Below, in pieces: positions 1 through 64,000 of a stretch of DNA of 64,000 nt (position 1 is its first letter; each line of letters starts with the position of its first letter). The stretch is from Phycisphaerales bacterium (lineage in GTDB: Bacteria; Planctomycetota; Phycisphaerae; Phycisphaerales; UBA1924). The notes beneath the pieces are model-generated. The model saw nothing but the letters and a program-made list of their open reading frames with translations. It searched no databases and was not told the DNA's origin. Location: assembly GCA_020831775.1 (NCBI GenBank), contig JAFIFZ010000079.1, positions 62,001-126,000 on the forward strand, in the 5' to 3' direction. A program made the position numbers and the translations under genes.

Positions 1-1
1 G

Positions 2-316
2 CTGCACCCCGGGGAGTTCGGGGTGGCTCGGACATTCAGAGACGCATCTCCGGAGGCCCAGCGGGCGAGGTACATGGGGATCGAGCAGGACCCGTTCATG
101 GAGGGGACGCGCTGGCCGGTGGCGGGCGTCGCCAGACGACCGCGATCCGCGGACCCGAGGCCGCCGGTGCGCGGCGCGGCTCCGGAAGAAGAGCCCCGGC
201 CAGCGGACCCGGCGCCACGGCGCCGGAGCAACCGCCCAGAATCAGGGGGAGAAAATCCGGACGCCGAGGGCACGGATGAAAGCGGGCCAGGCGGGAGCGG
301 AAGAAGGGAAGATTGA
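2..316 (+). CDS. C-terminal end of a hypothetical protein (partial)
   Basis: An open frame runs in from the left edge and stops with TGA at 314-316. The first part (ARTFRDASPEAQRARYMGIE, then DPFMEGTRWPV) looks like ordinary protein with GC-rich third positions. The last 60 or so residues are low-complexity Pro/Arg/Glu/Gly, as in a disordered tail. No family is recognised. Because the start lies outside the window, it could also be a chance open frame in GC-rich DNA. The stretch from 317 to 460 holds no gene, only the leader of the next one. Confidence 0.35.
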   Translation: MHPGEFGVARTFRDASPEAQRARYMGIEQDPFMEGTRWPVAGVARRPRSADPRPPVRGAAPEEEPRPADPAPRRRSNRPESGGENPDAEGTDESGPGGSGRRED

Positions 317-460
317 CGCCGGGTGTTCTTCGGCGTTGACTGATGTACACGCGTCCGAGTCGCCCGGAGAGGAGACTGGGGCGCCCCGACCCCCTCAACT
401 GGTGGAGGGGCGGATAGATCGATGGGCCGACGGCCCGGACGCAACCGAAAGGATCTTGCA

Positions 461-1537
461 ATGAAGTATCGGATCAGCTCGTGCCTGCTCGCCGCTGGCG
501 TGGCGGTTTCCGCCGCCCAGGCGCAGAGCGTTCCCGCCTCCATGTACACCGACAACACGGTGATGGTGGCTCATGTCAACCTGATGCAACTGAACCCGCA
601 GGCGATCAAGAGCTCGGTGCGGGCGATGATCGACCGACCGGCGCTTGAGGCGGCGGGCGCGGATGTTTCGTTCATCCCGATGCTCGAACAGCAGCTCAAC
701 CAGGTCGACCAGATGGGCATGTTCATGATGATGTTCACCGGGGCCGGGGCGAACACCGTGACGATGGTCATGGACATGGACCCCGAGGCGCTGGAAGAGG
801 AGCCGACTGTCCGCGTGGTCATGCCCGTGGCCAACGAGCAGGCCCAGGACCAGATGATGCAGATGGTGGCGATGTTCGGCGCCGGCGCCGGGCTGATGGC
901 CTCGGCGCATCAGGAGAACAACGAGCACTACATCGTGATGTACCAGCCCGGGCAGGGCAACCCGCTGGAAGGCAACGGCAACGCCTCCCGTCGCGGGGCG
1001 TTCAGCGAGGCGTTCGGCCCGATGGGCGAGACCTCCGTGCTCCGCTTTGCGATGATCCCCACCGAGGGGCTGCGCAAGCAGGCGAAGGAGAACCTTGACG
1101 AGCTGGAAGACCCCGAGCAGCGCAAGGTCGTCGAGGCGCTGATGAGGTCTGAGTGGTTCGGCGGTTCGCTGAACATCGGCAACGAGCCCTCGATCAACTT
1201 CAGCGCGAAGGTCGACGGCGAGAGCGCCGATCACATCATCGCCGCCCACACCAGCGCCATGGACCAGGTGGGCGAGATGCTCCGCAAGCGCGAGGCGGAT
1301 CTGATCGAGGCCGGCAAGCTGAAGGCCGACGGCGTCCGCCCGACCGACCTTGCCAACCACCTGAGGGCCATCACCCGCCCGACGCGGGAGGGCGGCCTGC
1401 TCCGTATCTCGCTGACCCACACCGAGCTGCGGGACACCACCACGCTGCTGATCCGCGCCTCGCAGGAGAACGAGGAGGGCTTCATGGAGCTCTTCGAGAG
1501 CCTGGGCGAGGGCTTCGGCGTGCCGCGCGGCTTCTGA
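461..1537 (+). CDS. Secreted hypothetical protein
   Basis: A 358-residue protein of unknown function. It begins with a clear Sec signal peptide (MKYRISSCLLAAGVAVSAAQ, likely cleavage after AQA near residue 21), so the mature protein is exported. The start at 461 is chosen because an AAAGGA ribosome-binding site lies 8 bases upstream and the signal peptide begins there; the frame is open further upstream. The mature part is acidic and Met-rich, with no lipobox, membrane segment or recognisable catalytic motif. A helical region around residues 200-230 (QAKENLDELEDPEQRKVVEA) is followed by a segment containing EWFGGSLNIGNE. It stands alone and ends in a strong terminator. Planctomycetes carry many such lineage-specific exported proteins. 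Confidence 0.7.
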   Translation: MKYRISSCLLAAGVAVSAAQAQSVPASMYTDNTVMVAHVNLMQLNPQAIKSSVRAMIDRPALEAAGADVSFIPMLEQQLNQVDQMGMFMMMFTGAGANTVTMVMDMDPEALEEEPTVRVVMPVANEQAQDQMMQMVAMFGAGAGLMASAHQENNEHYIVMYQPGQGNPLEGNGNASRRGAFSEAFGPMGETSVLRFAMIPTEGLRKQAKENLDELEDPEQRKVVEALMRSEWFGGSLNIGNEPSINFSAKVDGESADHIIAAHTSAMDQVGEMLRKREADLIEAGKLKADGVRPTDLANHLRAITRPTREGGLLRISLTHTELRDTTTLLIRASQENEEGFMELFESLGEGFGVPRGF

Positions 1538-1575
1538 CCGATCCCGGTCCTTCGCTCTTCAATGCATCAACACAG

Positions 1576-1603
1576 CGCCCCGGCTTTTCGCCGGGGCGTT
1601 TTT
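1576..1603. terminator. Intrinsic terminator between convergent genes
   Basis: A 9-bp G/C stem (CGCCCCGGC, 1576-1584, with GCCGGGGCG, 1590-1598) around a TTTTC loop is followed by five T on the plus strand. It closes the gene ending at 1537 and may serve the convergent Rieske gene in the other direction. Confidence 0.85.
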
Positions 1604-1622
1604 CATGCGCTGCCGATGATGT

Positions 1623-2738
1623 TCAGCGAACCGGGAAGAGCGCCTCGGCGAGCATGCGGTGGAAGTGGTGGACGCCCTGCTCGCGCGTCGGCGAGTAGCG
1701 CCCGCGCGAGTAGATCCGGGAGCGGACGCCGCGCTGCACCTGCTCGACGACCGCCTCGTCCTCGCGTTCGACCTTGTCGAGCTCGGCGCCGGCGCCCTTG
1801 TCGAGGCGGGATTCGTCGGCGACATAGGTCAGGAAGGAGACCTTGGTCAACGCCGGGCCGAGAGGGCGGACGATGTTGACCGAGCAGCCCCACGGGTAGA
1901 AGTTGAGCATGGTATTGGGCCAGAGCCACCAGTAGTACGCCGCGACGCGCCGGCCGCTGTCGGGGTGGTCGTCCGGGATCTGGAAACAGTCCTCAGCGCC
2001 TTTGGCGATGCCGAGCTGGAGGACGGCGCCTGGGAAAAGCTCGGTGCTGTAGCTCCCGTAGTCGAGCGCCTGGGCGAGCGAGTCGTGCACGAAGGGGACA
2101 TGGAAGCCCTCGAGGTAGTTCTCGACATACAGGGCCCAGTTGCACTTGACGAGGTAGTCGCGGCTGCGCGTCGGCTCGTGGCGCATCTGGCGCATGTCGA
2201 GGAAGCCGACACGGTCGAGCACCGGCGCCGCGAGTTCCGCCAGTTGGGCGGCCGGGTCGATCGAGGCGAAGAGCCACGCGCCGAGAGCCTCGCACGGGAT
2301 CGGGCGCAGGTTGTCAGCGGGCGATGGGAAGTCTTCGGTCTCTTCGAACTCGGGCATAGAGCGGAAGGCGCCGTCGAGGGCGAAGCGGCGGCCGTGGTAG
2401 TTGCAGCGGAGCTGGGCGCACTTGCCGGCCTGCGTGCAGACGAGGTTGCCCCGGTGGGTGCAGACATTGGAGAGGCAGCGGAGCGTGTCGCGCTCGTCGC
2501 GGGTGACGACGACAGGCTCGTCGAGCAGGCCTTCGAGGATCGTCAGCGGGCGGGCGGAGCCGGGAAGCGAGACCGATTCGAGATCGGTGACGAGCTGCCA
2601 GCTGGGGGCGAAGACCGCGTCGCGCGAGCGCTCGTACACCTCGGGATCGGTGTAGACCCACGAGGGGAGGGTCTGGGCGCGCCGGATGTCGGCGTCGATC
2701 TGGAAGGATTCTCTTTGCACGGGCCGCTGGGGCTTCAT
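1623..2738 (-). CDS. Rieske non-heme iron oxygenase, alpha-subunit type
   Basis: A 371-residue aromatic-ring-hydroxylating-dioxygenase-like protein. The N-terminal Rieske [2Fe-2S] domain shows C93-T-H95 and C112-N-Y-H115, the CxH-(16)-CxxH ligand pattern. The C-terminal catalytic domain has the mononuclear iron segment NWALYVENYLEGFHVPFVHD around residues 200-220 (Asn, Glu, two His). Enzymes of this family oxidise aromatic rings, quaternary amines or sterols using electrons from a partner reductase. No ferredoxin or reductase gene is present here, so the substrate cannot be assigned. The ATG at 2738 overlaps the stop of the upstream TIGR03546/TIGR03545 gene (ATGA), which indicates translational coupling. 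It is the last gene of a three-gene operon with two membrane proteins. Confidence 0.88.
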   Translation of the reverse strand: MKPQRPVQRESFQIDADIRRAQTLPSWVYTDPEVYERSRDAVFAPSWQLVTDLESVSLPGSARPLTILEGLLDEPVVVTRDERDTLRCLSNVCTHRGNLVCTQAGKCAQLRCNYHGRRFALDGAFRSMPEFEETEDFPSPADNLRPIPCEALGAWLFASIDPAAQLAELAAPVLDRVGFLDMRQMRHEPTRSRDYLVKCNWALYVENYLEGFHVPFVHDSLAQALDYGSYSTELFPGAVLQLGIAKGAEDCFQIPDDHPDSGRRVAAYYWWLWPNTMLNFYPWGCSVNIVRPLGPALTKVSFLTYVADESRLDKGAGAELDKVEREDEAVVEQVQRGVRSRIYSRGRYSPTREQGVHHFHRMLAEALFPVR

Positions 2739-4603
2739 CCGCCGCCGCCGGAGTCGTTGCGGTCGCGTTCACGGCGCTGGCCGGGCAGGAGGCCCCGGAG
2801 GCGGTCGGTGGTCTCTTCGCCCACGGCGTCGCGGATGCGTCGCTCGGCCTCGTCGGTGACTCTGTCGGCCTGCTCGCCGATGAGCTCGGCGGCCCGCTGC
2901 TCGCCCGCCTGGCGCAGGGCGCGGACGAGGGCGTCGTCCTCGACGCTGATGCGCGGGGCGCTGATGCGTCCTGTGACGAGCAGGGGCAGGCTCATCTTGT
3001 CGAGGTCGGTCGCGCCGACCTGGGGGAGCTGGAGCTTGGTGTTGTGGAAATCGATGTTGAGGGGCATGTCGAGGCGGATGCCCCCGGCGAGGCCGAAGCC
3101 GCCGTCGAGAGAGACATCGAGCGTGCCGCCTTCGAGCAGCGGACTGCCGCCGGTCCAGTCCTGGGGCAGGAGCATGCTGGAGATCTGGTCGGCGCTGAGG
3201 CCCTTGCGGACGAAGGTGAGGGTGTTGGCGCCCCCGCCCCGGCTCGCTTCGCGGAGCGAGGCGTTGAAGACCAGCGTCTCGTTGATCGATCGGAAGTCGA
3301 TGCTGGGCGCTTCGGCGACCAAGTGCGGGTGGGTCGAGAGCGAGCGGGCGACGAGGCGGACGGGCTCGTCGGGCATCGCCTCGATGATGAGCCCGTCGAT
3401 CTCGATCTCGCGGACGATGAACTTCGGGGCGTCCTGCATCAGGTGGTCGGCCCTGACGCGGGCGTAGCCGAGCTCGGCGGCACGGCGTTCGAGGCGCTCG
3501 CGGAGGGTTTCTTGGTCCTCGTCGCCGACGGGGTCGGTCGGTTCGTCGTCGGTCTTCTCGCCGATCTTTTCCAGCCAGCGTTCGATCTGACGGAGGCGGT
3601 CGTACCAGAGTTCGGCGTCCTTGACATAGTCTTCGATGGTCTTGCCGGGCCCGGGGTCGGGGTCGGGCCTGGGCTCGCGCCCGATCAGGACGCCGGGCGT
3701 CTCACGCTGCGGGCCGCTGAATGCCTCGCGGACCGTAACGCGGTCGACGGCGAAGCGCCCTCGCAGGAGGTCTGCCGTGTCGACGAGCGCTTCGAGCGTG
3801 TCGGCCCTGAAGAGGTCCTTGTCGAGCTCGGCGGCGTCGGCCATCGCGAGGCGCGCGACGGTGACGCGGCCCTCGCGGATGTTCAGCGAGACGCTCTCGA
3901 TGTCGACGGTGGCGCCGTTCGCCCGCTCCATCGCGTGCTTGGCGGTGCGGGTGAGGATCGGCTCTGCGAGCAGCCCCCGGGCGAAGAAGCCGACCACCAG
4001 CAGCACGAGCACGAGCCCGACGCCGACGGGGCGGATGGGCAGGCCGACCTTCTTCTTGAGCAGGTCTTCGTAGGTCTTCTTGCCCTTGCTCTTGCCGAGC
4101 AGAAGCCATGTGGAGAAGCGGGCGAAGGGGTTGGCGGCGAGCTTCTTGTAGCGGTCTGAGCCCTGTTCGAGCTTCGACATTCTTTTGCGATAGTCCGACA
4201 GCATCTTGACGAGGAGCAGCCCGCTGGCGACGCCGAGCACGATCGCGATGAGCTGCCCGCCGGTGTTGGCGTAGAACTCGAAGCCGAAGAAGGCGAGGAC
4301 GGGGGCGTTGATCGCCCATTCGAAGAGCGGGCGGGTCGGCCCGTCGAGCAGGACTCGTCCGGCATGGAAACTGACGGGCAGGAGCGCCAGCGCCACGAGC
4401 TTGAAGACGCCGGCCGAGACGATCGCCAGGAACAGGTTGGCGTTGAGCACCACCAGCAGCAGCACGAGGGCGATCAGCAGGCCCGGGGCCTGGCTGAAGC
4501 CGGGGACGAACCCGATCATCGCCCCCAGTGTCGTGGCGAGCACGATCTGGAGGGGCGTGGCGCGTCCGCGGATGAGTTTTCCGATCCTGCGTGTGATCAG
4601 CAT
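2735..4603 (-). CDS. Fused TIGR03546/TIGR03545-type membrane protein
   Basis: A 622-residue protein. Residues 1-160 carry several hydrophobic segments and match my recollection of TIGR03546 (start MLITRRIGKLIRGRATPLQI, then LATTLGAMIGFVPGFSQAPG). After a basic stretch and one more membrane segment (around residue 195-215) comes a long region of AsmA-like character (ATVDIESVSLNIREGRVTVA) with a charged coiled segment near residues 310-360, like TIGR03545. In other genomes these are, as I recall, two adjacent genes in outer-membrane bacteria; here they form one polypeptide. The start at 4603 is chosen because homology begins there; the frame runs on upstream inside the next gene. It overlaps the DUF3754 gene by 7 bases. 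A role in the envelope is inferred; the biochemical function is unknown. Confidence 0.7.
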   Translation of the reverse strand: MLITRRIGKLIRGRATPLQIVLATTLGAMIGFVPGFSQAPGLLIALVLLLVVLNANLFLAIVSAGVFKLVALALLPVSFHAGRVLLDGPTRPLFEWAINAPVLAFFGFEFYANTGGQLIAIVLGVASGLLLVKMLSDYRKRMSKLEQGSDRYKKLAANPFARFSTWLLLGKSKGKKTYEDLLKKKVGLPIRPVGVGLVLVLLVVGFFARGLLAEPILTRTAKHAMERANGATVDIESVSLNIREGRVTVARLAMADAAELDKDLFRADTLEALVDTADLLRGRFAVDRVTVREAFSGPQRETPGVLIGREPRPDPDPGPGKTIEDYVKDAELWYDRLRQIERWLEKIGEKTDDEPTDPVGDEDQETLRERLERRAAELGYARVRADHLMQDAPKFIVREIEIDGLIIEAMPDEPVRLVARSLSTHPHLVAEAPSIDFRSINETLVFNASLREASRGGGANTLTFVRKGLSADQISSMLLPQDWTGGSPLLEGGTLDVSLDGGFGLAGGIRLDMPLNIDFHNTKLQLPQVGATDLDKMSLPLLVTGRISAPRISVEDDALVRALRQAGEQRAAELIGEQADRVTDEAERRIRDAVGEETTDRLRGLLPGQRRERDRNDSGGGG

Positions 4604-6042
4604 TCGCGCACCTCCGTGCGGGCGGGTTTGAACGGGGACCTTGCCTTGGGCGCCAAGCCCGGGGGCTGGGGGAGCGGGGCGCCTTGGGGGGCGGCGCCCT
4701 GCTCGCCCGACTCTGAACCGTGCGACGCATCGGCGTCGGCGGGGCTCGGGGAGGCCGGGCTGTTGGCGGGCTCTTGGGGGGGGACTTCGTTGGGTTCTTC
4801 GTCGGCTTCGAGCCTGGTGAAGTGGTGGTCGATGGTCGCCTGGTGGCGGTAGTGCTCCATGAGCACTTCGACCGACTCCTGAGCGTCCATGACGCGGAAC
4901 GAGGCGCGGTCGGCCCAGAGGCCCATCCGATCGAGCGCCTCGCACGCGTCCTTGGCGTCGAAGCGGATGCGGATGCCGAACCGTTTGGCGATGTACCGGC
5001 CGGCACGATCGCGCAGGTCGTCCTCGGTCGTGATCGGTTCGAGGAGCCCGCGCTCGGCGGCGGTGCAGAGCGTCCAGGCGAGGATCGCTTCCTTCTGCTC
5101 TTCCTGGGCGACCATGGTCGTCAGCGTGTGGATCGCGCCGGCGTTGTTGGACATGTTCTGGAAGTAGAGGTGGCGGGTGCGCTGGGTGTCGCGCTTGTCT
5201 CTGGCACGCTTAAAGCCGAAGACGGCGCGGAACATCAGCAGGACAAGGGCGAAGGCGATCATCCAGAGGATCTGGGTTCGCAGGATGAGCCGGCCGCCGA
5301 TCGAGGTGAAGCGGATCCCCATCTTCGAGAGGCGCCAGACGGTCGAGCCGATGACGCCGCCGGCGCCGGCGAAGGCCTGCATGCGGTCGAACCAGCCCAT
5401 CTTCGCCCGCGCGTGGGGCAGGAGGGCTTCTAGGCCCGAGAGCGGGATCTCGCGGAACATCTTCAGGTGGATCGAAGGGTCGTCCTTGAGGCGGGCGAAG
5501 ACGAGGACTCGCCGGAAGAGCGGCATCGGCACGACCTGGCCCCGGAACGGTCGAGAGAAACTCCGGGCCGTCCGTGAGCTCCACCCCCGCCCGCGGACCC
5601 AGACCGAGAGCATGTCGAGGCGTTCTTCGTCGAGCTTGACGCGCAGGCCGGAGATCTGGCCCGCGACGATCGCCTCTTGCATCTGGTCGCCGGAGAGCTT
5701 GTGGAAGTTGGCCCGCTGGAGGAGGTACTCGCCGCGCCGGCGGAGCTCCTGGAAGGCCTCTTCGCCCCCGTGTTTGGCGTCGCGCCCGATCGAGAGCGAG
5801 TCGGACTCGGGGTTGAAGGCGTCGTAGAGGTCGTCGATCTCTTCCTCGAAGGCCGAAGCTTCCTGGGTGACGACCAGCCCGATCGCGCCGGCGACGCGCC
5901 TGATCTCCGGCCCCATGTCGCCCAGGGCGCGTTGGTCCCTGGCGAGCGCGTCGACGAACTCCCGGGCCCGCAGGGGGACGCAGCGGTCGTCGACGCTGGA
6001 GTGCGCCTGGCGGAGGGGTGATGGGATCGACCCGGAGTTCAT
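4597..6042 (-). CDS. DUF3754 (TMEM143-like) membrane protein
   Basis: A 481-residue protein. The central part resembles DUF3754: PLFRRVLVFARLKDDPSIHL, then LLPHARAKMGWFDRM, a hydrophobic hairpin (LILRTQILWMIAFALVLLMF), then RHLYFQNMSNNAGAIHTL followed by the acidic AQEEQKEAILAW segment. Function is unknown in bacteria and in the mitochondrial TMEM143 relatives. An acidic Pro/Ala-rich tail ends the protein. The start at 6042 (MNSGSIPSPL) is preferred because residues upstream of it in the open frame are low-complexity and lie inside the divergent gene. It is the first gene of the operon that continues with the TIGR03546/TIGR03545 fusion (7-base overlap) and the Rieske oxygenase. Only 34 bases separate it from the divergent lipoprotein gene. 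Confidence 0.7.
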   Translation of the reverse strand: MNSGSIPSPLRQAHSSVDDRCVPLRAREFVDALARDQRALGDMGPEIRRVAGAIGLVVTQEASAFEEEIDDLYDAFNPESDSLSIGRDAKHGGEEAFQELRRRGEYLLQRANFHKLSGDQMQEAIVAGQISGLRVKLDEERLDMLSVWVRGRGWSSRTARSFSRPFRGQVVPMPLFRRVLVFARLKDDPSIHLKMFREIPLSGLEALLPHARAKMGWFDRMQAFAGAGGVIGSTVWRLSKMGIRFTSIGGRLILRTQILWMIAFALVLLMFRAVFGFKRARDKRDTQRTRHLYFQNMSNNAGAIHTLTTMVAQEEQKEAILAWTLCTAAERGLLEPITTEDDLRDRAGRYIAKRFGIRIRFDAKDACEALDRMGLWADRASFRVMDAQESVEVLMEHYRHQATIDHHFTRLEADEEPNEVPPQEPANSPASPSPADADASHGSESGEQGAAPQGAPLPQPPGLAPKARSPFKPARTEVREC

Positions 6043-6076
6043 CGGGGCAATGGTATCAACCGGATAGAATCCTGCC

Positions 6077-6616
6077 GTGCCCGAGAGTGTCTTCTCGTCA
6101 TCCCGACCCGGAGCGACCGGCCGCGGCTTGCGGACATCGTTGTGTGCTGCCCTGGCCGTTTTATTGGTCTTTCTTGGCGGGTGTGCCGTGAACCCGTGGC
6201 CCGAGGCGTTTGTGCAGACGGGCGACTTCGGGCGTGCGACCGGGCAGGCCCCGGTGCTTGAGTTGGCCGAGTTCGAGGACCTCTCGCCCGAAGAGACGCT
6301 CCAAGGGCACGAGGTGATCGGGCACGCGTCGATGACGGCCCGGTACACGACGGCGATCGAGAGCGACCTGCGTCGGTTCGGCGCCGAGATCGGTGCCGAC
6401 CGCGTCGTCTGGGGGCTGCGGCTCTTGCACACCGAGCTCGACACGGACCTGCGGCCTGTCTTCGAGACCGATTCGGCGACCTACCGGACACGGCGAGACG
6501 CCGACGGGCGACGGACCGAGGTCAGGCGGCGCGGGACCTCGACGACCTATGTCCCGGTCGTCAGAGAGCGTGCGTACTACGCCTTCAGAGCCGTCTTCTA
6601 CCGCAGGGCAGACTGA
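6077..6616 (+). CDS. Hypothetical lipoprotein
   Basis: A 179-residue protein with a GTG start. A hydrophobic stretch ends in a lipobox (LCAALAVLLVFLGGC, Cys at about 36), so it is likely lipid-anchored after signal peptidase II cleavage. The N-terminus ahead of the hydrophobic stretch is long, and a TTG start at LRTSLCAALA is possible. The mature part is polar with mixed alpha/beta character (HEVIGHASMTARYTTAIESD; ERAYYAFRAVFYRRAD at the end) and matches no family I know. It is followed 4 bases later by the asparaginase gene, so the two are probably cotranscribed. It is divergent from the DUF3754 gene. Confidence 0.65.
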   Translation: MPESVFSSSRPGATGRGLRTSLCAALAVLLVFLGGCAVNPWPEAFVQTGDFGRATGQAPVLELAEFEDLSPEETLQGHEVIGHASMTARYTTAIESDLRRFGAEIGADRVVWGLRLLHTELDTDLRPVFETDSATYRTRRDADGRRTEVRRRGTSTTYVPVVRERAYYAFRAVFYRRAD

Positions 6617-6620
6617 GACC

Positions 6621-7157
6621 ATGCGCCACCTGACCATCATCACCACCGGCGGCACGATCGAGAAGACCTACGACGAGCGCACGGGCGTTCTGGACAACCG
6701 CGCCTCGATCATCCGGCGGATGCTGCGTCGGTTGCGCCTGGAGCAGACCTCGATCAACATCATCGAGCTGCTGAGCAAAGACAGCCTGATGCTCACCGAC
6801 GCCGACCGGCGCCGGATCGTCGATGTCGTCAAGGCGACGGGCGCCGCCGACAGTGCCGAGCGGGCCGTGGCCGACGGGATTGTGATCCTGCACGGGACCG
6901 ACACGCTGGAGCAGACGGGCGACCTCTTGCTCAGCGAGATCCCAGAACCCCGCGTGCCGATCGTGCTGACCGGGGCGATGCGCCCGTTCGAGATGGTGCG
7001 CTCCGACGCGCTGCAGAACCTCACCGAGGCGCTGTTCGGCGCCGGGGTGCTTGGGCCGGGCGTCTGGTGCGTGGCGCACGGGCGGGCGCTGCGGTTCCCC
7101 GGCGTGCGCAAAGACCGCGACGCGGGCACATTTGTCCAGTCCGACGACGCTTCCTGA
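6621..7157 (+). CDS. Single-domain L-asparaginase-like protein
   Basis: A 178-residue protein matching only the N-terminal domain of type I/II asparaginases. It has the first catalytic motif at the extreme N-terminus (LTIITTGGTIEK, nucleophilic Thr), the second motif HGTDTLEQTGDLL, and the third conserved block VLTGAMRPFEMVRSDAL. Full-length enzymes have about 330 residues. The C-terminal domain is absent here, and the ORF ends cleanly with TGA and no remnant after it. Short asparaginase-domain proteins of this size exist in other bacteria, so this may be a natural short form rather than a truncation. Asn hydrolysis is inferred, not certain. It sits 4 bases after the lipoprotein gene and 34 bases before the phosphatase gene. 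Confidence 0.8.
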   Translation: MRHLTIITTGGTIEKTYDERTGVLDNRASIIRRMLRRLRLEQTSINIIELLSKDSLMLTDADRRRIVDVVKATGAADSAERAVADGIVILHGTDTLEQTGDLLLSEIPEPRVPIVLTGAMRPFEMVRSDALQNLTEALFGAGVLGPGVWCVAHGRALRFPGVRKDRDAGTFVQSDDAS

Positions 7158-7191
7158 ACACGCCCCACTCCTCTTCGACAGGGTTCCGATC

Positions 7192-7671
7192 GTGCTGACG
7201 CTCTACCTCATCCGTCACGGCAAGGCCGACCCCGAATCACCCACCGGGCGCGACGAGGACCGCCCGCTCCTGCCGCGGGGCGAGCGGCAGGCGCTGCGCC
7301 TCGGCCCGGCGCTCTCTGCGATGGAGTTTCCGCCCTCGCTGCTGGTTGTCAGCCCGACGCTGCGGGCGCGCCAGACGGCGGCGAGGCTGCTGGACTCGAT
7401 GGCGGTGCCGCTGGTGTTCGATGAAGGGCTGCGTGTTGATCGGCCTGTTTCATCGTTGCTCGATGTGCTCGACGAGCATCTGGGCGAGCGGGCGGTCGCG
7501 CTGATCGGGCACAACCCGCAGCTGCAGTTCGCCGCGGCGACGCTGACGGGCGGCCCGGGCGCCCCGCCCCCGGCTGTGCGCACCGGTCAGGCGCTGGTGC
7601 TCAGCGTCGACCCGGAGCGCAGCTTGCTCGGGAACGCGAAGCTGGTTGATTCGCTGCGGTTTGATGATTGA
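7192..7671 (+). CDS. sixA: SixA-type phosphohistidine phosphatase
   Basis: A 159-residue histidine phosphatase. The RHG nucleophile motif lies at the N-terminus (LTLYLIRHGKADPE), the second arginine block follows (VVSPTLRARQTAARLL), and the late catalytic His is in ALIGHNPQL. The size and the RHGKA start match SixA proteins, which remove phosphate from His-phosphorylated phosphotransfer domains; whether that is the substrate here is inferred. The GTG at 7192 is chosen because the RHG strand must lie within the first ten residues and a CAGGG site lies upstream. The open frame extends back into the asparaginase gene in another frame. Probably cotranscribed with the two genes before it. Confidence 0.82.
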   Translation: MLTLYLIRHGKADPESPTGRDEDRPLLPRGERQALRLGPALSAMEFPPSLLVVSPTLRARQTAARLLDSMAVPLVFDEGLRVDRPVSSLLDVLDEHLGERAVALIGHNPQLQFAAATLTGGPGAPPPAVRTGQALVLSVDPERSLLGNAKLVDSLRFDD

Positions 7672-8081
7672 CGCAAGCGCTTCATCGGGCGATGACAGCA
7701 GCAAAGTGTGAGGCCCCGTGACTCAAGACGCTCCGAAGGAGCGCCGGAACCTTGCGACGGGTGGAGCGCCTCGCGATGCGCAGCATCGCGTGAAGCGGAA
7801 CCCGTGGAGAGCGACACAATCAGCCGAGCCCCGAAGGGGCGAAGGAATGGGTTTCGCGCACGACCCGAGTGTTCCTGCGGCGAAGCACAACAGTCCTCCT
7901 CCGTCCCTTCAGGACGGCATCGCTGTTGATCGCTGTCCACGGGCTTGCTCGGCTGCGCCTCGCGGCGCCCGTGGCAAGGATCGTCCGCTCCTTCGGAGCG
8001 GGAAACACACCGGCCATAGTGGTCGCCTTTCATGTAGACCGACGCATGGTCGGTCAACCTGAGTGAGGGCGCAACAATTCG
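7672..8081. repeat. Intergenic array of short palindromes
   Basis: This 410-base gap holds no convincing gene but at least six perfect short inverted repeats: CGCTCC-GAA-GGAGCG at 7729-7743, CGCGATGC-GCA-GCATCGCG at 7772-7790 nested inside ACGGGT/ACCCGT (7757-7762 and 7800-7805), GCCCC-GAA-GGGGC at 7828-7840, CCGTCC-CTTCA-GGACGG at 7901-7917, CCACGGGC/GCCCGTGG at 7937-7944 and 7967-7974, and CCGCTCC-TTC-GGAGCGG at 7985-8001. Three of them share a CCGAAGG or CCTTCGG centre. It resembles the palindromic intergenic repeats known from many bacterial genomes. It lies between convergent genes. Confidence 0.7.
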
Positions 8082-8669
8082 CTACCCCGCGTCGGGATGC
8101 CTGAAGCACGAGACGAGGTGGTCGTTGACCATGCCGACCGCCTGCATGAAGGCGTAGCAGGTGGTCGGGCCGACGAAGGTGAAGCCTCGCTTCTTGAGGT
8201 CTTTGCTCATCCGCGTTGAGGCTTCGGTCACCGACGGCGCTTCGGCGAGTGATTTCAGGCGGTTGACTACGGGCTCGCCCCCGACAAACGCCCAGAGGTG
8301 CTCGCTCAACGGGCCGACCTCTTCGCGCAGGCGCAGGGTCGCCCTCGCGTTGGTGACGATCGCATCGAGCTTGCCGCGGTGGCGGATGATGCCGGGGTCG
8401 TGGATCGCTCTCTTGACAATGGCGTCGCCCCGGTCCGCCAGCTCCGCGGCGTCGAAGCCGCAGAAGACCTCGCGGTAGCGTTCGCGCTTTTTGAGCACGG
8501 TGATCCAGCTCAGGCCGGCCTGCTGGCCCTCCAGGCAGAGCATCTCGAAGAGGTGGGTCTCGTTGCGGGAGGGGACGCCCCACTCCTCGTCGTGGTAGCG
8601 GACATACAGCGGGTCGTCGCCGCACCAGGGGCAGCGGGCGGGCTCGGTCGCTGGGGCTCGTTCGGGCAT
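8082..8669 (-). CDS. tag: DNA-3-methyladenine glycosylase I
   Basis: A 195-residue base-excision repair enzyme that removes 3-methyladenine from alkylated DNA. The sequence follows E. coli Tag closely: RCPWCGDDPLYVRYHDEEWG, FEMLCLEGQQAGLSWITVLK, IRHRGKLDAI, LKKRGFTFVGPTTCYAFMQA and NDHLVSC. The structural zinc ligands are visible: Cys13 and His26 with the family spacing, then the His and Cys of NDHLVSC. The start at 8669 is chosen because it places Cys13 near the N-terminus as in the family; the frame is open upstream. Its start faces a divergent membrane-protein gene 72 bases away. Confidence 0.96.
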   Translation of the reverse strand: MPERAPATEPARCPWCGDDPLYVRYHDEEWGVPSRNETHLFEMLCLEGQQAGLSWITVLKKRERYREVFCGFDAAELADRGDAIVKRAIHDPGIIRHRGKLDAIVTNARATLRLREEVGPLSEHLWAFVGGEPVVNRLKSLAEAPSVTEASTRMSKDLKKRGFTFVGPTTCYAFMQAVGMVNDHLVSCFRHPDAG

Positions 8670-8741
8670 GGGGCGTCCTCGGGTCGGGCGGAACCGGATC
8701 ATTGCCTTCCGGCGGGCCGATCGGCCGGATATGCTCGGCGC

Positions 8742-9563
8742 ATGCTGATGTACCTCTGGATCGCGTTGTCGGTCGCCGGATCGCTGCTGCTCGTCGCGGG
8801 GCTGCTGCACGCCTTGCCCAAGTTCGGGTTCAAGGGCGTGACGGAGTGGCTGAGCAGAGCGCCGGGGCTGGATGTGTTTATCTTCTACTTCACGGTCCTG
8901 CCGCTGTTTGTCGGGCCGTGGATGGCCGTGCGATCGACCCTCGACGCCGGGTTCTGGGTCGGGCTCGGGGGGCTCGTCGCGGCGGTCGCCGGGCAGGTGC
9001 TGACCGTCTGCGTCTGGACGGTCCTGCACGAGATGGCCCACCGCGAGGCGGTCAGGGGCCCGCGGATCGTCAAGCAGATCAACCGATCGGTCGGGCCCCT
9101 GCGCAACCACGCGGCGGTCTGGTGGACGGCGTGGGCGGTGCCGCTCTTTGCGATGATCCGGATCGCGCAGTACCTGGTCTACCCGCCTCTGACCTGGCTC
9201 GTGCGCCTGCCCAAGTACAAGCACGAGGAATGGGTGAGTGTCAGCCGTCATAAGTTCGAGGGCCTGGTCGGGCACGACATGGTCTGGTGCCTCTACTGCG
9301 ACTGGATGACGGGGGTCTGGTCGCTGGGGTCGGAGATGCTGCGCAATGTCGAGTCGTTCTGGTGCCCGATCCGATTCATGCCCGACAAGAAGTGCGAGAA
9401 CTGCAAGACCGACTTCCCCGACATCGACGGCGGCTGGGCGGCTTTCAACAGCGGGATGGAACAGGTCGAGAAAACCCACGCCGAGCACTACCCCGGGCCC
9501 GATGGCGTCAACGCGTGGTTCGGCCACCCGGTGCGGCTGACGGTGAAGGGGAAGAAGAAGTAG
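8742..9563 (+). CDS. Membrane protein with a Cys-rich C-terminal segment
   Basis: A 273-residue protein that I cannot assign to a family. Residues 1-25 (YLWIALSVAGSLLLVAGLL) and two or three later hydrophobic stretches (FIFYFTVLPLFVGPWMAV; LGGLVAAVAGQVLTVCVW; WWTAWAVPLFAMIRIAQYLV) indicate about four membrane spans. The C-terminal third is soluble and rich in paired residues that could bind metal: HDMVWCLYCDWMTGVW, then WCPIRFMPDKKCENCKTDF and EKTHAEHYPG. Two CxxC pairs and a nearby extra Cys suggest a zinc or Fe-S site (inference). A basic tail ends it. Only a weak ribosome-binding site precedes the ATG; the start is set by the first membrane segment. No operon partner is evident. Confidence 0.7.
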   Translation: MLMYLWIALSVAGSLLLVAGLLHALPKFGFKGVTEWLSRAPGLDVFIFYFTVLPLFVGPWMAVRSTLDAGFWVGLGGLVAAVAGQVLTVCVWTVLHEMAHREAVRGPRIVKQINRSVGPLRNHAAVWWTAWAVPLFAMIRIAQYLVYPPLTWLVRLPKYKHEEWVSVSRHKFEGLVGHDMVWCLYCDWMTGVWSLGSEMLRNVESFWCPIRFMPDKKCENCKTDFPDIDGGWAAFNSGMEQVEKTHAEHYPGPDGVNAWFGHPVRLTVKGKKK

Positions 9564-9580
9564 CAGGGCGCAGCAAACCT

Positions 9581-9786
9581 GTGGCACTGGCGGCTTGTCC
9601 GCCAGTGTTTTCTGTCATGGATCAGTCAATCGCGGAGAGACACTGGCGGGCGAGCCGCTAGTGCCACACACAGAAGGCTGCTGGAGCGTGCCACCGACCT
9701 CTGCAAGAGGTCGGTGCCGTTGCGTTTCCGTCGCGGCGAGTCGCGTCTAGCGCACCGACCTCGCCGAGCCGAGGTCGGTGGCACGG
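9581..9786. repeat. Two composite palindromic repeat elements
   Basis: Element A (9581-9667) begins GTGGCACT and ends AGTGCCAC. Inside are two hairpins, CACTGGCGG...CCGCCAGTG (9585-9607) and a second near 9641-9660. Element B (9688-9786) carries ACCGACCTC/GAGGTCGGT at 9694-9716 and CACCGACCTCG/CGAGGTCGGTG at 9753-9780, again bounded by GTGCCACC and GGTGGCAC. No gene is present in 9564-9804. The same element-A sequence recurs inside the GH20 gene at 26429-26461 and 28021-28052. Confidence 0.8.
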
Positions 9787-9804
9787 GGACCGCGTTGATC
9801 GCGA

Positions 9805-10803
9805 TTAGCCCCTGAAATACTCGCCGATCTTGGCTAGGTCGATGTTGCCGCCGCTGATGGTGACGCCGATCTTTTTGCCCTCGACCTCGGCGGGGTTCTC
9901 GCGTGCGTGCCGCAGCAGGCCGGCCAAAGCCAGCACGCCCGTGGGCTCTACGACGATCTTCATCCGCTCCATACAGAGACGCATGGCTTCGACAAGCTCT
10001 TCGTCCTGCACCGACATCATGTCTTGCACGAAGGCCTTAACCATCGGGAAGGTGTATCGGCCGAGGTAGGGTGTTCGCGCGCCGTCGGCGATGGTCGCGG
10101 GGTTGCGGACGGTGTGCAGACGCCCGGTCTTGAAGCTCAGCACCGCGTCGTTCCCGAGCTCGGGCTCGACGCCGATGACCTCGCAGCGATCGGCGACCCC
10201 TCGCGTCGCGATGGCGCAGCCAGAGATCAGCCCCCCGCCCCCGCAGCAGACATACAGCCTGTCCAGAGGCCCGGCCTCCTCGTGCAGTTCGAGGGCGACG
10301 GTGCCCTGCCCGGCGATGACATCGAGGTTGTCGTACCCGGGCAGGAGTTCGAGCTTGCGCTCCTCGGCCATCTGGCGCCCGAGTTCCTCGCGGTTCTGGG
10401 TCTGCGGGTCGAAGGTGACGACCTCGCTGCCTTCGGGGGCTTTGGAGAGGTAGTTCTTCGCCGCTTCGAGCTTGAGCCTGGGCGCGTTGACGGGCATGAG
10501 GATCACTGCCGGGACGCCGAGCATCGAGGCGGCGAGCGCGACGCCCTGGGCGTGGTTGCCGCTGGAGTAGGCCAGCGCCCCGCGGCTCTCGCCCCGCTCC
10601 CTGATCCCTTGGATCGCGCAGTACGCGCCGCGGAACTTGAACGAGCCGGTCCGCTGGAAGTTCTCGCACTTGAGGAAAACCTCGCACCCCGCGAGCCTGT
10701 CGAGGTGGCGGGAGGTCATCACCGGCGTGCGGTGGGCGACGCCCTCGATGCGGTCGGCCGCGGCTCGGACATCGTCGATCGTCACCACCCCCGCGAGCGA
10801 CAT
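9805..10803 (-). CDS. Threonine/serine dehydratase (short form)
   Basis: A 332-residue PLP enzyme of fold type II that deaminates threonine (or serine) to the 2-oxo acid. The Schiff-base lysine is K56 in RTGSFKFRGAY, the asparagine loop is SSGNHAQGVA, the phosphate-binding glycine loop is CCGGGGLISG, and the C-terminal SGGNIDL matches the family. No ACT regulatory domain follows, so it is the short catabolic or allosterically simpler form (TdcB-like); an IlvA role cannot be excluded. The ATG at 10803 is chosen by alignment; the frame continues 59 codons upstream through a terminator. Transcribed alone, after the terminator at 10913-10947. Confidence 0.9.
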   Translation of the reverse strand: MSLAGVVTIDDVRAAADRIEGVAHRTPVMTSRHLDRLAGCEVFLKCENFQRTGSFKFRGAYCAIQGIRERGESRGALAYSSGNHAQGVALAASMLGVPAVILMPVNAPRLKLEAAKNYLSKAPEGSEVVTFDPQTQNREELGRQMAEERKLELLPGYDNLDVIAGQGTVALELHEEAGPLDRLYVCCGGGGLISGCAIATRGVADRCEVIGVEPELGNDAVLSFKTGRLHTVRNPATIADGARTPYLGRYTFPMVKAFVQDMMSVQDEELVEAMRLCMERMKIVVEPTGVLALAGLLRHARENPAEVEGKKIGVTISGGNIDLAKIGEYFRG

Positions 10804-10912
10804 GTCTGGCTCGTGACCGGTGTCGGTGGGCAGCACGCGGGTATCGGTTGACAAGGCGGAGCTCCTGGTTCGTTCGAGAGGAGCGTGAGCGTATGCGGGA
10901 TCGAAGGCGGTC

Positions 10913-10947
10913 AAAAAAACAACCGCCGCCGGGGTCACCGGCGGCGG
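10913..10947 (-). terminator. Strong intrinsic terminator on the minus strand
   Basis: A perfect 10-bp G/C stem (10923-10932 with 10938-10947, GGTCA loop) is followed on the minus strand by TTGTTTTTTT. It would end transcripts arriving from the metal-uptake operon or from a separate RNA in 10948-11397, and it insulates the dehydratase gene. Confidence 0.88.
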
Positions 10948-11397
10948 CCGCAGGATTTCTTGTTCCTGCACGGGGCTCAAGCCCCGTCGTGATGGGGGTT
11001 CAGTGAACCCCTTGGGTTGAGGGCCGCGTCCTGCGGCATCCCCGTCGGGCGCCGTCAGCGCCGCGACCCTCTCACGGAATCAGATTTCAACACTGGACCA
11101 CCTCCTTCTGTACGAGTCTCCCCGGCCTCGGGCGTGTTTGCCCTGCGCCGAGCTCCGTACCTCCCCCGACCGTCGCCGGGGGCTCATCGCGCGACCTGGC
11201 CGTGCACTGCCGTTGGCCGCTCGTCGCGCCGTGTTCCGCGTGCCGCCTCCGGGTTCTCCGGGGCAAGCCGCACGAAACGCACGACGCGATGGTGAAGTAT
11301 CGCCGAAAGATCCGCGTCAACACAAGCCCCGGTTTCAGGCAGACGGTGCAGATTTTTTTATACGGACCATCCGGCCCGCACAAACCCGCCGCACGGC
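10948..11397 (-). other. Noncoding interval with hairpins and an orphan translation start
   Basis: No recognisable protein or RNA gene lies here. On the minus strand there is a very strong ribosome-binding site (AGAAGGAGGTGG, complement of 11098-11109) 5 bases before GTG at 11093. That GTG opens only 12 codons (VLKSDSVRGSRR) before TGA at 11055. Downstream lie two tight hairpins (10971-10986, CGGGGCT/AGCCCCG; 10995-11011, GGGGTTC/GAACCCC) and then the terminator at 10913-10947. It could be a 3' extension of the znu-type operon or a separate small transcript. Confidence 0.4.
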
Positions 11398-12279
11398 CTA
11401 GCGAAGCCGGATCGCGCGCACGCCCTCGGCGACCAGAAAGATCGCCAAAAGCGCCACCGCGACGCTCGGCCCCGCCTGCCAGTCCAGCTCGAAGGCCAGC
11501 ACCACGCCGCCGATCGTGCCGACCAGCGAGACCGCGACCGCCAGCCCCACCACCGCCCACAAGCGCAGGCTCAGACGCAGCGCCACGGCCCCGGGCAGGA
11601 TCAGCAGCGCCGTGGCGAGCACCACACCGGCCAGACGCATCGTCACAACGATCGCGACCGCCAGCAGGCAGAGCAACAGCAGCCGCAGCTTCGCGACGGG
11701 CAGTCCCGCCGAGATCGCCGCCTCTTCATCGAACGACGCAAACAGCATCGGGCGGCGAACCAGCCAGAGGACGCCGAGAATCAAGACGCAGCACGCCCAC
11801 GCGATCAACGCGTCGGCGCCGCCGAGGGTCAGGAACGAGCCGAAGAGCACCGTCTCGATCGACGGCGGGGGCAGCTCGCCGGCCTCCTGCGCCCGCCTTG
11901 CCGCGTGTGCCGCCAGCAGGAAGCCGATCGCCATCGCCCCCGCGAGCACGACACCGATCGCGGTGTCCGCCCGCGACGAGTCCTCGCGGCTCAGCCACGC
12001 CACCCCCAGCGCCGAGGCGATGCAGAAGGCCACGACGACGAAGAACATCCCCAGTTCTTGCCCGAGCCCCGCCTCGGTCGAGGCGAGGCCAAAGACCATC
12101 GCGAGCCCCACGCCCCCGAACGCCGCGTGGCTGACGCCCTGGCCGATGAAGGCGAGGCGCTTGAGCACGACCAGCACGCTGAGCACGCCGCAGAGCAGCG
12201 CGATCGCGACCGCCGCGAGCAGCCCCAGCGAGAACTGCACGCCGAGCGATGGATCGGTGAGGTAGTCGTATGTCCTCAC
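11398..12279 (-). CDS. znuB: Zinc/manganese ABC transporter permease (ZnuB type)
   Basis: A 293-residue polytopic inner-membrane protein of the ABC-3 family with about eight membrane spans (LLAAVAIALLCGVLSVLVVL; MFFVVVAFCIASALGVAWL; LLLLCLLAVAIVVTMRLAGV; GLAVAVSLVGTIGGVVLAF). The block LKRLAFIGQGVSHAAFGGVG is typical of metal-transporting ABC-3 permeases, and AVVGLAVAVSLVG near the end fits too. It forms the channel for Zn2+ or Mn2+ driven by the upstream ATPase. The start is GTG at 12279, which overlaps the TGA of the ATPase gene (GTGA). The frame is open for 18 codons further but lies inside the ATPase gene. Confidence 0.92.
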   Translation of the reverse strand: MRTYDYLTDPSLGVQFSLGLLAAVAIALLCGVLSVLVVLKRLAFIGQGVSHAAFGGVGLAMVFGLASTEAGLGQELGMFFVVVAFCIASALGVAWLSREDSSRADTAIGVVLAGAMAIGFLLAAHAARRAQEAGELPPPSIETVLFGSFLTLGGADALIAWACCVLILGVLWLVRRPMLFASFDEEAAISAGLPVAKLRLLLLCLLAVAIVVTMRLAGVVLATALLILPGAVALRLSLRLWAVVGLAVAVSLVGTIGGVVLAFELDWQAGPSVAVALLAIFLVAEGVRAIRLR

Positions 12280-13151
12280 GGGCGCCCCTCGCCCGCATGC
12301 CCGTGATCGTGGGTATGGCTCGGGTCGTCGCACGACGCCGCGTCGTGCGCATCGACATGCACCTCGCCGAAGATCCCCGCGACATCGTGGCGGAAGACCT
12401 CAGCCAGCACCGCCGGCGTGAGCCCTTCGGGTGAAGTATGCGAGTGGACGGTCCGGGCGATGCACGCAACACGGTCGCACCCCGCGACAATCGAGCGCAC
12501 ATCGTGGCTGACCAGCACGATCGTCAGGCCGAGCTCACGCCGCAGGGTGTTCAGAAGATCCGCGAACCGGCGCTGGCCCTCGACATCGATGCCCACGGTC
12601 GGCTCGTCGAGCAGGAGCAGGCTCGGACCGGTCGAGATCGCGCGGGCAATCAGGACGCGCTGGAGCTGGCCGCCGCTGAGTCGCCCGATCGGCCGTCGCG
12701 AGAGGTCCGAGACGCCCACGAGCTCCATCGCCCGGTCGGTCCGCCCCCTTGCCTTGGCGTCGGGTCTTCTCCACGGTGCCAGCCTCGCGGTCGAACGCAG
12801 CTCGACGCACTGGCGGACGCTGATCGGGAAGGCGAGCTCCGCCCCGAACTTCTGCGCCACCACGCCGACGAGCCCCGACGCCACGGCCTCCGCCGGCGAA
12901 CGCCCTAGGACCCGGACCGAGCCCTCCGTCGGCCTGAGCCGGCCGAGCACGAGCTTGAGCAGCGTGGACTTGCCGCCCCCGTTGGGCCCGAGGACGCCCA
13001 GAAACTCGCCCTGCTCGACGCGGAGCGTCACGCCTTCGACGGCCGGGGCCTCGGTTCCGGGGTATCGGAACGAGACGCGGTCGAACGCGATCGCGGGCTC
13101 GGTTGCATCGGATGTCGGGCCGGACGGCGCCCCGGGCGTTGCCTGGGTCAT
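12276..13151 (-). CDS. znuC: Zinc/manganese ABC transporter ATPase (ZnuC type)
   Basis: A 291-residue ABC ATPase. Walker A is GPNGGGKST at residues 55-63, the signature is LSGGQLQRV, Walker B is LLLLDEPTVGID, and the switch His is in LVSHDVR. It powers metal import through the ZnuB-type permease. The C-terminal tail is unusual for an ATPase: after residue 260 it carries HVDAHDAASCDDPSHTHDHG, a His/Asp-rich metal-binding-like stretch. It starts 8 bases after the substrate-binding protein gene and overlaps the permease gene by four bases, so the three are one operon. Confidence 0.94.
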   Translation of the reverse strand: MTQATPGAPSGPTSDATEPAIAFDRVSFRYPGTEAPAVEGVTLRVEQGEFLGVLGPNGGGKSTLLKLVLGRLRPTEGSVRVLGRSPAEAVASGLVGVVAQKFGAELAFPISVRQCVELRSTARLAPWRRPDAKARGRTDRAMELVGVSDLSRRPIGRLSGGQLQRVLIARAISTGPSLLLLDEPTVGIDVEGQRRFADLLNTLRRELGLTIVLVSHDVRSIVAGCDRVACIARTVHSHTSPEGLTPAVLAEVFRHDVAGIFGEVHVDAHDAASCDDPSHTHDHGHAGEGRP

Positions 13152-13159
13152 GCGCGAGT

Positions 13160-14086
13160 CTAGGTTGACCCGCCGAGGGTCCGGACGAGCTCGTCGAGGT
13201 TGCGGCGCATCATGGCGAACCAGTCGCCGTCGCCGTGCGGGTCGAGCACCCCCACCGCGACCCCCGCCTCGCCGGCGACGCGCCGGATGACGCCCGCGTC
13301 CCGGCCGCTGTACTGCGGCTCAAGGAAGACGCCCCTGACGCCCGCCTCGCGCACCGCCCGCGCCGCCCGCTCCATGTCGCCCGCCGAGGGCTCGGCGGTA
13401 TCGACGGGGCGGAGCACCTCGGCGACCTCGAGGCCGTACCGGTCGGTCATCCGGGACCACGCGTTGTGGTGCGTGACGATCACGGCGCCTTGAAGCGGCG
13501 CGAGTCGATCGCGGTACTCGGCGTCGAGCCCATCGACGCGCGTCGCCAGCGCCTCGGCCGCGCCGGCATCTGTCTGGAGCCCTGCATCTCGGGCTGCCTC
13601 CAGCACGATCGGGCCGAGCTTCTCGACGAACTGCTTGACAAGAACGGGGTCGAGCCAGAGGTGCGGGTCTTCGTCGCCGTGGTCGCACTCGTCGTGGTGA
13701 TCGTGGTCGTGGTGATGGTGGTGGCCGAGCTCGATGCCGAGCAGATCGGCGAAGGAGACATCGCGCCGCCATGGGGACTTGTGCCGGTTCAGGTGGCGGA
13801 CGACGATCGGCTCGAGCCCGCGACCGATGTACACGACGATGTCGGCGCGGCTCAGGCTCGCGACATCGCTCGGCGTCGGCTGCCAGCCGTGGTGGTTCGC
13901 CCCCGGGGGCAGCAGCACCTTCACCTCCGAGCCCTCGGGGAGCATCGGCTCGATCAGGCCCTTGAGCGGCGGCAGGGTGACCACGACGCGCAGCGGACCT
14001 TCGGGACGGGTTTCGGAGCGTTCGCCGCAGCCGGAGATGAAGGCCGCCGCGATCCCGATCAATATGCACGCGAGGAAGGTCCGCAT
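13160..14086 (-). CDS. znuA: Zinc-binding periplasmic lipoprotein (ZnuA type)
   Basis: A 308-residue cluster A-I metal-binding protein. The signal peptide ends in a lipobox with Cys20 (AAAFISGC), so it is membrane-anchored. Metal ligands expected for the family are visible: His in ANHHGWQPTPSD, His in EDPHLWLDP, and His in VTHHNAW. Between the first two lies the His-rich loop that favours zinc over manganese (GHHHHHDHDHHDECDHGDED, near residues 120-140). It delivers Zn2+ to the ZnuBC-type permease. It is first in the operon, with a 16-base Fur-family inverted repeat 63 bases upstream. Zinc is the likely substrate; manganese is less likely because of the His-rich loop. Confidence 0.93.
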   Translation of the reverse strand: MRTFLACILIGIAAAFISGCGERSETRPEGPLRVVVTLPPLKGLIEPMLPEGSEVKVLLPPGANHHGWQPTPSDVASLSRADIVVYIGRGLEPIVVRHLNRHKSPWRRDVSFADLLGIELGHHHHHDHDHHDECDHGDEDPHLWLDPVLVKQFVEKLGPIVLEAARDAGLQTDAGAAEALATRVDGLDAEYRDRLAPLQGAVIVTHHNAWSRMTDRYGLEVAEVLRPVDTAEPSAGDMERAARAVREAGVRGVFLEPQYSGRDAGVIRRVAGEAGVAVGVLDPHGDGDWFAMMRRNLDELVRTLGGST

Positions 14087-14148
14087 TTGAATCAGCTCCA
14101 GGGCCGGAACGCCGGCGGCGCGTGCCCATCGGAGAGAACCCGAGCACC

Positions 14149-14164
14149 TGAGAATCTATTCTCA
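14149..14164 (-). promoter_or_regulatory. Fur-family (probably Zur) operator
   Basis: TGAGAATCTATTCTCA is a perfect 7-2-7 inverted repeat, 63 bases upstream of znuA. It closely resembles operators of Fur-family repressors (TGA-A-T-N-ATTNTCA). Position and the zinc operon suggest Zur; the regulator gene is not in the window. Confidence 0.75.
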
Positions 14165-14238
14165 TTGTTGGCCCGAGGTTCGGCCGGGTCGAGCGAAATT
14201 CTCTGGCCGCCCGGGGCGACGAGCGGAGCGGCGTCGCC

Positions 14239-14267
14239 TTGGCGTGCGTGCAGGGTCCGCCTAGACT
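14239..14267 (+). promoter_or_regulatory. Promoter of tRNA-Ala
   Basis: TTGGCG (14239-14244) and TAGACT (14262-14267) are separated by 17 bases, and the tRNA begins 40 bases downstream. The intervening sequence 14165-14306 holds nothing else. Confidence 0.6.
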
Positions 14268-14306
14268 CACGACCGCGGGCCCGGAAGGGCCCCGCTGCGA
14301 CAATCA

Positions 14307-14379
14307 GGGGCGGTAGCTCAGCTGGTAGAGCGCTTCGTTCGCAATGATGAGGTCGGGAGTTCGAATCTCCTCCGCTCCA
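14307..14379 (+). tRNA. tRNA-Ala (anticodon CGC)
   Basis: A 73-base tRNA that folds completely. The acceptor stem GGGGCGG/CCGCTCC carries the G3-U70 wobble that identifies alanine tRNAs. The D arm is GCTC/GAGC, the anticodon loop is TTCGCAA (anticodon CGC, reading GCG), and the T arm is GGGAG-TTCGAAT-CTCCT. The discriminator is A and CCA is not encoded. The anticodon stem CTTCG/TGATG has a U-U mismatch at 28-42 and a G-U pair at 31-39. Confidence 0.95.
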
Positions 14380-14388
14380 CTTTGAAGG

Positions 14389-14416
14389 CCCCCGCTACGG
14401 CGGGGGTCTTGTCTTT
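14389..14416 (+). terminator. Terminator after tRNA-Ala
   Basis: A 7-bp stem CCCCCGC (14389-14395) and GCGGGGG (14400-14406) with a TACG loop is followed by TCTTGTCTTT. Confidence 0.8.
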
Positions 14417-14508
14417 CGCCCGGTGACCAGAACGCATAGTTATAGGACTTTTCGATCCCGCCAGCCCTGTCCGGTATGCGGGCAGTGCGGATTGTGCCGG
14501 AAGTTCTG

Positions 14509-14665
14509 TTGCGTACCCGCCCGTCAAGGGGTAGCTTTAAGGGTCATGAGGAGAGGGGCTCGGAGGGAAGGTCTCTTCGCGCTCTCCTGAATCCGGTGTA
14601 CCCGCCCGGTCCGCTCGCGATGCCCTTCTGGCCCGCCGGACCGGTCTTTGTGCAGGGGAATGAAG
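14509..14665 (+). promoter_or_regulatory. Attenuator-like leader, copy 1
   Basis: The order is -35 TTGCGT (14509-14514), 17-base spacer, -10 TAGCTT (14532-14537), a 14-codon ORF beginning 9 bases later (14546-14590), then an 8-bp G/C hairpin CCGGTCCG/CGGACCGG (14606-14613 and 14637-14644) ending about 10 bases before the AGGGG ribosome-binding site of the first dockerin gene. In this copy the T tract after the hairpin is short (TCTTTG). The rest of the gap from 14417 shows nothing else. Confidence 0.65.
14546..14590 (+). CDS. Upstream ORF (leader peptide candidate), copy 1
   Basis: It encodes MRRGARREGLFALS and ends in TGA. The same length, start and end (MRR...LFALS) occur in the two other leaders. 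The DNA also forms a hairpin, with AGGAGAG near the start pairing with CTCTCCT at the end. It is too short to prove translation; the hairpin may be what matters. Confidence 0.4.
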   Translation: MRRGARREGLFALS

Positions 14666-15415
14666 ATGAGAAAGCAGTCGATTTTCGCGATGGCGTTGGC
14701 GTTCACGGCAGCCCCGACGCTGGCGAACGAGATTCTTCAGGCCAACCCGGGCCCCACGAACAATGGCGGCTCACCGAACTGGGGCATGTTCTTTGATCTC
14801 CAGGCCAACACCCAGGATCTGACGGTGACCGCGCTGCGGACTGCGAGCCAAGCCGCCGCGGGCGCTCCGTTCGAGATCGAAGTTTGGGTCCGCTCGGGCA
14901 CGGCGCTGGGCGGCCCGGCCTCGGCAGGCGCTGGCAGCGATCCCTCGGGCTGGACACTCCTGGGCATCGCCCCCGCGACGCAGGGCCCCGAAACCAATGA
15001 GATCTCCGAGGTCATCGACATCCCGAACATCGAGATGCAGGCGGGCGACCAGATCGGCGTGGCGCTTGTCTTCCTCGGAGCGGGCCCCCGCTACTTCGGT
15101 ACCGGCAGCCCCCCCTACGGCATCTACTCCGACGCCGACCTGACGCTGACGACCGGCGACGCCCGGTCGCAGCCGTTCAGCCCGAGCGGGAGCTTCTTTA
15201 CTTCGCGTGAGCTCGTCGGCGAGGTGCACTACACCACCGGCGCTCCGACCTGCCCGCCCGACCTCAACGGCGACGGCGTGGTCGACGCCGACGACTTCTT
15301 CCTCTTCCTCCAGCTTTTCGCCGATGGCGATCCCCGCGCCGACTTCAACAACGACGGGGTCATCGACGCCGACGACTTCTTCGCGTTCCTCAACGCGTTC
15401 GCCGTGGGCTGCTGA
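14666..15415 (+). CDS. Secreted GC-type dockerin protein, copy 1
   Basis: A 249-residue exported protein. The signal peptide is MRKQSIFAMALAFTAAPTLA. The mature domain of about 170 residues is of unknown fold, rich in Gly, Pro and aromatic residues (EILQANPGP, VWVRSGTALGG, GSDPSGWTLLG, YFGTGSPPYGIY), probably beta-sandwich. The C-terminal module of about 55 residues has two calcium loops (DLNGDGVVDADDFFLFLQLF and DFNNDGVIDADDFFAFLNAF), is preceded by Cys (TCPP) and ends in GC. Such modules are thought to anchor or sort proteins in Phycisphaerales. The start at 14666 rather than 14660 is chosen because all three copies keep MRKQS and the same spacing from the ribosome-binding site. Function of the main domain is unknown. 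Confidence 0.88.
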   Translation: MRKQSIFAMALAFTAAPTLANEILQANPGPTNNGGSPNWGMFFDLQANTQDLTVTALRTASQAAAGAPFEIEVWVRSGTALGGPASAGAGSDPSGWTLLGIAPATQGPETNEISEVIDIPNIEMQAGDQIGVALVFLGAGPRYFGTGSPPYGIYSDADLTLTTGDARSQPFSPSGSFFTSRELVGEVHYTTGAPTCPPDLNGDGVVDADDFFLFLQLFADGDPRADFNNDGVIDADDFFAFLNAFAVGC

Positions 15416-15446
15416 CCCGGACCGTTCAACTCACCGTCACTTCAAG

Positions 15447-15474
15447 GCCCGCCGCTTCATGCGGCGGGCTTTTT
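15447..15474 (+). terminator. Terminator of dockerin gene copy 1
   Basis: A 9-bp stem GCCCGCCGC/GCGGCGGGC (15447-15455, 15461-15469) is followed by TTTTT. Confidence 0.9.
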
Positions 15475-15632
15475 CACTGCCGCTGCGCTGCTGGACAACA
15501 CCGAGAATTCCGTACACACAGAGTGTCTATGAGCGGGCTTCCGCACCGAGTGTGCAGAGCCCTCGCGCGAGTGGAGAAATGCCGCGAGTGTTTCGTGGCT
15601 GCGGTTGTGCTTCGGATTGTGAGAAAGTTCTG

Positions 15633-15789
15633 TTGCGTGACGGCCTTCTGGCAGGTACGGTGGAAGGTCATGAGGAGAGGAGTCCGGAGAGAAGTCCTCT
15701 TCGCGCTCTCCTGAGTCCGTCGTAACGGCCCGGTCCGCCCGCGTGGCCCTTCTGGCCCGCCGGACCGGTGTTTTTTGTGGAGAATGATG
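15633..15789 (+). promoter_or_regulatory. Attenuator-like leader, copy 2
   Basis: -35 TTGCGT (15633-15638), 17-base spacer, -10 TACGGT (15656-15661), upstream ORF 15670-15714, hairpin CCGGTCCG/CGGACCGG (15730-15737, 15761-15768) followed by TGTTTTTT, then GGAG and the start codon. The upstream ORF start lies 120 bases before the gene start, as in copy 1. The sequence between the copy 1 terminator and 15633 matches copy 3 but carries no other recognised feature. Confidence 0.7.
15670..15714 (+). CDS. Upstream ORF (leader peptide candidate), copy 2
   Basis: It encodes MRRGVRREVLFALS and ends in TGA. It differs from copy 1 at two residues (A5V and G9V). The AGGAGAG/CTCTCCT stem is unchanged. 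Confidence 0.4.
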   Translation: MRRGVRREVLFALS

Positions 15790-16539
15790 ATGAGAAAGCA
15801 GTCACTTTTCGCGATGGCGCTGGCGTTCACCGCCGCCCCGGCGCTTTCGAACGAGATCCTCCAGGCCAACCCGGGCCCGCAGAACAACAGCGGCGCGCCG
15901 GACTGGGCCATCCTCTTCGACCTCCAGGCCGGCTCACAGGACCTCACCGTCACAGCGATGCGGACTGCGAGCCTCTCCCCCGCCGGCACTCCGTTCAGCA
16001 TCGATGTCTGGGTCCGCTCGGGCACAGCCTTGGGCGGGCCGGCAACGGCAGGCCCCGGCAGCGACCCCTCGGGCTGGACACTCCTGGGCAACGCCCCCGC
16101 GACACAGGGCCCGCAAGCCAGCGGCATCTCCGAGATCATCGATATCCCCGATATCGAGATGCAGGCCGGCGACCAGGTCGGCGTGGCGCTGGTCTTCCGC
16201 GAGGTCGGCCCCGCCTACTTCGGCACCTTCTCCCCGCCCTACGGGACATACGCCGACGCCAACCTCACCCTCACAACGGGCGACGCGCGGTCGGCGCCGT
16301 TCACACCGGGAGGGAACTTCTTCAGTTCGCGCGAGCTCGTCGGTGAGCTGCACTACACCACAGGCGCGCCGACTTGCCCGGCCGACCTGAACGGCGACGG
16401 CGTGGTCGACGCCGACGACTTCTTCCTCTTCCTCCAGCTCTTCGCCGATGGCGACCCCCGTGCCGACTTCAACAACGACGGGGTCATCGACGCCGACGAC
16501 TTCTTCGCGTTCCTCAACGCGTTCGCCGTGGGCTGCTGA
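15790..16539 (+). CDS. Secreted GC-type dockerin protein, copy 2
   Basis: A 249-residue paralogue of the gene at 14666, with signal peptide MRKQSLFAMALAFTAAPALS. The main domain keeps the same blocks (EILQANPGPQNNSGAPDWAI, VWVRSGTALGGP, GDQVGVALVF). The dockerin region is the same at protein level as copy 1 and nearly the same in DNA, including the bases after the stop. That points to recent duplication or gene conversion at the 3' end. The start is the last of three consecutive ATG codons, giving the same spacing from GGAG as in the other copies. Role unknown; secreted, probably surface-associated through the dockerin. Confidence 0.88.
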   Translation: MRKQSLFAMALAFTAAPALSNEILQANPGPQNNSGAPDWAILFDLQAGSQDLTVTAMRTASLSPAGTPFSIDVWVRSGTALGGPATAGPGSDPSGWTLLGNAPATQGPQASGISEIIDIPDIEMQAGDQVGVALVFREVGPAYFGTFSPPYGTYADANLTLTTGDARSAPFTPGGNFFSSRELVGELHYTTGAPTCPADLNGDGVVDADDFFLFLQLFADGDPRADFNNDGVIDADDFFAFLNAFAVGC

Positions 16540-16570
16540 CCCGGACCGTTCAACTCACCGTCATTTCAAG

Positions 16571-16598
16571 GCCCGCCGCTCGATGCGGCGGGCTTTTT
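16571..16598 (+). terminator. Terminator of dockerin gene copy 2
   Basis: The stem GCCCGCCGC/GCGGCGGGC (16571-16579, 16585-16593) is followed by TTTTT; it is the same stem as copy 1 with a changed loop. Confidence 0.9.
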
Positions 16599-16752
16599 CA
16601 CTGCCGCTGCGCTGCTGCACAATACCGAGAATTCCGTACACACAGAGTGTCTATGAGCGGGCTTCTGCACCGAGTGTGCAGGCCCGCAGGGGTGGAGAAG
16701 CGCCGCGAGTGTTCGTGGCTGCGACTGTGCTTCGGATTGCGCGAAAGTTCTG

Positions 16753-16910
16753 TTGCGTGACCGCCTTCGGGCAGTTACGGTAGAGGATCATGAGGAGAGA
16801 GGCTCTGAGAGAAGGTCTCTTTGCGCTCTCCTGAGTTCGTCGTAACGGCCCGGTCCGCCCGCGACGCCCTTCTGGCCCGCCGGACCGGCGTTTTTTTCAT
16901 GGAGATGATG
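16753..16910 (+). promoter_or_regulatory. Attenuator-like leader, copy 3
   Basis: -35 TTGCGT (16753-16758), 17-base spacer, -10 TACGGT (16776-16781), upstream ORF 16790-16834, hairpin CCGGTCCG/CGGACCGG (16850-16857, 16881-16888) followed by CG and seven T, then GGAG and the start. This copy has the best terminator-like tail of the three. Confidence 0.7.
16790..16834 (+). CDS. Upstream ORF (leader peptide candidate), copy 3
   Basis: It encodes MRREALREGLFALS and ends in TGA. Middle residues differ from the other copies, while MRR, RE and LFALS are kept. Confidence 0.4.
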   Translation: MRREALREGLFALS

Positions 16911-17660
16911 ATGAGAAAGCAGTCACTTTTTGCGATAGCGCTCGCGTTCACCGCCGCTCCGGCGTTGGCGAACGAAATCCTTCAGGCCAACCCGGGCCCG
17001 CAGAACAACGGCGGCGGGGCGACCTGGGCCATCTTCTTCGACCTCGAGGCGAGCTCGCAGGATCTCACCGTCACCGCGCTGCGGACAGCGAGCCTCGCTG
17101 CTGCCGGCGCTCCGTTCAGCATCGATGTCTGGGTCCGCTCGGGCACTGCCTTGGGCGGGCCGGTCGCGACCGGCCCGGGCAGCGACCCCTCGGGCTGGAC
17201 GCTTCTGGGCAACGCGCCCGCGATGCAGGGCCCGGAAGCCAGCGGCATCTCCGAGATCATCGATATCCCCGAGATCGAGATGCAGGCCGGCGATCAGGTC
17301 GGCGTTGCGTTGGTCTTCCGCGATGCCGCTCCCGCCTACTTCGGCATCGGCACGCCGCCCTACGGGACATACGCCGACGCCAACCTCACGCTCACAACCG
17401 GCGATGTACGGTCGCAGCCGTTCACCACGGGAGGGAACTTCTTCAGTTCGCGCGAGCTCGTCGGTGAGCTGCACTACACCACCGGCGCGCCGACTTGCCC
17501 GGCCGACCTGAACGGCGACGGCGTGGTCGACGCCGACGACTTCTTCCTCTTCCTCCAGCTCTTCGCCGACGGCGATACGAGAGCCGACATCAACGGCGAC
17601 GGTGTGATCGACGCGGACGACTTTTTCGAGTACCTCGCCCTGTTCGCCGCGGGCTGCTGA
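16911..17660 (+). CDS. Secreted GC-type dockerin protein, copy 3
   Basis: A 249-residue third paralogue, with signal peptide MRKQSLFAIALAFTAAPALA. The main domain is close to copy 2 (SGISEIIDIPEIEMQAGDQV, YFGIGTPPYGTYADANLTL). The dockerin differs in the second loop and end (DINGDGVIDADDFFEYLALF, AAGC), resembling instead the module of the minus-strand GH18 protein. The start is the last of three ATG codons after GGAG. Same expected location and unknown role as copies 1 and 2. Confidence 0.88.
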   Translation: MRKQSLFAIALAFTAAPALANEILQANPGPQNNGGGATWAIFFDLEASSQDLTVTALRTASLAAAGAPFSIDVWVRSGTALGGPVATGPGSDPSGWTLLGNAPAMQGPEASGISEIIDIPEIEMQAGDQVGVALVFRDAAPAYFGIGTPPYGTYADANLTLTTGDVRSQPFTTGGNFFSSRELVGELHYTTGAPTCPADLNGDGVVDADDFFLFLQLFADGDTRADINGDGVIDADDFFEYLALFAAGC

Positions 17661-17695
17661 GACACCCCGACCAACCTACTGCCACATCTTTCAAA

Positions 17696-17724
17696 GCCCG
17701 TCGCCTGCTCGCGGCGGGCTTTTT
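17696..17724 (+). terminator. Terminator of dockerin gene copy 3
   Basis: An imperfect stem GCCCGTCGC/GCGGCGGGC is followed by TTTTTC. Confidence 0.8.
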
Positions 17725-17740
17725 CTTGCCCAGAATTGGG

Positions 17741-17769
17741 TTGCACAGGGCCGAGAATCCTGATACAAC
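17741..17769 (+). promoter_or_regulatory. Promoter for the dockerin propeller gene
   Basis: TTGCAC (17741-17746), 17 bases, TACAAC (17764-17769). It lies about 250 bases before the start at 18019, leaving a long leader with no evident structure or gene. Confidence 0.5.
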
Positions 17770-18018
17770 CTTGTCATGGTTCCGGAAGGCGGTTCGCCTT
17801 CGGGAGCGTTCGCGGCCTTCACTGTTGTGAGGTCTGCGATGGGGGTTTCTCGGAAGCCGCGAGCTGTGCGGACGCGGTGCATTCGCGCTGTTGGTGTGGA
17901 TGCGTGGAGACGAGAGTTCCGTCGGCCGGGTCACCGGTGTGCGTACCCCGGGGGAGCATCGGCCGAGATCCAGGGTCGCGCCTGTTCAGGCATCGACCGA
18001 GAAAAAGAGGTTACAGCG

Positions 18019-19476
18019 ATGAGATCGAGAGTGATGCCCAAGGTTCTTGCCGCGGCGTGCGGGCTTGCGATTTCCGGCGCGAGCGCCGCTGAGTCCACCG
18101 CCGTGCACGATGTTGTGACGCCCGATGGCGTCTTCACCGTTCCGATGCAGACACCTGCGGATCCGACGCCCGGCGTGCCGACGCTGCGCAGCGGCGGTTG
18201 GTTCTACGATACCAGCCCGGGGATCGGCAACACCGTCGCGATGGGCCCCTCGCACACCTACGGGGCCGTAAGCACCAACTCGCACCGCCTGGCGGCGTTC
18301 GAGACCGACGGGAACGGCATGCCTGTGTACGAGGCGTTCAGCGAGAGCAACAGCCCGGGCGGTGTCGCCGCGTCGAAGGGCGCCGATGTGGTCGCGTATG
18401 TTGACCGCAGCAACTCCGATGTGCGCCTGCAGGTGTTCAACTCCACGAGCAACCAGCCGCTCTGGTCGTACACCTTCGATCCCGAACTGACTGGGGTGAA
18501 CGCCAACGCGGTCGCTGTCTCGCGTGACGGCACGGTGGTTGCCGCCGGCGCGAGGCGCGTGGGGCTCAACAGGGTCGTCTTCTTCAACGCCCAGACCGGC
18601 GCTGAAATCGCCACTTGGGAGGAACCCGACGGCACGCTCGCGGCGATCGACCTCAACGACGACGGCACGCGGGCGATGGTCTCGCTGGGCAACCAGCCGA
18701 GAGTCGTGGACGCGACCAACGGCCAGCTCATCTGGTCGGGAACCGGCAGCGGGGCCGGCAATGTCGACTACCGCATTTCGGGCGACGGCAACATCATCGC
18801 CGTCGGCGGGTTCAGCCTTCAGGTGTACGAGTGGGACGGCTTCGACTACCAGCAGATCATCAGCTTCACCACGCCGCCGACCGAGTGGTTCGGTTTCGGG
18901 ACCTCCGTCTCGCGCGATGGCTCGACCATTGGCGCGATGTCGCGCGAGAGCGCGACCGAGACGCTGAATGTCCGCGTTTGGGATGTTGCGACCAGGACGC
19001 TCCTTCACCACGAGATCCTCGACCCGGCTCCCGGCTCGCGCCAGACCGGTCCGCGCGGCGCCGATGCCTCTGACGACGGATCGATCCTCGCCTTCGCGAC
19101 ATGGGGTGACGGCATGGGCGTCTATCCCGAGATCCAGGTCTACGACCGTGATCTGAACCTCATCGGTGAGATCGACATGCCCGGCTCGGGGTACGATGTC
19201 GCCATCACCCCCGACGGCTCAAGCGTCGTCGGCACCGGCAAGGCCGTGCACGCGAATGTCTTCGGCAACGGCGGCCAGATCGTGGTCGAGACGGTCAGTG
19301 TTACGCCGACCTGCCCGCCCGACCTCAACGGCGACGGCGTCGTCGACGCGGACGACTTCTTCCTCTTCCTGCAGCTCTTCGCCGACGGCGACATGCGCGC
19401 CGACTTCAACAACGACGGCGTGATCGACGCCGACGACTTCTTCGAGTTCCTGAACGCCTTCGCGGCCGGCTGCTGA
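18019..19476 (+). CDS. Secreted beta-propeller protein with GC-type dockerin
   Basis: A 485-residue exported protein with signal peptide MRSRVMPKVLAAACGLAISG (cleavage near ASA). Residues 40-420 consist of repeated short beta motifs such as VAVSRDGTVVAAGARRV, AIDLNDDGTRAMVSLGN, RISGDGNIIAVGGFSLQVYE, SVSRDGSTIGAM and VAITPDGSSVVGTGKAV, which is the pattern of a WD40/YVTN-like propeller. A linker TPTCPPD leads into the two-loop dockerin and final GC. The start at 18019 has AGAGG 8 bases upstream and begins the signal peptide; the frame is open upstream but low-complexity. Probably binds a ligand at the cell surface. A strong terminator follows. Confidence 0.85.
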   Translation: MRSRVMPKVLAAACGLAISGASAAESTAVHDVVTPDGVFTVPMQTPADPTPGVPTLRSGGWFYDTSPGIGNTVAMGPSHTYGAVSTNSHRLAAFETDGNGMPVYEAFSESNSPGGVAASKGADVVAYVDRSNSDVRLQVFNSTSNQPLWSYTFDPELTGVNANAVAVSRDGTVVAAGARRVGLNRVVFFNAQTGAEIATWEEPDGTLAAIDLNDDGTRAMVSLGNQPRVVDATNGQLIWSGTGSGAGNVDYRISGDGNIIAVGGFSLQVYEWDGFDYQQIISFTTPPTEWFGFGTSVSRDGSTIGAMSRESATETLNVRVWDVATRTLLHHEILDPAPGSRQTGPRGADASDDGSILAFATWGDGMGVYPEIQVYDRDLNLIGEIDMPGSGYDVAITPDGSSVVGTGKAVHANVFGNGGQIVVETVSVTPTCPPDLNGDGVVDADDFFLFLQLFADGDMRADFNNDGVIDADDFFEFLNAFAAGC

Positions 19477-19510
19477 TTCGGCAGGATCCACCGGAGTCCC
19501 GACCAACATG

Positions 19511-19549
19511 CGGCCTGCCGAGGGAAATCCTCGGCAGGCCGATTTCTTT
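19511..19549 (+). terminator. Terminator of the dockerin propeller gene
   Basis: A 13-bp stem (19511-19523 with 19529-19541, GAAAT loop) is followed by ATTTCTTT. Confidence 0.88.
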
Positions 19550-19610
19550 ATCGCCGACAGACCGCAGCCGCGTCTCTCTCGGATCGGACGCTTCCACAAG
19601 GAGTCACGAT

Positions 19611-20057
19611 ATGGCGATCGAGTACATCACAGCGCACGACAAAAACTCGCTCACCCAGGCGTACCAGAGCCGGACCGACGGACTGCTGCCGGTCCTCCGA
19701 GAGGACCTGCGACAGAAGATCGTCAACGACGGGGGCGTGATGCTCGGCTCGGGCGTCTGCATCGACTGGGCGGTCCAGACCGCCGATGGGATGGGCGACA
19801 AGCCGCTGGTCGTCGCGGGGATGTTCACCGGGCTGCCCGCGGGCCTCGGCGGCGACTCCATGAAGCGGTTTATCACCGAGTGCATCACAACACGCTCGAT
19901 CCCCGACCCCGGCAAATACGGGATGCGTCTGCTCTGGGGCAACCAGCAGTGGTTCGCCAAGCTCGGCTTGGCCGAGGAGGCCCGCCACCGCTGGAAGACC
20001 GGCTCGTTCAACCAGGGCCTGTCCGGCGATCTGGTCTACTCGGGCAACTGGGGCTGA
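19611..20057 (+). CDS. Hypothetical protein
   Basis: A 148-residue soluble protein with no signal peptide or membrane segment. An excellent ribosome-binding site (AAGGAG, 7 bases before ATG) and typical GC-rich third positions support it as real. No family recognised; noticeable blocks are VMLGSGVCIDWAVQTADGMG, KPLVVAGMFTGLPAGLGGDS and LLWGNQQWFAKLGLAEEARH. The gene lies between a terminator and a convergent gene, so it is probably transcribed alone. Confidence 0.7.
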   Translation: MAIEYITAHDKNSLTQAYQSRTDGLLPVLREDLRQKIVNDGGVMLGSGVCIDWAVQTADGMGDKPLVVAGMFTGLPAGLGGDSMKRFITECITTRSIPDPGKYGMRLLWGNQQWFAKLGLAEEARHRWKTGSFNQGLSGDLVYSGNWG

Positions 20058-20069
20058 CCCGCCCGGCCC

Positions 20070-21473
20070 TCAGCCGCAGCCTGTGGCAAAGAGCGACAGA
20101 TACTCGAAAAAGTCGTCGGCGTCGATCACGCCGTCGTTGTTGATGTCGGCTTGCGAGTCGCCTGCGGCGAAGAGCTGCAGGAAGAGGAAGAAGTCGTCAG
20201 CGTCGACGACGCCGTCCCCGTTGAGGTCCGCGGGGCAGGGCTCGGGGCAGCCTTCGGCGTTGAACTGCGCGAGCATCTCCCACTTCTCGCTGCGCCCGGC
20301 GTCGTAGTTGAGCGCCCAGATCCCAACGCCCCCGATCCCGCGGCTGCGCGCCAGGTCGAGCTTCAGTCTCGTGCTCGGGGCGTCGTCGGCCCAGCTCTGG
20401 CGGTAGCCGCCGGAGATCGAAGCGAGATGCCAGGGCGTGCTCGACGGCGCGTCCCAGCCCCACCCCGGCTCGGCGAGCGCTCGAGACGCGGCGTAGGTGA
20501 TCGAACCGACATAGCTCTGGACCGATGCCCTGGGCAGCGGGCTGGCGGTGTTCCACCGCTCGCCGTAATAGGGAACGCCGAGCACGATGCGTTCGGGGAA
20601 GTCGGCGATGGCCTGCGCGTACTGGCTGTCCAAGACGCCGGTCAGGCTGATGCCGCTGCCGCCGAGGGGCGCCGTCGGCCCGGTCTGCGTCGAGAACGAT
20701 CCGGAGAAGGCGTAGCCCATGATGAAGACGAGGTCGACGCTGGCAGCGATGTCGCGGAAGTTCCAGTGGCCCCAGTTGTAAGGCGGCGTCGCGATCGAGA
20801 CGGTTGCATCGGGCGAGAGCGTGCGCACGCGAGTTCGCAGGTCCGAGAGGAAGGCGGGCATGAGCGCCGGCCAGCCGTTGGAGACCGAGCCCTCGAAGTC
20901 GATGTTCACGCCGTCGACGCCCGCGACGAAGACGGCCCAGGCGATCTCGCCGAGCAGGCGGTCGCGGGCGGCTGGGCTGTCGAGCACTTCGCGGATGGTC
21001 GTTGGGTTGAATTGCGTGATGACGATCTCGACGCGGACGCCGTGGGACTGCGCCTCGGCGATGGTGTCGGTCCAGGGCCAGCCGACGCTGTTGGTCAGGC
21101 GTCCGTCGGAACGGACGCCGAGGCTGAACATGCCGACATGGGAGAGGTGGTCCCAGCGGATGCCCTGACGGCTGACCCAATAGGGCAGGTAGCCGTAGAC
21201 GATTTCGCAGGGCTCGGGGTTGATCGATCTGAGAACGGATCCACGGGGGGCGTCGGGCGCGGCGATCGCCGCCGGGTCGGTTGTCGCGGCCGCCTCCCGT
21301 TCGGCCGGGGCAATCCGGGCGTCTTGCGACGCCGCGCCGAGACGCGCCGCCTCGTGGGCCTCGTGCACAGATCGATGCTGGGAATCGTCAGACAAACCGG
21401 ATGCCGTCGCGCTGATCGAAAGAACGGCCAGCGTTGATAAACAGCCGATGATCCAACGAAATCCCAAGGACAC
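20070..21473 (-). CDS. Secreted GH18-type (chitinase-like) protein with GC-type dockerin
   Basis: A 467-residue exported protein. The signal peptide is VSLGFRWIIGCLSTLAVLSI. The GH18 TIM barrel runs from about residue 70 to 400. The catalytic strand is VDGVNIDFEG, which keeps the catalytic Glu and the preceding Asp, but has Asn at the middle Asp position of the DGxDxDxE motif, as in YaaH-like members. Others blocks are GYLPYWVSRQGIRWDHLSHV and VLGVPYYGERW. It ends in two calcium loops (DLNGDGVVDADDFF; DINNDGVIDADDFF) and ATGCG. It may hydrolyse GlcNAc polymers, but the YaaH-like motif leaves the substrate open. The GTG at 21473 is chosen because the signal peptide begins there; ATG-like starts upstream add 16 charged residues. 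Confidence 0.82.
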   Translation of the reverse strand: MSLGFRWIIGCLSTLAVLSISATASGLSDDSQHRSVHEAHEAARLGAASQDARIAPAEREAAATTDPAAIAAPDAPRGSVLRSINPEPCEIVYGYLPYWVSRQGIRWDHLSHVGMFSLGVRSDGRLTNSVGWPWTDTIAEAQSHGVRVEIVITQFNPTTIREVLDSPAARDRLLGEIAWAVFVAGVDGVNIDFEGSVSNGWPALMPAFLSDLRTRVRTLSPDATVSIATPPYNWGHWNFRDIAASVDLVFIMGYAFSGSFSTQTGPTAPLGGSGISLTGVLDSQYAQAIADFPERIVLGVPYYGERWNTASPLPRASVQSYVGSITYAASRALAEPGWGWDAPSSTPWHLASISGGYRQSWADDAPSTRLKLDLARSRGIGGVGIWALNYDAGRSEKWEMLAQFNAEGCPEPCPADLNGDGVVDADDFFLFLQLFAAGDSQADINNDGVIDADDFFEYLSLFATGCG

Positions 21474-21598
21474 GACCTGATCTTCGCAGGCTCCCGCGGG
21501 GCGGATCCCGCCCGATCGCAAGTCTCTTGGTGTTCACTGATTTTCGGTCCCGCAACGGAGCGCATCGTGCGATGGCTTTCCGGTGATTCAAGGGGAAA

Positions 21599-22483
21599 AT
21601 GCTTGTGATCCACGCGGGCATCGACATCGGCGGCACAAGCGTCAAGGCGGCCCTGCTCGGGCCCGAAGGCATGCGCACGGGGAGGAGTTCACCCTACCGG
21701 CGTCCTTCGCTTGAGCGGCTGGCTGAGGCGGTTCTCGAAGCGATGAACGGGGCGGGAATCCACCCCGATCGCGGGGCTGCTGTGGTCGGCATCTGCGTGC
21801 CCGGGCGTCTGGATTCGACCGGAACAATTGTTGAGCTCTCGGTCAACCTGCCCTGCCTGAACGGGGTCCGTCCAGCGGAGATCGTCGGCCGTTGCTTTGG
21901 GCAAGGTGCGCAAGCTGCGCAGTATTCGCCCAGGGTCGCGCTGCTGTCCGATGCGGTCGCCGCGGCGATCGGTTCGCACCATGTCGACCCGTCGCGCGGG
22001 CGGCTCGCGGCGATCGTTCTTGGGACCGGGGTCGGGCTGGCGGTGCTCGATGGGGGCGAGCCGGTGACGATCGGGGCGCGGGGGATCGGGCACCTGGGGC
22101 AGTTGGATGTGGGCGTCGAGCCGATGCCGCTGGGGCCCGACGGGGGGCGGGGCGGGCTTGAGGGGCACATCGGGTTGCGTGCGCTGGAGGCGAGGTTCGG
22201 CGAGCGGATCGCCGAGGGGCTGGCGGGGCTGGATGGGGAGGATCCGATCCTGCGTGCGATGGCGAGGGCGTGCCGCATCGTGCACGCGATCTACACGCCC
22301 GACGAGATCCGGCTGCTGGGCGGCGTGGGGATGCTGCTTGAGCCGGTGCTCGGCAAGTTGGAGGGGCTTGTGCGCACGGAGCTGACGGGTGTCGCGCGGA
22401 AGGGATGGAGGATGTCGTGCGCCGACTCTCCATTCCTCGCGGCGATCGGGGCGGCGGTCCATGTCGGGCGGTCGAGGGTGTAG
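21599..22483 (+). CDS. ROK-family sugar kinase-like protein lacking the zinc motif
   Basis: A 294-residue protein with the ROK phosphate-binding start (HAGIDIGGTSVKAALL), the SDAVAAAIGS block holding the catalytic Asp, and the AIVLGTGVGLAVLDGG loop. ROK kinases phosphorylate hexoses such as glucose or N-acetylated amino sugars. The usual zinc-binding CxCGxxGC after GHLG is replaced: GHLGQLDVGVEPMPLGPDGG, then RGGLEGHIG. No Cys remains, though the surrounding LE is kept. It may be a zinc-free variant or have lost kinase activity. AAGGGG lies very close to ATG 21599, so GTG 21605 is an alternative start. It converges with the sugar transporter gene 7 bases after its stop. Confidence 0.75.
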   Translation: MLVIHAGIDIGGTSVKAALLGPEGMRTGRSSPYRRPSLERLAEAVLEAMNGAGIHPDRGAAVVGICVPGRLDSTGTIVELSVNLPCLNGVRPAEIVGRCFGQGAQAAQYSPRVALLSDAVAAAIGSHHVDPSRGRLAAIVLGTGVGLAVLDGGEPVTIGARGIGHLGQLDVGVEPMPLGPDGGRGGLEGHIGLRALEARFGERIAEGLAGLDGEDPILRAMARACRIVHAIYTPDEIRLLGGVGMLLEPVLGKLEGLVRTELTGVARKGWRMSCADSPFLAAIGAAVHVGRSRV

Positions 22484-22490
22484 CCCGTGC

Positions 22491-24239
22491 TCAGCCCGGC
22501 TTGGGCGGGACGAGGTCGACGGTCGGTTCGTTGTCCTCCCGGCGGCTGCGGAGTTCGTCTTTGCGGCGTCGGGGCGCCTCGGGCTTCGGGGCCGACTCGT
22601 CGCTCCGGTCTGGGGCGGATTTGCTCACCGGGTTGTCGGTGGCCCTGCCCAGCAGGCAGACGATCAGGGACAACGCCGCGGCGATCATGAACCGCCAAGG
22701 AAAGGCGACCTCGGTCGCGAGGGTCCGCCACGGGTCTGCAAAGGCTGGGGGCAGGCCGGAGGCGAAGTTTCCCAGAGCCCAATTGGCGAACCAGGGCTGG
22801 AGCACGAGCGTCGCGCCGATGCCGACGATGAGGGCCGCGATGACCGATGCGGAACTGCCCCGCTTGGTGCAGATGACGGTGAGGAAGACGGCGACCATCC
22901 CCGCGTAGGCGAAGGCCATGACGCCGAGGGCGAAGTCGATGAGCTGCTCTTCCGAAGACCGCTGCCAGTAGATGCACAGGCCGGCGAACCCGCCGAGCAC
23001 CAGGCCCCAGAAGACGACGCCGAGGCGACCGACGAAGAGGTAGTGCTTCTCGGATCTGTTCCTGGCGATGCGCCTGTAGAAGTCGTTGACGACGGTCGAA
23101 CTCATCGAGTTGAGGCCGGAGTTGAGGCTGCTGAGCCCCGCTGCGAAGAGGCCCGCGAGCATGAGGCCCGTCAGGCCGGCGGGCATCTCGCGCAGGACGA
23201 AGCTGAGGAAGATGCGGGCCGAGTCGAAGACCTCGTAGTCCGGCGCGTTCTCGCCCATGATGTCGGGGCGGTCGTAGAAGATGTACAGCAACAGGCCGAC
23301 GCCCATGAAGACGCCGACGACCGGGATCGCGGCGATGTTGGCGCTGATGACCGACCACGAGCCGCGCGAGGCGGTCTTGCAGGTCAGCATGCGCTGGACC
23401 ATGTCCTGGTCGGTGCCGTAGGCCGCGACGCCCCAGAGCGTGAATGCGAAGATCGAGGCCCAGAGCGTGAAGCTGGAGCCCCAGTCCATGCGGGTGTCAA
23501 AGACGGTGAGCTTGGAAGTCCCTTCCTCGCCGACTCGGGCCTCCCTGAGGGTCGAGACGATCTCGGAAGCGGGCACGGGGATCTGAGAGAACAGGACGAA
23601 GACCGCCGCCCCGATCGCGACCATGAAGACAAGCATCTGGACGACATCGGTCCAGATGACGCTGGCGACGCCCCCGACGAGCGTGTACACGATGCCGACG
23701 ACAACGAGCGCGCCGATCGCCATCAACAGGTGGCTGTCGGGGATCGCCTCTTCGGGCTGAGCGCCGAACATGATCAGGGCCGCGGGGATGGCGACGATGT
23801 AGATCCTCGCGCCCGAGGCCATGATGCGCCCGAGGAGGAAGGCGCCGGAGGTCGCGACGACGCCGGCGGGGCCGCAGCGCTTGCCGATGAGCTCGTAGAC
23901 CGTCGCGACATGGTGGCGGTAGAAGGCGGGGATGAAGAGCAGGCCGATGACGAGGGCCGCGAGGATCATTCCGATGTTGGTCGCGAGGTAGGTGAGGTTG
24001 CCCGCGTAGGCCTGTTGCGGCCCGCCGATGAAGGTCGCGGCCGAGAGGCTGGTGGCAAGCACCGAGACGGCGACGGCCCACACCGGCATCTTCCGACCGC
24101 CGAGGAAGTAGTCCTCGGTGTTGCGGTTCTTGCGCATCGAGAACCAGACGCCGGTCGCGACGAGCACGAGGAAGTAGAGCCCGAGCACGAGAACATCGAG
24201 GATGCCGAAGCCGCCGGGTGTGTCCGCCTGGCCGTCCAT
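22491..24239 (-). CDS. Sodium:solute symporter (SSS family)
   Basis: A 582-residue membrane protein with about 13-14 spans. The family signature region is present: YFLGGRKMPVWAVAVSVLAT followed by SLSAATFIGGPQQAYAGNLT. Later blocks are DVVQMLVFMVAIGAAVFVLF and GLFAAGLSSLNSGLNSMSS. It uses the Na+ gradient to import a small solute. It is the last gene of the operon with murQ, anmK and a hexosaminidase, so an amino sugar or muropeptide fragment is the likely substrate (inference). A basic cytoplasmic tail follows the last span. It starts 21 bases after murQ. Confidence 0.88.
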   Translation of the reverse strand: MDGQADTPGGFGILDVLVLGLYFLVLVATGVWFSMRKNRNTEDYFLGGRKMPVWAVAVSVLATSLSAATFIGGPQQAYAGNLTYLATNIGMILAALVIGLLFIPAFYRHHVATVYELIGKRCGPAGVVATSGAFLLGRIMASGARIYIVAIPAALIMFGAQPEEAIPDSHLLMAIGALVVVGIVYTLVGGVASVIWTDVVQMLVFMVAIGAAVFVLFSQIPVPASEIVSTLREARVGEEGTSKLTVFDTRMDWGSSFTLWASIFAFTLWGVAAYGTDQDMVQRMLTCKTASRGSWSVISANIAAIPVVGVFMGVGLLLYIFYDRPDIMGENAPDYEVFDSARIFLSFVLREMPAGLTGLMLAGLFAAGLSSLNSGLNSMSSTVVNDFYRRIARNRSEKHYLFVGRLGVVFWGLVLGGFAGLCIYWQRSSEEQLIDFALGVMAFAYAGMVAVFLTVICTKRGSSASVIAALIVGIGATLVLQPWFANWALGNFASGLPPAFADPWRTLATEVAFPWRFMIAAALSLIVCLLGRATDNPVSKSAPDRSDESAPKPEAPRRRKDELRSRREDNEPTVDLVPPKPG

Positions 24240-24260
24240 GGTAACTGAGGGTACCTCCGG

Positions 24261-25211
24261 TCAGGGGTCGATGACGCGGTCGAGGCGTCCGCCGGCTGCT
24301 GAAAGGCGCTTCTCGGCGTCGGCACGATCGACGCCGAGCCTGTGCATGACGACCGCGGCCTTGACGCCCCCGCCCGCGAGGTCGAGCAGTTCGAGCGAGC
24401 CGGGGCGGTCGAGGCCTGTGAGCTCGGCGACGATGCGCGCCGCCCGGTCGCGAAGCTTGTCGTTGCTGGCCCGCAAATCGACCATGAGATTCTGATAGAC
24501 GCGTCCGGAACGGACCATGAGCGTGGTGCTGATCATGTTGAGGGCGAGCTTGGTGGCGGTGCCCGCCTTCATGCGAGTCGAGCCGGTGAGCACCTCGGGG
24601 CCGGTAGGGATGACGACGAGCCTGTCGCAGCCCGGGGGTTTTTCTGTAGGTGAGCAGGAGAGCATCGCCGTGAGACAGTTGGGGCAGACGCGTTTGGCGA
24701 TGGCCATCGCGCCGCGGACGAAGGGGGTGGTGCCCCCGGCGGCCAATCCGATCACCGTGTCGCTCGGCGTCAGGGCGAGGGCTTGCAGTTCGGGGAGGGC
24801 GCCCTCGGGCTCGTCTTCCTTGTGCTCGCTGGAGCGTCGGAGGGCCGCGTCGCCCCCGGCGATGATGCCGACGATCCGTCCGGGCTCGACCTGAAAAGTC
24901 GGCGGCGCTTCAGAAGCGTCCAGCACGCCGAGGCGGCCGGAGGTGCCGGCGCCGAGGTAGATGAGCCTGCCGCCGGCGGCAAAGCCGGGCTCTGCGGCTT
25001 CGATCAGGGCCGTGAGCTCGGGCAACGCGAGCTCGAACGCGTCGAGCATGCGTCGGTCTTCATCGTGGATAGCGCGGGCGATCTCGTCGACGGACATCGT
25101 GTGCAGCGAGCGGGTGCGTTCGTTGCGCTGCTCGGCGAGGACATGGGCGCGGTCGGGCGGGATCGACCCGGGAGCCTCTCTCGGTGTGCGCTGTGCCGGA
25201 TCGTCGGTCAT
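24261..25211 (-). CDS. murQ: N-acetylmuramic acid 6-phosphate etherase
   Basis: A 316-residue SIS-domain enzyme that cleaves the lactyl ether of MurNAc-6-P, yielding GlcNAc-6-P and D-lactate. Family blocks are visible: RNERTRSLHTMSVDEI, GRLIYLGAGTSGRLGVLDAS followed by EAPPTF (the Glu is the expected catalytic acid), GIIAGGDAALRRSSEHKEDE, and PEVLTGSTRMKAGTATKLAL. Its ATG overlaps the stop of anmK (ATGA), and AnmK supplies its substrate. It acts in cytoplasmic peptidoglycan recycling. Confidence 0.96.
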   Translation of the reverse strand: MTDDPAQRTPREAPGSIPPDRAHVLAEQRNERTRSLHTMSVDEIARAIHDEDRRMLDAFELALPELTALIEAAEPGFAAGGRLIYLGAGTSGRLGVLDASEAPPTFQVEPGRIVGIIAGGDAALRRSSEHKEDEPEGALPELQALALTPSDTVIGLAAGGTTPFVRGAMAIAKRVCPNCLTAMLSCSPTEKPPGCDRLVVIPTGPEVLTGSTRMKAGTATKLALNMISTTLMVRSGRVYQNLMVDLRASNDKLRDRAARIVAELTGLDRPGSLELLDLAGGGVKAAVVMHRLGVDRADAEKRLSAAGGRLDRVIDP

Positions 25212-26311
25212 GCTGAGGCTCCGGCGGGGCGCGACGGGGCGGGGGTGAGCGAGCCCGCAAGCGGCGGCAGCGGCGAGCCGGTGACCCTCGTCAGCGTGAT
25301 CGGTACGCCGTCGACGGAGAGCGCGCCCAGCACCGCCATCGCCGCCGCTTCACGATAGGTCGCGGGGAGTCCGGCGCTGTCTGTCGGGCCGATGGTCGCT
25401 CCGGCCAGTCGCTTGCTGATGGCGGCGACGAGGGCGCAGTTGCGCGAGCCGCCGCCCGCCAGCAGCAGACGCGTGCACCCCGCCAACCTCGACGCGACGG
25501 CGCCCCCCACCGCTTCGGCGGCCGTCGCGCACAGATCGCTCGGCGAGAGCCCGCCCTTCCATCGCTCGACCCAATGCGAGGCTTCGTCGCTGCTGCCGAG
25601 CGACCGACCGGCGCGGCTCTGGCCCTCCAGCAGTGCGGCGAGATCTCGCAACGCTTCCGGATCGGCCGCGCCCTTCAGGGCTTCGGCGCCGCCTTCGTCG
25701 AACGGGCGTTCAAGCGCGGCCCTCGCCGCCGCGTCGAGCACCTGGTTGCAGGCGCAGATGTCGAAGCCCTCGATGCTTTGCACGCCCGAAGCCCGGGATC
25801 CGAGCAGCGTCGCGTTGGCGAAGCCACCGAGGTTGAGCACCGCCAGCGGCGACTCGTCGGCGAAGAAAACAAAGTCGGCCAACGGCGTGATCGGCGCCCC
25901 CTGCCCGCCCGAGGCGAGATCGGCCCCGCGCAGGTCGGTCAGCACAGGCGACCCCGTCGCGCTGGCGATGATTGCGGGATCGATCGCCTGCCAGCTCAGG
26001 GGCGGATCGTGAAGCACCGTCTGGCCGTGCGCGACGATCAGATCGGCACGCGCCCCATCGAGCAGTTGCAGCGCGAGGTCGGCGTGCAGGCGCGAGAAGT
26101 CGTGCAGGGCCTGGACGATCGACCGGGCGGTCATCGCTTCGCCATGCGCAAGCCTGCGCAGCGGCTCGGCGCACGAACCGAGACCGACGCTCGCGCCCCG
26201 AACGAACGACGCCCGCATGGTCAGGCCGGAACCCTCGATGCGCACGATCGAGCCGTCCAGCCCGTCGAGGCTGGTGCCGGACATGAAGCCGAGGACGGTG
26301 CGGGCGCTCAC
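25208..26311 (-). CDS. anmK: Anhydro-N-acetylmuramic acid kinase
   Basis: A 367-residue kinase that opens and phosphorylates 1,6-anhydro-MurNAc to MurNAc-6-P. The start VSARTVLGFMSGTSLDGLDG carries the family phosphate loop (GxMSGTSxDGxD). Further blocks are IVAHGQTVLHDP, LNLGGFANATLL, the FDICACNQVLDAAAR region (usually FDTGPGN, so partly changed), and LLLAGGGSRN. GTG at 26311 is the start: it overlaps the TGA of the hexosaminidase gene (GTGA) and places MSGTS at residue 10. Both the start and stop overlap neighbours, so it is tightly coupled in the recycling operon. Confidence 0.92.
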   Translation of the reverse strand: MSARTVLGFMSGTSLDGLDGSIVRIEGSGLTMRASFVRGASVGLGSCAEPLRRLAHGEAMTARSIVQALHDFSRLHADLALQLLDGARADLIVAHGQTVLHDPPLSWQAIDPAIIASATGSPVLTDLRGADLASGGQGAPITPLADFVFFADESPLAVLNLGGFANATLLGSRASGVQSIEGFDICACNQVLDAAARAALERPFDEGGAEALKGAADPEALRDLAALLEGQSRAGRSLGSSDEASHWVERWKGGLSPSDLCATAAEAVGGAVASRLAGCTRLLLAGGGSRNCALVAAISKRLAGATIGPTDSAGLPATYREAAAMAVLGALSVDGVPITLTRVTGSPLPPLAGSLTPAPSRPAGASA

Positions 26312-28239
26312 GCGGAGACCTCCCCCAGCAGACGCCGGTAGTGGCCGAGGCTTTCGGCGAGCCCGCCCTCGCGGCTTCGGATCCGCCAGAGGCGGGCGTG
26401 GTCGTGCATGATGTGCCTGAGCAAGCGTGCTGTGGCGCTGGCGGCTTGCCCGCCCGTGTTCCGGCTCTCCCGTGCAATCGCGAGATCCGCCGCGAAGCTC
26501 GCAACATCGCACGCGTGCGACAGCTCATCGTGCAGCAACGAGCCCGCTTTGCCGGGGATCGATTCACGAAGCGCTTCGATGCGTTCGCGCACCGCTTGCC
26601 ACGCAGCCCCGTGGTCGAGCCTCAGCCCCTCGCGGGCCGGGAAGAGCACGCTGAAGAGGGCCGAGGCGTTGTGCAGGCGTGTCGGGCCGGCGTCGCCTGG
26701 GACGCCCGAGATTTGTCTGAGGTCGAGATCGGCGTCGCCGAAGGCGTCGAGCCACTCGGCGGTTCCAGGCGCGCAGAGCGCGTGCAAGGATGCCGCTTCG
26801 TGTTCGAGCGGATCGTCGTCGAGCCCGCCCCTCCACGCGGCCTGCGCGCCCTGCGCGATCGCACGCAGCGCCACCGGCCAGACCTGGTGGTGCCCCGTGT
26901 CGCCCCAGTCGGTGATGAGGCAGCCGCTCGCGCCCGCGTCGAGCCCCTGCGCCGCCGCGGCGTGCAGGTTCGCCCGGCGCTCGCTCGCCCGCCCGGTGAT
27001 CGACCGCCACGAGCTCGTGCCCGGGCAGACCCAGCCCTCCATGCCGCGGGCTCGCGCCTCGCGCAGCGGGCCGGCAAAGTCCGCGTCGGGCTCGTAGTTC
27101 CAGACCAGGGCGATCGCCTCTTTGGGAAGGAGGTCGAGCACGCGCGGGTGCTCGGCCGCGATGTCGGCCCAGAACGCCGGGCGTCGCCCGCGATCGGTCG
27201 CCAGCTTGCAGACCTGCGCGACGAACCTCGCGTAGACCTCCGCCTTGCCCTCGCGATCGACCGCTTCTCTCGAGCGGCCCTGACCGATGTCGTAGGTCTC
27301 GTCGCACCCGATGTTCACGAGCGACGACGAGAAGCAGGGCAAGAGGTCGTCAAGCATCTTCTCGACGAACCGAATCGAGCCCGGGTCGATCGGGCAGAGG
27401 CTGAACGGTCCCGAGCGCGGCACGCCCGCGAACGACCAGTCCCCGTGCGTCTCGGCGAGCGGGGCGAATCGTTTGTGCACCAGCCATGGCTTGAGGTGGC
27501 CGAAGCAGTTCTGGTTTGCCGCGAGCTCGACGCCGCGGCTCTTGCAGTGCGCGTCGTGGCGGCGCACCTCCTCGGGCGTCATCGGCGAGACGCCCGCCCA
27601 GACCTCCGGCGCCCACGAGTAGGCGAAGGCGTGCTCGGTGTAGAGCTGGAGGTGGTTGATCTTCAGCGAGGCGAGCAGGTCGACCGAGTCGAAGAGCTCT
27701 CGCATCGTCGGGACGCGGCAGCGTGAGACATCGAGCATGACGCCGCGGACGGCAAAGGCCGGCGCGTCCTCGATCTCGACGCACGGGACCTCGGGGCCGA
27801 CGGCACGGAGGATCTGCGCGAGCGTGCGGAGGGCGTTGCGGACGCCCGCGTCGGTCGGTGCGTCGATGGAGACGCCGTGCGGGTCGATGCGGAGGGTGTA
27901 GGCCTCGGGGGATCGGCTGGCGGATCGGGTGGCACGGGTCTCCGACCTGTGCCCACTACCCCCGCTTGTGGCACGGGCGTCTCGCCCGTGGCTACTCGAT
28001 CTCTCGGATACCGGGCTCGAACCACTGGCGAAAGAGCCGCCAGTGCCACAGATTTGGATGTCGCCTCGGCCGTGCGTTGCGATGAGCGAGGTCGGCAGCC
28101 CGGCCGCGAGTGCGTTTCCTTCGGAATCGATCGGCGCCCGCAACGGCAGGTCGAGCGTCACGCTCCCTCCGAGCGGTCTGATCGACCTCGGTCTGGGCAA
28201 GAGCGGGATAGAGCTCGCATCGCGTCGCACGCAGCACAC
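26308..28239 (-). CDS. GH20-type beta-N-acetylhexosaminidase
   Basis: A 643-residue glycosidase without a signal peptide. The catalytic Asp-Glu pair of family GH20 is in LVNIGCDETYDIG; the barrel start is RGVMLDVSRCRVPTMRELFD and INHLQLYTEHAFAYSW. It probably removes terminal GlcNAc from muropeptides or chitin fragments in the cytoplasm, feeding anmK and murQ next to it. Two parts are foreign: residues about 64-110 (low-complexity Ser/Arg, with SHGRDARAT) and about 592-603 (NTGGQAASATA) are translations of the palindromic repeat family at 9581. Start is GTG 28239; GTG 28230 has a better ribosome-binding site (AAGGTG) and is possible. The stop overlaps anmK. Confidence 0.85.
   Translation of the reverse strand: MCCVRRDASSIPLLPRPRSIRPLGGSVTLDLPLRAPIDSEGNALAAGLPTSLIATHGRGDIQICGTGGSFASGSSPVSERSSSHGRDARATSGGSGHRSETRATRSASRSPEAYTLRIDPHGVSIDAPTDAGVRNALRTLAQILRAVGPEVPCVEIEDAPAFAVRGVMLDVSRCRVPTMRELFDSVDLLASLKINHLQLYTEHAFAYSWAPEVWAGVSPMTPEEVRRHDAHCKSRGVELAANQNCFGHLKPWLVHKRFAPLAETHGDWSFAGVPRSGPFSLCPIDPGSIRFVEKMLDDLLPCFSSSLVNIGCDETYDIGQGRSREAVDREGKAEVYARFVAQVCKLATDRGRRPAFWADIAAEHPRVLDLLPKEAIALVWNYEPDADFAGPLREARARGMEGWVCPGTSSWRSITGRASERRANLHAAAAQGLDAGASGCLITDWGDTGHHQVWPVALRAIAQGAQAAWRGGLDDDPLEHEAASLHALCAPGTAEWLDAFGDADLDLRQISGVPGDAGPTRLHNASALFSVLFPAREGLRLDHGAAWQAVRERIEALRESIPGKAGSLLHDELSHACDVASFAADLAIARESRNTGGQAASATARLLRHIMHDHARLWRIRSREGGLAESLGHYRRLLGEVSA
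26429..26461. repeat. Palindromic repeat fragment inside the GH20 gene (3' copy)
   Basis: Positions 26430-26460 match 9580-9610 at 28 of 31 bases. It is translated in frame on the minus strand as NTGGQAASATA. Only one arm of the element is recognisable here. Confidence 0.8.
27928..28053. repeat. Palindromic repeat cluster inside the GH20 gene (5' copy)
   Basis: It comprises GGTGGCACGGG (from 27929), GTGGCACGGGCG/CGCCCGTGG (27968-27992) and the inverse of element A at 28021-28052 (ending CCGCCAGTGCCACAG). It adds about 45 low-complexity residues between the N-terminal region and the EAYTLRIDPHGVSI block of the enzyme without breaking the frame. Confidence 0.8.
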
Positions 28240-28248
28240 CTTACCCGC

Positions 28249-29535
28249 TCAGACCTTCAGGTAGATCTTCCGCCGGTGCAGCCACCAGACGAAGCACCAG
28301 CAAAGCAGCATGTACCCAATCGCGTGGGCCCACGCCCCGGCGTGGTCGCCGATGAGCCTGGCCCGCTCGGTGTCGCCCAGCGGCCTCGAGAGCAGGTGCA
28401 CCGAGAGGTTCGCCCCCCACTCTCTCAGCCACGCCAAGACGCCACCGATCAGCGAGCCCGCGTGCCCGTTGGGATGGACGATCTGCCAGCGGGTGAAGAC
28501 CAGCCGCCAGAGCATCTCGACAGTGAAGTAGAGCGCGATGGCGTTGAGGCCGAAGATCTGCATCCAGCGGCACTTGGTGACCCGCCACACATCGACGAGC
28601 GCGTACATCACGCCCAGCAGGCAGGCGCCCGTGCCCGCGGCCAGCAGCACATACGACGAGGTGAAGTAGTCCTTGCTGTAGGGCAGGCGGACGCGGTCGA
28701 TGAACGAGGCGAGGCCGGGCGCGCTCTCGCGCAGGCCGGTCCATGGTTGGAATTGCCAGAGCCAGCTTGCGCCCCAGAAGAACAGGCCGAAGGCGATCAG
28801 CCGCCCGGCCGTAGAGATCGATCGCCCGCCCTTGCGCAGGAGATCGCCTGCGAAGGCGCCGAGCAGGACGGTCGCAGCGGCCGGCAGCGCCTGCTGGAAC
28901 CCGCCGAACCAGCCGAGCTGCGCGTTCAGCCAGCGGTGCACGCTCTCCTGCTGCGTCCAGACGATTTCGCCGGTCGGCGGGTGCGGGATGAAGCGCAGGA
29001 TCGCCCACTTGGCCAACAGCACGATCACGATGAACGCGACGCGGACCGCGACCGGCGACTGGTAGAACACGACGCCGAGGATGTACCCAGCGCCGATCAG
29101 CGGCAGGATGTCCCAGTGCAGGAAGGCCCGCCAGCCGATCGGATCGCCCCGGTTGGCGATCGTCGCCATCCAGATCAGGATCCCCAGCAAATAGAGCACC
29201 AGCCCGCGCTTGAAGGCGATGAGCACCCGCTCCGTCGGCGTGCGGCTCTGCCCCCGGCCCGAGTGCATCGAGAACGGGATCGCCACGCCGACAATGAACA
29301 GGAACCACGGGAACACAAGGTCCGTCACCGTCGCGCCGTGGTTACCGTCGTTCCAGCCGAGGTGGAACATCTGCTGGGGAAAGACGCTCTTGTCCCAGGT
29401 GACATTGACCAGGAGCATCGTGGCGATCACCAGGCCCCTGAAGGCGTCGAGCGAGGCGAGGCGGGGGGACTCGCCGAGGGCGGGCGGGCGAAGGCGGGCT
29501 TCGCCCGTGTCGTGCTGGACCGGTACCTCGTTCAC
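28249..29535 (-). CDS. HGSNAT-like membrane acetyltransferase
   Basis: A 428-residue protein with about ten membrane spans, of the heparan-alpha-glucosaminide N-acetyltransferase/YeiB-like group. The typical start of the first span is RLASLDAFRGLVIATMLLVN, followed by FPWFLFIVGVAIPFSMHSG, LHWDILPLIGAGYILGVVF and the late IFGLNAIALYFTVEMLW. Human HGSNAT transfers acetyl from cytosolic acetyl-CoA across a membrane to terminal glucosamine. Here the enzyme may acetylate glucosamine residues during amino-sugar recovery (inference). The GTG start at 29535 overlaps the TGA of lysA (GTGA), and 9 bases separate its stop from the hexosaminidase start. Confidence 0.82.
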   Translation of the reverse strand: MNEVPVQHDTGEARLRPPALGESPRLASLDAFRGLVIATMLLVNVTWDKSVFPQQMFHLGWNDGNHGATVTDLVFPWFLFIVGVAIPFSMHSGRGQSRTPTERVLIAFKRGLVLYLLGILIWMATIANRGDPIGWRAFLHWDILPLIGAGYILGVVFYQSPVAVRVAFIVIVLLAKWAILRFIPHPPTGEIVWTQQESVHRWLNAQLGWFGGFQQALPAAATVLLGAFAGDLLRKGGRSISTAGRLIAFGLFFWGASWLWQFQPWTGLRESAPGLASFIDRVRLPYSKDYFTSSYVLLAAGTGACLLGVMYALVDVWRVTKCRWMQIFGLNAIALYFTVEMLWRLVFTRWQIVHPNGHAGSLIGGVLAWLREWGANLSVHLLSRPLGDTERARLIGDHAGAWAHAIGYMLLCWCFVWWLHRRKIYLKV

Positions 29536-30914
29536 GCCGTTGCCTCGGCGGGTTGCGGCCCGCAGGCCTCGGGTCCGAGGAGCATCGCCGCGACGCTCTG
29601 GCGGGCTCGGATCGTGCGCCAACTGTCTTTATCGACGAGCACCTCGGCGGGGAGGGGGTGGTCGTTGTAGGTGCTCGCCATGGACATGCCGTAGGCCCCG
29701 GCGCTGAAGACCGCAAGCAGATCGCCTCGTTCGACAGGCGGCATCGGCCAGTCTCGGATGAACGCGTCGGCCGATTCGCAGACCGGGCCGACGACATGCG
29801 ACGGAACGAGGCCCGGGCCTTCGGGCTTCTTGCTTCGCCGGGTTGGCGCCTGCCCCTCGCCGACGCGGACGGGCCAGACGAAGTGGAACGCGTCGTAGAG
29901 CGCGGGGCGGATCAACGCGTTCATCCCCGCGTCGCAGACGACGAAGCGCCCGCCCGAGGTTTCCTTGACATACTCGACGCGCACGAGCAGCACGCCCGCG
30001 TTGGCGATCAGCGTGCGACCGGGCTCCATCAGGATCTTCACGCCACGCCCGACGAGGGGCAGCAGCATCGGGACGATGCGTTCGGCGTACGAGGCGTACG
30101 AGGGCGTCGAGCCCGTCTCGTAGTCCGCCCCGATCCCGCCCCCGATGTTCAGGCGGTCGACCCGGTGGCCGTTGCGCTCGATCTCGTCGATCCGGACGAG
30201 GATGCGTTCGAGGGCCTCGGTGTAGGGGTCGGGCGAGTAGATCGGCGAGCCCAGGTGCATGTGCAGCCCGCGGAGGTTGAGGTGGGGCGAGTCGCCGAAG
30301 CGGTCGAAGGCCGCGGGGGCTCGCGCAAGGTCGATCCCGAACTTGTTCTCCCGCTTGCCGGTGGTGGTGTGCCTGTGGGTCCTGGCGTCGACATCCGGGT
30401 TGACGCGGAGGGTCGCCGAAGCGACGACGCCCACCTCCCTCGCGGCGTCTTCGAGCACCTCCAGCTCCTGCTCGCTCTCGACATTGAACAGGCCGATCGG
30501 GCCGCGCCCCTCCGGCCCCAACCCGTTCACCTTCACGCCGCTCTTGGCCAGCGGGCTGTAGCGTCCGTCTAAGGCGGCGAGCATCTCATCGCGGCGTTTG
30601 CCGACCCCCGCGAAGACGACCCCCGACATCGGCGCCCCCGATAGCCAGACGCGTTCGAGCTCCCCCACCGACACGACATCGAACCCGGCGCCCGCCCCAG
30701 CGACGAGGCGGCAGATCTCGGGGTTGCCGCAGGATTTAACGGCAAAGCAGATCGCCGGGTCCACCGGGGCGAAGGCTTCGGCCAGCCTCCGGTAGTGCCC
30801 GAGGAGGGTGGCCGACGAGTAGACGAATGTCGGTGTCCCGACCTTTGAGGCGATCTTGTCGACGGGCACGCCCTCGGCGTGAAGGCGTCCGTTGGTGTAC
30901 GAAAAGTCGTCCAT
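29532..30914 (-). CDS. lysA: Diaminopimelate decarboxylase
   Basis: A 460-residue fold type III PLP decarboxylase converting meso-diaminopimelate to L-lysine. The PLP lysine lies in ICFAVKSCGNPEIC, HMHLGS and NIGGGIG bind the cofactor, MEPGRTLIANAG follows, the active-site CESAD is in VVGPVCESADAF, and AGAYGMSMASTYN closes the site. It is the first gene of the six-gene recycling operon, and its stop overlaps the acetyltransferase start. Placement with anmK/murQ suggests use of diaminopimelate released from recycled muropeptides. TTATAGAA lies 53 bases upstream on its strand. Confidence 0.94.
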   Translation of the reverse strand: MDDFSYTNGRLHAEGVPVDKIASKVGTPTFVYSSATLLGHYRRLAEAFAPVDPAICFAVKSCGNPEICRLVAGAGAGFDVVSVGELERVWLSGAPMSGVVFAGVGKRRDEMLAALDGRYSPLAKSGVKVNGLGPEGRGPIGLFNVESEQELEVLEDAAREVGVVASATLRVNPDVDARTHRHTTTGKRENKFGIDLARAPAAFDRFGDSPHLNLRGLHMHLGSPIYSPDPYTEALERILVRIDEIERNGHRVDRLNIGGGIGADYETGSTPSYASYAERIVPMLLPLVGRGVKILMEPGRTLIANAGVLLVRVEYVKETSGGRFVVCDAGMNALIRPALYDAFHFVWPVRVGEGQAPTRRSKKPEGPGLVPSHVVGPVCESADAFIRDWPMPPVERGDLLAVFSAGAYGMSMASTYNDHPLPAEVLVDKDSWRTIRARQSVAAMLLGPEACGPQPAEATA

Positions 30915-30965
30915 GCGGGGCGGTTCCGTGGGGTCGGGCGGGATGGCGGCCGCCAGTATACATTG

Positions 30966-30973
30966 TTCTATAA
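30966..30973 (-). promoter_or_regulatory. TTATAGAA motif between lysA and the amidase gene
   Basis: The octamer TTATAGAA (minus strand) occurs in the 163-base divergent region 30915-31077, and recurs at 44320, 49476, 52645 and 55801. TATAGA could be a -10 element of lysA. No convincing -35 is seen at 17 bases. Confidence 0.4.
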
Positions 30974-31077
30974 GATTCGCGACCCCCCCTCTTCACGACA
31001 CCCCCGCGCACGCCCGGAGCGGCGGGCGCACAATGCCGCCCGGAATTCCGAGACCCGAGCCCCCAGAAGGCGACCCG

Positions 31078-32136
31078 ATGCTCTGCAATACCGCCCGATC
31101 GATCCTGATGCTCGCGATGGTCTGCCTGATTGGCGTGGGGTGCGCCCCGCAGCAGCGGGCGGTCGAGGCGGGGCCGCGGATCGGCGACCCGGCGCCGCGG
31201 GTGGGCGATGAGATCATGGTCGCCGGGCGGATGTTCCACACCGGGGCGCCGGTGGTGCTCTGGTTCGACCCCGGGGGGTACGACGCGTACCGGGTGGAGC
31301 GTCGGTTCGTCCCGCTCGACCAGGCGTCGTGGGCGGAGTCGAGCTCGGTGCTGCGGTCGCCCAACCGCTACAGCACGCGCCGCGTCGGCATGAGCCCCGA
31401 GGACCAGGAACGCACCCGGCACGGCAACTGGACGCTCGACGATGTGCGCACGCATGTCGATCAGTTCGTGATCCATTACGATGTCTGCGGCGTCAGCCGC
31501 CGGTGCTTCCGTGTGCTGCACGATCTGCGGGGGCTGTCGGTGCACTTCATGCTGGATATCGACGGGACGATCTACCAGACGCTGGATGTGCAGGAACGGG
31601 CGTGGCACGCGGGCACGGCCAACGACCGCTCGGTGGGCATCGAGATCGCCAACATGGGCGCGTACCGCGACCCCGACGACCGCACCCTCCGCCAGTGGTA
31701 CGCGCGTGACGAAGAGGGCACTCGGATCACGATCCCGGGTTCGCTCGGCGACGGGGGCGTGCGCACGCCGGGGTTTGTGGGCAGGCCCTCGCGCCCCGAG
31801 CCGGTCAGCGGCGAGATCCACGGGACCACGCTGCATCAATACGACCTGACCGACGAGCAGTACGAGTCGCTCATCAAGCTCACCGCGGCGCTGCACCTGG
31901 CGCTGCCGGGGATCGAGCTCGACTACCCGCGCGAGAGCGACGGCTCGCAGGGGACGCGCGAGCTGACGCAGGAGGAGTACGACAGCTTCGGTGGCCTGAT
32001 CGGTCATTATCACATCACGCGGGGCAAGATCGATCCGGGCCCGGCGTTCGACTGGGACCGCGTGGTCGAGGGGGCGCGGGCGATCGTCTCTGATCGGGCC
32101 CGCGAGGGCGCCCGCTATGTGCGGGGCGGGCGTTGA
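31078..32136 (+). CDS. N-acetylmuramoyl-L-alanine amidase lipoprotein (Amidase_2)
   Basis: A 352-residue exported lipoprotein (lipobox IGVGC, Cys22). The amidase domain of AmpD/PGRP type covers about residues 110-330. Zinc ligands and catalytic residues are visible: His in QFVIHYDVCG, and the C-terminal set GHYHITRGKIDPGPAFDW (His, Lys, Asp as in AmpD). FMLDIDGTIYQTLDVQERAW and NDRSVGIEIANMG match the fold core. It hydrolyses the bond between MurNAc and the stem peptide. An extra insertion before the last ligands (residues 210-260) is longer than in AmpD. AGAAGG lies 8 bases before ATG 31078. Divergent from lysA, and followed after 10 bases by the GH38 gene. Confidence 0.88.
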   Translation: MLCNTARSILMLAMVCLIGVGCAPQQRAVEAGPRIGDPAPRVGDEIMVAGRMFHTGAPVVLWFDPGGYDAYRVERRFVPLDQASWAESSSVLRSPNRYSTRRVGMSPEDQERTRHGNWTLDDVRTHVDQFVIHYDVCGVSRRCFRVLHDLRGLSVHFMLDIDGTIYQTLDVQERAWHAGTANDRSVGIEIANMGAYRDPDDRTLRQWYARDEEGTRITIPGSLGDGGVRTPGFVGRPSRPEPVSGEIHGTTLHQYDLTDEQYESLIKLTAALHLALPGIELDYPRESDGSQGTRELTQEEYDSFGGLIGHYHITRGKIDPGPAFDWDRVVEGARAIVSDRAREGARYVRGGR

Positions 32137-32146
32137 GCACAGCATC

Positions 32147-35100
32147 ATGACACCCCCCACCGAACTGCAACGCTGGATCGGGCGCTTCGAGGCGTACCTG
32201 CGTGAGGTGATCTCGCCCGCGGTGTACGCCGACCGCGAGCCGTTGCGGGTTGGGGCACATCTGTGCGAGGGTTCTCCATCGCCGGCGGATGCCGAGAGGT
32301 TTGACTTTGAGCCCGTCGAGCCGGGCTGGCGCTGGGGCCCGGCGTGGCGGACCTGCTGGTTCAGGCTCGAAGGCGTCGTGCCCGAGCGGTTCGACGCGGG
32401 AACCGGGCGGACGGTGGTGCTGCGCTTCAGCACGGGGACGGAGGGGCTGGTCTATCTCGACGGCAGGCCCGTGCAGGGCGTGGATGTGAACCGCGATCGC
32501 GTGCGCCTTGAAGGCGTTTCGCCCGGAAAGCCGGTCAGCGCCCTGGTCGAATCGGTCTGCGTGCATCCGTGGGGCGCGAGCGTCTTTGACTGGGACACCG
32601 CCGAGACGAAGGCGCGCTGGACGGACCGCGAACCGGGGAGGCTGGAGGTTTCGGAGCTGGCGCTGCTCGACGAGGGCGTGCTGCGCCTGTCGCGGGCGTT
32701 CGGCTTTGCGATCGCGCTGCTGAAGGAGTTGCCCGAGCGGACGCCGAGGGCTGGAGAGCTCTGCCGCGCGTTGCGTGAGGCGGTGACGACGCTCGACGAC
32801 ACCGACATCGCCTCGGGCGCCGGTGACGCCGCCGCTCACATCGAATCCGCGCTGTCGCGCGGTGCATCGCCCTCGGCGACCGAGTGCGTCGCGGTCGGGC
32901 ACGCGCACATCGACACGGCCTGGCTCTGGACGCTCGAAGAGAGCCGGCGCAAGTGCCTGCGTTCCTTCAGCAATGTGCTGCGCCTGATGGAAGTCGACCG
33001 GGCGTTCTGCTTCCTCTGCTCGCAGGCGCAGCACTACGCGTGGGTCGAGGAGGACTCGCCGGAGCTGTTTTCGCAGATCGCCCGGCGCCTCAGGGAAGGT
33101 CGATGGGAGCCGGGCGGGGGCATGTGGGTCGAGCCGGACACCAACGCCCCCAGCGGCGAATCGCTGATCCGCCAGCTCCAGCACGGTATCGCGTACTGGA
33201 CGGACCGGTTCGGCGAGATGGGCGGGCAGCGCCACCTGTACCTGCCCGACACCTTCGGATTTGCGGCGTGCTTGCCGCAGATCATGAAGCTCGGCGGGCT
33301 GGACACCTTCATCACCAACAAGCTGCACTGGAACGACACGACGGAGTTCCCGCACACCACCTTCCGCTGGGTCGGGCTCGGCGGGCATGGTGTGCTGGCG
33401 CACGTGACGCCCGGGGGCGATTACAACTCAACGCTCTCGCCCAAGGAGCTGCGCAAGGGCGAGGCGAGAGCGGCAGAGCAGCTCGACGGCGCCGCGGACC
33501 TCTGGCTGCAGCCGTTCGGCTTTGGCGACGGGGGCGGCGGGCCGACCGAGGAGATGCTCGGCAACGCCCGACTCGCGGCGGCGTGCGAAGGCCTGCCCCG
33601 CGTGAGGTTCGGCACAGCCCGGGAGCTTTGCAAAGACCTGCACGACCACGCCGAGGCGATCGAAAACACGGGGCGGGCGCTGCCGGTCTGGCGGGGCGAG
33701 CTCGACCTTGAGTACCACCGCGGCACGCTGACGAGCCAGCGCGAGATTAAATGGTTCAATCGGGCGTGCGAGGATTCGCTGCGCCTCGCAGAACTCGTCG
33801 TGTTCTTTGGACCCGAGCCGCTGGAGCAGCAAGACGCCAAGCGGCTGCACGCCCGGCTGGACAAGCTGTGGAAGATGCTGCTGCTCAACCAGTTCCACGA
33901 CATCCTGCCCGGTTCGTCGATCGCGCAGGTGAACGAACGGGCGATGGATGATCTCGAAGCGGTGCTCGACGGGGCGGAGACGATCATCGATGAACATGCG
34001 CCGGCGTGGGCCGCGAAGGTCGGCGCCGAACGAGCTTACTTCTGCCCCGCGAGTCAGGCGTGCGTGCTCGATCGGAAGGCCCCTCCGCCGCTTTCGGCCT
34101 TTGCGCCCACGGAGAAGGCGAGAACCAGAACCGTCCGGCTCGATCATGACGCGCGTGAGATCGAGAACGAGCTGGTCAAGGTCGTGTTCGACAAGTGCGG
34201 GCGCATCATCGAGTTCCGCAACAAACAATACGGCTTCGACCTATGCCCGGACGGCCCGACACGATTCCTTGAACACTTCGAAGACCGGCCTCGCACCTAC
34301 GACGCGTGGGAGCTGGAAGAGAACTACACCGACAAACTGATCTGGACAAACGATCAACCAGCAAAGTGTTCTAGCCACATCTTTAACGCCCAGGCAGGTT
34401 TGATTTTCGAGCACACACTCCCCTGCGGCTCGTTTGTCTGCGAGTGTTTCACGCTTCTCTCTGGATTACCGATCTTGGAGATCGAAACGACCGTCGTTTG
34501 GAAGGCATCGGCCCGCGTGCTCCGCGTGCGGATGCCTACCTCACTCGAAGGCGCGTCGGTCCGTCACGGCACGCAGTTCGGCGTGCTCAACGATGAAGCG
34601 ACACGCAACACACCGCGCGACAGAGCCCGGTTCGAACGCTGCGGCCACCGCTTCAGCGAGCTGCGTCAGACCGGACGCGTCTTCACGCTCCTCGACGACG
34701 GGACGATCCTCGGACGATCGGCCGATGGATCGGAGCTCGGCCTCACGCTGCTCCGCGCCTCGAACTGGCCCGACCCCAACGCCGACCGGGGCGAGTACGT
34801 CTTCCGAACCGGGCTTTGGCTGCACGACGGCAGCGCACCCACAACGCGGGTCGCCGAGCGGTTCGCCAGACCGATGCAAGACTTTCTGGATAACTCGCCG
34901 TACAGGTTGAGCGGCGCGTCGTGGGCGCCCTTCTCGATTCAGGCCGTCAGCGTCGAGGTCGCCGCAGCGACCGGATTGCCCGACGGCACGCTCCGCCTGC
35001 GCCTCGTCGAGACCGAGGGCCTGGAACAGCCCTGCAAGATCGAGTGGAACATCCCCGCATCGGAGGTCGAGGGGGTCGACCTGCTCGACCGACCCTCCCC

Positions 35101-35188
35101 CGTCGACCACCTCCAGCACGACGGCGACGAGACGAGCTTCATGATCAAGCCGTTCCAGATCGTGACGCTGAAAGTCGTTCGCGGCTGA
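32147..35188 (+). CDS. GH38 alpha-mannosidase
   Basis: A 1013-residue glycosidase, usual length for the family. The N-terminal beta domain covers about residues 1-240. The catalytic domain starts with AVGHAHIDTAWLWTLEESRR (zinc ligands His and Asp); the nucleophile region is YLPDTFGFAACLPQIMKLGG; LNQFHDILPGSSI is the helical-domain motif. The C-terminal beta domains include ENELVKVVFDKCGRIIEF. It removes alpha-linked mannose from glycans or mannosylglycerate-like compounds. No signal peptide, so cytoplasmic. It starts 10 bases after the amidase stop with only a weak ribosome-binding site, which suggests readthrough translation in one operon. Confidence 0.92.
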   Translation: MTPPTELQRWIGRFEAYLREVISPAVYADREPLRVGAHLCEGSPSPADAERFDFEPVEPGWRWGPAWRTCWFRLEGVVPERFDAGTGRTVVLRFSTGTEGLVYLDGRPVQGVDVNRDRVRLEGVSPGKPVSALVESVCVHPWGASVFDWDTAETKARWTDREPGRLEVSELALLDEGVLRLSRAFGFAIALLKELPERTPRAGELCRALREAVTTLDDTDIASGAGDAAAHIESALSRGASPSATECVAVGHAHIDTAWLWTLEESRRKCLRSFSNVLRLMEVDRAFCFLCSQAQHYAWVEEDSPELFSQIARRLREGRWEPGGGMWVEPDTNAPSGESLIRQLQHGIAYWTDRFGEMGGQRHLYLPDTFGFAACLPQIMKLGGLDTFITNKLHWNDTTEFPHTTFRWVGLGGHGVLAHVTPGGDYNSTLSPKELRKGEARAAEQLDGAADLWLQPFGFGDGGGGPTEEMLGNARLAAACEGLPRVRFGTARELCKDLHDHAEAIENTGRALPVWRGELDLEYHRGTLTSQREIKWFNRACEDSLRLAELVVFFGPEPLEQQDAKRLHARLDKLWKMLLLNQFHDILPGSSIAQVNERAMDDLEAVLDGAETIIDEHAPAWAAKVGAERAYFCPASQACVLDRKAPPPLSAFAPTEKARTRTVRLDHDAREIENELVKVVFDKCGRIIEFRNKQYGFDLCPDGPTRFLEHFEDRPRTYDAWELEENYTDKLIWTNDQPAKCSSHIFNAQAGLIFEHTLPCGSFVCECFTLLSGLPILEIETTVVWKASARVLRVRMPTSLEGASVRHGTQFGVLNDEATRNTPRDRARFERCGHRFSELRQTGRVFTLLDDGTILGRSADGSELGLTLLRASNWPDPNADRGEYVFRTGLWLHDGSAPTTRVAERFARPMQDFLDNSPYRLSGASWAPFSIQAVSVEVAAATGLPDGTLRLRLVETEGLEQPCKIEWNIPASEVEGVDLLDRPSPVDHLQHDGDETSFMIKPFQIVTLKVVRG

Positions 35189-35214
35189 AGACGGGCTGAG
35201 CGGGCTGCACAGGC

Positions 35215-36903
35215 TTAGGGGCGGAACACAGACTCGCCCCGCTCCCAGGGCCAGGCCAGCGGCATGCCGCCGGCGATCAGCATCCGCTGCACCTCCGCGG
35301 TGCGCACGCCCAGGTCGCACGCGTCGGCGGGCGTGCGGTTTTCGAGCACGCACCACGCCGCGAGCGTTCCCGCGGCTTCCCCGATCATCCACTCGCAGGC
35401 GTGCGTCCGCGTCGCGCCGTTGACGACATGGCTCACCCCCAGACACTTGCCCCCCGAGACCAGATTCCCGCCCCCCACAGGCACAAGCGATCGCAGCGGC
35501 ACACGGAAAGGCGAGCACGCGACATACACCGACTGACGCCCCGAGCACGAAGGATGCAGATCGATCGGGTAGTGGCCGATCGCGACGCTGTCTGCAAAGA
35601 GCTCGCCGACGCCCCACGGGTTTTCAAGAGCCGACTCGGCATCGACACCGGCCGCGGCGCCCGACTCGGACCTTTGCTTTGTGCCGATGTGTCCCTCATG
35701 CATCACGAGCATGGCCTTGAGGCGGCGCGGCTCGCGGATGTAGGGGGCCATGGCGAAGCCGTCGTCGGTGCCGAGCTCGTCGCCTCGCAGGCGCAGCCCC
35801 GGGTAGCCATTGCCCCCGTCGTGGCGCGGCGCTTCGGTCTGCATCCAGTAGAGGAACGAGCGGGCCTGCTCACGCGCCTCGCGTGCGGCTTGCGGGTCGC
35901 TCCCGCCCGATGGCTTGAGCAGAGCCGAACCCCAGTAGTCCATCTGCACGCAGTTGATCAGCGAGACCTCCGGCGGGGGAGGGCCCATGCCGCGGTCGGG
36001 CCCGGCGAAGTGGATCGACCGGTCGACAATGCGCCGGTAGCGCCAGAGTTCGAGTTCGCCCGCTTTCGGCTCGTCGGGCCAAGGGACCAACGGCAGATCG
36101 AGCCGGCCCGCGTCGTTGTGGCTCGGGACGGTCCACGAGAAGAGCGGTCCAGTCCAGGGCGTTTCGCCCTCGCGCATCTGGGGCGTGAAGTCTCGCCAAC
36201 GGCGGTACGCGTCCGGCTCGGGAATCGTGCAGTCCTCGCCCGGGCGGTGCTCGATCGCGAAGCAGTGGGAAAACCCCTGCTGGTCGAAGGGGTCGGTCTC
36301 ATCGCCCGTGGGCGTGGTTTCCGGGGCGTGCAGCTCGCCGAAGACGCGGCGCGACTCGCCCCCGAGCGCAAAGGGGATCGAGGCGAGTTCGAGCAGGTCG
36401 CCGGTTTCTGTCGCGTCGATGACGATCGGCGCTTCGATGGTCCGTTCCGAATAGTCCGAACGATTGCGGAAAGTAACCGAGCGGACGCGCCCGCGGTCGG
36501 CGTCTGCGCCGATCGGCTCCAGCCCGATCAGCACCGTGATGGAGCCCGCGTGCTCGGCGAGCATCTCGCGCATGACACCGTGGAAGACGCGGGGCTCGGC
36601 GCACAGGCGGCTGACCCATCCGCCGCCGGGGTTGAGTGTTTCGTTCGCCGAAGCCTCGGGCGTCAGCGAACGGTTGTCACTGTACCAGCGCCGGACGTGA
36701 CGCCGCAGCTCGGCGTACAGACGCGACGCGCCGAACGACTCGACCCATCGGTTTTCATCTGGCGGGACGCCCTGGGAGGTGAACTGCCCGCCGACCCATT
36801 GGTGAGGCTCGGTCACGACGCACTTGACGCCGGCGCGCGCGCAGGCGAGCGCCGCCGCGACGCCTCCCGCCCCGCCACCGACGATCAGCACCTCGGTTTT
36901 CAT
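35215..36903 (-). CDS. FAD-dependent oxidoreductase
   Basis: A 562-residue flavoprotein of the FAD_oxidored type often found in planctomycete sugar-use loci. The N-terminal dinucleotide fold is MKTEVLIVGGGAGGVAAALA. Next come EPHQWVGGQFTSQGVPPDEN, the family's APIVIDATETGDLLELA, and the C-terminal VGGGNLVSGGKCLGVSHVVN with SCSGRQSVYVA. Substrate is unknown; context suggests a sugar or sugar acid imported by the ABC transporter. The ATG at 36903 overlaps the stop of the permease gene (ATGA). It is the last gene of the six-gene sugar operon and converges with the GH38 gene. Confidence 0.86.
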   Translation of the reverse strand: MKTEVLIVGGGAGGVAAALACARAGVKCVVTEPHQWVGGQFTSQGVPPDENRWVESFGASRLYAELRRHVRRWYSDNRSLTPEASANETLNPGGGWVSRLCAEPRVFHGVMREMLAEHAGSITVLIGLEPIGADADRGRVRSVTFRNRSDYSERTIEAPIVIDATETGDLLELASIPFALGGESRRVFGELHAPETTPTGDETDPFDQQGFSHCFAIEHRPGEDCTIPEPDAYRRWRDFTPQMREGETPWTGPLFSWTVPSHNDAGRLDLPLVPWPDEPKAGELELWRYRRIVDRSIHFAGPDRGMGPPPPEVSLINCVQMDYWGSALLKPSGGSDPQAAREAREQARSFLYWMQTEAPRHDGGNGYPGLRLRGDELGTDDGFAMAPYIREPRRLKAMLVMHEGHIGTKQRSESGAAAGVDAESALENPWGVGELFADSVAIGHYPIDLHPSCSGRQSVYVACSPFRVPLRSLVPVGGGNLVSGGKCLGVSHVVNGATRTHACEWMIGEAAGTLAAWCVLENRTPADACDLGVRTAEVQRMLIAGGMPLAWPWERGESVFRP

Positions 36904-37715
36904 CCCTTCACCGCCCCGGCAAACAGGCTCGGCTTGAGCCAGCGTTCCATCGCGAGGAAGAAGACGACGATCGGCACCAGCGCCAGCACGCTGCCCGCGT
37001 ACGCGTAGCGCGGGTTGGTGGCGAACTGGCCCAGCAGCTCGTTGATCGCCAACGGCAGGGTGTACTTTTCGGGGCTGTTGAGCACGACAAGCGGCCAGAG
37101 CAGGTCGGACCACGCCGCGATGATGCTGAAGAGCGCGAGCGTTGCGAGCGTCGGGGCTGAGAGCGGGATCATGACATTCCACCAGGTGCGCAAGGGCCCG
37201 GCGCCGTCGATGCGCGCCGCCTCTTCCAGTTCCCATGGCACCTGCAAGAACGCCTGGCGGCAGAGGAAGATCCCGAACGCCGAGACGCCGAAGGGCACGA
37301 CGAGCGCCGCCAGCGTGTCGAACATCCCCATCCCCGCGACGATGCGGAAGAGGGGGACGACGATGACCTGCTCGGGGATCATCGTCGTCGCGAGGATGAG
37401 GACGAAGCAGATGTCGCGCCCGCGGAAGCTCATCCGGGCGAGGGGGTAGGCCGCGAGGGCCGCGAGGAGCACATTGAGCCCGGCGCGGGAGAAGGTGACG
37501 AGCACGCTGTTGAGCGTGGCCGAGGCGAGGCCGCCCTCGGCCCAGGCGCCGCGGAAGTTGTTCAGCGTGAAGCCGCCCCCGACGGAGCGGAGGTCGGCGT
37601 CGGCGGGCTGGACCGCGATCATCGCCAGCCAGATCGCCGGGACGATCGCCAGCGCCACCAACGCAAGGGCGCAAACGATGCGGAGGGCGACGAGCCAAGG
37701 GGGCGTGCGGCTCAC
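36900..37715 (-). CDS. Carbohydrate ABC transporter permease (MalG type)
   Basis: A 271-residue inner-membrane permease with six predicted spans (LVALRIVCALALVALAIVPA; VLVTFSRAGLNVLLAALAAY; ICFVLILATTMIPEQVIVVP). The EAA motif that contacts the ATPase is EEAARIDGAGPLRTWWNVMI. It pairs with the MalF-type permease upstream to import a sugar or oligosaccharide. The start is GTG 37715, overlapping the stop of the previous gene (GTGA); the long open frame upstream is not coding. No ATPase gene lies in the operon. Confidence 0.93.
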   Translation of the reverse strand: MSRTPPWLVALRIVCALALVALAIVPAIWLAMIAVQPADADLRSVGGGFTLNNFRGAWAEGGLASATLNSVLVTFSRAGLNVLLAALAAYPLARMSFRGRDICFVLILATTMIPEQVIVVPLFRIVAGMGMFDTLAALVVPFGVSAFGIFLCRQAFLQVPWELEEAARIDGAGPLRTWWNVMIPLSAPTLATLALFSIIAAWSDLLWPLVVLNSPEKYTLPLAINELLGQFATNPRYAYAGSVLALVPIVVFFLAMERWLKPSLFAGAVKG

Positions 37716-38650
37716 GGGCGTCCCCCCTTCACAGCGCCCGTCAGGCGCAGGTTGATCACACTGAACACCAGGATGATCACAAAGAGCACCAGCCCCATCG
37801 CGCAGGCGAGCCCGAAGTCGCCCGTGCCCTGCACGAACGCGACCTCGTAGACCAGCGGGACGACTGTTTGGTGCTCGATCGGCGTGCCCTTGATGGTGAT
37901 GAACAGTTCGTCGAAGACCTTGAGGGCCGAGATGGAACTGATGATGCCCACCAGCACGACGACCGGCCAGATCGTGGGCAACACGACCGCGAAGAACGAA
38001 CGCACAGGCCCGGCCCCGTCGAGCGCACAGGCCTCTTCGAGCTCCTTGGGCACCGCCAGCAGGCCGGCGATGAAGATCATCATGTAGAAGCCGAAGCCCT
38101 TCCAGAGCGTGACGGTCATGGCCGTGATGAGCGTCCAGGGGCGCTGGGTCAGCCAGCCGATCGGGTCGAGGCCGGCGAGGGCGATGATGCTGTTGATCAG
38201 GCCCTGGTCTTCGAAGAGCAGTCGCCAAGCGACGGCCGCGACGATCGTCGGCGTCACGACCGGCAGGAAGAAGAGCAGGCGGAGCCAGCGTCCGGTACGG
38301 ATGCTGCTGCGGACGATCAACGCCGCGGCGAGGCTCAGCAGGATCAGCGCCGGCGTGACGAGAAGGTAGATGAAGCTGTTGAGCAGGCACCACCAGAAGC
38401 GATCGTCGGCGAGGACGCGCTTGTAGTTGTCCAGCCCGACGAACTCTGGGGGCGAGAACGCGGTGTAGGTGGTGAACGAGTAGTAGACCACCTGCAGGAA
38501 CGCGCCGACAAAGAAGACCCCGAGCACCACGAGCGCAGGCAGCATGAAGAGGTAGGGCGTCAGCGATCCGGGGCGCAGCGAAAAACGGCGCCGGACGGGC
38601 GAGGTGGCCTGCGCTAGCCCCCCCGCCGTTGAACCGACGGGCGCGCTCAC
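37712..38650 (-). CDS. Carbohydrate ABC transporter permease (MalF type)
   Basis: A 312-residue permease with six predicted spans (YLFMLPALVVLGVFFVGAFL; FIYLLVTPALILLSLAAALI; LRLLFFLPVVTPTIVAAVAW). The EAA motif is EEACALDGAGPVRSFFAVVL. It forms the heterodimeric channel with the MalG-type permease. The GTG start at 38650 overlaps the TGA of the binding-protein gene (GTGA). The N-terminus has about 25 extra residues before the first span, as is usual for this subunit type. Confidence 0.93.
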   Translation of the reverse strand: MSAPVGSTAGGLAQATSPVRRRFSLRPGSLTPYLFMLPALVVLGVFFVGAFLQVVYYSFTTYTAFSPPEFVGLDNYKRVLADDRFWWCLLNSFIYLLVTPALILLSLAAALIVRSSIRTGRWLRLLFFLPVVTPTIVAAVAWRLLFEDQGLINSIIALAGLDPIGWLTQRPWTLITAMTVTLWKGFGFYMMIFIAGLLAVPKELEEACALDGAGPVRSFFAVVLPTIWPVVVLVGIISSISALKVFDELFITIKGTPIEHQTVVPLVYEVAFVQGTGDFGLACAMGLVLFVIILVFSVINLRLTGAVKGGRP

Positions 38651-40041
38651 TGACTGCCTCCCGCGATCCCCGCGCGGGGGCCGGGATTGGGGATCGCGTC
38701 GATCGAGGCTGGGGGCGAGCCTTCTCTCTGGCGCTTCTCGTCCGCGTCGCGGAGGATGCGTCGCCAGCGATCGTCGGCGCGGGCCATCGCCTCGGCGACC
38801 GGCACGCCGTCGAGCATCGCCCGCTTGATCTGGTCTTCCAGCGTGCGTCGGAGGTCGGGCCAGGTCTCCAGCGAGGGCGTGAACGCGACGGCGTGGCGCA
38901 GCTCTTCGGCCGCGAGCGACCGGGCCAGCGCGATCCGCGCCTGCGCCCCCTCCGCCTCGGCGGGGGGATCGAAGAGCGGGTCGTCGAGCACCTCGGGCGT
39001 GCTTGGCAAGACCGTCGCCTTGCGGCAGAGTGCGAGCTGGCTCTCGGGCCCGGTCAGATGCCAGGCGAGGGCGGCCGCGAGTTCGGGATGCTTCGAGGCG
39101 TTGGTCACGCTGACGACCATCGTTGCGATGTGGGCCCGCCCGAGCGAGCCGGTGACCGCGGGCTTGACCTCCGTGACCTCAAAGACGCTGGGGGCCTCTG
39201 TCTGGATGCGTCCGAGGAAGTTCGCGCCGGTATTGATCGCCGCGAGACGCCCGGTCTGGAACATCTCGATGAGGTGGGCGTGCCCGTCGGTCGCGGACTG
39301 GCGGGGCAGGTCGCCTCTGCGGTACGCCTCGATCCAGTCTGCAACGAACGCGACGGCCTCGGGATCGGTCAGCGCCGGCTCCAGACGCCCGCCAGCGTCG
39401 ACGCGCAGCAGGGGCAGGCCCTCCTGGAGCATCATCATCGCGATGTCCGACTCGTGCCCGAGCGGGATCGAGAAGAGGAATCGGCCCGTCGTCTCGCGAA
39501 ACGGCCCGGCCTGCTCGCGGAGTGTCGCCCAGTCTTCGCCCAGGGTCTCAGGCGTCAGCCCGCCCCGGGCGAGCAGGTCGGTGTTGACCAGGAGCGTCTG
39601 TGTCGTGAGGTACCAGGGCAGCGCGAGCAGGCGGCCCTCGATGCGGCCGATCCGCAGCGCCCCTTCCAGATACACCTCTGTCGGGTCGCCGGGCAGCAGG
39701 CCTTCCAGGTCCGCGAAGGCGCCCGCCGCGGCGAAGCGGGCGAAGCTCCGGTCGCTCATGTTGACAACATCGGGGGCTCGTCCGGCGGCGGCCGTCGCGA
39801 TGAGCTTGCGGTCGACCGCCTCGAAGGGCAGATCGACCCAGCGGACGCGGACGCCGGGGTGCTCACGCTCGAACGCCTCGATGCGTTCGGCCATGTACTC
39901 GTTGAAGGCGGGGCGGAGCGCGAGCGTCCAGAGCTCAAGCTCGGTCTTGCCGTCGTCACGCCCGCAGCCCGGCGCGCAGAGGATCCCGCACACGAGAGCG
40001 CAAACCAACGCGAGGACGGATGTGCGGCCTTGACGGGCCAT
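38647..40041 (-). CDS. Sugar-binding lipoprotein of the ABC transporter
   Basis: A 464-residue extracellular solute-binding protein (family 1). The signal peptide ends in a lipobox, CGILCAPGC (Cys26), so it is tethered to the membrane. Family blocks include ELELWTLALRPAFNEYMAER, the sub-domain start VNMSDRSFARFAAAGAFADL, and LALPWYLTTQTLLVNTDLL. It captures the sugar for the two permeases. The tail after residue 420 is long, charged and Pro-rich. It starts 5 bases after the pseudopilin gene stop. Confidence 0.9.
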   Translation of the reverse strand: MARQGRTSVLALVCALVCGILCAPGCGRDDGKTELELWTLALRPAFNEYMAERIEAFEREHPGVRVRWVDLPFEAVDRKLIATAAAGRAPDVVNMSDRSFARFAAAGAFADLEGLLPGDPTEVYLEGALRIGRIEGRLLALPWYLTTQTLLVNTDLLARGGLTPETLGEDWATLREQAGPFRETTGRFLFSIPLGHESDIAMMMLQEGLPLLRVDAGGRLEPALTDPEAVAFVADWIEAYRRGDLPRQSATDGHAHLIEMFQTGRLAAINTGANFLGRIQTEAPSVFEVTEVKPAVTGSLGRAHIATMVVSVTNASKHPELAAALAWHLTGPESQLALCRKATVLPSTPEVLDDPLFDPPAEAEGAQARIALARSLAAEELRHAVAFTPSLETWPDLRRTLEDQIKRAMLDGVPVAEAMARADDRWRRILRDADEKRQREGSPPASIDAIPNPGPRAGIAGGSQ

Positions 40042-40046
40042 CGTGC

Positions 40047-41006
40047 TCAGCGCTCGATCCGTTCGTCGATCTCCGACCAGAGGACCTGATAGGTGCTCTT
40101 GCCGGTGTTGGGGTCGAATAGATCTCGCCCGTTGTGGCTGGCGACATGCCCGTCGGCGAAGCCGAGGTTGGCGTTGCCATTGAGCTTGAAGAAACTGGCG
40201 CGGTCGCGGGGGTGTCTGTAGTAAGGGATGTAGCTGTCGGGTGCGCCGACGGGCTCGGCCTCGGGCGAGCGGGTGCCGCCGAAGGGCTGGAACGCCGCCT
40301 CGCCCGCGAGCACGCCGCTAACGCCGCTGCCCCCGCCGAACCGCTGCCCGGGCAGGCCCTGCGAACCGACCTGCGCGAAAGTGAACCAGGGCGACTCGGG
40401 ATCGCTGGGCTGGGACTGGATGAGCACCCACGCCTCGGCGACCAGCAGCAGGCGGCTGGCGAACATCGCGTCGGCCTTGAACCCGCGCCCGGTCTGGAAC
40501 GAGGAAGCCGGGCTCTGGAGGTTCCGTCCGGGCGGGGTGATCGGCCTGCCCCGGCTGTCGACGGTGGTGAACGCGCTGGCCCAGTGGTTCATCGTGTAGG
40601 CGCGACCGATGTTGCCCGAGACATTCGGGCAGACCATGACGCCCCCGCCGATGGTCTCGGTAATGGTCTGGTTGCCCGCGCCGTCGTTGCCCTTGATCTG
40701 GTTGAGGTAGCGCCCGATGCGGGGCGTCTCGTACCAGTAGATCCCGCGGTTGCCGAACTCGTCGGTCCCGTCGTTGGAGTTGGGCGGGAAGTACTCGTTG
40801 TGGTCGTTGGCGTAGAGGATCAGCGACGAAACGAGCTGTCGCTGGTTGGACTGACAGCGCAGGTTCCTCGCCGCGTCTCGCGCCCCCGCGAGCGAGGGCA
40901 GCAGGATCCCGATCAGCACCGCGATGATGGCGATCACGACCAGCAGTTCGATCAGCGTGAAACCATTGCGGCGTGTGCCGCACGCGCCGTCGCCCGATGC
41001 GATCAT
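40047..41006 (-). CDS. DUF1559 pseudopilin-like protein
   Basis: A 319-residue planctomycete-type protein with a type IV prepilin leader: cleavage after Gly in [20 protein letters not shown], where the Glu at position 5 of the mature protein is kept. A DUF1559-like globular part follows ([20 protein letters not shown], then [13 protein letters not shown], and the late [13 protein letters not shown]). Such proteins form pilus-like or type II secretion pseudopilus subunits, or surface-exposed shafts. It lies between a sugar-responsive regulator (ATGA overlap at its start) and the sugar-binding protein, so it is probably induced with sugar uptake. The start at 41006 has AAGGGAG 8 bases upstream. 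Confidence 0.9.
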
Positions 41007-42139
41007 GGCGTGACTCCCTTGTGTTCTTTGGAGGCCGAGACCGGCGGCGGGCCGCACGATCCACGGGCCATCAACTCGGTGCGCAGCACCGTTCGTTTCT
41101 CGCCGGGCCGCGCGGGCCCGTCGCCCTCGATCATGTCGAACAGCGCCCCGACCGCCGCACGCCCCAGCTCGATCAGGGGCTGTCGGAAGGTGGTCATCGG
41201 CGGTGACAGGTGCGCGGCGCTGGGCGGGTCGTCGACCCCGATCACCGACAGCTCGCGCGGGATCGAGAGCCCGATCTCGCTGGCGATCGCGTAGATGTCC
41301 AGCGCCAGGTGGTACCCGCCGGCGAAGACCGCCGTGGGACGCCCGCGCTCTTCGAGTATCCGGGCGAGCTTCTTTCGCCCCTGCTGATCGAGGCGCCAGT
41401 CCTCAACGATCAGCGTGTGCTCGTCGTGCAGCTCGACGCCCCGCCTGAGGCAACGCTCGCGAAAACCGTCCCAACGGTCCGCGTTGTTGCTGATCTTCAG
41501 CGACCCGCCGAGGAAGCCGACCCGCCGATGGCCCAGGTCGGCCAGGTGGTCGGCCGCCCGCGCCCCGATGTCGTTGTTGTCGGTGTCGATCACGCACACC
41601 TCGTCGGCGCCGAACGAGGCCCCCACCACCACCATCGGCGCCCCGCGCGCCCCGGCGCTGAACCTCGGGGATTTGGCGAGCTGCTCCTGGAACGGGTTCA
41701 CATAGAGGTAGCCCTGGCACTCGTTGCGCCAGTCCTCCCCGAACCGCAGCAGCACCAGGTCCACCCCGTGCTCTTCGGACCCCTGCCGGACCCCCTCCAG
41801 GATCGCCGAGTGGTACAGGTCGGCCAGCGAGCTCTCGGCGTGGAAGACCAGCCCGAGGCGGTGCCCGGTGCTGTACCTCCGCCCGTACTGCTCGTGGACG
41901 AAGGTCCCGCGCCCCTGCCCCCGCTGGAGCACACCCGCGGCGACAAGCTCCTGCAGCGCCCGGTGCACCGTGACCAGCGAGACACTCATCTGCTCGCTGA
42001 TCGCCTTGGTGGAGGGGAGCTGCTGGCCCGCGGCGAACTCGCCCCTGTCGATCGCGGCGCGCACCGCGTCGCGCACCGTCGTGTACAGGGGCTGCCCGGG
42101 CTCGGGCTCGACTGGCTGGAGAATCACGGCGTCTGGCAT
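41003..42139 (-). CDS. GntR-type regulator with LacI-type sugar-binding domain
   Basis: A 378-residue transcription factor. The N-terminal winged helix is of GntR type ([60 protein letters not shown]). After residue 90 comes a periplasmic-binding-protein-like domain as in LacI/AraR ([46 protein letters not shown]). It probably senses the sugar carried by the transporter and controls its own operon, of which it is the first gene. A GAGC(6)GCTC sequence at 42177-42190 is a candidate operator. GTG 42145 is an alternative start, with GGAGGG well placed. Confidence 0.92.
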
Positions 42140-42176
42140 GGTCACCAATCCCTCCCGCCCCAATTACGGAGCGGGA

Positions 42177-42190
42177 GAGCAATTTAGCTC
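42177..42190 (-). promoter_or_regulatory. Possible operator of the sugar operon
   Basis: GAGCAATTTAGCTC is an AT-centred inverted repeat (GAGC/GCTC) 38 bases upstream of the regulator's ATG, in the only gap available for the operon's promoter (42140-42200). Confidence 0.35.
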
Positions 42191-42200
42191 GTTCCGAGGC

Positions 42201-43262
42201 TCAGCGCCGGCGGCGCAGAGCGACGAGGCCCGCCAGACCCAGCGCCATCGCCGAGGACGGGGCGGGAACCACATTGAACACCCAGGCGAGGCGGTTGGAG
42301 AAATCCACAACCGCCAGGGTGCCGGTGGCGCTGTCGTAGTCGAAGTCGTACCACCCCGTCGACGAGGCGAGAGCGTCGCTCAGGCCGACGAACTCGATCG
42401 TCTGGGCGTCGCCGTTCAGGTCGACCGCCTTGATCGCCGAGCCGAGGGTCGGGCCGGCGACACCCCGGTCGTTGTACATCACGAAGTCGCCGAAGGAGGT
42501 GTTGAGGATCGCGGGGTTGATCCCGTTACCAGTGAAGGGGGCGAGCGCGCCCGAGGTCGTGGCGAGGGTGACCGCCGCGGCCGTCGAGTTCGGGCCGGTG
42601 CGGGCGAAGTAGTTGATGTTGCCGTCGCCGTCGCCGACCGCGATATTGCCCGAATCGTCGATGTCCTGGCCGCGCCAGATGGTGCTGCCGCCGAAGATCA
42701 CCGGCCCGTTGGTCCCGTCGTAGATCAGGTTGTTGAGGTTGCCGCCCTCGCTGACACGCAGACGGCCCGAGCCGAACTCCGACCACGAGACGGCGTCGCC
42801 ACCGGCGACCGCGGGATCCCAGTTGGCGAAGATCGGACGAGATTCACGGGAATTGACCAAAGCGCCCGTCGCGCCGTTGTAGATCGCCAGACCCTGCGGG
42901 TCGTTGGCGCCGTTCTCGAACGCCGCGGCGACCTGACCATTGCGAACATCGACGCTCAGGTACCCGCGGAAGTTCAGGGTCGGGCGCTGCCCGAAGGCCG
43001 TGCCCAGCGCCGAGCTGTTGGCCGCGTCGGCGATGCGGACGATGCCGTGCTCGGTCCCGTCGCCACGCCCGTTGTTCCAGCCGGCGACAAACATGTCCGT
43101 CCCGTCCCACGCGACGGCCGACGGGTTCGACCCGATGAACGCCGACGAGGTCGGGTCCTGCGTATCGAGCAGATCGATCGAGTTGACCAGCTGGAGCTGG
43201 AGCTGACCCATGGCCGCGCCCGCAAGGCCGGCCGACGCAACAAGCACACACACATTCTTCAT
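42201..43262 (-). CDS. Secreted beta-propeller-like protein with PEP-CTERM tail
   Basis: A 353-residue exported protein with signal peptide MKNVCVLVASAGLAGAAMG. The main domain shows short repeated beta motifs (NPSAVAWDGTDMFVAGWNN, QGLAIYNGATGALVNSR, TGWYDFDYDSATGTLAVVDF). The C-terminus is a PEP-CTERM sorting signal: VPAPSSAMALGLAGLVALRR and one final RR, i.e. motif, membrane span, basic end. It shares domain architecture and several blocks with the dockerin protein at 55882. Its ATG overlaps the stop of the phosphodiester glycosidase gene (ATGA). Confidence 0.85.
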   Translation of the reverse strand: MKNVCVLVASAGLAGAAMGQLQLQLVNSIDLLDTQDPTSSAFIGSNPSAVAWDGTDMFVAGWNNGRGDGTEHGIVRIADAANSSALGTAFGQRPTLNFRGYLSVDVRNGQVAAAFENGANDPQGLAIYNGATGALVNSRESRPIFANWDPAVAGGDAVSWSEFGSGRLRVSEGGNLNNLIYDGTNGPVIFGGSTIWRGQDIDDSGNIAVGDGDGNINYFARTGPNSTAAAVTLATTSGALAPFTGNGINPAILNTSFGDFVMYNDRGVAGPTLGSAIKAVDLNGDAQTIEFVGLSDALASSTGWYDFDYDSATGTLAVVDFSNRLAWVFNVVPAPSSAMALGLAGLVALRRRR

Positions 43263-44263
43263 GACTGTCTCTCCTCACAAACCAAAGAAACCGAACGGTT
43301 CCCCACGAAACCCGGGCCTCCACAGCGCTCGGGAATCGCACCAACACCGGCCGACGCGGCCGGATCACTCTCTTCTGTCTCGCGATTCCCTTCGCGCTCC
43401 ACACGCACGCCGAGGTGGTTGGCCACCGCGCGCATCCGCCCGTCGCTGGGACGGTTGACGAGCCTCTCTCCTTGCCCGTCGATGTACACAAACGAGGTCG
43501 ATCCCCCGCCGTCGAGATTCAGCGCGGCGTGCGCCCCCATCCCGATCATGATCTCCGCGAGTTCCGGCAGCGTCGCCCCGATGCTCCACTCCGGCCGGCG
43601 CCCGTCGATCACCGCCAGCATGAGCGTCCTGCCGTCTTCGCTCACGCCCGCCGCGGTCCTCGGGTGGCGGACCGAAGGCTGCACGCGCGCCGTCGCGCCG
43701 GTGTTCTCCCCCGCCTCGACCAAGAGCGTGCCGGGCGTCGAGTCGTTGGGCGAGCCCCCGATCCCCGCCACGGCGTGCACCGGCTCGGACGATCCCGTGC
43801 CGTAGCCGATGTGCGCCCGTCCCTCGGCATCGACGAAGAGCACCGGGTCGGCGCGCCCGCCGAACGACCGCTCAGGCGAGATCTCCTTGCCGTCCGAAAC
43901 GCTGAGCCCGATCAGGTCGGCCTCGGCCCGCGGCGCCGACCGATCGCCGAGCCACGCAAAGAAGTTCGCGTTCACCGCCAGCGTCAGCCCGTGCTCGTCG
44001 AGCCAGGCGTCCGTCGGAGTGAGCACCGCCTTCGCCCGCTCGTGGCTCAGGTCCTCGGCCGGACCGGTCACGACAACTTCAACGCCCGGAGCTGACAGAT
44101 CGACCCAGGCGAGGAGCCCCCGCACCGGGCCGTCGTCGGAAATACTTTCATAAGGCTCGACCCGGACCGGCGAGGCCGAAGCGAGCGCCGAGCCGACCAA
44201 GCCGACCCCGACCGCCAGAACGGTCAGGAATCTTCGGGTCATGCTGGGCGTGCTTCGGGCCAT
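43259..44263 (-). CDS. Secreted phosphodiester glycosidase-family (NAGPA-like) protein
   Basis: A 334-residue exported protein. After a signal peptide (MTRRFLTVLAVGVGLVGSAL, then ASA) comes a domain with the family hallmark ALNLDGGGSTSFVY near residue 245, preceded by TLAVNANFFAWLGDRS and RTAAGVSEDGRTLMLAVIDG. Relatives include the human uncovering enzyme NAGPA, which removes GlcNAc from phosphodiesters, and bacterial exopolysaccharide proteins. The substrate here is probably a sugar phosphodiester or a wall-linked glycan. ATG 44263 or 44242 could be the start; the latter gives a more typical signal peptide. It is translated ahead of the PEP-CTERM gene. The gap 44264-44458 contains a TTATAGAA motif and no gene. 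Confidence 0.85.
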   Translation of the reverse strand: MARSTPSMTRRFLTVLAVGVGLVGSALASASPVRVEPYESISDDGPVRGLLAWVDLSAPGVEVVVTGPAEDLSHERAKAVLTPTDAWLDEHGLTLAVNANFFAWLGDRSAPRAEADLIGLSVSDGKEISPERSFGGRADPVLFVDAEGRAHIGYGTGSSEPVHAVAGIGGSPNDSTPGTLLVEAGENTGATARVQPSVRHPRTAAGVSEDGRTLMLAVIDGRRPEWSIGATLPELAEIMIGMGAHAALNLDGGGSTSFVYIDGQGERLVNRPSDGRMRAVANHLGVRVEREGNRETEESDPAASAGVGAIPERCGGPGFVGNRSVSLVCEERQS

Positions 44264-44319
44264 CGGTCGTGTTGCTCCGGGTGCCGCTGGGGGCTCTGGG
44301 GGGCAGAAGACTGTGAAAC

Positions 44320-44327
44320 TTCTATAA
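44320..44327 (-). promoter_or_regulatory. TTATAGAA motif upstream of the glycosidase gene
   Basis: TTATAGAA on the coding (minus) strand, 57 bases before ATG 44263. Same octamer as at 30966, 49476, 52645 and 55801. Confidence 0.4.
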
Positions 44328-44458
44328 GCTCTTCCGTGACAGCATCGCGGACCGCCGCCCCCGCGTCAACCCCTTTCCGCCACGAATTTACCCGACCAGT
44401 TCCCTTTTTCTGGCCTCTTCAAGCCCGCGGCGGTGAAAAAACGCGCAAAGCGAGGCCC

Positions 44459-45349
44459 TCAGGCGACCTCGGGCACCTCAACCCACGCCCCGTCCTTGGC
44501 CGCCGAGGCGTTGCCCGCTTCAAGCACGCCGATGGTCTCGACGATGTCGCGGAGGCTCGCCGGTGGCTCGCCACCCTCGAAGAACTTTGCCATCGTCCCG
44601 ACGAAGCGGCCGTAGACCGGCCCGAAGTCAACGCGGAACTGGTGCACGCCCTTGGTCCCGTGCAGGGTCGCGTTGAAGTCCCAGGCGCCCTTGCGCTCCA
44701 GACGCAGGCGGGCGTAGCGGCCGTCGCGGTACTCGATGTCGACGAGGTGACGGTCGGGCGTCTCGATCGCGCTGACCCGCCCCGCCCCCGGACCCCAGAT
44801 CTGATCGATCATCTCGACGGTGTGGCACCCGTAATGAAACAGCCCGGGCATCGAGGGGTTCAGCTCGCCCGGGCCCGAGGCGTCGATCGCGACCAGGTCG
44901 CCCAGCGACTCGCGGTCGATCTGTTCGAGCTCGGCCGCGAAGCGAAGGCTGGAAGAACTGAATACCCGCGCACCGCCCTTGCGGCTGCTCTCGAGCAGCT
45001 TCTTCGCCTGCTGAAAGTCGCAGGTCAGTGGCTTGTCGATGAACGCGGGCAGTCCCTTCTCCAGGGCGGGCGTCGCGAGTTCGGCGTGCCGGTTGCCGTT
45101 GACCGCGAGGACGAGCACGCCGTCGACCGAGCCGAGCAGCTCGTCCATCGAGCCGGCCTGCTTGGCGCCCAACTCCAGCGTGGTCGACCGCCACTTGGCG
45201 ACATCGTCGGGGTTGGGCCAGTCGTGGTCGCCCGGGTCGTAAAACGAGGTGACGAGGCACGGGGTCTCGCCTTTGTCGTGCAGCTCCTTGATCCTGCGGG
45301 AAAACTCGGGCAGGTGGCTGGAATCGATGCCGATGGCGCCAAGCTTCAT
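44459..45349 (-). CDS. Gfo/Idh/MocA-like oxidoreductase (short N-terminal fold)
   Basis: A 296-residue protein resembling the NAD(P)-dependent sugar oxidoreductases of this family. The N-terminal strand is MKLGAIGIDSSHLPEFSRRI instead of the usual GxGxxG, so nucleotide binding is altered. The conserved lysine block is GLPAFIDKPLTCDFQQAKKL, and the C-terminal half is the usual beta sheet (LFHYGCHTVEMIDQIWG). The EKP motif (dehydratase-like) appears as DKP. It may oxidise or dehydrate a sugar derivative. Third gene of a run (isomerase, then oxidoreductase, then this one), separated by an 82-base gap with a palindromic repeat. Confidence 0.82.
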   Translation of the reverse strand: MKLGAIGIDSSHLPEFSRRIKELHDKGETPCLVTSFYDPGDHDWPNPDDVAKWRSTTLELGAKQAGSMDELLGSVDGVLVLAVNGNRHAELATPALEKGLPAFIDKPLTCDFQQAKKLLESSRKGGARVFSSSSLRFAAELEQIDRESLGDLVAIDASGPGELNPSMPGLFHYGCHTVEMIDQIWGPGAGRVSAIETPDRHLVDIEYRDGRYARLRLERKGAWDFNATLHGTKGVHQFRVDFGPVYGRFVGTMAKFFEGGEPPASLRDIVETIGVLEAGNASAAKDGAWVEVPEVA

Positions 45350-45401
45350 CTGTACGCACTCCTTCGGGCCGGCCGGTCGCCGGGGTTGCTCTCTCTGGTG
45401 G

Positions 45402-45420
45402 CGCGGCTCGCCGAGCCGCG
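45402..45420. repeat. Palindromic repeat unit
   Basis: CGCGGCTCGCCGAGCCGCG is a perfect 9-1-9 palindrome preceded by GGTGG. It matches the palindrome at 60106-60124 except for a compensatory base-pair change. Confidence 0.75.
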
Positions 45421-45431
45421 GGGTTCTTTCT

Positions 45432-46454
45432 TCAAACTCGCACCGCGCCGCCTTCGGCGAGGCTCTGTCGTTCTGCTTCGATCACGCGCATGACCGCCGC
45501 CGCCTCACCCATGGACGCCGACGTGTCCCCGCCCTCTGCGATCGCCCCGATGAGCCTGCGGATCTGTCCGTCCCAGCCGGTGATCGGTTCGAGCCCGACC
45601 GCCTCGGCCTCGGCCTCGCCCGCGCGATAGAGACAAAGCTCCGGATCGCGCCCGAGCTGGCAGTCGGCCGTCGCTTCGTCGAAGACCGCCGTGTACCGCA
45701 TCACGAACGGGAACCCCTCGTGGTGGTCCCACGCGCCTTCAGCGACGACATGCGCGGGGCCGCCCTCGTAGCGGTACTGCGTCGTCACATGGTCGATCGT
45801 CCCAGCCGACGAGACGCTCTGCGGCGTCCCCAGCAGCCAGAACACAAAGTCAGTGTCGTGGATGTGCAGATCGACGAGCGCCCCGCCGCTCGCGTCGGGA
45901 TCGGCGTAGAAGGACGACCACCCCGGCCGCGTGCCCAGCCGCCGGATCGAGAGCGACCGCAGTTCGCCGAGCGAGCCGTCGGAGACCCGGTCCTTCAGCC
46001 ACGCCCATGCGGGCCACGCACGCACGCACATCGCCGGCACGCAGAGCGTGCCCGCTTCGCTTGCGGCTTTCTCCAGCCGCTCGACCTCGCGCAGGCTGAC
46101 CGCCACCGGCTTTTCGACCAGCACATGATTGCCGGCCTGCAAAGCCCGGATCGCCAGATCGACATGCGTCGGCGTCGGCGTGCAGACGCTGACCAGCCCG
46201 ACGCGATCGTCGGCGAGCATCGCGCCGTAATCGGTGTAGCAGGCGACCTGTTCGGGATCGAAGAGCGGGCCCTCGGCGCCCGAGTCGATGTTGCCCCCCG
46301 CCTCGCGCGTCGGGTCGAGCTGCGCCGGATCGCTCGAACAGACCGCGACGACGCGGCAGGGCAGGCCAGACTCGGCCGCGCTGTTGTACGCGTTCAGGTG
46401 CGTCCGACCCATGAACCCCAGGCCGACGACGCCGACGCCGATCGGTTCAGCCAT
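45432..46454 (-). CDS. Gfo/Idh/MocA-family oxidoreductase
   Basis: A 340-residue NAD(P)-dependent dehydrogenase. The Rossmann start is GVGVVGLGFMGRTHLNAYNS, the lysine motif is GNHVLVEKPVAVSLREVERL, and the C-terminal substrate domain contains GALVDLHIHDTDFVFWLLG (His expected to bind substrate). It probably oxidises a sugar, sugar alcohol or inositol. It overlaps the upstream TIM-barrel gene by 8 bases and is likely coupled to it. A typical pair of this kind processes inositol- or keto-sugar-like compounds in planctomycetes. Confidence 0.92.
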   Translation of the reverse strand: MAEPIGVGVVGLGFMGRTHLNAYNSAAESGLPCRVVAVCSSDPAQLDPTREAGGNIDSGAEGPLFDPEQVACYTDYGAMLADDRVGLVSVCTPTPTHVDLAIRALQAGNHVLVEKPVAVSLREVERLEKAASEAGTLCVPAMCVRAWPAWAWLKDRVSDGSLGELRSLSIRRLGTRPGWSSFYADPDASGGALVDLHIHDTDFVFWLLGTPQSVSSAGTIDHVTTQYRYEGGPAHVVAEGAWDHHEGFPFVMRYTAVFDEATADCQLGRDPELCLYRAGEAEAEAVGLEPITGWDGQIRRLIGAIAEGGDTSASMGEAAAVMRVIEAERQSLAEGGAVRV

Positions 46455-47283
46455 CGCCGAGCCCCGGCAAGTGCCTCTCGACCAATTCGCGGGCGGTGAT
46501 CGCGTCGCCGACGCGGTCGTCCCCCGCCTCGCGCTCGATCAGCATGTCGAGGCTCCGCCCGTGCGAGCGCAGCACATTGAAAAACGCCTTCCAATCGACC
46601 ACGCCCTCGCCGACGGTGACCTCCGTCCCCCACTCGCCAGGCGCCCGCGTCGGCCTCGCGTCCTTGATGTGCACCTGCACGACACGATCGAGCAACAAGC
46701 GCAGCGCCTCGACCGGGTCGCCCATCCCGTAGAGCGCCATGTTCGCGGGGTCGAAGTTCACGCCGACACTCGGGCGGTCCAGCTCGCCCAAGACTTCCAA
46801 GAGCGTGGTCGCCGATTCCTGCCCGGTCTCAAGTCCGACCGCGACGCCGCGGTCCTCAAACGCGTCGGCGACGGCCCGGAGGCGGTCGAGCATCTTGGGT
46901 CGCTCAGGATCATCTTTCTCGTGCGGCAGGAACCCTGCGTGCAGCGTCACCAGCTGCAGGCCCAGTTGCTCGGCGAGCGCCGCGTTCGTGCGCACGCGCT
47001 TGAGGTTCTGCTCCCAGTCCGCGTCGGGGCGGACGCCGCCGGTCTGGCGGATCGTTTCGAGCGTCGAGTAGTCCTCACCGGGAAAGCCGATCATGCCCGA
47101 GACGATCCCGATCTTGGCTTCCTTCAGAGCGCCGACTGTCTCTTCTTCGTCCCAATCGGCGTGGCTGATCGGGTCCAGCGCGAGCTGCACCCACTGCACG
47201 CCGACCTTCGAGACCTTCCAGGCCAGGTCCGCTGGGGAGGCGGGCTGCAGCGACCAAGAACACACACCCAGACGCCCGTTCAT
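46447..47283 (-). CDS. Sugar phosphate isomerase/epimerase-like TIM barrel
   Basis: A 278-residue xylose-isomerase-like protein. The first strand is GRLGVCSWSLQPASPADLAW; the metal and catalytic residues are in VTLHAGFLP, VGLETGQESATTLLEVLG, SVGVNFDPANMALYG and VVQVHIKDARP, the expected Glu-Asp-His pattern. It probably interconverts keto-sugars together with the adjacent oxidoreductase. The ATG at 47283 has GGAGG 5 bases upstream and starts the first strand. It overlaps the oxidoreductase gene by 8 bases. Confidence 0.88.
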   Translation of the reverse strand: MNGRLGVCSWSLQPASPADLAWKVSKVGVQWVQLALDPISHADWDEEETVGALKEAKIGIVSGMIGFPGEDYSTLETIRQTGGVRPDADWEQNLKRVRTNAALAEQLGLQLVTLHAGFLPHEKDDPERPKMLDRLRAVADAFEDRGVAVGLETGQESATTLLEVLGELDRPSVGVNFDPANMALYGMGDPVEALRLLLDRVVQVHIKDARPTRAPGEWGTEVTVGEGVVDWKAFFNVLRSHGRSLDMLIEREAGDDRVGDAITARELVERHLPGLGDG

Positions 47284-47359
47284 CACCACCTCCGGCTTGC
47301 GACCCGCTCCCCCGCGTCCCGAACCCTACACCCTAGCGCTCTTTTCTTGAGCTCCACCG

Positions 47360-49375
47360 TCACTTGAGCTCGACCAGCGCCCCGTCCTCGGCGCTCGGGC
47401 GCCACTGGACGAACCCCTCGATTGCCTGGTACTCGGGCAGGCCGAGGCGGTCGAACTGCTCGGCGGTGTGCCGGTTGCGGTCCTCGGCCCGCTCCCAGAA
47501 CTCGCGGGGGTCGTTGGGGCCCGGGAAGAGCGCCTTGTCCTTCTGGCTCTCGTGCTTGAAGATCGCGATCCTCTTGCGCTCGACCTCCTCGGGGCTCAGC
47601 GGCACGGCCATCTCGATCTCGTGCGGCGCCCACTCCTGCCACGCGCCGCGGTAGAGCCAGACCACGCAGTCCTGCATCCACGCCTCGTCTTTGAGGCGGT
47701 GCAGCGCTGTGGTGATCGCCGCGAGGCAGACGCGGTGCGTCCCGTGCGGGTCCGAAAGGTCGCCGGCGCAGTAGATCTGATGCGGCTTCACCTCCCGCAG
47801 AAGGTCTATCACGATCCGGACATCCTCTTCGCTCAACGGCTTCTTCTTGACCCGCCCCGTCTCGTAGAAGGGCATGTCGAGGAAGTGGATGCGCGAGGGA
47901 TCGACCCCCGAGTACTTGGCCGCGGCCCGCGCCTCGGTCCTGCGGATCATCGTCTTGATCTGCTGCAGCTCGGGGCTGTCGACCTCGCCCGGGCTCTTCT
48001 TCCTGATGAACGCGCGGACATCGCCGGCGATCTTGTGGGCGTCCTCCTGCCCGAAGCCCAGCGCCGAGCAGAACTCCTGCACGAAGTCCGCGTGGCGCTC
48101 CGCCTCGTCGTCGAAGACGGCGATGTTGCCCGAGGTCTGGTAGGCGACATGCACCTCGTGCCCCTGGTCGCACAGGCGGATGAAGGTGCCGCCCATCGAG
48201 ATCACATCGTCGTCGGGGTGCGGGCTGAAGACGACGACGCGCTTGGGGAAGATGTCCTCCCCGTTGCTGTCGTCGACGCCCTTGCCGGCGACGAACTTCG
48301 GTCTCCCGGGCTTGCCCCCGGGCCAGCCGGTGATGGTCTTTCCGAGGCTCTTAAAGACATCGATGTTGATACCGTAAGCGCCCCCGCGCTCCGAGAGCAG
48401 TTCCTGCAGGCCGTGCTCGTTGTAGTCCTCGTCGGTGAGCTTGAGGATCGGCTTCTCAACGGTCTCGGCGAGCCACATCGTCGCCCGCTTGGTCAGAGCG
48501 GGGTCCCACCGCAGCCCCGCGTCGGCGATCGGCCCGAGCAGCCAGGGCGTCTTGATCCGCGTCAGCTCGGCCCCCGCGGCCGGGTCGAGCACGAACCTCG
48601 CGTCGGCGTGTTCCTGGAGGAACGAAGCCGCGACCGATCCGGTGATCTCACCCTCGACCGCGCGACGCACGATCGGCGCCTTGTGCTCGCCGAAGGCGAT
48701 CAGGATCACGCGCCGGGCGTCGAGGATCGTGCCGACGCCCATCGTGATCGCCTGGCGCGTGACATTCCACTCGCCGAAGAAGTCACTGGCCGCGTCCATC
48801 CGCGTGACCTTGTCGAGCGTGATCAGGCGCGTGCGGCTCTCCTTGCTCGAACCCGGCTCGTTGAAGCCGATGTGCCCCGTGCGCCCCACGCCGAGGATCT
48901 GCAGGTCGATCCCCCCCGCCTCGCGGATCCTCCGCTCGTACTCGGCGCAGTACGACGCGACCTCGGACCGATCGAGCGTCCCGTCGGGCACGTGCGCGTT
49001 GGCGGGGTCGATGTCGACATGGTCGAAGAGATACTCGCGCATGAAGCGCCGGTAGCTCTGCAGCCCGTCGGGCGACATCGGCCAGTACTCGTCGAGGTTG
49101 AAGCTCACCACATTGGCGAAGCTCAGCCCCTCCTCGTGATGCAGGCGGACGAGCTCTTCGTAGACGCCTTGGGGGGTCGAGCCCGTCGCCAGCCCGAGCA
49201 CCGCCCGTTCGCCCTTGGCCGCCTTCTGGCGGATCAGATCGGCGATCTCCCTCGCCACAGCGCGGCTGGCCGCCCCCGACGAGGAATGCACCACCACGGG
49301 CACACGCTCGACTCCCCCCGACCCCGACCCCGAAGCGTGGATCGCCCGTTCGTGCTGGCTGGCGGTCTGCGTCAT
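47360..49375 (-). CDS. nagB: NagB - PIG-L fusion: glucosamine-6-phosphate deaminase plus N-deacetylase domain
   Basis: A 671-residue two-domain enzyme. Residues about 25-290 are a NagB domain (VLGLATGSTPQGVYEELVRL, FNLDEYWPM with the catalytic Asp, GVGRTGHIGFNEPGSS). Residues about 375-600 are a PIG-L/LmbE deacetylase with FSPHPDDDVISMGGT (metal ligands, His near 382) and SDPHGTHR. NagB converts GlcN-6-P to fructose-6-P and ammonia; PIG-L enzymes remove acetyl from N-acetylglucosaminyl compounds, so the fusion could turn GlcNAc-6-P directly into fructose-6-P (inference). The acid residue of the E. coli GNDGH motif is Thr here (GRTGH). Long NagB proteins of this kind are known, mainly from Bacteroidetes as I recall. 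Confidence 0.9.
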   Translation of the reverse strand: MTQTASQHERAIHASGSGSGGVERVPVVVHSSSGAASRAVAREIADLIRQKAAKGERAVLGLATGSTPQGVYEELVRLHHEEGLSFANVVSFNLDEYWPMSPDGLQSYRRFMREYLFDHVDIDPANAHVPDGTLDRSEVASYCAEYERRIREAGGIDLQILGVGRTGHIGFNEPGSSKESRTRLITLDKVTRMDAASDFFGEWNVTRQAITMGVGTILDARRVILIAFGEHKAPIVRRAVEGEITGSVAASFLQEHADARFVLDPAAGAELTRIKTPWLLGPIADAGLRWDPALTKRATMWLAETVEKPILKLTDEDYNEHGLQELLSERGGAYGINIDVFKSLGKTITGWPGGKPGRPKFVAGKGVDDSNGEDIFPKRVVVFSPHPDDDVISMGGTFIRLCDQGHEVHVAYQTSGNIAVFDDEAERHADFVQEFCSALGFGQEDAHKIAGDVRAFIRKKSPGEVDSPELQQIKTMIRRTEARAAAKYSGVDPSRIHFLDMPFYETGRVKKKPLSEEDVRIVIDLLREVKPHQIYCAGDLSDPHGTHRVCLAAITTALHRLKDEAWMQDCVVWLYRGAWQEWAPHEIEMAVPLSPEEVERKRIAIFKHESQKDKALFPGPNDPREFWERAEDRNRHTAEQFDRLGLPEYQAIEGFVQWRPSAEDGALVELK

Positions 49376-49473
49376 GGCTGCCTCCGTCGGGCTGGGCCCG
49401 AAGCGTACAGATACCGATCGCCCGGGCTGCCCGGGCCCCGGCTACAGACGCGGGGCGGATGGCTCGCCGGTAT

Positions 49474-49484
49474 TCTTATAGAAG
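49474..49484. promoter_or_regulatory. TTATAGAA motif upstream of the NagB-PIG-L gene
   Basis: TTCTTATAGAA (49473-49483) is nearly palindromic and includes the TAA stop of the oxidoreductase gene at 49476. It is about 100 bases upstream of the nagB-type start, which reads on the minus strand. Confidence 0.35.
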
Positions 49485-50486
49485 ATTACTGGATCCGCCC
49501 GCCCCGTCAACCACTTCCGCCGCATGAATTCCGTCGGCAACGCTCGCCAGGCTCCCCGAGTCCCCGCCCGTCGCCGCCCGGGCGAACGCCTCAAGCTGCA
49601 GCCGGAACCGGACACCATGGCTCTCGATCGGCGAAACCTCGGCCTGCCCGACCAGGTCCTTGAAGACCAGCTCGGTCGGCTTCTCGTAGTCGTAGTGGAG
49701 CAGACCCTTTGTGCCAACAACGGTCAGCGTGAAGCGGCTGGTCTCGGCCCACCCGCTCTCGATGACCGCCGCGACACCCTCGCCGATGTTGGGGCGGACC
49801 GGCGAGGGCACTTTCAGCAGGACGGTGGCGGAGGTCTCGGCGCGACCGGGCCAGGCGCGATCGGTGACCGCGCCGACGATCTCGCCCCGCCCGAGCAAGA
49901 ACGCGAGGAGGTCGACCGAGTGCGAGCCCATGTCGATGAAGGCGCCGCCGCCGGCGAGGGCCTGGTCGCTGAACCACTTGTCTTTGTGGCCCGGAAGATC
50001 GCAGGCAAAGACATTCTCGAAACGGGTGACCGTCCCGAGACGCCCGCTTTCGATCTGCCTGGCGATCTCGGTGACGGCCGGGGCGAATCGGTGGCAATAG
50101 GCGACAAACGCGGGGGTTTGGGGGTATGCCGCGGCGATCGCGGCGAGCTTCTTCGCGTCGGCGAGGGTGTGGGCGAGGGGTTTCTCGCAAAGGACGGGCA
50201 GGCCGGCTTTGAGCGTGCGCTCGACGATGTCGAGGCGGGCGCTGGGGGGCGTGCAAACGACAACGCCGCCGAGGCCGAGGTCCTTCGCCCGGTCGATCAG
50301 GGCGCCGGCGTCCTGAAAGCCTTCGGCGCCGGTTTGGCTGGCGAGCTTTTCGCGGCTGGCCTCGATGGGGTCGGCGACGGCGACGACCTCGACGGCGCCC
50401 CCGGTCTCGGTCGCGGAGGCGACGTGCGCCCCGGCGATCCCGCCGGCGCCGATGATCCCGATCCTGAAAGTGCTGGTCGCCACCAT
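49476..50486 (-). CDS. Gfo/Idh/MocA-family oxidoreductase
   Basis: A 336-residue dehydrogenase with the Rossmann motif RIGIIGAGGIAGAHVASATE, the lysine motif LPVLCEKPLAHTLADAKKLA and the substrate block GGAFIDMGSHSVDLLAFLLG (His). The N-terminal strand is typical and full length. Substrate unknown; the neighbouring nagB fusion suggests amino sugars. It reads toward nagB with about 100 bases between. It faces the GHL10 gene, from which it is separated by a 102-base divergent region. Confidence 0.9.
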   Translation of the reverse strand: MVATSTFRIGIIGAGGIAGAHVASATETGGAVEVVAVADPIEASREKLASQTGAEGFQDAGALIDRAKDLGLGGVVVCTPPSARLDIVERTLKAGLPVLCEKPLAHTLADAKKLAAIAAAYPQTPAFVAYCHRFAPAVTEIARQIESGRLGTVTRFENVFACDLPGHKDKWFSDQALAGGGAFIDMGSHSVDLLAFLLGRGEIVGAVTDRAWPGRAETSATVLLKVPSPVRPNIGEGVAAVIESGWAETSRFTLTVVGTKGLLHYDYEKPTELVFKDLVGQAEVSPIESHGVRFRLQLEAFARAATGGDSGSLASVADGIHAAEVVDGAGGSSNLL

Positions 50487-50588
50487 GCTGCGATGCTCCG
50501 GGCGTCGTTACGATGACCCGCTTGCGCGTCCGGCGCACGCCGCCCGGTCGCGTCTTCGGGTCGATATTTCGAAAGTAAGGGTAGACCG

Positions 50589-52097
50589 ATGCGTCACCGA
50601 GCCGAGCCTGCCGTCAAGAACCTGCTCTACGCCCTGCTTGGGGCCGCCCTGGCGACGCTGCCGGCGGGTGCTGCCTCCCCGCCTCCTGCTGCGCCGGAGG
50701 TCCGGGGGACCTGGCTCACGACAACCGCCAACGACCACATCGCCTCGCCCGGACGGACGGCCGAGACGATGCGTCGCCTCCGCGAGATCGGGCTCAACTC
50801 GGTCTATGTCGAGACCTGGAAGAACGGGTACACCCAGTACCCCTCCCAGGTGCTCGAAGACCTGATCGGGGTCGATCGGCGGCCGGACCTGGCCAAGCAG
50901 GACCCCTCCGACCCCGACAAGCCCGTGCCCGCCCGCGACCTGCTCGAAGAGACGCTGATCGAGGCGCACCGCAACGGGCTGGCGTACATCGCGTGGTTCG
51001 AGTACGGGTTCATGGCGGCGCACAAAGACACCGACAACCACCTGAGAAAGATCCGTCCGGATTGGCTGAGCCGCGACATCGAGGGCAACGAGGTCGCGCC
51101 CAACGGGTTTGTGTGGCTCAACCCCCTGCACCCCGAGACGCGCCGGTTCCTGCTGGACATCGTGCTGGAGGCGGTCGACCGGTACGACCTCGACGGTGTG
51201 CAGCTCGACGACCGGATCGTCTGGCCTTATGTCACGATGGGGTACGACGACTACACCGTCGCGGTGTACCGCAACGAGCACGGGGGCGCAGCGCCCCCCG
51301 AGGACCACACCGACCCGGACTGGATCGCGTGGCGGTCGGAAAAGATCACCGAATACGCGCGTCAGTTCGTCGCGGAGCTGCGCGAGGCGAGGCCGGGGCT
51401 GATCGTGTCGGTGAGCCCGGCGCCGTACCCGTGGGTGTACGAGAACTACTGCCTGAATTGGCCGCAGTGGGCGGAGGAAGGGTTGTGGGACGAGTACATC
51501 CCCCAGTGCTACCGGTACGACTTTGGCGCGTTCGAGCAGACCTGGGTCTCGCAGACGGAGCTGATGACCTCTGGCGAGGCGCGGGTTTCGCAGCTGATCG
51601 CGGGGGTTTTGACGACAGGCAGCCGCCCCGACCCGGTGCCCTGGGCCGATCTGGAGCGGAAGATCGATCTGGTGCGTTCGACGGGCGGGGGCGGGCATGT
51701 CTGGTGGTTCAGCCGCGGCGTGCTGGACGAGTACCCCGATGAGATCACAGAGCTCTACGGGGTGTCGGAACTGGGCCCCGCGAGGCGGCCTGACCTGCCC
51801 CGGGGGTGGCGCCGTCCTTCGATCGCGATGGTCTTCGAGGACGGGCGGTGGACCACGCCACGCGTGCCCGAGGCCCGCTATCGGGCGATCGCACACGACG
51901 GGGAGAGGTGGTCGTACCTGCCCGACGGGGCGCTGCAGACCGATTCCGTGACGGGGAACATGCTCAGGGCGAGCGTCGACCCGGACTCGGTCGACGCTTC
52001 GCTGCTGGTCGAGGGCGATGCGAAGGGGTGGCGGGCGGTCGAGCTGCTGATCGACCGGCGTCAGGACACGCTGCGCCCGAGGCCGGGGTCACGCTGA
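50589..52097 (+). CDS. Secreted GHL10-type glycoside hydrolase-like protein
   Basis: A 502-residue exported protein with signal peptide NLLYALLGAALATLPAGAAS. The barrel fits glycosyl-hydrolase-like family 10 (GHL10, DUF187-like): EVRGTWLTTTANDHIASPG, LREIGLNSVYVETWKNGYTQ, YIAWFEYGFMA, DGVQLDDRIVWPY and DEYIPQCYRYDF. Members are predicted endo-acting glycosidases; the substrate is not established. A C-terminal extension after residue 400 (FEDGRWTTPRVPEARYRAIA) is not part of the barrel and may bind carbohydrate. A TAAGGG site lies upstream of ATG 50589. It converges with the small hypothetical gene. Confidence 0.85.
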   Translation: MRHRAEPAVKNLLYALLGAALATLPAGAASPPPAAPEVRGTWLTTTANDHIASPGRTAETMRRLREIGLNSVYVETWKNGYTQYPSQVLEDLIGVDRRPDLAKQDPSDPDKPVPARDLLEETLIEAHRNGLAYIAWFEYGFMAAHKDTDNHLRKIRPDWLSRDIEGNEVAPNGFVWLNPLHPETRRFLLDIVLEAVDRYDLDGVQLDDRIVWPYVTMGYDDYTVAVYRNEHGGAAPPEDHTDPDWIAWRSEKITEYARQFVAELREARPGLIVSVSPAPYPWVYENYCLNWPQWAEEGLWDEYIPQCYRYDFGAFEQTWVSQTELMTSGEARVSQLIAGVLTTGSRPDPVPWADLERKIDLVRSTGGGGHVWWFSRGVLDEYPDEITELYGVSELGPARRPDLPRGWRRPSIAMVFEDGRWTTPRVPEARYRAIAHDGERWSYLPDGALQTDSVTGNMLRASVDPDSVDASLLVEGDAKGWRAVELLIDRRQDTLRPRPGSR

Positions 52098-52104
52098 CGC
52101 ATTG

Positions 52105-52485
52105 TCAGACGGACCAGGACGCGGGTGTGCCCGCGATCTTGCGGTAGTTGAAGTTGTAGGCGTTGGCCTTGCTCTGCTTGTGCTCTGCGAAGAACCAGGT
52201 GACGGCGCCCGGTCCGGCGTCGCGCCGGATGAAGCGGCAGGTCAGGTAGGTGCCGCTGTCATTGCAGTCGATTTCGAGACACTGGACCGGTCTGACCGCG
52301 CGCTTGCAGGTGAGGGGGTCGGAGACATGGTGCTTGGCCCAGGGCCGGGGGTTGCGGTTGCCTTTGCTGGAGTTCTTCAGCGCGAGGACATCGTGGAGCT
52401 TCATGTCGCGAAGTTCGATCAGCCACGCCTTGTCGTCCGCTGCGAGTGTGGTGAATGACTTCTCGCCCTTGTAAAACGAAGGCAT
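52105..52485 (-). CDS. Small hypothetical protein
   Basis: A 126-residue soluble basic protein. It has a good ribosome-binding site (GAGGAGCACCGATC before ATG) and ends in KIAGTPASWSV. Recognisable blocks are MPSFYKGEKSFTTLAADDKA, RDMKLHDVLALKNSSKGNRN and AVTWFFAEHKQSKANAYNFN. No family is known to me; there is no signal peptide or membrane segment. It starts 159 bases from the divergent GHL10 dockerin gene and is probably transcribed alone. Confidence 0.6.
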   Translation of the reverse strand: MPSFYKGEKSFTTLAADDKAWLIELRDMKLHDVLALKNSSKGNRNPRPWAKHHVSDPLTCKRAVRPVQCLEIDCNDSGTYLTCRFIRRDAGPGAVTWFFAEHKQSKANAYNFNYRKIAGTPASWSV

Positions 52486-52626
52486 GATCGGTGCTCCTCT
52501 GGTCGTCCGTCGCCGCCGAGGTTTGGGGGCTGTGCCGGAGTGCAGAGAATCTATCGGACTCGGCTCCGGCCCGCTTGGTCGGTCAGCAAGACACCGGAAC
52601 GGCTTTCCGGCGCTGGGCGGGCTTGC

Positions 52627-52652
52627 CCGGCGGAGCGAAAATCGTTATAGAA
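52627..52652 (+). promoter_or_regulatory. Promoter with TTATAGAA, possibly leaderless
   Basis: TTGCCC (52623-52628), 17 bases, then TATAGA (52646-52651) inside TTATAGAA (52645-52652). The ATG at 52659 lies only 7 bases beyond the -10, so the transcript would carry almost no 5' leader. Confidence 0.5.
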
Positions 52653-52658
52653 GAATCC

Positions 52659-54368
52659 ATGAAGACCGCTCAGACGCCGCGCGGGAGCATTGGCCTCGCA
52701 CCGCTGTTTGTTCTGCTGGCCGCCCTGCTGCTCCAGCCCGGCCCGCTGGGAGGGGAGGCCTCCGCCCAGCCGCTGTTCGACCGGACGGAACGCCCGATCC
52801 GCGGGGTGTGGCTGCGTCCGCCGGGGACGATGCCGCAGTTCGAGACGATCGCCTCGACGATGGCCGAGGCGGGGATTACGGACATCTACCTCGAGACTTT
52901 CTACTGGGGGCTGACGACCCACCGCTCGGAGGTCTTCCGCGACCGCTTCTCGTTCGACTACCTCGAGGAGGCGATCCGCGTGGGGTCCAGGCACGGGGTG
53001 CGGGTGCACGCGTGGATCGAGTCGGCCTATTGGTCGTTCTCGGGCACAGGCAACTACATCCTCAACGAGCATCCGGAGTGGAAGGTGGTCGATGTCTACA
53101 GCGACACCAACATCGGGGATATCCCCGGGCAGGTGTTCGTGAACCTCGGGCACCCCGGGGTGCAGGGGAAGCTGGCGGACCTCGTCGCCGAGCTCGCGGC
53201 GTATCCGGGGCTGGCGGGGATCCAGAGCGACTACCACAGGTTTCCGCTGGACAACAACCCGGGCGACGGGTTCCCTGCGCCGTACAGCTACGACGCGTGG
53301 TCGCGCAGCGAGTTCCAGAACGAGTTCGGGTCCGATCCTCTGCTGACCGCCCGGCGTCCGACCGACCCGCAGTGGAGCAACTTCGTGCAGTGGCGGCGCG
53401 ACGGGGTCTCGGAGGCGGCGCGGGTGATGTTCGACGCGATCGGGGATGTCGACCCGCAGGTGCGGTTCTCCGCGGCGGTCTTCGCGCAGGCGACGACCAG
53501 CTCGAGCCAGCTCGTGAAGATGCAGGAGTGGCCGGCGTGGACGGCCGGCGGGTATGTCGACTACATCGTGCCGATGGCGTACGCGACCTCGACGACCGGC
53601 ATCCGAAACGACCTGCAAACGACGCGGAATCTCGCGGGAAACACGCGCGTTGTGGCCGGGCTGGCGATCCTCACCAACACCACGCGCCCCTCGATCTCGC
53701 AGCAGCTCTCGACGGCGCGGAACCAGGGCATCGAGGACTTCATCCTGTTCGACGCCAACACGCTGATGGCCAACCCCTCGATGCGGACCAGTTTGCGGAA
53801 CTGGATCGATCAGAACGCGATGCCGCAGGTCGGCGACTTTAACCGTGACGGCGTGATCGATGCTCGGGACCGCGAGTTTTTCTTCAGCGTCTTCCAGGGC
53901 GAGCCGGTGCCCCGCAACAACCAGAACAGGCACATGGACCTGAACAACGACGGGGTGATCGACGAGAAGGACCTGGTGATCTTCGAGCGGTTGCTGCTTG
54001 AGTACCGCTACGGGGAGGACGGCGTGATCGGGCAGAAGGCGATCGACTTTCTGACCTCGAACTTCACGCCGCCGCATGTGATCGGGCCGCCGGACCCGAA
54101 CCGCCCGCTGAACCTGCACGACCTGAACGGGGACGGGGTGGTCGACTACCAGGACCTCTTGATCCTCCACGCGGGGCTGACGGAGCCTGTCGAGCCGGAC
54201 CTCGATGTGAACCGCGACGGCGTGGTCGACATCGAGGACCTGCACGAGCAGGCGAAGAACCCGATCGACATCAACCGCGACGGGGTGATCGACGAGGAAG
54301 ACACGCGGGTTCTGGTGGAGTACCTGCGCCAGAACGAGCAAGAGTTGATGGAGCAGCCGCAGCGGTAA
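52659..54368 (+). CDS. GHL10-type glycoside hydrolase-like protein with Ca2+-loop repeats
   Basis: A 569-residue exported protein with signal peptide GLAPLFVLLAALLLQPGPLG. The GHL10-type barrel covers about residues 45-380 (RPIRGVWLRPPGTMPQFETI, GITDIYLETFYWGLTTHRSE, PAYSYDAWSRSEF-like, YIVPMAYATS). From residue 385 on there are at least five EF-hand or dockerin-like loops (DFNRDGVIDARD, DLNNDGVIDEKD, DLNGDGVVDYQD, DVNRDGVVDIED, DINRDGVIDEED), more than a normal dockerin and without the GC end. These suggest a calcium-dependent surface anchor. It begins directly behind a promoter with TTATAGAA. Substrate unknown. Confidence 0.85.
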   Translation: MKTAQTPRGSIGLAPLFVLLAALLLQPGPLGGEASAQPLFDRTERPIRGVWLRPPGTMPQFETIASTMAEAGITDIYLETFYWGLTTHRSEVFRDRFSFDYLEEAIRVGSRHGVRVHAWIESAYWSFSGTGNYILNEHPEWKVVDVYSDTNIGDIPGQVFVNLGHPGVQGKLADLVAELAAYPGLAGIQSDYHRFPLDNNPGDGFPAPYSYDAWSRSEFQNEFGSDPLLTARRPTDPQWSNFVQWRRDGVSEAARVMFDAIGDVDPQVRFSAAVFAQATTSSSQLVKMQEWPAWTAGGYVDYIVPMAYATSTTGIRNDLQTTRNLAGNTRVVAGLAILTNTTRPSISQQLSTARNQGIEDFILFDANTLMANPSMRTSLRNWIDQNAMPQVGDFNRDGVIDARDREFFFSVFQGEPVPRNNQNRHMDLNNDGVIDEKDLVIFERLLLEYRYGEDGVIGQKAIDFLTSNFTPPHVIGPPDPNRPLNLHDLNGDGVVDYQDLLILHAGLTEPVEPDLDVNRDGVVDIEDLHEQAKNPIDINRDGVIDEEDTRVLVEYLRQNEQELMEQPQR

Positions 54369-54508
54369 GTCGGCCTCGCTCCGCCCGGCGGTTCGCGGGC
54401 GTCCCGATTGAATCGTGTTAATCGACTTGTGGTCAACGCGCGAGGCATGACCGGCGTCGCCCGACCCGCAACAATCGTTCCACGCACACCCTCTCGCCGG
54501 AGATCTCG

Positions 54509-55726
54509 ATGGCCAACCCGATGCACAAGGCGATTCTGACCGTTCTGTTCCTGGCTGTGCTGCTGCCCCTGACGGGTTGCCAGACTGCCCGGCGGCCGGC
54601 GGACACGGACCGGTTCACGGCGCTCTGGGTGACGCGTTGGGACTTCCGGACGGAGGAGGATGCGAGGCGGGCGATCATGAACGCCGCGGAGCACGGGTTC
54701 ACAGATGTGTTCTGGCAGGTTCGTGGGCAGGCCGACGCGTTCTACCAGAGCCGCCTGGAGCCCTGGGGCGAGGAGATCGCCCGGACCTTCCCGGACGGCG
54801 TGCCCGACAGCTTCGACCCGCTGCGTGCGGCGGTCGATGAGGGGCGGCGGCGGAGCGTGCGGGTGCACGCGTGGGTGAATGTGATGCCCTTGTGGCGGGG
54901 CACGACGCCCCCTGCGGACCCGCGCCACCCGTGGCACACGCGCCCGGAGTGGAGGCTGTACGATCGGGAGGGAAACTTCCAGCCCCTGAACAACCACTAT
55001 GTGATCGCCAACCCGGTGCTGGACTCGGTGCACGACCACATCGTGGATGTCTGCCGCGACCTTGTGCGCCGGTACGACATCGCGGGGGTGCACCTCGACT
55101 ATGTGCGTTTCGTGGCGGACACCATGGCGGATCAGTCGGTGTATCCGAGCGACCCGGTGAGCCTGCGGCTGTTCGAGCTTGCGACGGGGCGGACGGAGTA
55201 CAGCTCGCAGGCGGACCTCGACGCCCGCTCTGAGTGGATCGCCACGCGGATCACCGACCTCGTCCGACGCATCCGGCGCGAGACGCAGCGGGCCAGGCCG
55301 GGCGTCGAGCTGACAGCGGCGGTCTGGCGTCTGCCGGAGATCGGGCGTGAGCGGTACATGCAGGAGGGCGTCCGCTGGCTGAACGACGGGCTGGTCGACA
55401 AAGTGACGCCGATGATCTACACCGAGGACGACGAGCGGTTCATGAGCGACCTGCGGTCGTGGCGCCGCCAGACGGGGCGGGACGCCTCGCGCGTGGTCGC
55501 CGGGCTGGGCGTCTACCAGCACAAGAGCCCGCAGCGGACGATTGCACAGATGGAGTTTTCCGGCGAGGGGCGGCGGCACGCGCTGTTCGCCTACGCGTCC
55601 CTGTTTGAGAGCCCTAACCCGGGCCAGGAGCGGACCGATGAGGCCAAGCGGCTGCGGGAGCAGATGCGCGAGGCGGTGCGTCGGATGCACGCCCAGCCGA
55701 CCAGCCGCCCGGCGGGGCGGGTCTGA
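54509..55726 (+). CDS. GHL10-type glycoside hydrolase-like lipoprotein
   Basis: A 405-residue exported lipoprotein. The lipobox LPLTGC (Cys about 28) follows MHKAILTVLFLAVLL. The barrel begins with FTALWVTRWDFRTEEDARRA, continues with VRVHAWVNVMPLWRG, DIAGVHLDYVRF and KVTPMIYTEDDERF, and ends with a short basic tail. It is the third GHL10-type paralogue in the window and would be membrane-anchored rather than calcium-anchored. GGAG lies 7 bases before ATG 54509. Substrate unknown, likely a polysaccharide. Confidence 0.85.
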   Translation: MANPMHKAILTVLFLAVLLPLTGCQTARRPADTDRFTALWVTRWDFRTEEDARRAIMNAAEHGFTDVFWQVRGQADAFYQSRLEPWGEEIARTFPDGVPDSFDPLRAAVDEGRRRSVRVHAWVNVMPLWRGTTPPADPRHPWHTRPEWRLYDREGNFQPLNNHYVIANPVLDSVHDHIVDVCRDLVRRYDIAGVHLDYVRFVADTMADQSVYPSDPVSLRLFELATGRTEYSSQADLDARSEWIATRITDLVRRIRRETQRARPGVELTAAVWRLPEIGRERYMQEGVRWLNDGLVDKVTPMIYTEDDERFMSDLRSWRRQTGRDASRVVAGLGVYQHKSPQRTIAQMEFSGEGRRHALFAYASLFESPNPGQERTDEAKRLREQMREAVRRMHAQPTSRPAGRV

Positions 55727-55800
55727 GGCGTTTGGAGGGGGGCGCGGGTTACCGGCCCGAAGATTTGTGTTTTATCAGGGTTTGCGCGGGAGACGAATCA

Positions 55801-55808
55801 TTATAGAA
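55801..55808 (+). promoter_or_regulatory. TTATAGAA motif upstream of the dockerin propeller gene
   Basis: TTATAGAA on the coding strand, 74 bases before ATG 55882. TATAGA may be a -10 element; no good -35 is seen at 17 bases. Confidence 0.4.
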
Positions 55809-55881
55809 TCTTCCGGAGGAGCGGCCTCAGGGGCCGCCGCGGCGGGTGTTTCGCCCGCCGCTCACACAGGGAGATTCTCGA

Positions 55882-57291
55882 ATGATCACGCGTCGAACGA
55901 TTCTTACCGCTGGGACGATCGGACTTGTCTGCGGCATCGCGGCCTCGGCGAGCGCCGGGCCCGCATTCAGGCTCATCAACACCCAGAACCTCGACCCGGT
56001 CGCCGCCGACCCGACGAACCCGCTGTTTGTCGGCAACAACATCTCGGCGATCGAGCTGGTGACCAACAGCACCGGCACGCACCTGTTCGTCGGCGGGTTT
56101 AACAACAACCCGGCCGTGACGAATGTCCGCGTGGTGAAGGTCGAGGATGTGCTGGGCGATCGCGCGTTCCGCGGGATGCCCGACGCGGACTTCCCCGCGG
56201 GCACCGGCTTCGGGCAGGTGACCCAGTCGCGCGGTGTCACGGGGCTGAACTACCGCCCCGGGCTGGGGCTCTTGGTCTCTGTTGATCGCGGCTCGGCCGG
56301 GCCGATCGCCAACACGCTGCTGTTCGATGTGGACACGCAGCTGAACCCGATCCTGCTCGCCCCCGACCTGAACAACCTGCCGAACCAGTTCCGCGGCGTC
56401 TCTGGCCCGTCGTGGGACCTGGGGCCGGACATCAACGGCGACGGCACGCCAGACGGCATCGACCTGACCGGCAACGGCGAGCCGGACGGGCCCGCGGTCG
56501 CGGTGCTCGACTTTACGATCCAGAACTCGAAGTTCGGCCCGGCGGGGTACAAGCCCGACACGCTCGATGCGCTCGACACGGCGTACATCGCCACGAGCGT
56601 CTCGGACGGGCAGGGCGGGTTCATCACCAACGGGCCCGTGCTGGAGCCCACCGGCGGGCAGACGATCTGGCGTGACCTGGAGATTCATCCCCGCAACGGC
56701 ATCATCGCGGCGCGGGCCAACAACGATGTGCTGCTCGGCTTCCGCGAGAACGACGGCTCGGTGGAGAACCGCCTGCGCGTGTTCACCAACAACCGGACCG
56801 GCCCGACCGACACGGAGATCCAGGTCGGTCAGCAGCTCGCGATCGTCCACGACATCTGCCCGGGCAGCGAGAACGACTTTGTGATCTACAACAACCGGCC
56901 GGTGAACTCCGGCGGGCAGGCGTTTGCGAATGTGGTCGAGTTCCTGAATGTCAACACGGGCGCGCCGGTTTCGGTCGACTTCCTCGATGAGAACGGCCAG
57001 CCGATGGTCTTCCCCGATTCGGTCGGGTTCTACAGCTTCAGCTGGGACCCCGAGAGCCGTCTGCTGGCGATCAGCGACTTCGCGTCCGGACCCCGCACCG
57101 TCTGGATCTTCCAAGCGCCGTTCAACCCGGACATCAACGGCGACGGCGTGGTTGACGCGGACGACTTCTTCCAGTTCCTGGCGCTGTTTGCCGCGGGCGA
57201 CAGCCGCGCCGATGTGAACAACGACGGCGTGATCGATGCGGACGACTTCTTCCAGTTCCTGGCGGCGTTCGCCAACCCCTGCTCGTTCTGA
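55882..57291 (+). CDS. Secreted beta-propeller-like protein with GC-type-like dockerin
   Basis: A 469-residue exported protein. The signal peptide is MITRRTILTAGTIGLVCGIA (cleavage near ASA). The main domain contains repeated beta blocks (AIELVTNSTGTHLFVGGFNN, IWRDLEIHPRNGIIAARAND-like, VGFYSFSWDPESRLLAISDF). The C-terminal pair of calcium loops (DINGDGVVDADDFFQFLALF; DVNNDGVIDADDFFQFLAAF) ends NPCSF, so the final Cys is kept but not the GC end. Its main domain shares blocks with the PEP-CTERM protein at 42201 (GGQTIWR, DFVIYNNR, WDPESRLLAISDF). Ligand unknown. A strong terminator follows. Confidence 0.86.
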   Translation: MITRRTILTAGTIGLVCGIAASASAGPAFRLINTQNLDPVAADPTNPLFVGNNISAIELVTNSTGTHLFVGGFNNNPAVTNVRVVKVEDVLGDRAFRGMPDADFPAGTGFGQVTQSRGVTGLNYRPGLGLLVSVDRGSAGPIANTLLFDVDTQLNPILLAPDLNNLPNQFRGVSGPSWDLGPDINGDGTPDGIDLTGNGEPDGPAVAVLDFTIQNSKFGPAGYKPDTLDALDTAYIATSVSDGQGGFITNGPVLEPTGGQTIWRDLEIHPRNGIIAARANNDVLLGFRENDGSVENRLRVFTNNRTGPTDTEIQVGQQLAIVHDICPGSENDFVIYNNRPVNSGGQAFANVVEFLNVNTGAPVSVDFLDENGQPMVFPDSVGFYSFSWDPESRLLAISDFASGPRTVWIFQAPFNPDINGDGVVDADDFFQFLALFAAGDSRADVNNDGVIDADDFFQFLAAFANPCSF

Positions 57292-57318
57292 CGCCGACCG
57301 ACGCAACGCATGCAAAGG

Positions 57319-57346
57319 GCCCCGGCGCTGCGCCGGGGCTTTTTTT
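57319..57346 (+). terminator. Terminator after the dockerin propeller gene
   Basis: A 9-bp stem GCCCCGGCG/CGCCGGGGC (57319-57327, 57331-57339) with a CTG loop is followed by seven T. Confidence 0.9.
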
Positions 57347-57380
57347 GTTTCGCAGCGATTTGCTTTGGGCTGGCGCGGGC

Positions 57381-58763
57381 TCAACCGCCGTCGAGGACAA
57401 GGCGAGCGGCGGCCTCGCCGAGGTCGGCCATCAATGGCAGGGCCTTTGTCTGGTACTCGTAGGTGTTGTCGTTGAGGGTTCGGTTCTCGTTGGTGTAGAC
57501 GGTGGCGGCGAGGAAGAAGGCCTTGCCGGTGGGGATGTGGACGACATAGGCGTTTTCGGTGAGGAAGCCGTAGGCCATGCCGACCTTGTTGTAGATGCGC
57601 CACTCCTCGGCGGGTCGTACCTTCGCCAGGCCGGGCAGCAGGTACTTGACGAAGTCGTCGGTGTGGCGTGGGCCGTCGTAGACGGGGTCGACTGACTCGC
57701 GGGGGAATGCGCCCATCGACATCAGCAGGAGCGCGCGTTGGCGGGCGGTGATGGCGAAGGGCTTGCCGAAGTCGTCGAGATCGGGGCGGGCGACCTTGAC
57801 GAGGGCGCGCTGGAGATCGTCGAGGCGGACGGAGCTGCGCCGCGTGAAATCGAATGGCTCCTCGACCATCTCGCCGGCCTGGAGGTAGCGGTCGCCGGCG
57901 GTGAGGCCTTCGATGCGTGGCGTCTGCGGAGTGGGGTCGCCAGTGCGTTGCGGGAAGATCTCGCGGAGCATGGGGAAGCCGTGGCGCGGGTGTGTTGAGG
58001 GCGTGCCGATGGCGGGGAAGATCGCCTGCTCTTCTTCGGGCAGCGGGATGGCGAGGCGGTGGGTGACGCGGACGCTCCAGAGCCCCGAGTCGCGCATGCG
58101 CTTGTTGATCTCGTCGCGCCCGAGGAGGTCGTAGAGCCGGTTGAAGGCCGTGTTGTCCGAGACGACGAAGAGCTTCCAGATCTCGTGCTCGATGGTGAAC
58201 GGCTGGTCGGGCGCGGGGCGGTAGCGCCGGGACTCGTCGTCGATGGGCATGTAGACGAGCTCTGAGGATGGGGCGGGATCAATGACCCGTCCGCGGGGCA
58301 TCTCGTGCGGGTTGATCGATTCGAGGGCGGCGATCGCGGCGAAGAGCTTCTTGGTGCTGGCGGGGTAGAAGTACTCGGCGCCAGCGCGGAACGACTGGCG
58401 GCGGAGGTGTTCGAGGCCGAACTCGTTGCGCTCGATCAGGCCGAGCACGACCTGGAAGCGGTGCTCTTCCGCGTTGTCGACCGCCCAGCGTGAACGCTGG
58501 GGAAGGGCGTCGAGCACGGCTTGCAACTCGGGGCCCATCTGTTCGGTCCGGTGGCGGGCGAAGCGGTCGAGTTGCCAGCCGGGCACGGGGTTGGCGAGGG
58601 CGCGGCGTGAGTCTTTGGTGATCGCCGCGGCGTTTGAGAACTCGATCAGACGCTGCTCGATGCCCTGCGCCGGGGTCGGCGCGTCGTCCGAGCCTCTCGG
58701 CTGGCCCGCTGCGCCAACGGCCAGCCCCAGCACGCCCACGATCGCCATCCATGAGATCCGCAC
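57381..58763 (-). CDS. Secreted serine hydrolase (beta-lactamase/PBP-like)
   Basis: A 460-residue exported protein with signal peptide SWMAIVGVLGLAVGAAG. The active-site serine motif is YPASTKKLFAAIAALE (SxxK), the second is SDNTAFNRLYDLLG (SDN), and the third triad appears as YNKVGMAYG (KVG instead of KTG). This combination fits the beta-lactamase2/penicillin-binding superfamily, where the protein could act as a D,D-peptidase, esterase or beta-lactamase. The changed KTG makes classical beta-lactamase activity uncertain. The GTG at 58763 is chosen because GGAGG lies 7 bases upstream and the signal peptide begins there. It is 41 bases after hisD. Confidence 0.85.
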   Translation of the reverse strand: MRISWMAIVGVLGLAVGAAGQPRGSDDAPTPAQGIEQRLIEFSNAAAITKDSRRALANPVPGWQLDRFARHRTEQMGPELQAVLDALPQRSRWAVDNAEEHRFQVVLGLIERNEFGLEHLRRQSFRAGAEYFYPASTKKLFAAIAALESINPHEMPRGRVIDPAPSSELVYMPIDDESRRYRPAPDQPFTIEHEIWKLFVVSDNTAFNRLYDLLGRDEINKRMRDSGLWSVRVTHRLAIPLPEEEQAIFPAIGTPSTHPRHGFPMLREIFPQRTGDPTPQTPRIEGLTAGDRYLQAGEMVEEPFDFTRRSSVRLDDLQRALVKVARPDLDDFGKPFAITARQRALLLMSMGAFPRESVDPVYDGPRHTDDFVKYLLPGLAKVRPAEEWRIYNKVGMAYGFLTENAYVVHIPTGKAFFLAATVYTNENRTLNDNTYEYQTKALPLMADLGEAAARLVLDGG

Positions 58764-58804
58764 AGATCGCCTCCGTTTGTTGAAGGACTCGTTCGCGGCC
58801 CAGT

Positions 58805-60076
58805 CTACTTTGCGCGGGCCTCGGCCGCACGCGCGTGGGCTTCGAGCCCTTCGAGCCTTGCGAGGCGGGCGGTCTCGGCGATGAGGTCGGCCGGGGCCTC
58901 TCTCAGGTTCAGATAGGTTCTGACGCGGAGGAAGGAGAAGACGCTCAGCCCGGCGCCGTAGCGGGCGGTGGCGCCGGTGGGCAGGGTGTGGTTTGGGCCT
59001 GCGCCGTAGTCGCCGAAGACCTCCGCCGAGGCGCAGCCGATGAAAACGGCGCCGGCGTGGCGGACCCTCGCCGCGAGGGCGTCGGCGTCGCGCGTGAGGA
59101 TCTGGAGGTGCTCCGGGGCGAGGCGGTCGGCGACGGCCGCGGCTTCTTCGGAGTGCTGGACGCAGACGGCGAAGCTGTTGGCGAACGCCTTGCACGCGGT
59201 GGACGCGGTCGGCAGGGACTCGAGCTGGGCGAGCACTTCATCGCGAACGCGCTGGACCAATACCGGCGCGCCCGCACCGACTGCAACAAGGATCGGCCTC
59301 GCGGCGACATCGTGCTCGGCCTGAGCCAGCAGGTCCAAGGCGATCATCGCGGGGTCCGCAGTTTCATCGGCGATGACCAACAGCTCGCTGGGGCCCGCGA
59401 GCATGTCGATGCCGACGCGTCCGTGCACGAGCTTCTTGGCGGCGGTGACCCATCGGTTGCCGGGGCCACAGATGAAGTCGACGGGGTCGAGGCCGGGGAT
59501 GCCGTACGCGAGCGCCGCGATCGCGTGGGCGCCGCCGACACAGAGGAGTTCGCCTGCGCCCGCGACCAGTGCCGCGGCGAGCGTGGCGTCGGCGGGTCTC
59601 GGCGAGGCAACCACGATCCGCTCGACGCCGGCGACGCGCGCAGGGATCGCGGTCATGAGCACTGAAGATGGAAGCGGGTAGCGCCCGCCGGGCGCGTAGC
59701 AGCCGGCGCTGGCGACGGGCTCGATCGTGTGCCCCGCGACGCCACCGGGCACCGGGACCTCGACGGGCGAGAGCGAGCCGAGTTGCACGCGGGCGAAGGC
59801 TTCGATGCGTTCGGCGGCGGACTCGATCGCGAGCAGGTCTTCGGGGTCGAGGCGGTCTGCCGCGGCTTGCATGTCCGCGGGCCCGAGCAGGAGCGGGGCG
59901 CCGGCGTCGAGCTCGCCGAAGCGCTGGGCAAACTCGCGCAGGGCGGCTTCACCCCGCGTGCGCACCGCTTCGATGATCTCGCCTGCGTCGGCGATCGCCG
60001 CGGCGTCGACAGCATCGGGCTGGGGGGGCAGGCGGTCGGGCTCGACCAGCGGGAGGATGTGCGAGGCTGTGTTCAT
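58805..60076 (-). CDS. hisD: Histidinol dehydrogenase
   Basis: A 423-residue zinc enzyme that performs the last two steps of histidine synthesis, L-histidinol to L-histidine with two NAD+. Family blocks are visible: VPVPGGVAGHTIEPVASAGC, YAPGGRYPLPSSVLMTAIPA, GAHAIAALAYGIPGLDPVDF, ICGPGNRWVTAAKKLVHGRV, LAQAEHDV (metal ligands), APEHLQIL and AGPNHTLPTG. Length is normal. It lies 66 bases after the hisA fusion gene, with a palindromic repeat in between, and is the last his gene here. Confidence 0.96.
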   Translation of the reverse strand: MNTASHILPLVEPDRLPPQPDAVDAAAIADAGEIIEAVRTRGEAALREFAQRFGELDAGAPLLLGPADMQAAADRLDPEDLLAIESAAERIEAFARVQLGSLSPVEVPVPGGVAGHTIEPVASAGCYAPGGRYPLPSSVLMTAIPARVAGVERIVVASPRPADATLAAALVAGAGELLCVGGAHAIAALAYGIPGLDPVDFICGPGNRWVTAAKKLVHGRVGIDMLAGPSELLVIADETADPAMIALDLLAQAEHDVAARPILVAVGAGAPVLVQRVRDEVLAQLESLPTASTACKAFANSFAVCVQHSEEAAAVADRLAPEHLQILTRDADALAARVRHAGAVFIGCASAEVFGDYGAGPNHTLPTGATARYGAGLSVFSFLRVRTYLNLREAPADLIAETARLARLEGLEAHARAAEARAK

Positions 60077-60105
60077 GGTTGTGATCTTTCTTGTGCCGAA
60101 GAGAT

Positions 60106-60124
60106 CACGGCTCGGCGAGCCGTG
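60106..60124. repeat. Palindromic repeat unit in the his operon gap
   Basis: CACGGCTCGGCGAGCCGTG is a perfect 9-1-9 palindrome followed by CCACCC, in the 66-base gap between the hisA fusion and hisD. Its reverse complement matches 45397-45420 except for one swapped base pair. Confidence 0.75.
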
Positions 60125-60142
60125 CCACCCGGGCGCCGCGAT

Positions 60143-61420
60143 TCACTCTGCCGCGGATTTCTCGCCTTTGGTCTGCGATCTGCGTCGGACGCGTTTTTCG
60201 CGCAGGTCCAGCTCGCGTTCGATCGAGCCGAGGCTTGCGCCGGACGCGATCGCTTTGACGAGCGAGAAGTAGAGCAGATCGGCGGCCTCGGCCGCGGCGT
60301 GTTCCTGACCTTCTGCGTCGGCGAGCTCCCCCGCTTCTTCCAGCAGTTTGGCCTTGAGCAGTTCGGGGCGTTCGATGAGCCTTTGTGTGTACGAGCCGGG
60401 CTCGGGCTCGGCGACGCGCTCGGCCAGGCGCCGCGCCAGGCGGCCTATGCCATCGTCTTCGCCAAAGCATCCCCGCGAGCCTGTGTGGCAGAAGCCTGCG
60501 TGCTGGCGAACGGTGAATCGCAGGGCGTCGCGGTCGCAGTCGGCGTCGATGCGCAGAAGTTCCTGGGTTGCCCCGGAGCTCTCGCCCTTGCGCCACAGAT
60601 CGTTGCGTGAGCGCGACCAGTAGACGCCGCGGCGGGTGCGGACCGCTTCGCGCAGCGACTCGGCGCTGGAGTAGACCAGCCCGAGGCAGACGCCCCGCTC
60701 GTCGCAGACGACCGTCGGCCAGAGCCCGTCGGCGCGATCCGATCGCAGGCAAGCGCCGATCGCGTCGGCGAGGTCGAGGCGGCCGGAGTAGATCGCCATG
60801 CCGACCTGCGCGTCGGCGCCGAGGCGGTCGGCGAGAGCGACATCGGCCGCGTTGCGCACGCCGCCGGCGATGGTGAGCTTTGCGCCGCCTCGCTCGCATG
60901 CGTCGGCGATCTCGCGGACGCGCACCTCGTCGAGGCCGGTCAGCCTTCCTTCGTTCTCGACGAGCGTGACGAGGAAGCCGCCGACGAAGGGGCGGAGCTC
61001 TTCGATGCGTTCGATGATCCCGCGTCCGGTGCGGGTCTTCCAGCCCTCGACGACGACCTCGCCTTCGCGGGCGTCGAGGGCCGCGACCGTGCGCTCTCGC
61101 GGGAGTGCCCCGAGAATCTCCGGCGTCGCGGCGGTGCCGAGGATCACCTTCTCCGCGCCCGCGTCGAGCCATCGCAGAGCCGCGTCGACCGAGCGGATCC
61201 CCCCGCCCACGCGGCACGGGTAGCGTCGCACCAGCTCGCGGATGATCGCCCCGTTGTCGCCATTGCCCATCGCGGCGTCGAGGTCGATCACCGCCAGCTC
61301 GCCAGCGAGGCTGAATCGCTCGGCGATCGGAAAAGGATCGCCCGCGTCGATCTCCAGGCGTTCGCCGCCGACGAGCTGCACCGCGCGCCCGTTCATCAGG
61401 TCGATCGATGGGACGATCAC
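60143..61420 (-). CDS. hisA: Fused HisA-HisI-HisE histidine biosynthesis enzyme
   Basis: A 425-residue three-domain protein. Residues 1-230 are HisA (VPSIDLMNGRAVQLVGGERL, LDAAMGNGDNGAIIRELVRR, VGGGIRSVDAA, LTIAGGVRNAADVALADRLG). Residues about 235-330 are phosphoribosyl-AMP cyclohydrolase (VVCDERGVCLGLVYSSAESL, YWSRSRNDLWRKGESSGATQ, DADCDRDALRF, FCHTGSRGCFG with the zinc and Mg ligands). Residues about 345-425 are phosphoribosyl-ATP pyrophosphatase (LLKAKLLEEAGELADAEGQE, AAEAADLLYFSLVKAIASGA). Steps 2, 3 and 4 of the pathway are on one chain. The GTG start overlaps the hisF stop (GTGA). Confidence 0.93.
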   Translation of the reverse strand: MIVPSIDLMNGRAVQLVGGERLEIDAGDPFPIAERFSLAGELAVIDLDAAMGNGDNGAIIRELVRRYPCRVGGGIRSVDAALRWLDAGAEKVILGTAATPEILGALPRERTVAALDAREGEVVVEGWKTRTGRGIIERIEELRPFVGGFLVTLVENEGRLTGLDEVRVREIADACERGGAKLTIAGGVRNAADVALADRLGADAQVGMAIYSGRLDLADAIGACLRSDRADGLWPTVVCDERGVCLGLVYSSAESLREAVRTRRGVYWSRSRNDLWRKGESSGATQELLRIDADCDRDALRFTVRQHAGFCHTGSRGCFGEDDGIGRLARRLAERVAEPEPGSYTQRLIERPELLKAKLLEEAGELADAEGQEHAAAEAADLLYFSLVKAIASGASLGSIERELDLREKRVRRRSQTKGEKSAAE

Positions 61421-62181
61421 AGGCGCACCTCCAGTCCGGCGTCCTTGAGTTCGCGTTTGACCTGCGCCACGGCGTAGACCCCGTCGTGGAAGATTGACGC
61501 CGCGAGCACCGCATCCGCGCCTGCCCTGACCGCGAGGGCCATGTGCTCCGGACCCGACGCGCCGCCCGAGGCGATGACGGGGATCTTCGACGCGGTCGAT
61601 ACGGCGGCGATGAGGTCGGTGTCGTACCCCTCGCCGGTGCCGTCACGGTCGAAGCTGGTGAGCAGGATCTCGCCTGCGCCGAGGCTCGCGACCTGCGAGG
61701 CCCAGACGATCGCGTCGATGCCGGTGCGTTCCCGCCCGCCTTTGACGACGACCTCCCAGCGTCCGACGTCGCGCCCGCTCGATCCGGCCGCGTCGATCGC
61801 GACGACCACGCACTGCACGCCGAACCGCTCGGCCATGCGGGCGACGAGGGCCGGCTCGGCGACGGCGGCGGAGTTCACCGACACGCGGTCGGCGCCCGCT
61901 TCGAGCAATAGGCGGGCGTCGTCGTTCGTGCGCACGCCCCCGCCGACGGTCAGCGGGATGCGGATCGCGGCGCGAACACGCTCGACGGTGTTGACGGCGG
62001 TCTCGCGCCCCTCGCTCGTCGCCGAGACATCGAGGATCACGATCTCGTCGGCGCCCTCGGCCTCGTAGCGTGCCGCGAGCTGTGCCGGGTCGCCCGCGTC
62101 GCGGAGGTTTTGAAACTTCACGCCTTTGACGACGCGCCCGGCGTCGACATCGAGGCACGGGATGATCCGGGTGGTCAGCAT
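61417..62181 (-). CDS. hisF: Imidazole glycerol phosphate synthase cyclase subunit
   Basis: A 254-residue TIM barrel that, with HisH, makes imidazole glycerol phosphate and AICAR. Family blocks are IIPCLDVDAGRVVKGVKFQN, DEIVILDVSATSEGRETAVN, VGGGVRTNDDARLLLEAGAD, GAGEILLTSFDRDGTGEGYD and VIASGGASGPEHM. The catalytic Asp residues (CLDVD and TSFDRDG) are present. ATG 62181 has AAGGAGG 5 bases upstream. It overlaps hisH at one end and the hisA fusion at the other. Confidence 0.96.
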   Translation of the reverse strand: MLTTRIIPCLDVDAGRVVKGVKFQNLRDAGDPAQLAARYEAEGADEIVILDVSATSEGRETAVNTVERVRAAIRIPLTVGGGVRTNDDARLLLEAGADRVSVNSAAVAEPALVARMAERFGVQCVVVAIDAAGSSGRDVGRWEVVVKGGRERTGIDAIVWASQVASLGAGEILLTSFDRDGTGEGYDTDLIAAVSTASKIPVIASGGASGPEHMALAVRAGADAVLAASIFHDGVYAVAQVKRELKDAGLEVRL

Positions 62182-62822
62182 CGGGCCTCCTTGCGTCCTG
62201 TGGCTTTGTCCGGTTCGGTCGCCGCTCTGCCGAGCCACGCCCCGACCAGCGATTCGCCCCATGCGCCCGAGAGCTCGGGGTGGAACTGGCAGGCGAGCAC
62301 GCGGTCTTTCCTGATCGCGGCGACGAACGGCCCGGCGTGGTCGGCGATGGCGACCTCCCAGCCCCCGACTTGCACAGCTTCGACATCCGCGACGCGATAG
62401 CTATTGGCGAAGTAGGCATGGCCGGGCTCGGGCCAGTCGCCTGCCGCGGGGCGGACGAGGTTCCAGCCGAGCTGGGGGCGTTTGACGCGGTCGGGGAATC
62501 GACGCACCGTGACGGGCAGGATGCCGAGTCCAGGCGCGCCCGGCGCCTCCTCGCTGGCCTCGGCCAGAAGCTGCATGCCAAGGCAGACACAGAGCGTCGG
62601 GCGGCCACCAAGGATCCGATCTCGCAAGGTTTCTCGAGCGCCGAGTTCGTCCAGGCGCTCGCTCGCGGCCCGGAACGATCCGACGCCGGGCAGCACGGCA
62701 GCCGCCGCCTGCTCGATCTCGCGCGGATCCTCGGTGATGCGGCACTTCGCCCCGAGCCTTTGCAGGCAGGCGACGACCGACGCGGTGTTGGCGACGCCCG
62801 TGCGCACGATCGCGATGTCCAT
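62175..62822 (-). CDS. hisH: Imidazole glycerol phosphate synthase glutaminase subunit
   Basis: A 215-residue class I glutamine amidotransferase that supplies ammonia to HisF. The nucleophile Cys is in PTLCVCLGMQLLAEASEE, and the His-Glu pair is in ACQFHPELSGAWGESLVGAW. The N-terminus is MDIAIVRTGVANTASVVACL. Its ATG overlaps the hisB stop by one base (TGATG) and its stop overlaps hisF. Confidence 0.95.
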   Translation of the reverse strand: MDIAIVRTGVANTASVVACLQRLGAKCRITEDPREIEQAAAAVLPGVGSFRAASERLDELGARETLRDRILGGRPTLCVCLGMQLLAEASEEAPGAPGLGILPVTVRRFPDRVKRPQLGWNLVRPAAGDWPEPGHAYFANSYRVADVEAVQVGGWEVAIADHAGPFVAAIRKDRVLACQFHPELSGAWGESLVGAWLGRAATEPDKATGRKEARC

Positions 62823-63427
62823 CAGAGGACTCCCTTTGTGCTGGGCACACCTTCGCCGGTCAGGCGGACGCTCTGGCGCAGGACGAGCGCGGTCGCCTTG
62901 AACGCGGCCTCCGCCCTGTGGTGGTCGTTCTCGCCCTTGAGCACATCGACATGCAGCGCCGCACGGGCCGAGAGCGCGAACGAGCGGAGAAAGTGCGTCA
63001 GGTTCTCGCAGGCGATCTGCCCGCGTCCGGCGCCGATGATCGGGCGGACGAGCCCGAGTTCGATCGAGGCCGAGCCTCTGCCGTCGAGATCGATCACGCA
63101 CCTGGCGAGGGCTTCGTCGAGGGGGGCGTAGGCGGAGGCGAATCGTTCGATGCCGCGCCGGTCGCTGAGGGCCTGGTCGACGGCCCGCCCGAGGACGATG
63201 GCGCAGTCCTCGATGGTGTGGTGGTCGTCGACCTCGAGATCGCCCTTGCATTCGAGCGAGAGGTCGAAGCGGGCGTGGGTGAACATCGCGCTGAGCATGT
63301 GGTCGAAGAAGCCGAGGCCCGTTGCGACGCTGACCTCGCCGCAACCGTCCAGCGACAGGCGGCAGGCGATCTCGGTCTCGTTCGTTGCGCGGGAGATTTC
63401 GGCGGCGCGGGGCGCTGGGGTTGTCAT
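62822..63427 (-). CDS. hisB: Imidazoleglycerol-phosphate dehydratase
   Basis: A 201-residue manganese enzyme of histidine synthesis. The two metal-binding His clusters are GFFDHMLSAMFTHARF with VDDHHTIEDCAIVLG, and later KGENDHHRAEAAFKATA. Also present are TNETEIACRLSLDG and FASAYAPLDEALARCVIDLD. It is the single-domain form without a phosphatase. The ATG at 63427 overlaps the hisC stop (ATGA). Confidence 0.96.
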   Translation of the reverse strand: MTTPAPRAAEISRATNETEIACRLSLDGCGEVSVATGLGFFDHMLSAMFTHARFDLSLECKGDLEVDDHHTIEDCAIVLGRAVDQALSDRRGIERFASAYAPLDEALARCVIDLDGRGSASIELGLVRPIIGAGRGQIACENLTHFLRSFALSARAALHVDVLKGENDHHRAEAAFKATALVLRQSVRLTGEGVPSTKGVL

Positions 63428-64000
63428 CGCTGCATTCCTGTTGCCAGCGCCCCGTCGATCGCGTCGAGCAGGCGTTGCTGGTTGGCCGGTTGTGTCGGGC
63501 AGGTGATGCGGAGGGCATCTTCGAGATGCTCGCGCCCGGGGAAGGCGCGGACAGCGATGCCGCGTGAGGCGAGCGCACGCTGCACCCGTACCGGATCTTC
63601 GAACCTCGCGAGCACGAAGTTGGCCTGCGAAGGGGTGACGCTCACGCTGCGGGAGCGCAGGCGGTCGGTCAGCGTCGTGCGGAACGATCGGACCGAGGCC
63701 ATGATCGGCGTGATCGCGCCCTCGCCCCGCTGCAGCCTCGACTTCGCCAGCGCGATCGAGAGGGCGCTGCACGCGTACGGGTTGCCCGCTGCCCTTGCCA
63801 GCCCGATCACGACCGGGTCGCCCAGCATCAGCCCGACTCGCAGCCCCGCCATGCCCCACGCCTTCGAGAGCGTTTTGAGCACGACGACATTGGGGCGGGT
63901 GGCGAGTTCGCGGGTCGGGTCTTCGTCGGCGAACTCGGCGTAGGCGAGGTCGGCGATGAGCAAGGCGCCCCCAGACGCGGCCGCGCCCGAGAGGCGGTCC
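63424..64000 (-). CDS. hisC: Histidinol-phosphate aminotransferase (partial, runs off the window)
   Basis: The C-terminal part of a fold type I PLP aminotransferase; the N-terminus lies beyond the right edge. The PLP lysine is in VVVLKTLSKAWGMAGLRVGL (TLSKAWG), followed by NPYACSALSIALA and SQANFVLARFEDP, which fit HisC-type aminotransferases. Next to hisB it is surely HisC. It is the most upstream his gene seen here. The last residue block is LLDAIDGALATGMQR. Confidence 0.94.
   Translation of the reverse strand, partial: DRLSGAAASGGALLIADLAYAEFADEDPTRELATRPNVVVLKTLSKAWGMAGLRVGLMLGDPVVIGLARAAGNPYACSALSIALAKSRLQRGEGAITPIMASVRSFRTTLTDRLRSRSVSVTPSQANFVLARFEDPVRVQRALASRGIAVRAFPGREHLEDALRITCPTQPANQQRLLDAIDGALATGMQR

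Follow-up and report, generated by a model that had tools for sequence, protein, structure and literature searches.

A six-gene cluster in a planctomycete of the order Phycisphaerales, two genes of which code for the kinase AnmK and the etherase MurQ, raises the question of whether, and with which transporter and enzymes, this bacterium salvages the sugars of peptidoglycan. The walls of planctomycetes were long disputed and, to our knowledge, their turnover is hardly known; a literature search by title and abstract turned up nothing on recycling in Phycisphaerae and nothing that connects an SSS symporter with wall-sugar recycling. The cluster lies in a stretch of 64,000 nucleotides (the window) from a 95% complete metagenome-assembled genome (G000), and was studied in a sample of 121 related genomes with 85 loci harboring AnmK above cut-off. 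The reading that we favor, with a probability of roughly 0.6, is an AmpG-independent, Na+-coupled peptidoglycan-sugar salvage operon.

Operon layout and conserved core

The gene identities, assigned with Pfam and NCBIfam profiles, and the operon layout are established. Six minus-strand genes span positions 22491 to 30914. The first, lysA (29532..30914), codes for a diaminopimelate decarboxylase (TIGR01048, 398.9 bits, cut-off 297.9) and shares a GTGA overlap with the gene of a NagX/HGSNAT-like membrane acetyltransferase of 428 aa (28249..29535, GTG start at 29535; HGSNAT_cat PF07786, 50.1 bits, cut-off 22), which is followed after a 9-base gap by the gene of a GH20 beta-hexosaminidase devoid of a signal peptide (26308..28239; PF00728, 55.2 bits, cut-off 22.3; PF02838). 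A second GTGA overlap leads to anmK (25208..26311, GTG start at 26311), coding for an anhydro-N-acetylmuramic acid kinase of 367 aa (PF03702, 189.1 bits, cut-off 24), an ATGA overlap to murQ (24261..25211), coding for a MurNAc-6-phosphate etherase (PRK05441, 350.9 bits, cut-off 168; TIGR00274, 307.9, cut-off 302), and a 21-base gap to the gene of a SiaT-like SSS (sodium:solute) symporter (22491..24239; SSF PF00474, 122.8 bits, cut-off 22.8). These junctions, read from the sequence, agree with the sequence-only reading of this DNA, as does the divergent plus-strand gene of a lipoprotein N-acetylmuramoyl-L-alanine amidase (Amidase_2; 31078..32136) starting 163 bases from lysA. This amidase, a candidate periplasmic peptide remover, scores 50.2 against the AmpD equivalog (cut-off 143) and lies near AnmK in 5/85 loci. 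Scanning the operon for promoters revealed no sigma-70-like site.

A plus-strand ROK-family gene without the zinc motif (21599..22483), absent from the sequence-only reading, is convergent with the symporter gene and ends 7 bases from it. It is also found near the cluster in G001, G052, L036, L041 and L046, and its product is a possible amino-sugar kinase. A sugar ABC transporter encoded at 37712-40041 could be an alternative importer.

The unit conserved among the 85 AnmK loci is SSS-GH20-AnmK-MurQ and not the whole operon. Inside the order it is found in families f1, f4 and f5, and outside it in f17 (G345, G215, G261, G373, G397) and f25; SSS-AnmK-MurQ is also present outside the order, in G159 and G136. 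The grouping exceeds chance, since the core arrangement turns up in several families, some of them outside the order. Peptidoglycan-sugar recycling, as proposed earlier for all six genes, is well supported for this core. The full six-gene arrangement is found in G000, G001 and, up to the contig end, G002. A same-strand SSS gene accompanies 34/85 AnmK loci (25/48 in f1, 5/5 in f4, 4/4 in f5, 0/14 in f2 and 0/14 in f6) and is missing from 51/85, some of them cut by contig ends; since many loci are so cut, linkage counts are lower bounds. Neighbor matches below 40 bits were left out (below 100 bits in one tally), as were G028 and G048, whose AnmK matches fall below cut-off; a custom profile found no AnmK in G028. 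The Fisher tests ignore descent.

Cluster c9, beside AnmK in 13/14 f2 loci, was rejected as a new partner: its translation resembles an antisense shadow frame and has no Pfam or NCBIfam match. No family was found for cluster c32 or L170:7383-8420, and no connection to the wall for the 'AAT' (8/85 loci, BioF/Kbl-like) and 'DAPDH' (5/85, diaminopentanoate-dehydrogenase-like) neighbors.

The suggestion that LysA allows the diaminopimelate of muropeptides to be reused is not supported. The gene is the only full copy in G000 (a second match, in a 663-aa frame, reaches 114 bits) and is linked in 7/85 AnmK loci; on the single copy and rare linkage, LysA was rejected as a member of such a route. Moreover, LysA converts diaminopimelate into lysine and would thus divert it from the wall. 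Several f1 genomes, G004, G008, G057, G058 and G061 among them, keep the core with only weak LysA-family matches. LysA is probably an ordinary lysine gene carried as a passenger on the operon. The NagX-like gene, linked in 4/85 loci, is likewise peripheral. Its product belongs to the HGSNAT/NagX superfamily by PF07786 and by the catalytic His58, aligned with His297 of HGSNAT, and this acetyl-carrying His is kept in 4/4 sequences; its score against the NagX glucosamine N-acetyltransferase equivalog (NF046061) is 75.6 bits, below the cut-off of 480.

Symporter, hexosaminidase and a proposed route to fructose-6-phosphate

The transporter, whose substrate the earlier reading left open, proves to be the interesting part of the locus. 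In sequence comparison the symporter comes closest to SiaT, a sialic-acid symporter (5nv9, E 9.3e-42; next match E 9.2e-30); in fold comparison the choline transporter CHT1 (Z 40.6) scores almost as high as SiaT (Z 41.8). The substrate site described for Proteus mirabilis SiaT, the closest solved relative by sequence, comprises Ser60, Thr63, Gln82 and Arg135 (PMC5931594). Ser60 is kept in 35/35 operon-linked SSS proteins and Thr63 in 33/35, and basic residues are shared on helix 3, whereas Gln82 is not kept (Asn in 23/35) and Ala or Ser occupies the position of the salt-bridge Arg135. About one helical turn from there, a GRxxxSGAR-like third-helix signature (23805..23828, minus strand) bears Arg138 and Arg145, both invariant in 35/35. 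These residues and the linkage to AnmK and MurQ set the protein apart from SiaT. We propose that it imports an anhydroMurNAc sugar.

No AmpG candidate (TIGR00901) was found in G000. Matches occur in 22/121 genomes, and the 12 with at least 320 bits are all in f2 and f6, the families in which no SSS is linked to AnmK; in G097, G106 and G112 the AmpG gene is divergent from anmK by 73, 73 and 77 bases. As the SSS/AmpG contrast follows family lines, it represents few events. Asp184 of AnmK aligns with Asp182 of the Pseudomonas aeruginosa enzyme, and in most members of f1, f4, f5 and f2 the catalytic Asp is followed by CAC where GPG is usual.

The Asp313-Glu314 catalytic pair of GH20 is invariant in 23/23 aligned sequences, and none of the 21 clustered GH20s tested has an N-terminal hydrophobic segment reaching a hydropathy of 2.0 (within the window, 0.74 for GH20 vs 2.48 for the lipoprotein amidase). 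No NagZ/GH3 match (PF00933) was found in G000. Among 73 f1 genomes, GH20 occurs in 38 and a NagZ-signature GH3 in 15, never both in one genome, and either enzyme lies beside the same SSS-AnmK-MurQ set, as SSS-GH20-AnmK-MurQ or AnmK-MurQ-SSS-NagZ. G052 entered the GH20 count from a custom profile because PF00728 missed it; GH3 matches occur in 21 f1 genomes, and the GH3 regions of G020, G023, G049, G052, G055 and G056, read and lacking the NagZ signature, were not counted as NagZ. Once descent is taken into account on an AnmK tree, this pattern needs only three switches, and supported branches force one for the NagZ group; independent pairs for GH20 against NagZ are few. GH20 is here proposed as a cytoplasmic stand-in for NagZ.

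Downstream and upstream functions may be encoded elsewhere in the window. The best NagA match in G000 (TIGR00221) reaches 29.1 bits, the cut-off being 225.65. A minus-strand gene 16 kb beyond the operon, and not a member of it, codes for a glucosamine-6-phosphate deaminase (NagB) fused to a PIG-L de-N-acetylase (47360..49375; PRK02122, 992 bits, cut-off 384), which we propose uses GlcNAc-6-P in place of NagA and NagB. Three plus-strand genes code for GHL10 (PF02638) proteins, two of them relatives of Cwp19 (50589..52097, 5oq2 E 1.5e-10; 54509..55726, 5oq2 E 2.5e-14) and one with a dockerin-type domain and no reported Cwp19 match (52491..54368). No SLT was found in G000 and no MltG in 120/121 genomes, so that the source of anhydroMurNAc ends rests on these GHL10 proteins, candidates by their kinship with the Cwp19-type lytic transglycosylase family, or on outside wall debris.

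We infer every substrate, the sequence of steps, and the direction of transport and its coupling, as follows. Peptide-free GlcNAc-anhydroMurNAc or anhydroMurNAc would be released in the periplasm by the lipoprotein amidase together with a lytic transglycosylase, for which a GHL10 protein of the window is a possibility. This acidic sugar would enter the cell along with Na+ through the symporter. In the cytoplasm, GlcNAc would be cleaved off by GH20, an enzyme lacking an export signal, in the role that NagZ has elsewhere; AnmK would then produce MurNAc-6-P and MurQ GlcNAc-6-P, which the PIG-L/NagB fusion could convert into GlcN-6-P and fructose-6-P. The ROK kinase might phosphorylate free GlcNAc, and NagX would be an accessory that perhaps re-acetylates glucosamine ends. 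We see even odds for a broader proposal, in which a Na+-driven symporter for anhydro-muramic sugars arose in Planctomycetota as a new SSS subfamily, marked by the third-helix signature, and displaced AmpG. Its gene would belong to a cassette in which the cytoplasmic hexosaminidase beside AnmK-MurQ is interchangeable (GH20 or NagZ); the stems of the wall would then be cut off before uptake, outside the cell, and the sugars alone imported.

Own wall, foreign debris or other glycans

The same genes and chemistry might instead scavenge the peptidoglycan debris of other bacteria as food. We consider this unlikely, though a serious competitor: the failure to find SLT or MltG in G000, the GH18 and dockerin/GHL10 proteins of the window and the NagB/PIG-L fusion, which points to catabolism, are in its favor, but the cell's own wall could be a target of the intact lipoprotein amidase and of the GHL10 proteins, and nothing resembling outer-membrane transport was seen in the operon.

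It is decidedly less probable that the locus degrades glycans, with GH20, ROK, a GH38 alpha-mannosidase and GH18 acting on N-glycans or chitin oligosaccharides and SSS importing chitobiose, GlcNAc or sialic acid. The fold of GH20 is closest to that of streptococcal GH20C/GcnA (Z 34.0 to 32.4 over 487-511 residues for the nine best entries), although identity is 16-17%, and Streptococcus pneumoniae GH20C is described as linked to N-glycan genes in a locus also harboring ROK and GH38 genes (PMC5215778). GH18 and GH38 genes flank the operon here too, NagX is described as frequent in chitin operons (PMC9007349), and the symporter is nearest SiaT. However, GH38 is near AnmK only in G000, G001 and G055 among the 85 loci and GH18 only in G000, where it lacks the DxxDxDxE motif; AnmK and MurQ remain constant partners from one family to the next, and in sister genomes the GH20 position is occupied by NagZ-signature enzymes. 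Least probable is that the NagX-like protein imports MurNAc sugars, as proposed for Tannerella MurT, to which NagX is reported to be distantly related (PMC9007349), and that SSS carries something else: NagX is linked in 4/85 loci against 34/85 for SSS, and its acetyl-carrying His is retained throughout.

Relation to known recycling systems

If the Na+-coupled salvage operon is borne out, it would provide an example of GH20 performing the work of NagZ and a defined gene set for deletion and assay, and the GHL10 proteins would be putative lytic transglycosylases in a lineage in which MltG was not found in 120/121 genomes. With the E. coli-type pathway (AmpG, NagZ, AmpD, AnmK, MurQ, NagA) it shares AnmK and MurQ, whose genes overlap here, and the expected product GlcNAc-6-P, but no AmpG, NagZ/GH3 or above-cut-off NagA was found in G000, which has SSS, GH20 and the NagB/PIG-L fusion in their likely places. 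The MurT-MurK-MurQ system of Tannerella forsythia, as described in PMC9007349, likewise joins a NagX/MurT-like membrane protein to a kinase and MurQ; that description has a MurNAc kinase, MurK, and an outside supply where this operon has AnmK, and it does not include the SSS and GH20 present here. The operon would also be another case, after Agrobacterium YejBEF-YepA, of AmpG replaced by a different transporter class. Both systems are AmpG-less and employ another class of transporter for wall fragments, in the account of PMC9790009 an ABC transporter for muropeptides and here a member of a Na+ symporter family within an operon of sugar enzymes.

Layout of the operon and conservation of its core

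The six genes lie on the minus strand at 22491-30914, as the sequence-only reading had placed them, and its identification of LysA, HGSNAT/NagX, GH20, AnmK, MurQ and SSF (a sodium:solute symporter, SSS) was confirmed by Pfam and NCBIfam; the overlaps fit GTG start codons at 29535 (nagX-like gene) and 26311 (anmK). The amidase read in the opposite direction belongs to Amidase_2, and by the lipobox pattern its N-terminus resembles a lipoprotein signal. Directly after it comes a GH38 alpha-mannosidase (32117-35188), also found near the cluster in the relatives G001 and G055. A GH18-family protein at 20070-21521 has an EF-hand-like C-terminus and no DxxDxDxE motif and, judging from its sequence, may not be a catalytic chitinase. 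The source genome (3.55 Mb, 84 contigs) is 95% complete.

The AnmK profile (PF03702) was run on 121 genomes, 85 of which scored above cut-off, and the neighbourhoods were read at all 85 loci (the window and 84 further stretches). What recurs in other Planctomycetes is the core of SSS, GH20, AnmK and MurQ; LysA is linked at 7/85 loci and NagX at 4/85. MurQ is present at 56 of the loci, GH20 at 31 and a linked amidase at five, while SSS is on the anmK strand at 34, with a distribution that varies among the families of the order (25/48 in f1, 5/5 in f4, 4/4 in f5, 0/14 in both f2 and f6). A search of 343 genomes of the phylum, followed by 20 stretches around the matches, recovered SSS-GH20-AnmK-MurQ in five genomes of f17, a family outside the order, and SSS-AnmK-MurQ in G159 and G136. 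Next to remoter SSS relatives (420-444 bits), a GH3 gene adjoins in all five loci examined (L291-L295); four of these GH3 proteins have the KHFPGxG motif, and the pattern used found the full NagZ signature in none of the five.

Several f1 genomes have murQ followed by a BioF/Kbl-like enzyme (8/85 loci) or a diaminopentanoate-dehydrogenase-like enzyme (5/85); L125, L126, L152, L112, L116 and others are the loci named for these neighbours. At the 85 AnmK loci, the GPG that directly follows the catalytic Asp in P. aeruginosa AnmK is replaced by CAC in the majority of f1, f4, f5 and f2, a change that most of f6 does not share.

The source genome harbors a single full LysA (TIGR01048), the second match, a 663-aa frame of 114 bits, being read as an arginine decarboxylase. 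Where LysA is linked to AnmK, it lies on the same strand at six loci and on the opposite strand in G055. The linkage requires five changes on an AnmK tree, and several f1 genomes retain the core with only weak LysA-family matches. LysA is therefore best read as an ordinary biosynthetic gene on a shared transcript in this genus, and its proposed role as a recycling partner was not sustained. The NagX-like protein matches HGSNAT_cat but scores far below the NagX equivalog cut-off; it retains the His aligned with HGSNAT His297; since NagX occurs at so few loci, it is accessory. In PMC9007349, NagX is proposed to acetylate glucosamine and is described as distantly related to Tannerella MurT.

Possible source and fate of the sugars

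Neither SLT nor MltG was found in the source genome. MltG/YceG is absent from 120 of the 121 relatives, the sole match being in a 79% complete genome and possibly a contamination. The window carries three GHL10 genes in a row (50589-55726), one with a dockerin-type domain; two of the proteins match Cwp19, and DigH presumably belongs to GHL10 as well. Lytic transglycosylase activity has been shown for Cwp19 and ascribed to its GHL10 domain (PMC6016235), and DigH, a denuded-glycan hydrolase, is able to release anhydro ends (PMC12288456). The three window proteins are candidate lytic transglycosylases that might generate the anhydroMurNAc. Nothing in the source genome exceeds the NagA cut-off; a 671-aa NagB/PIG-L de-N-acetylase fusion is encoded at 47360-49375, and its PIG-L half would deacetylate GlcNAc-6-P. 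Nearby, what looks like an amino-sugar operon (37712-47289) comprises a sugar ABC transporter (permease and binding protein), a GntR/LacI-type regulator, a NAGPA phosphodiester glycosidase and two sugar-metabolism enzymes.

The same chemistry could serve to scavenge external wall material instead of recycling the cell's own; the present observations would look alike under either reading, and we consider scavenging the less likely. A locus for N-glycan or chitin degradation is more improbable still: the GH38, GH18 and ROK neighbours and the GH20C-like fold of the GH20 speak for it, but those neighbours are restricted whereas AnmK and MurQ are constant.

A hexosaminidase and a transporter proposed in place of NagZ and AmpG

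In the GH20 of the window the Asp-Glu pair is present and no export signal was found; the predicted model of the protein (mean pLDDT 84.3) is closest in fold to streptococcal GH20C/GcnA. Among the 73 f1 genomes, 38 have GH20, 15 have a NagZ-signature GH3 and none has both (Fisher p = 2e-6, uncorrected for descent); mapped on an AnmK tree, the pattern takes just three switches, with one for the NagZ group being forced by supported branches. The NagZ-signature gene lies inside the cluster at ten AnmK loci, nine of them in the order AnmK-MurQ-SSS-NagZ, and match coordinates place SSS and NagZ side by side in G018, G028, G029 and G033. This swap moderately supports the same job for GH20 and NagZ.

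No AmpG candidate was found in the source genome with TIGR00901, the model that covers AmpG. It matches 22 of the 121 genomes, eight above cut-off and 12 with at least 320 bits, and all 12 belong to f2 and f6, where SSS is linked to AnmK in none. AmpG is divergent from anmK in the f6 genomes G097, G106 and G112 (73, 73 and 77 bases apart), so that it fills in one family the neighbourhood held by SSS in others. The contrast tracks family lines, so few events underlie it, and its Fisher p of 0.0013, uncorrected for descent, overstates it.

The closest solved protein to the window SSS by sequence is SiaT, which also ranks first in fold comparison (Z 41.8, rmsd 2.5, 463 aligned), with CHT1 near (Z 40.6). 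In SiaT, Ser60, Thr63 and Arg135 bind the carboxylate of sialic acid (PMC5931594). Ser60 is retained in 35/35 operon-linked SSS sequences and Thr63 in 33/35, whereas the Arg135 column holds Ala or Ser; in the third helix, Arg138 and Arg145 are invariant (35/35). The 25 control rows include two unlinked orthologues (G019_C1 and G010_C439, >700 bits) and one too short to judge, and none of the remaining 22 has both arginines. Because anhydroMurNAc also bears a carboxylate, these residues would fit an acidic-sugar substrate, without proving it. The transporter assignment is the claim that merits testing.

The enzymes themselves are ordinary and the layout of the pathway is unusual: the operon is a variant of AnmK-MurQ recycling in which a Na+ symporter probably takes the place of AmpG and the GH20 would take that of NagZ.
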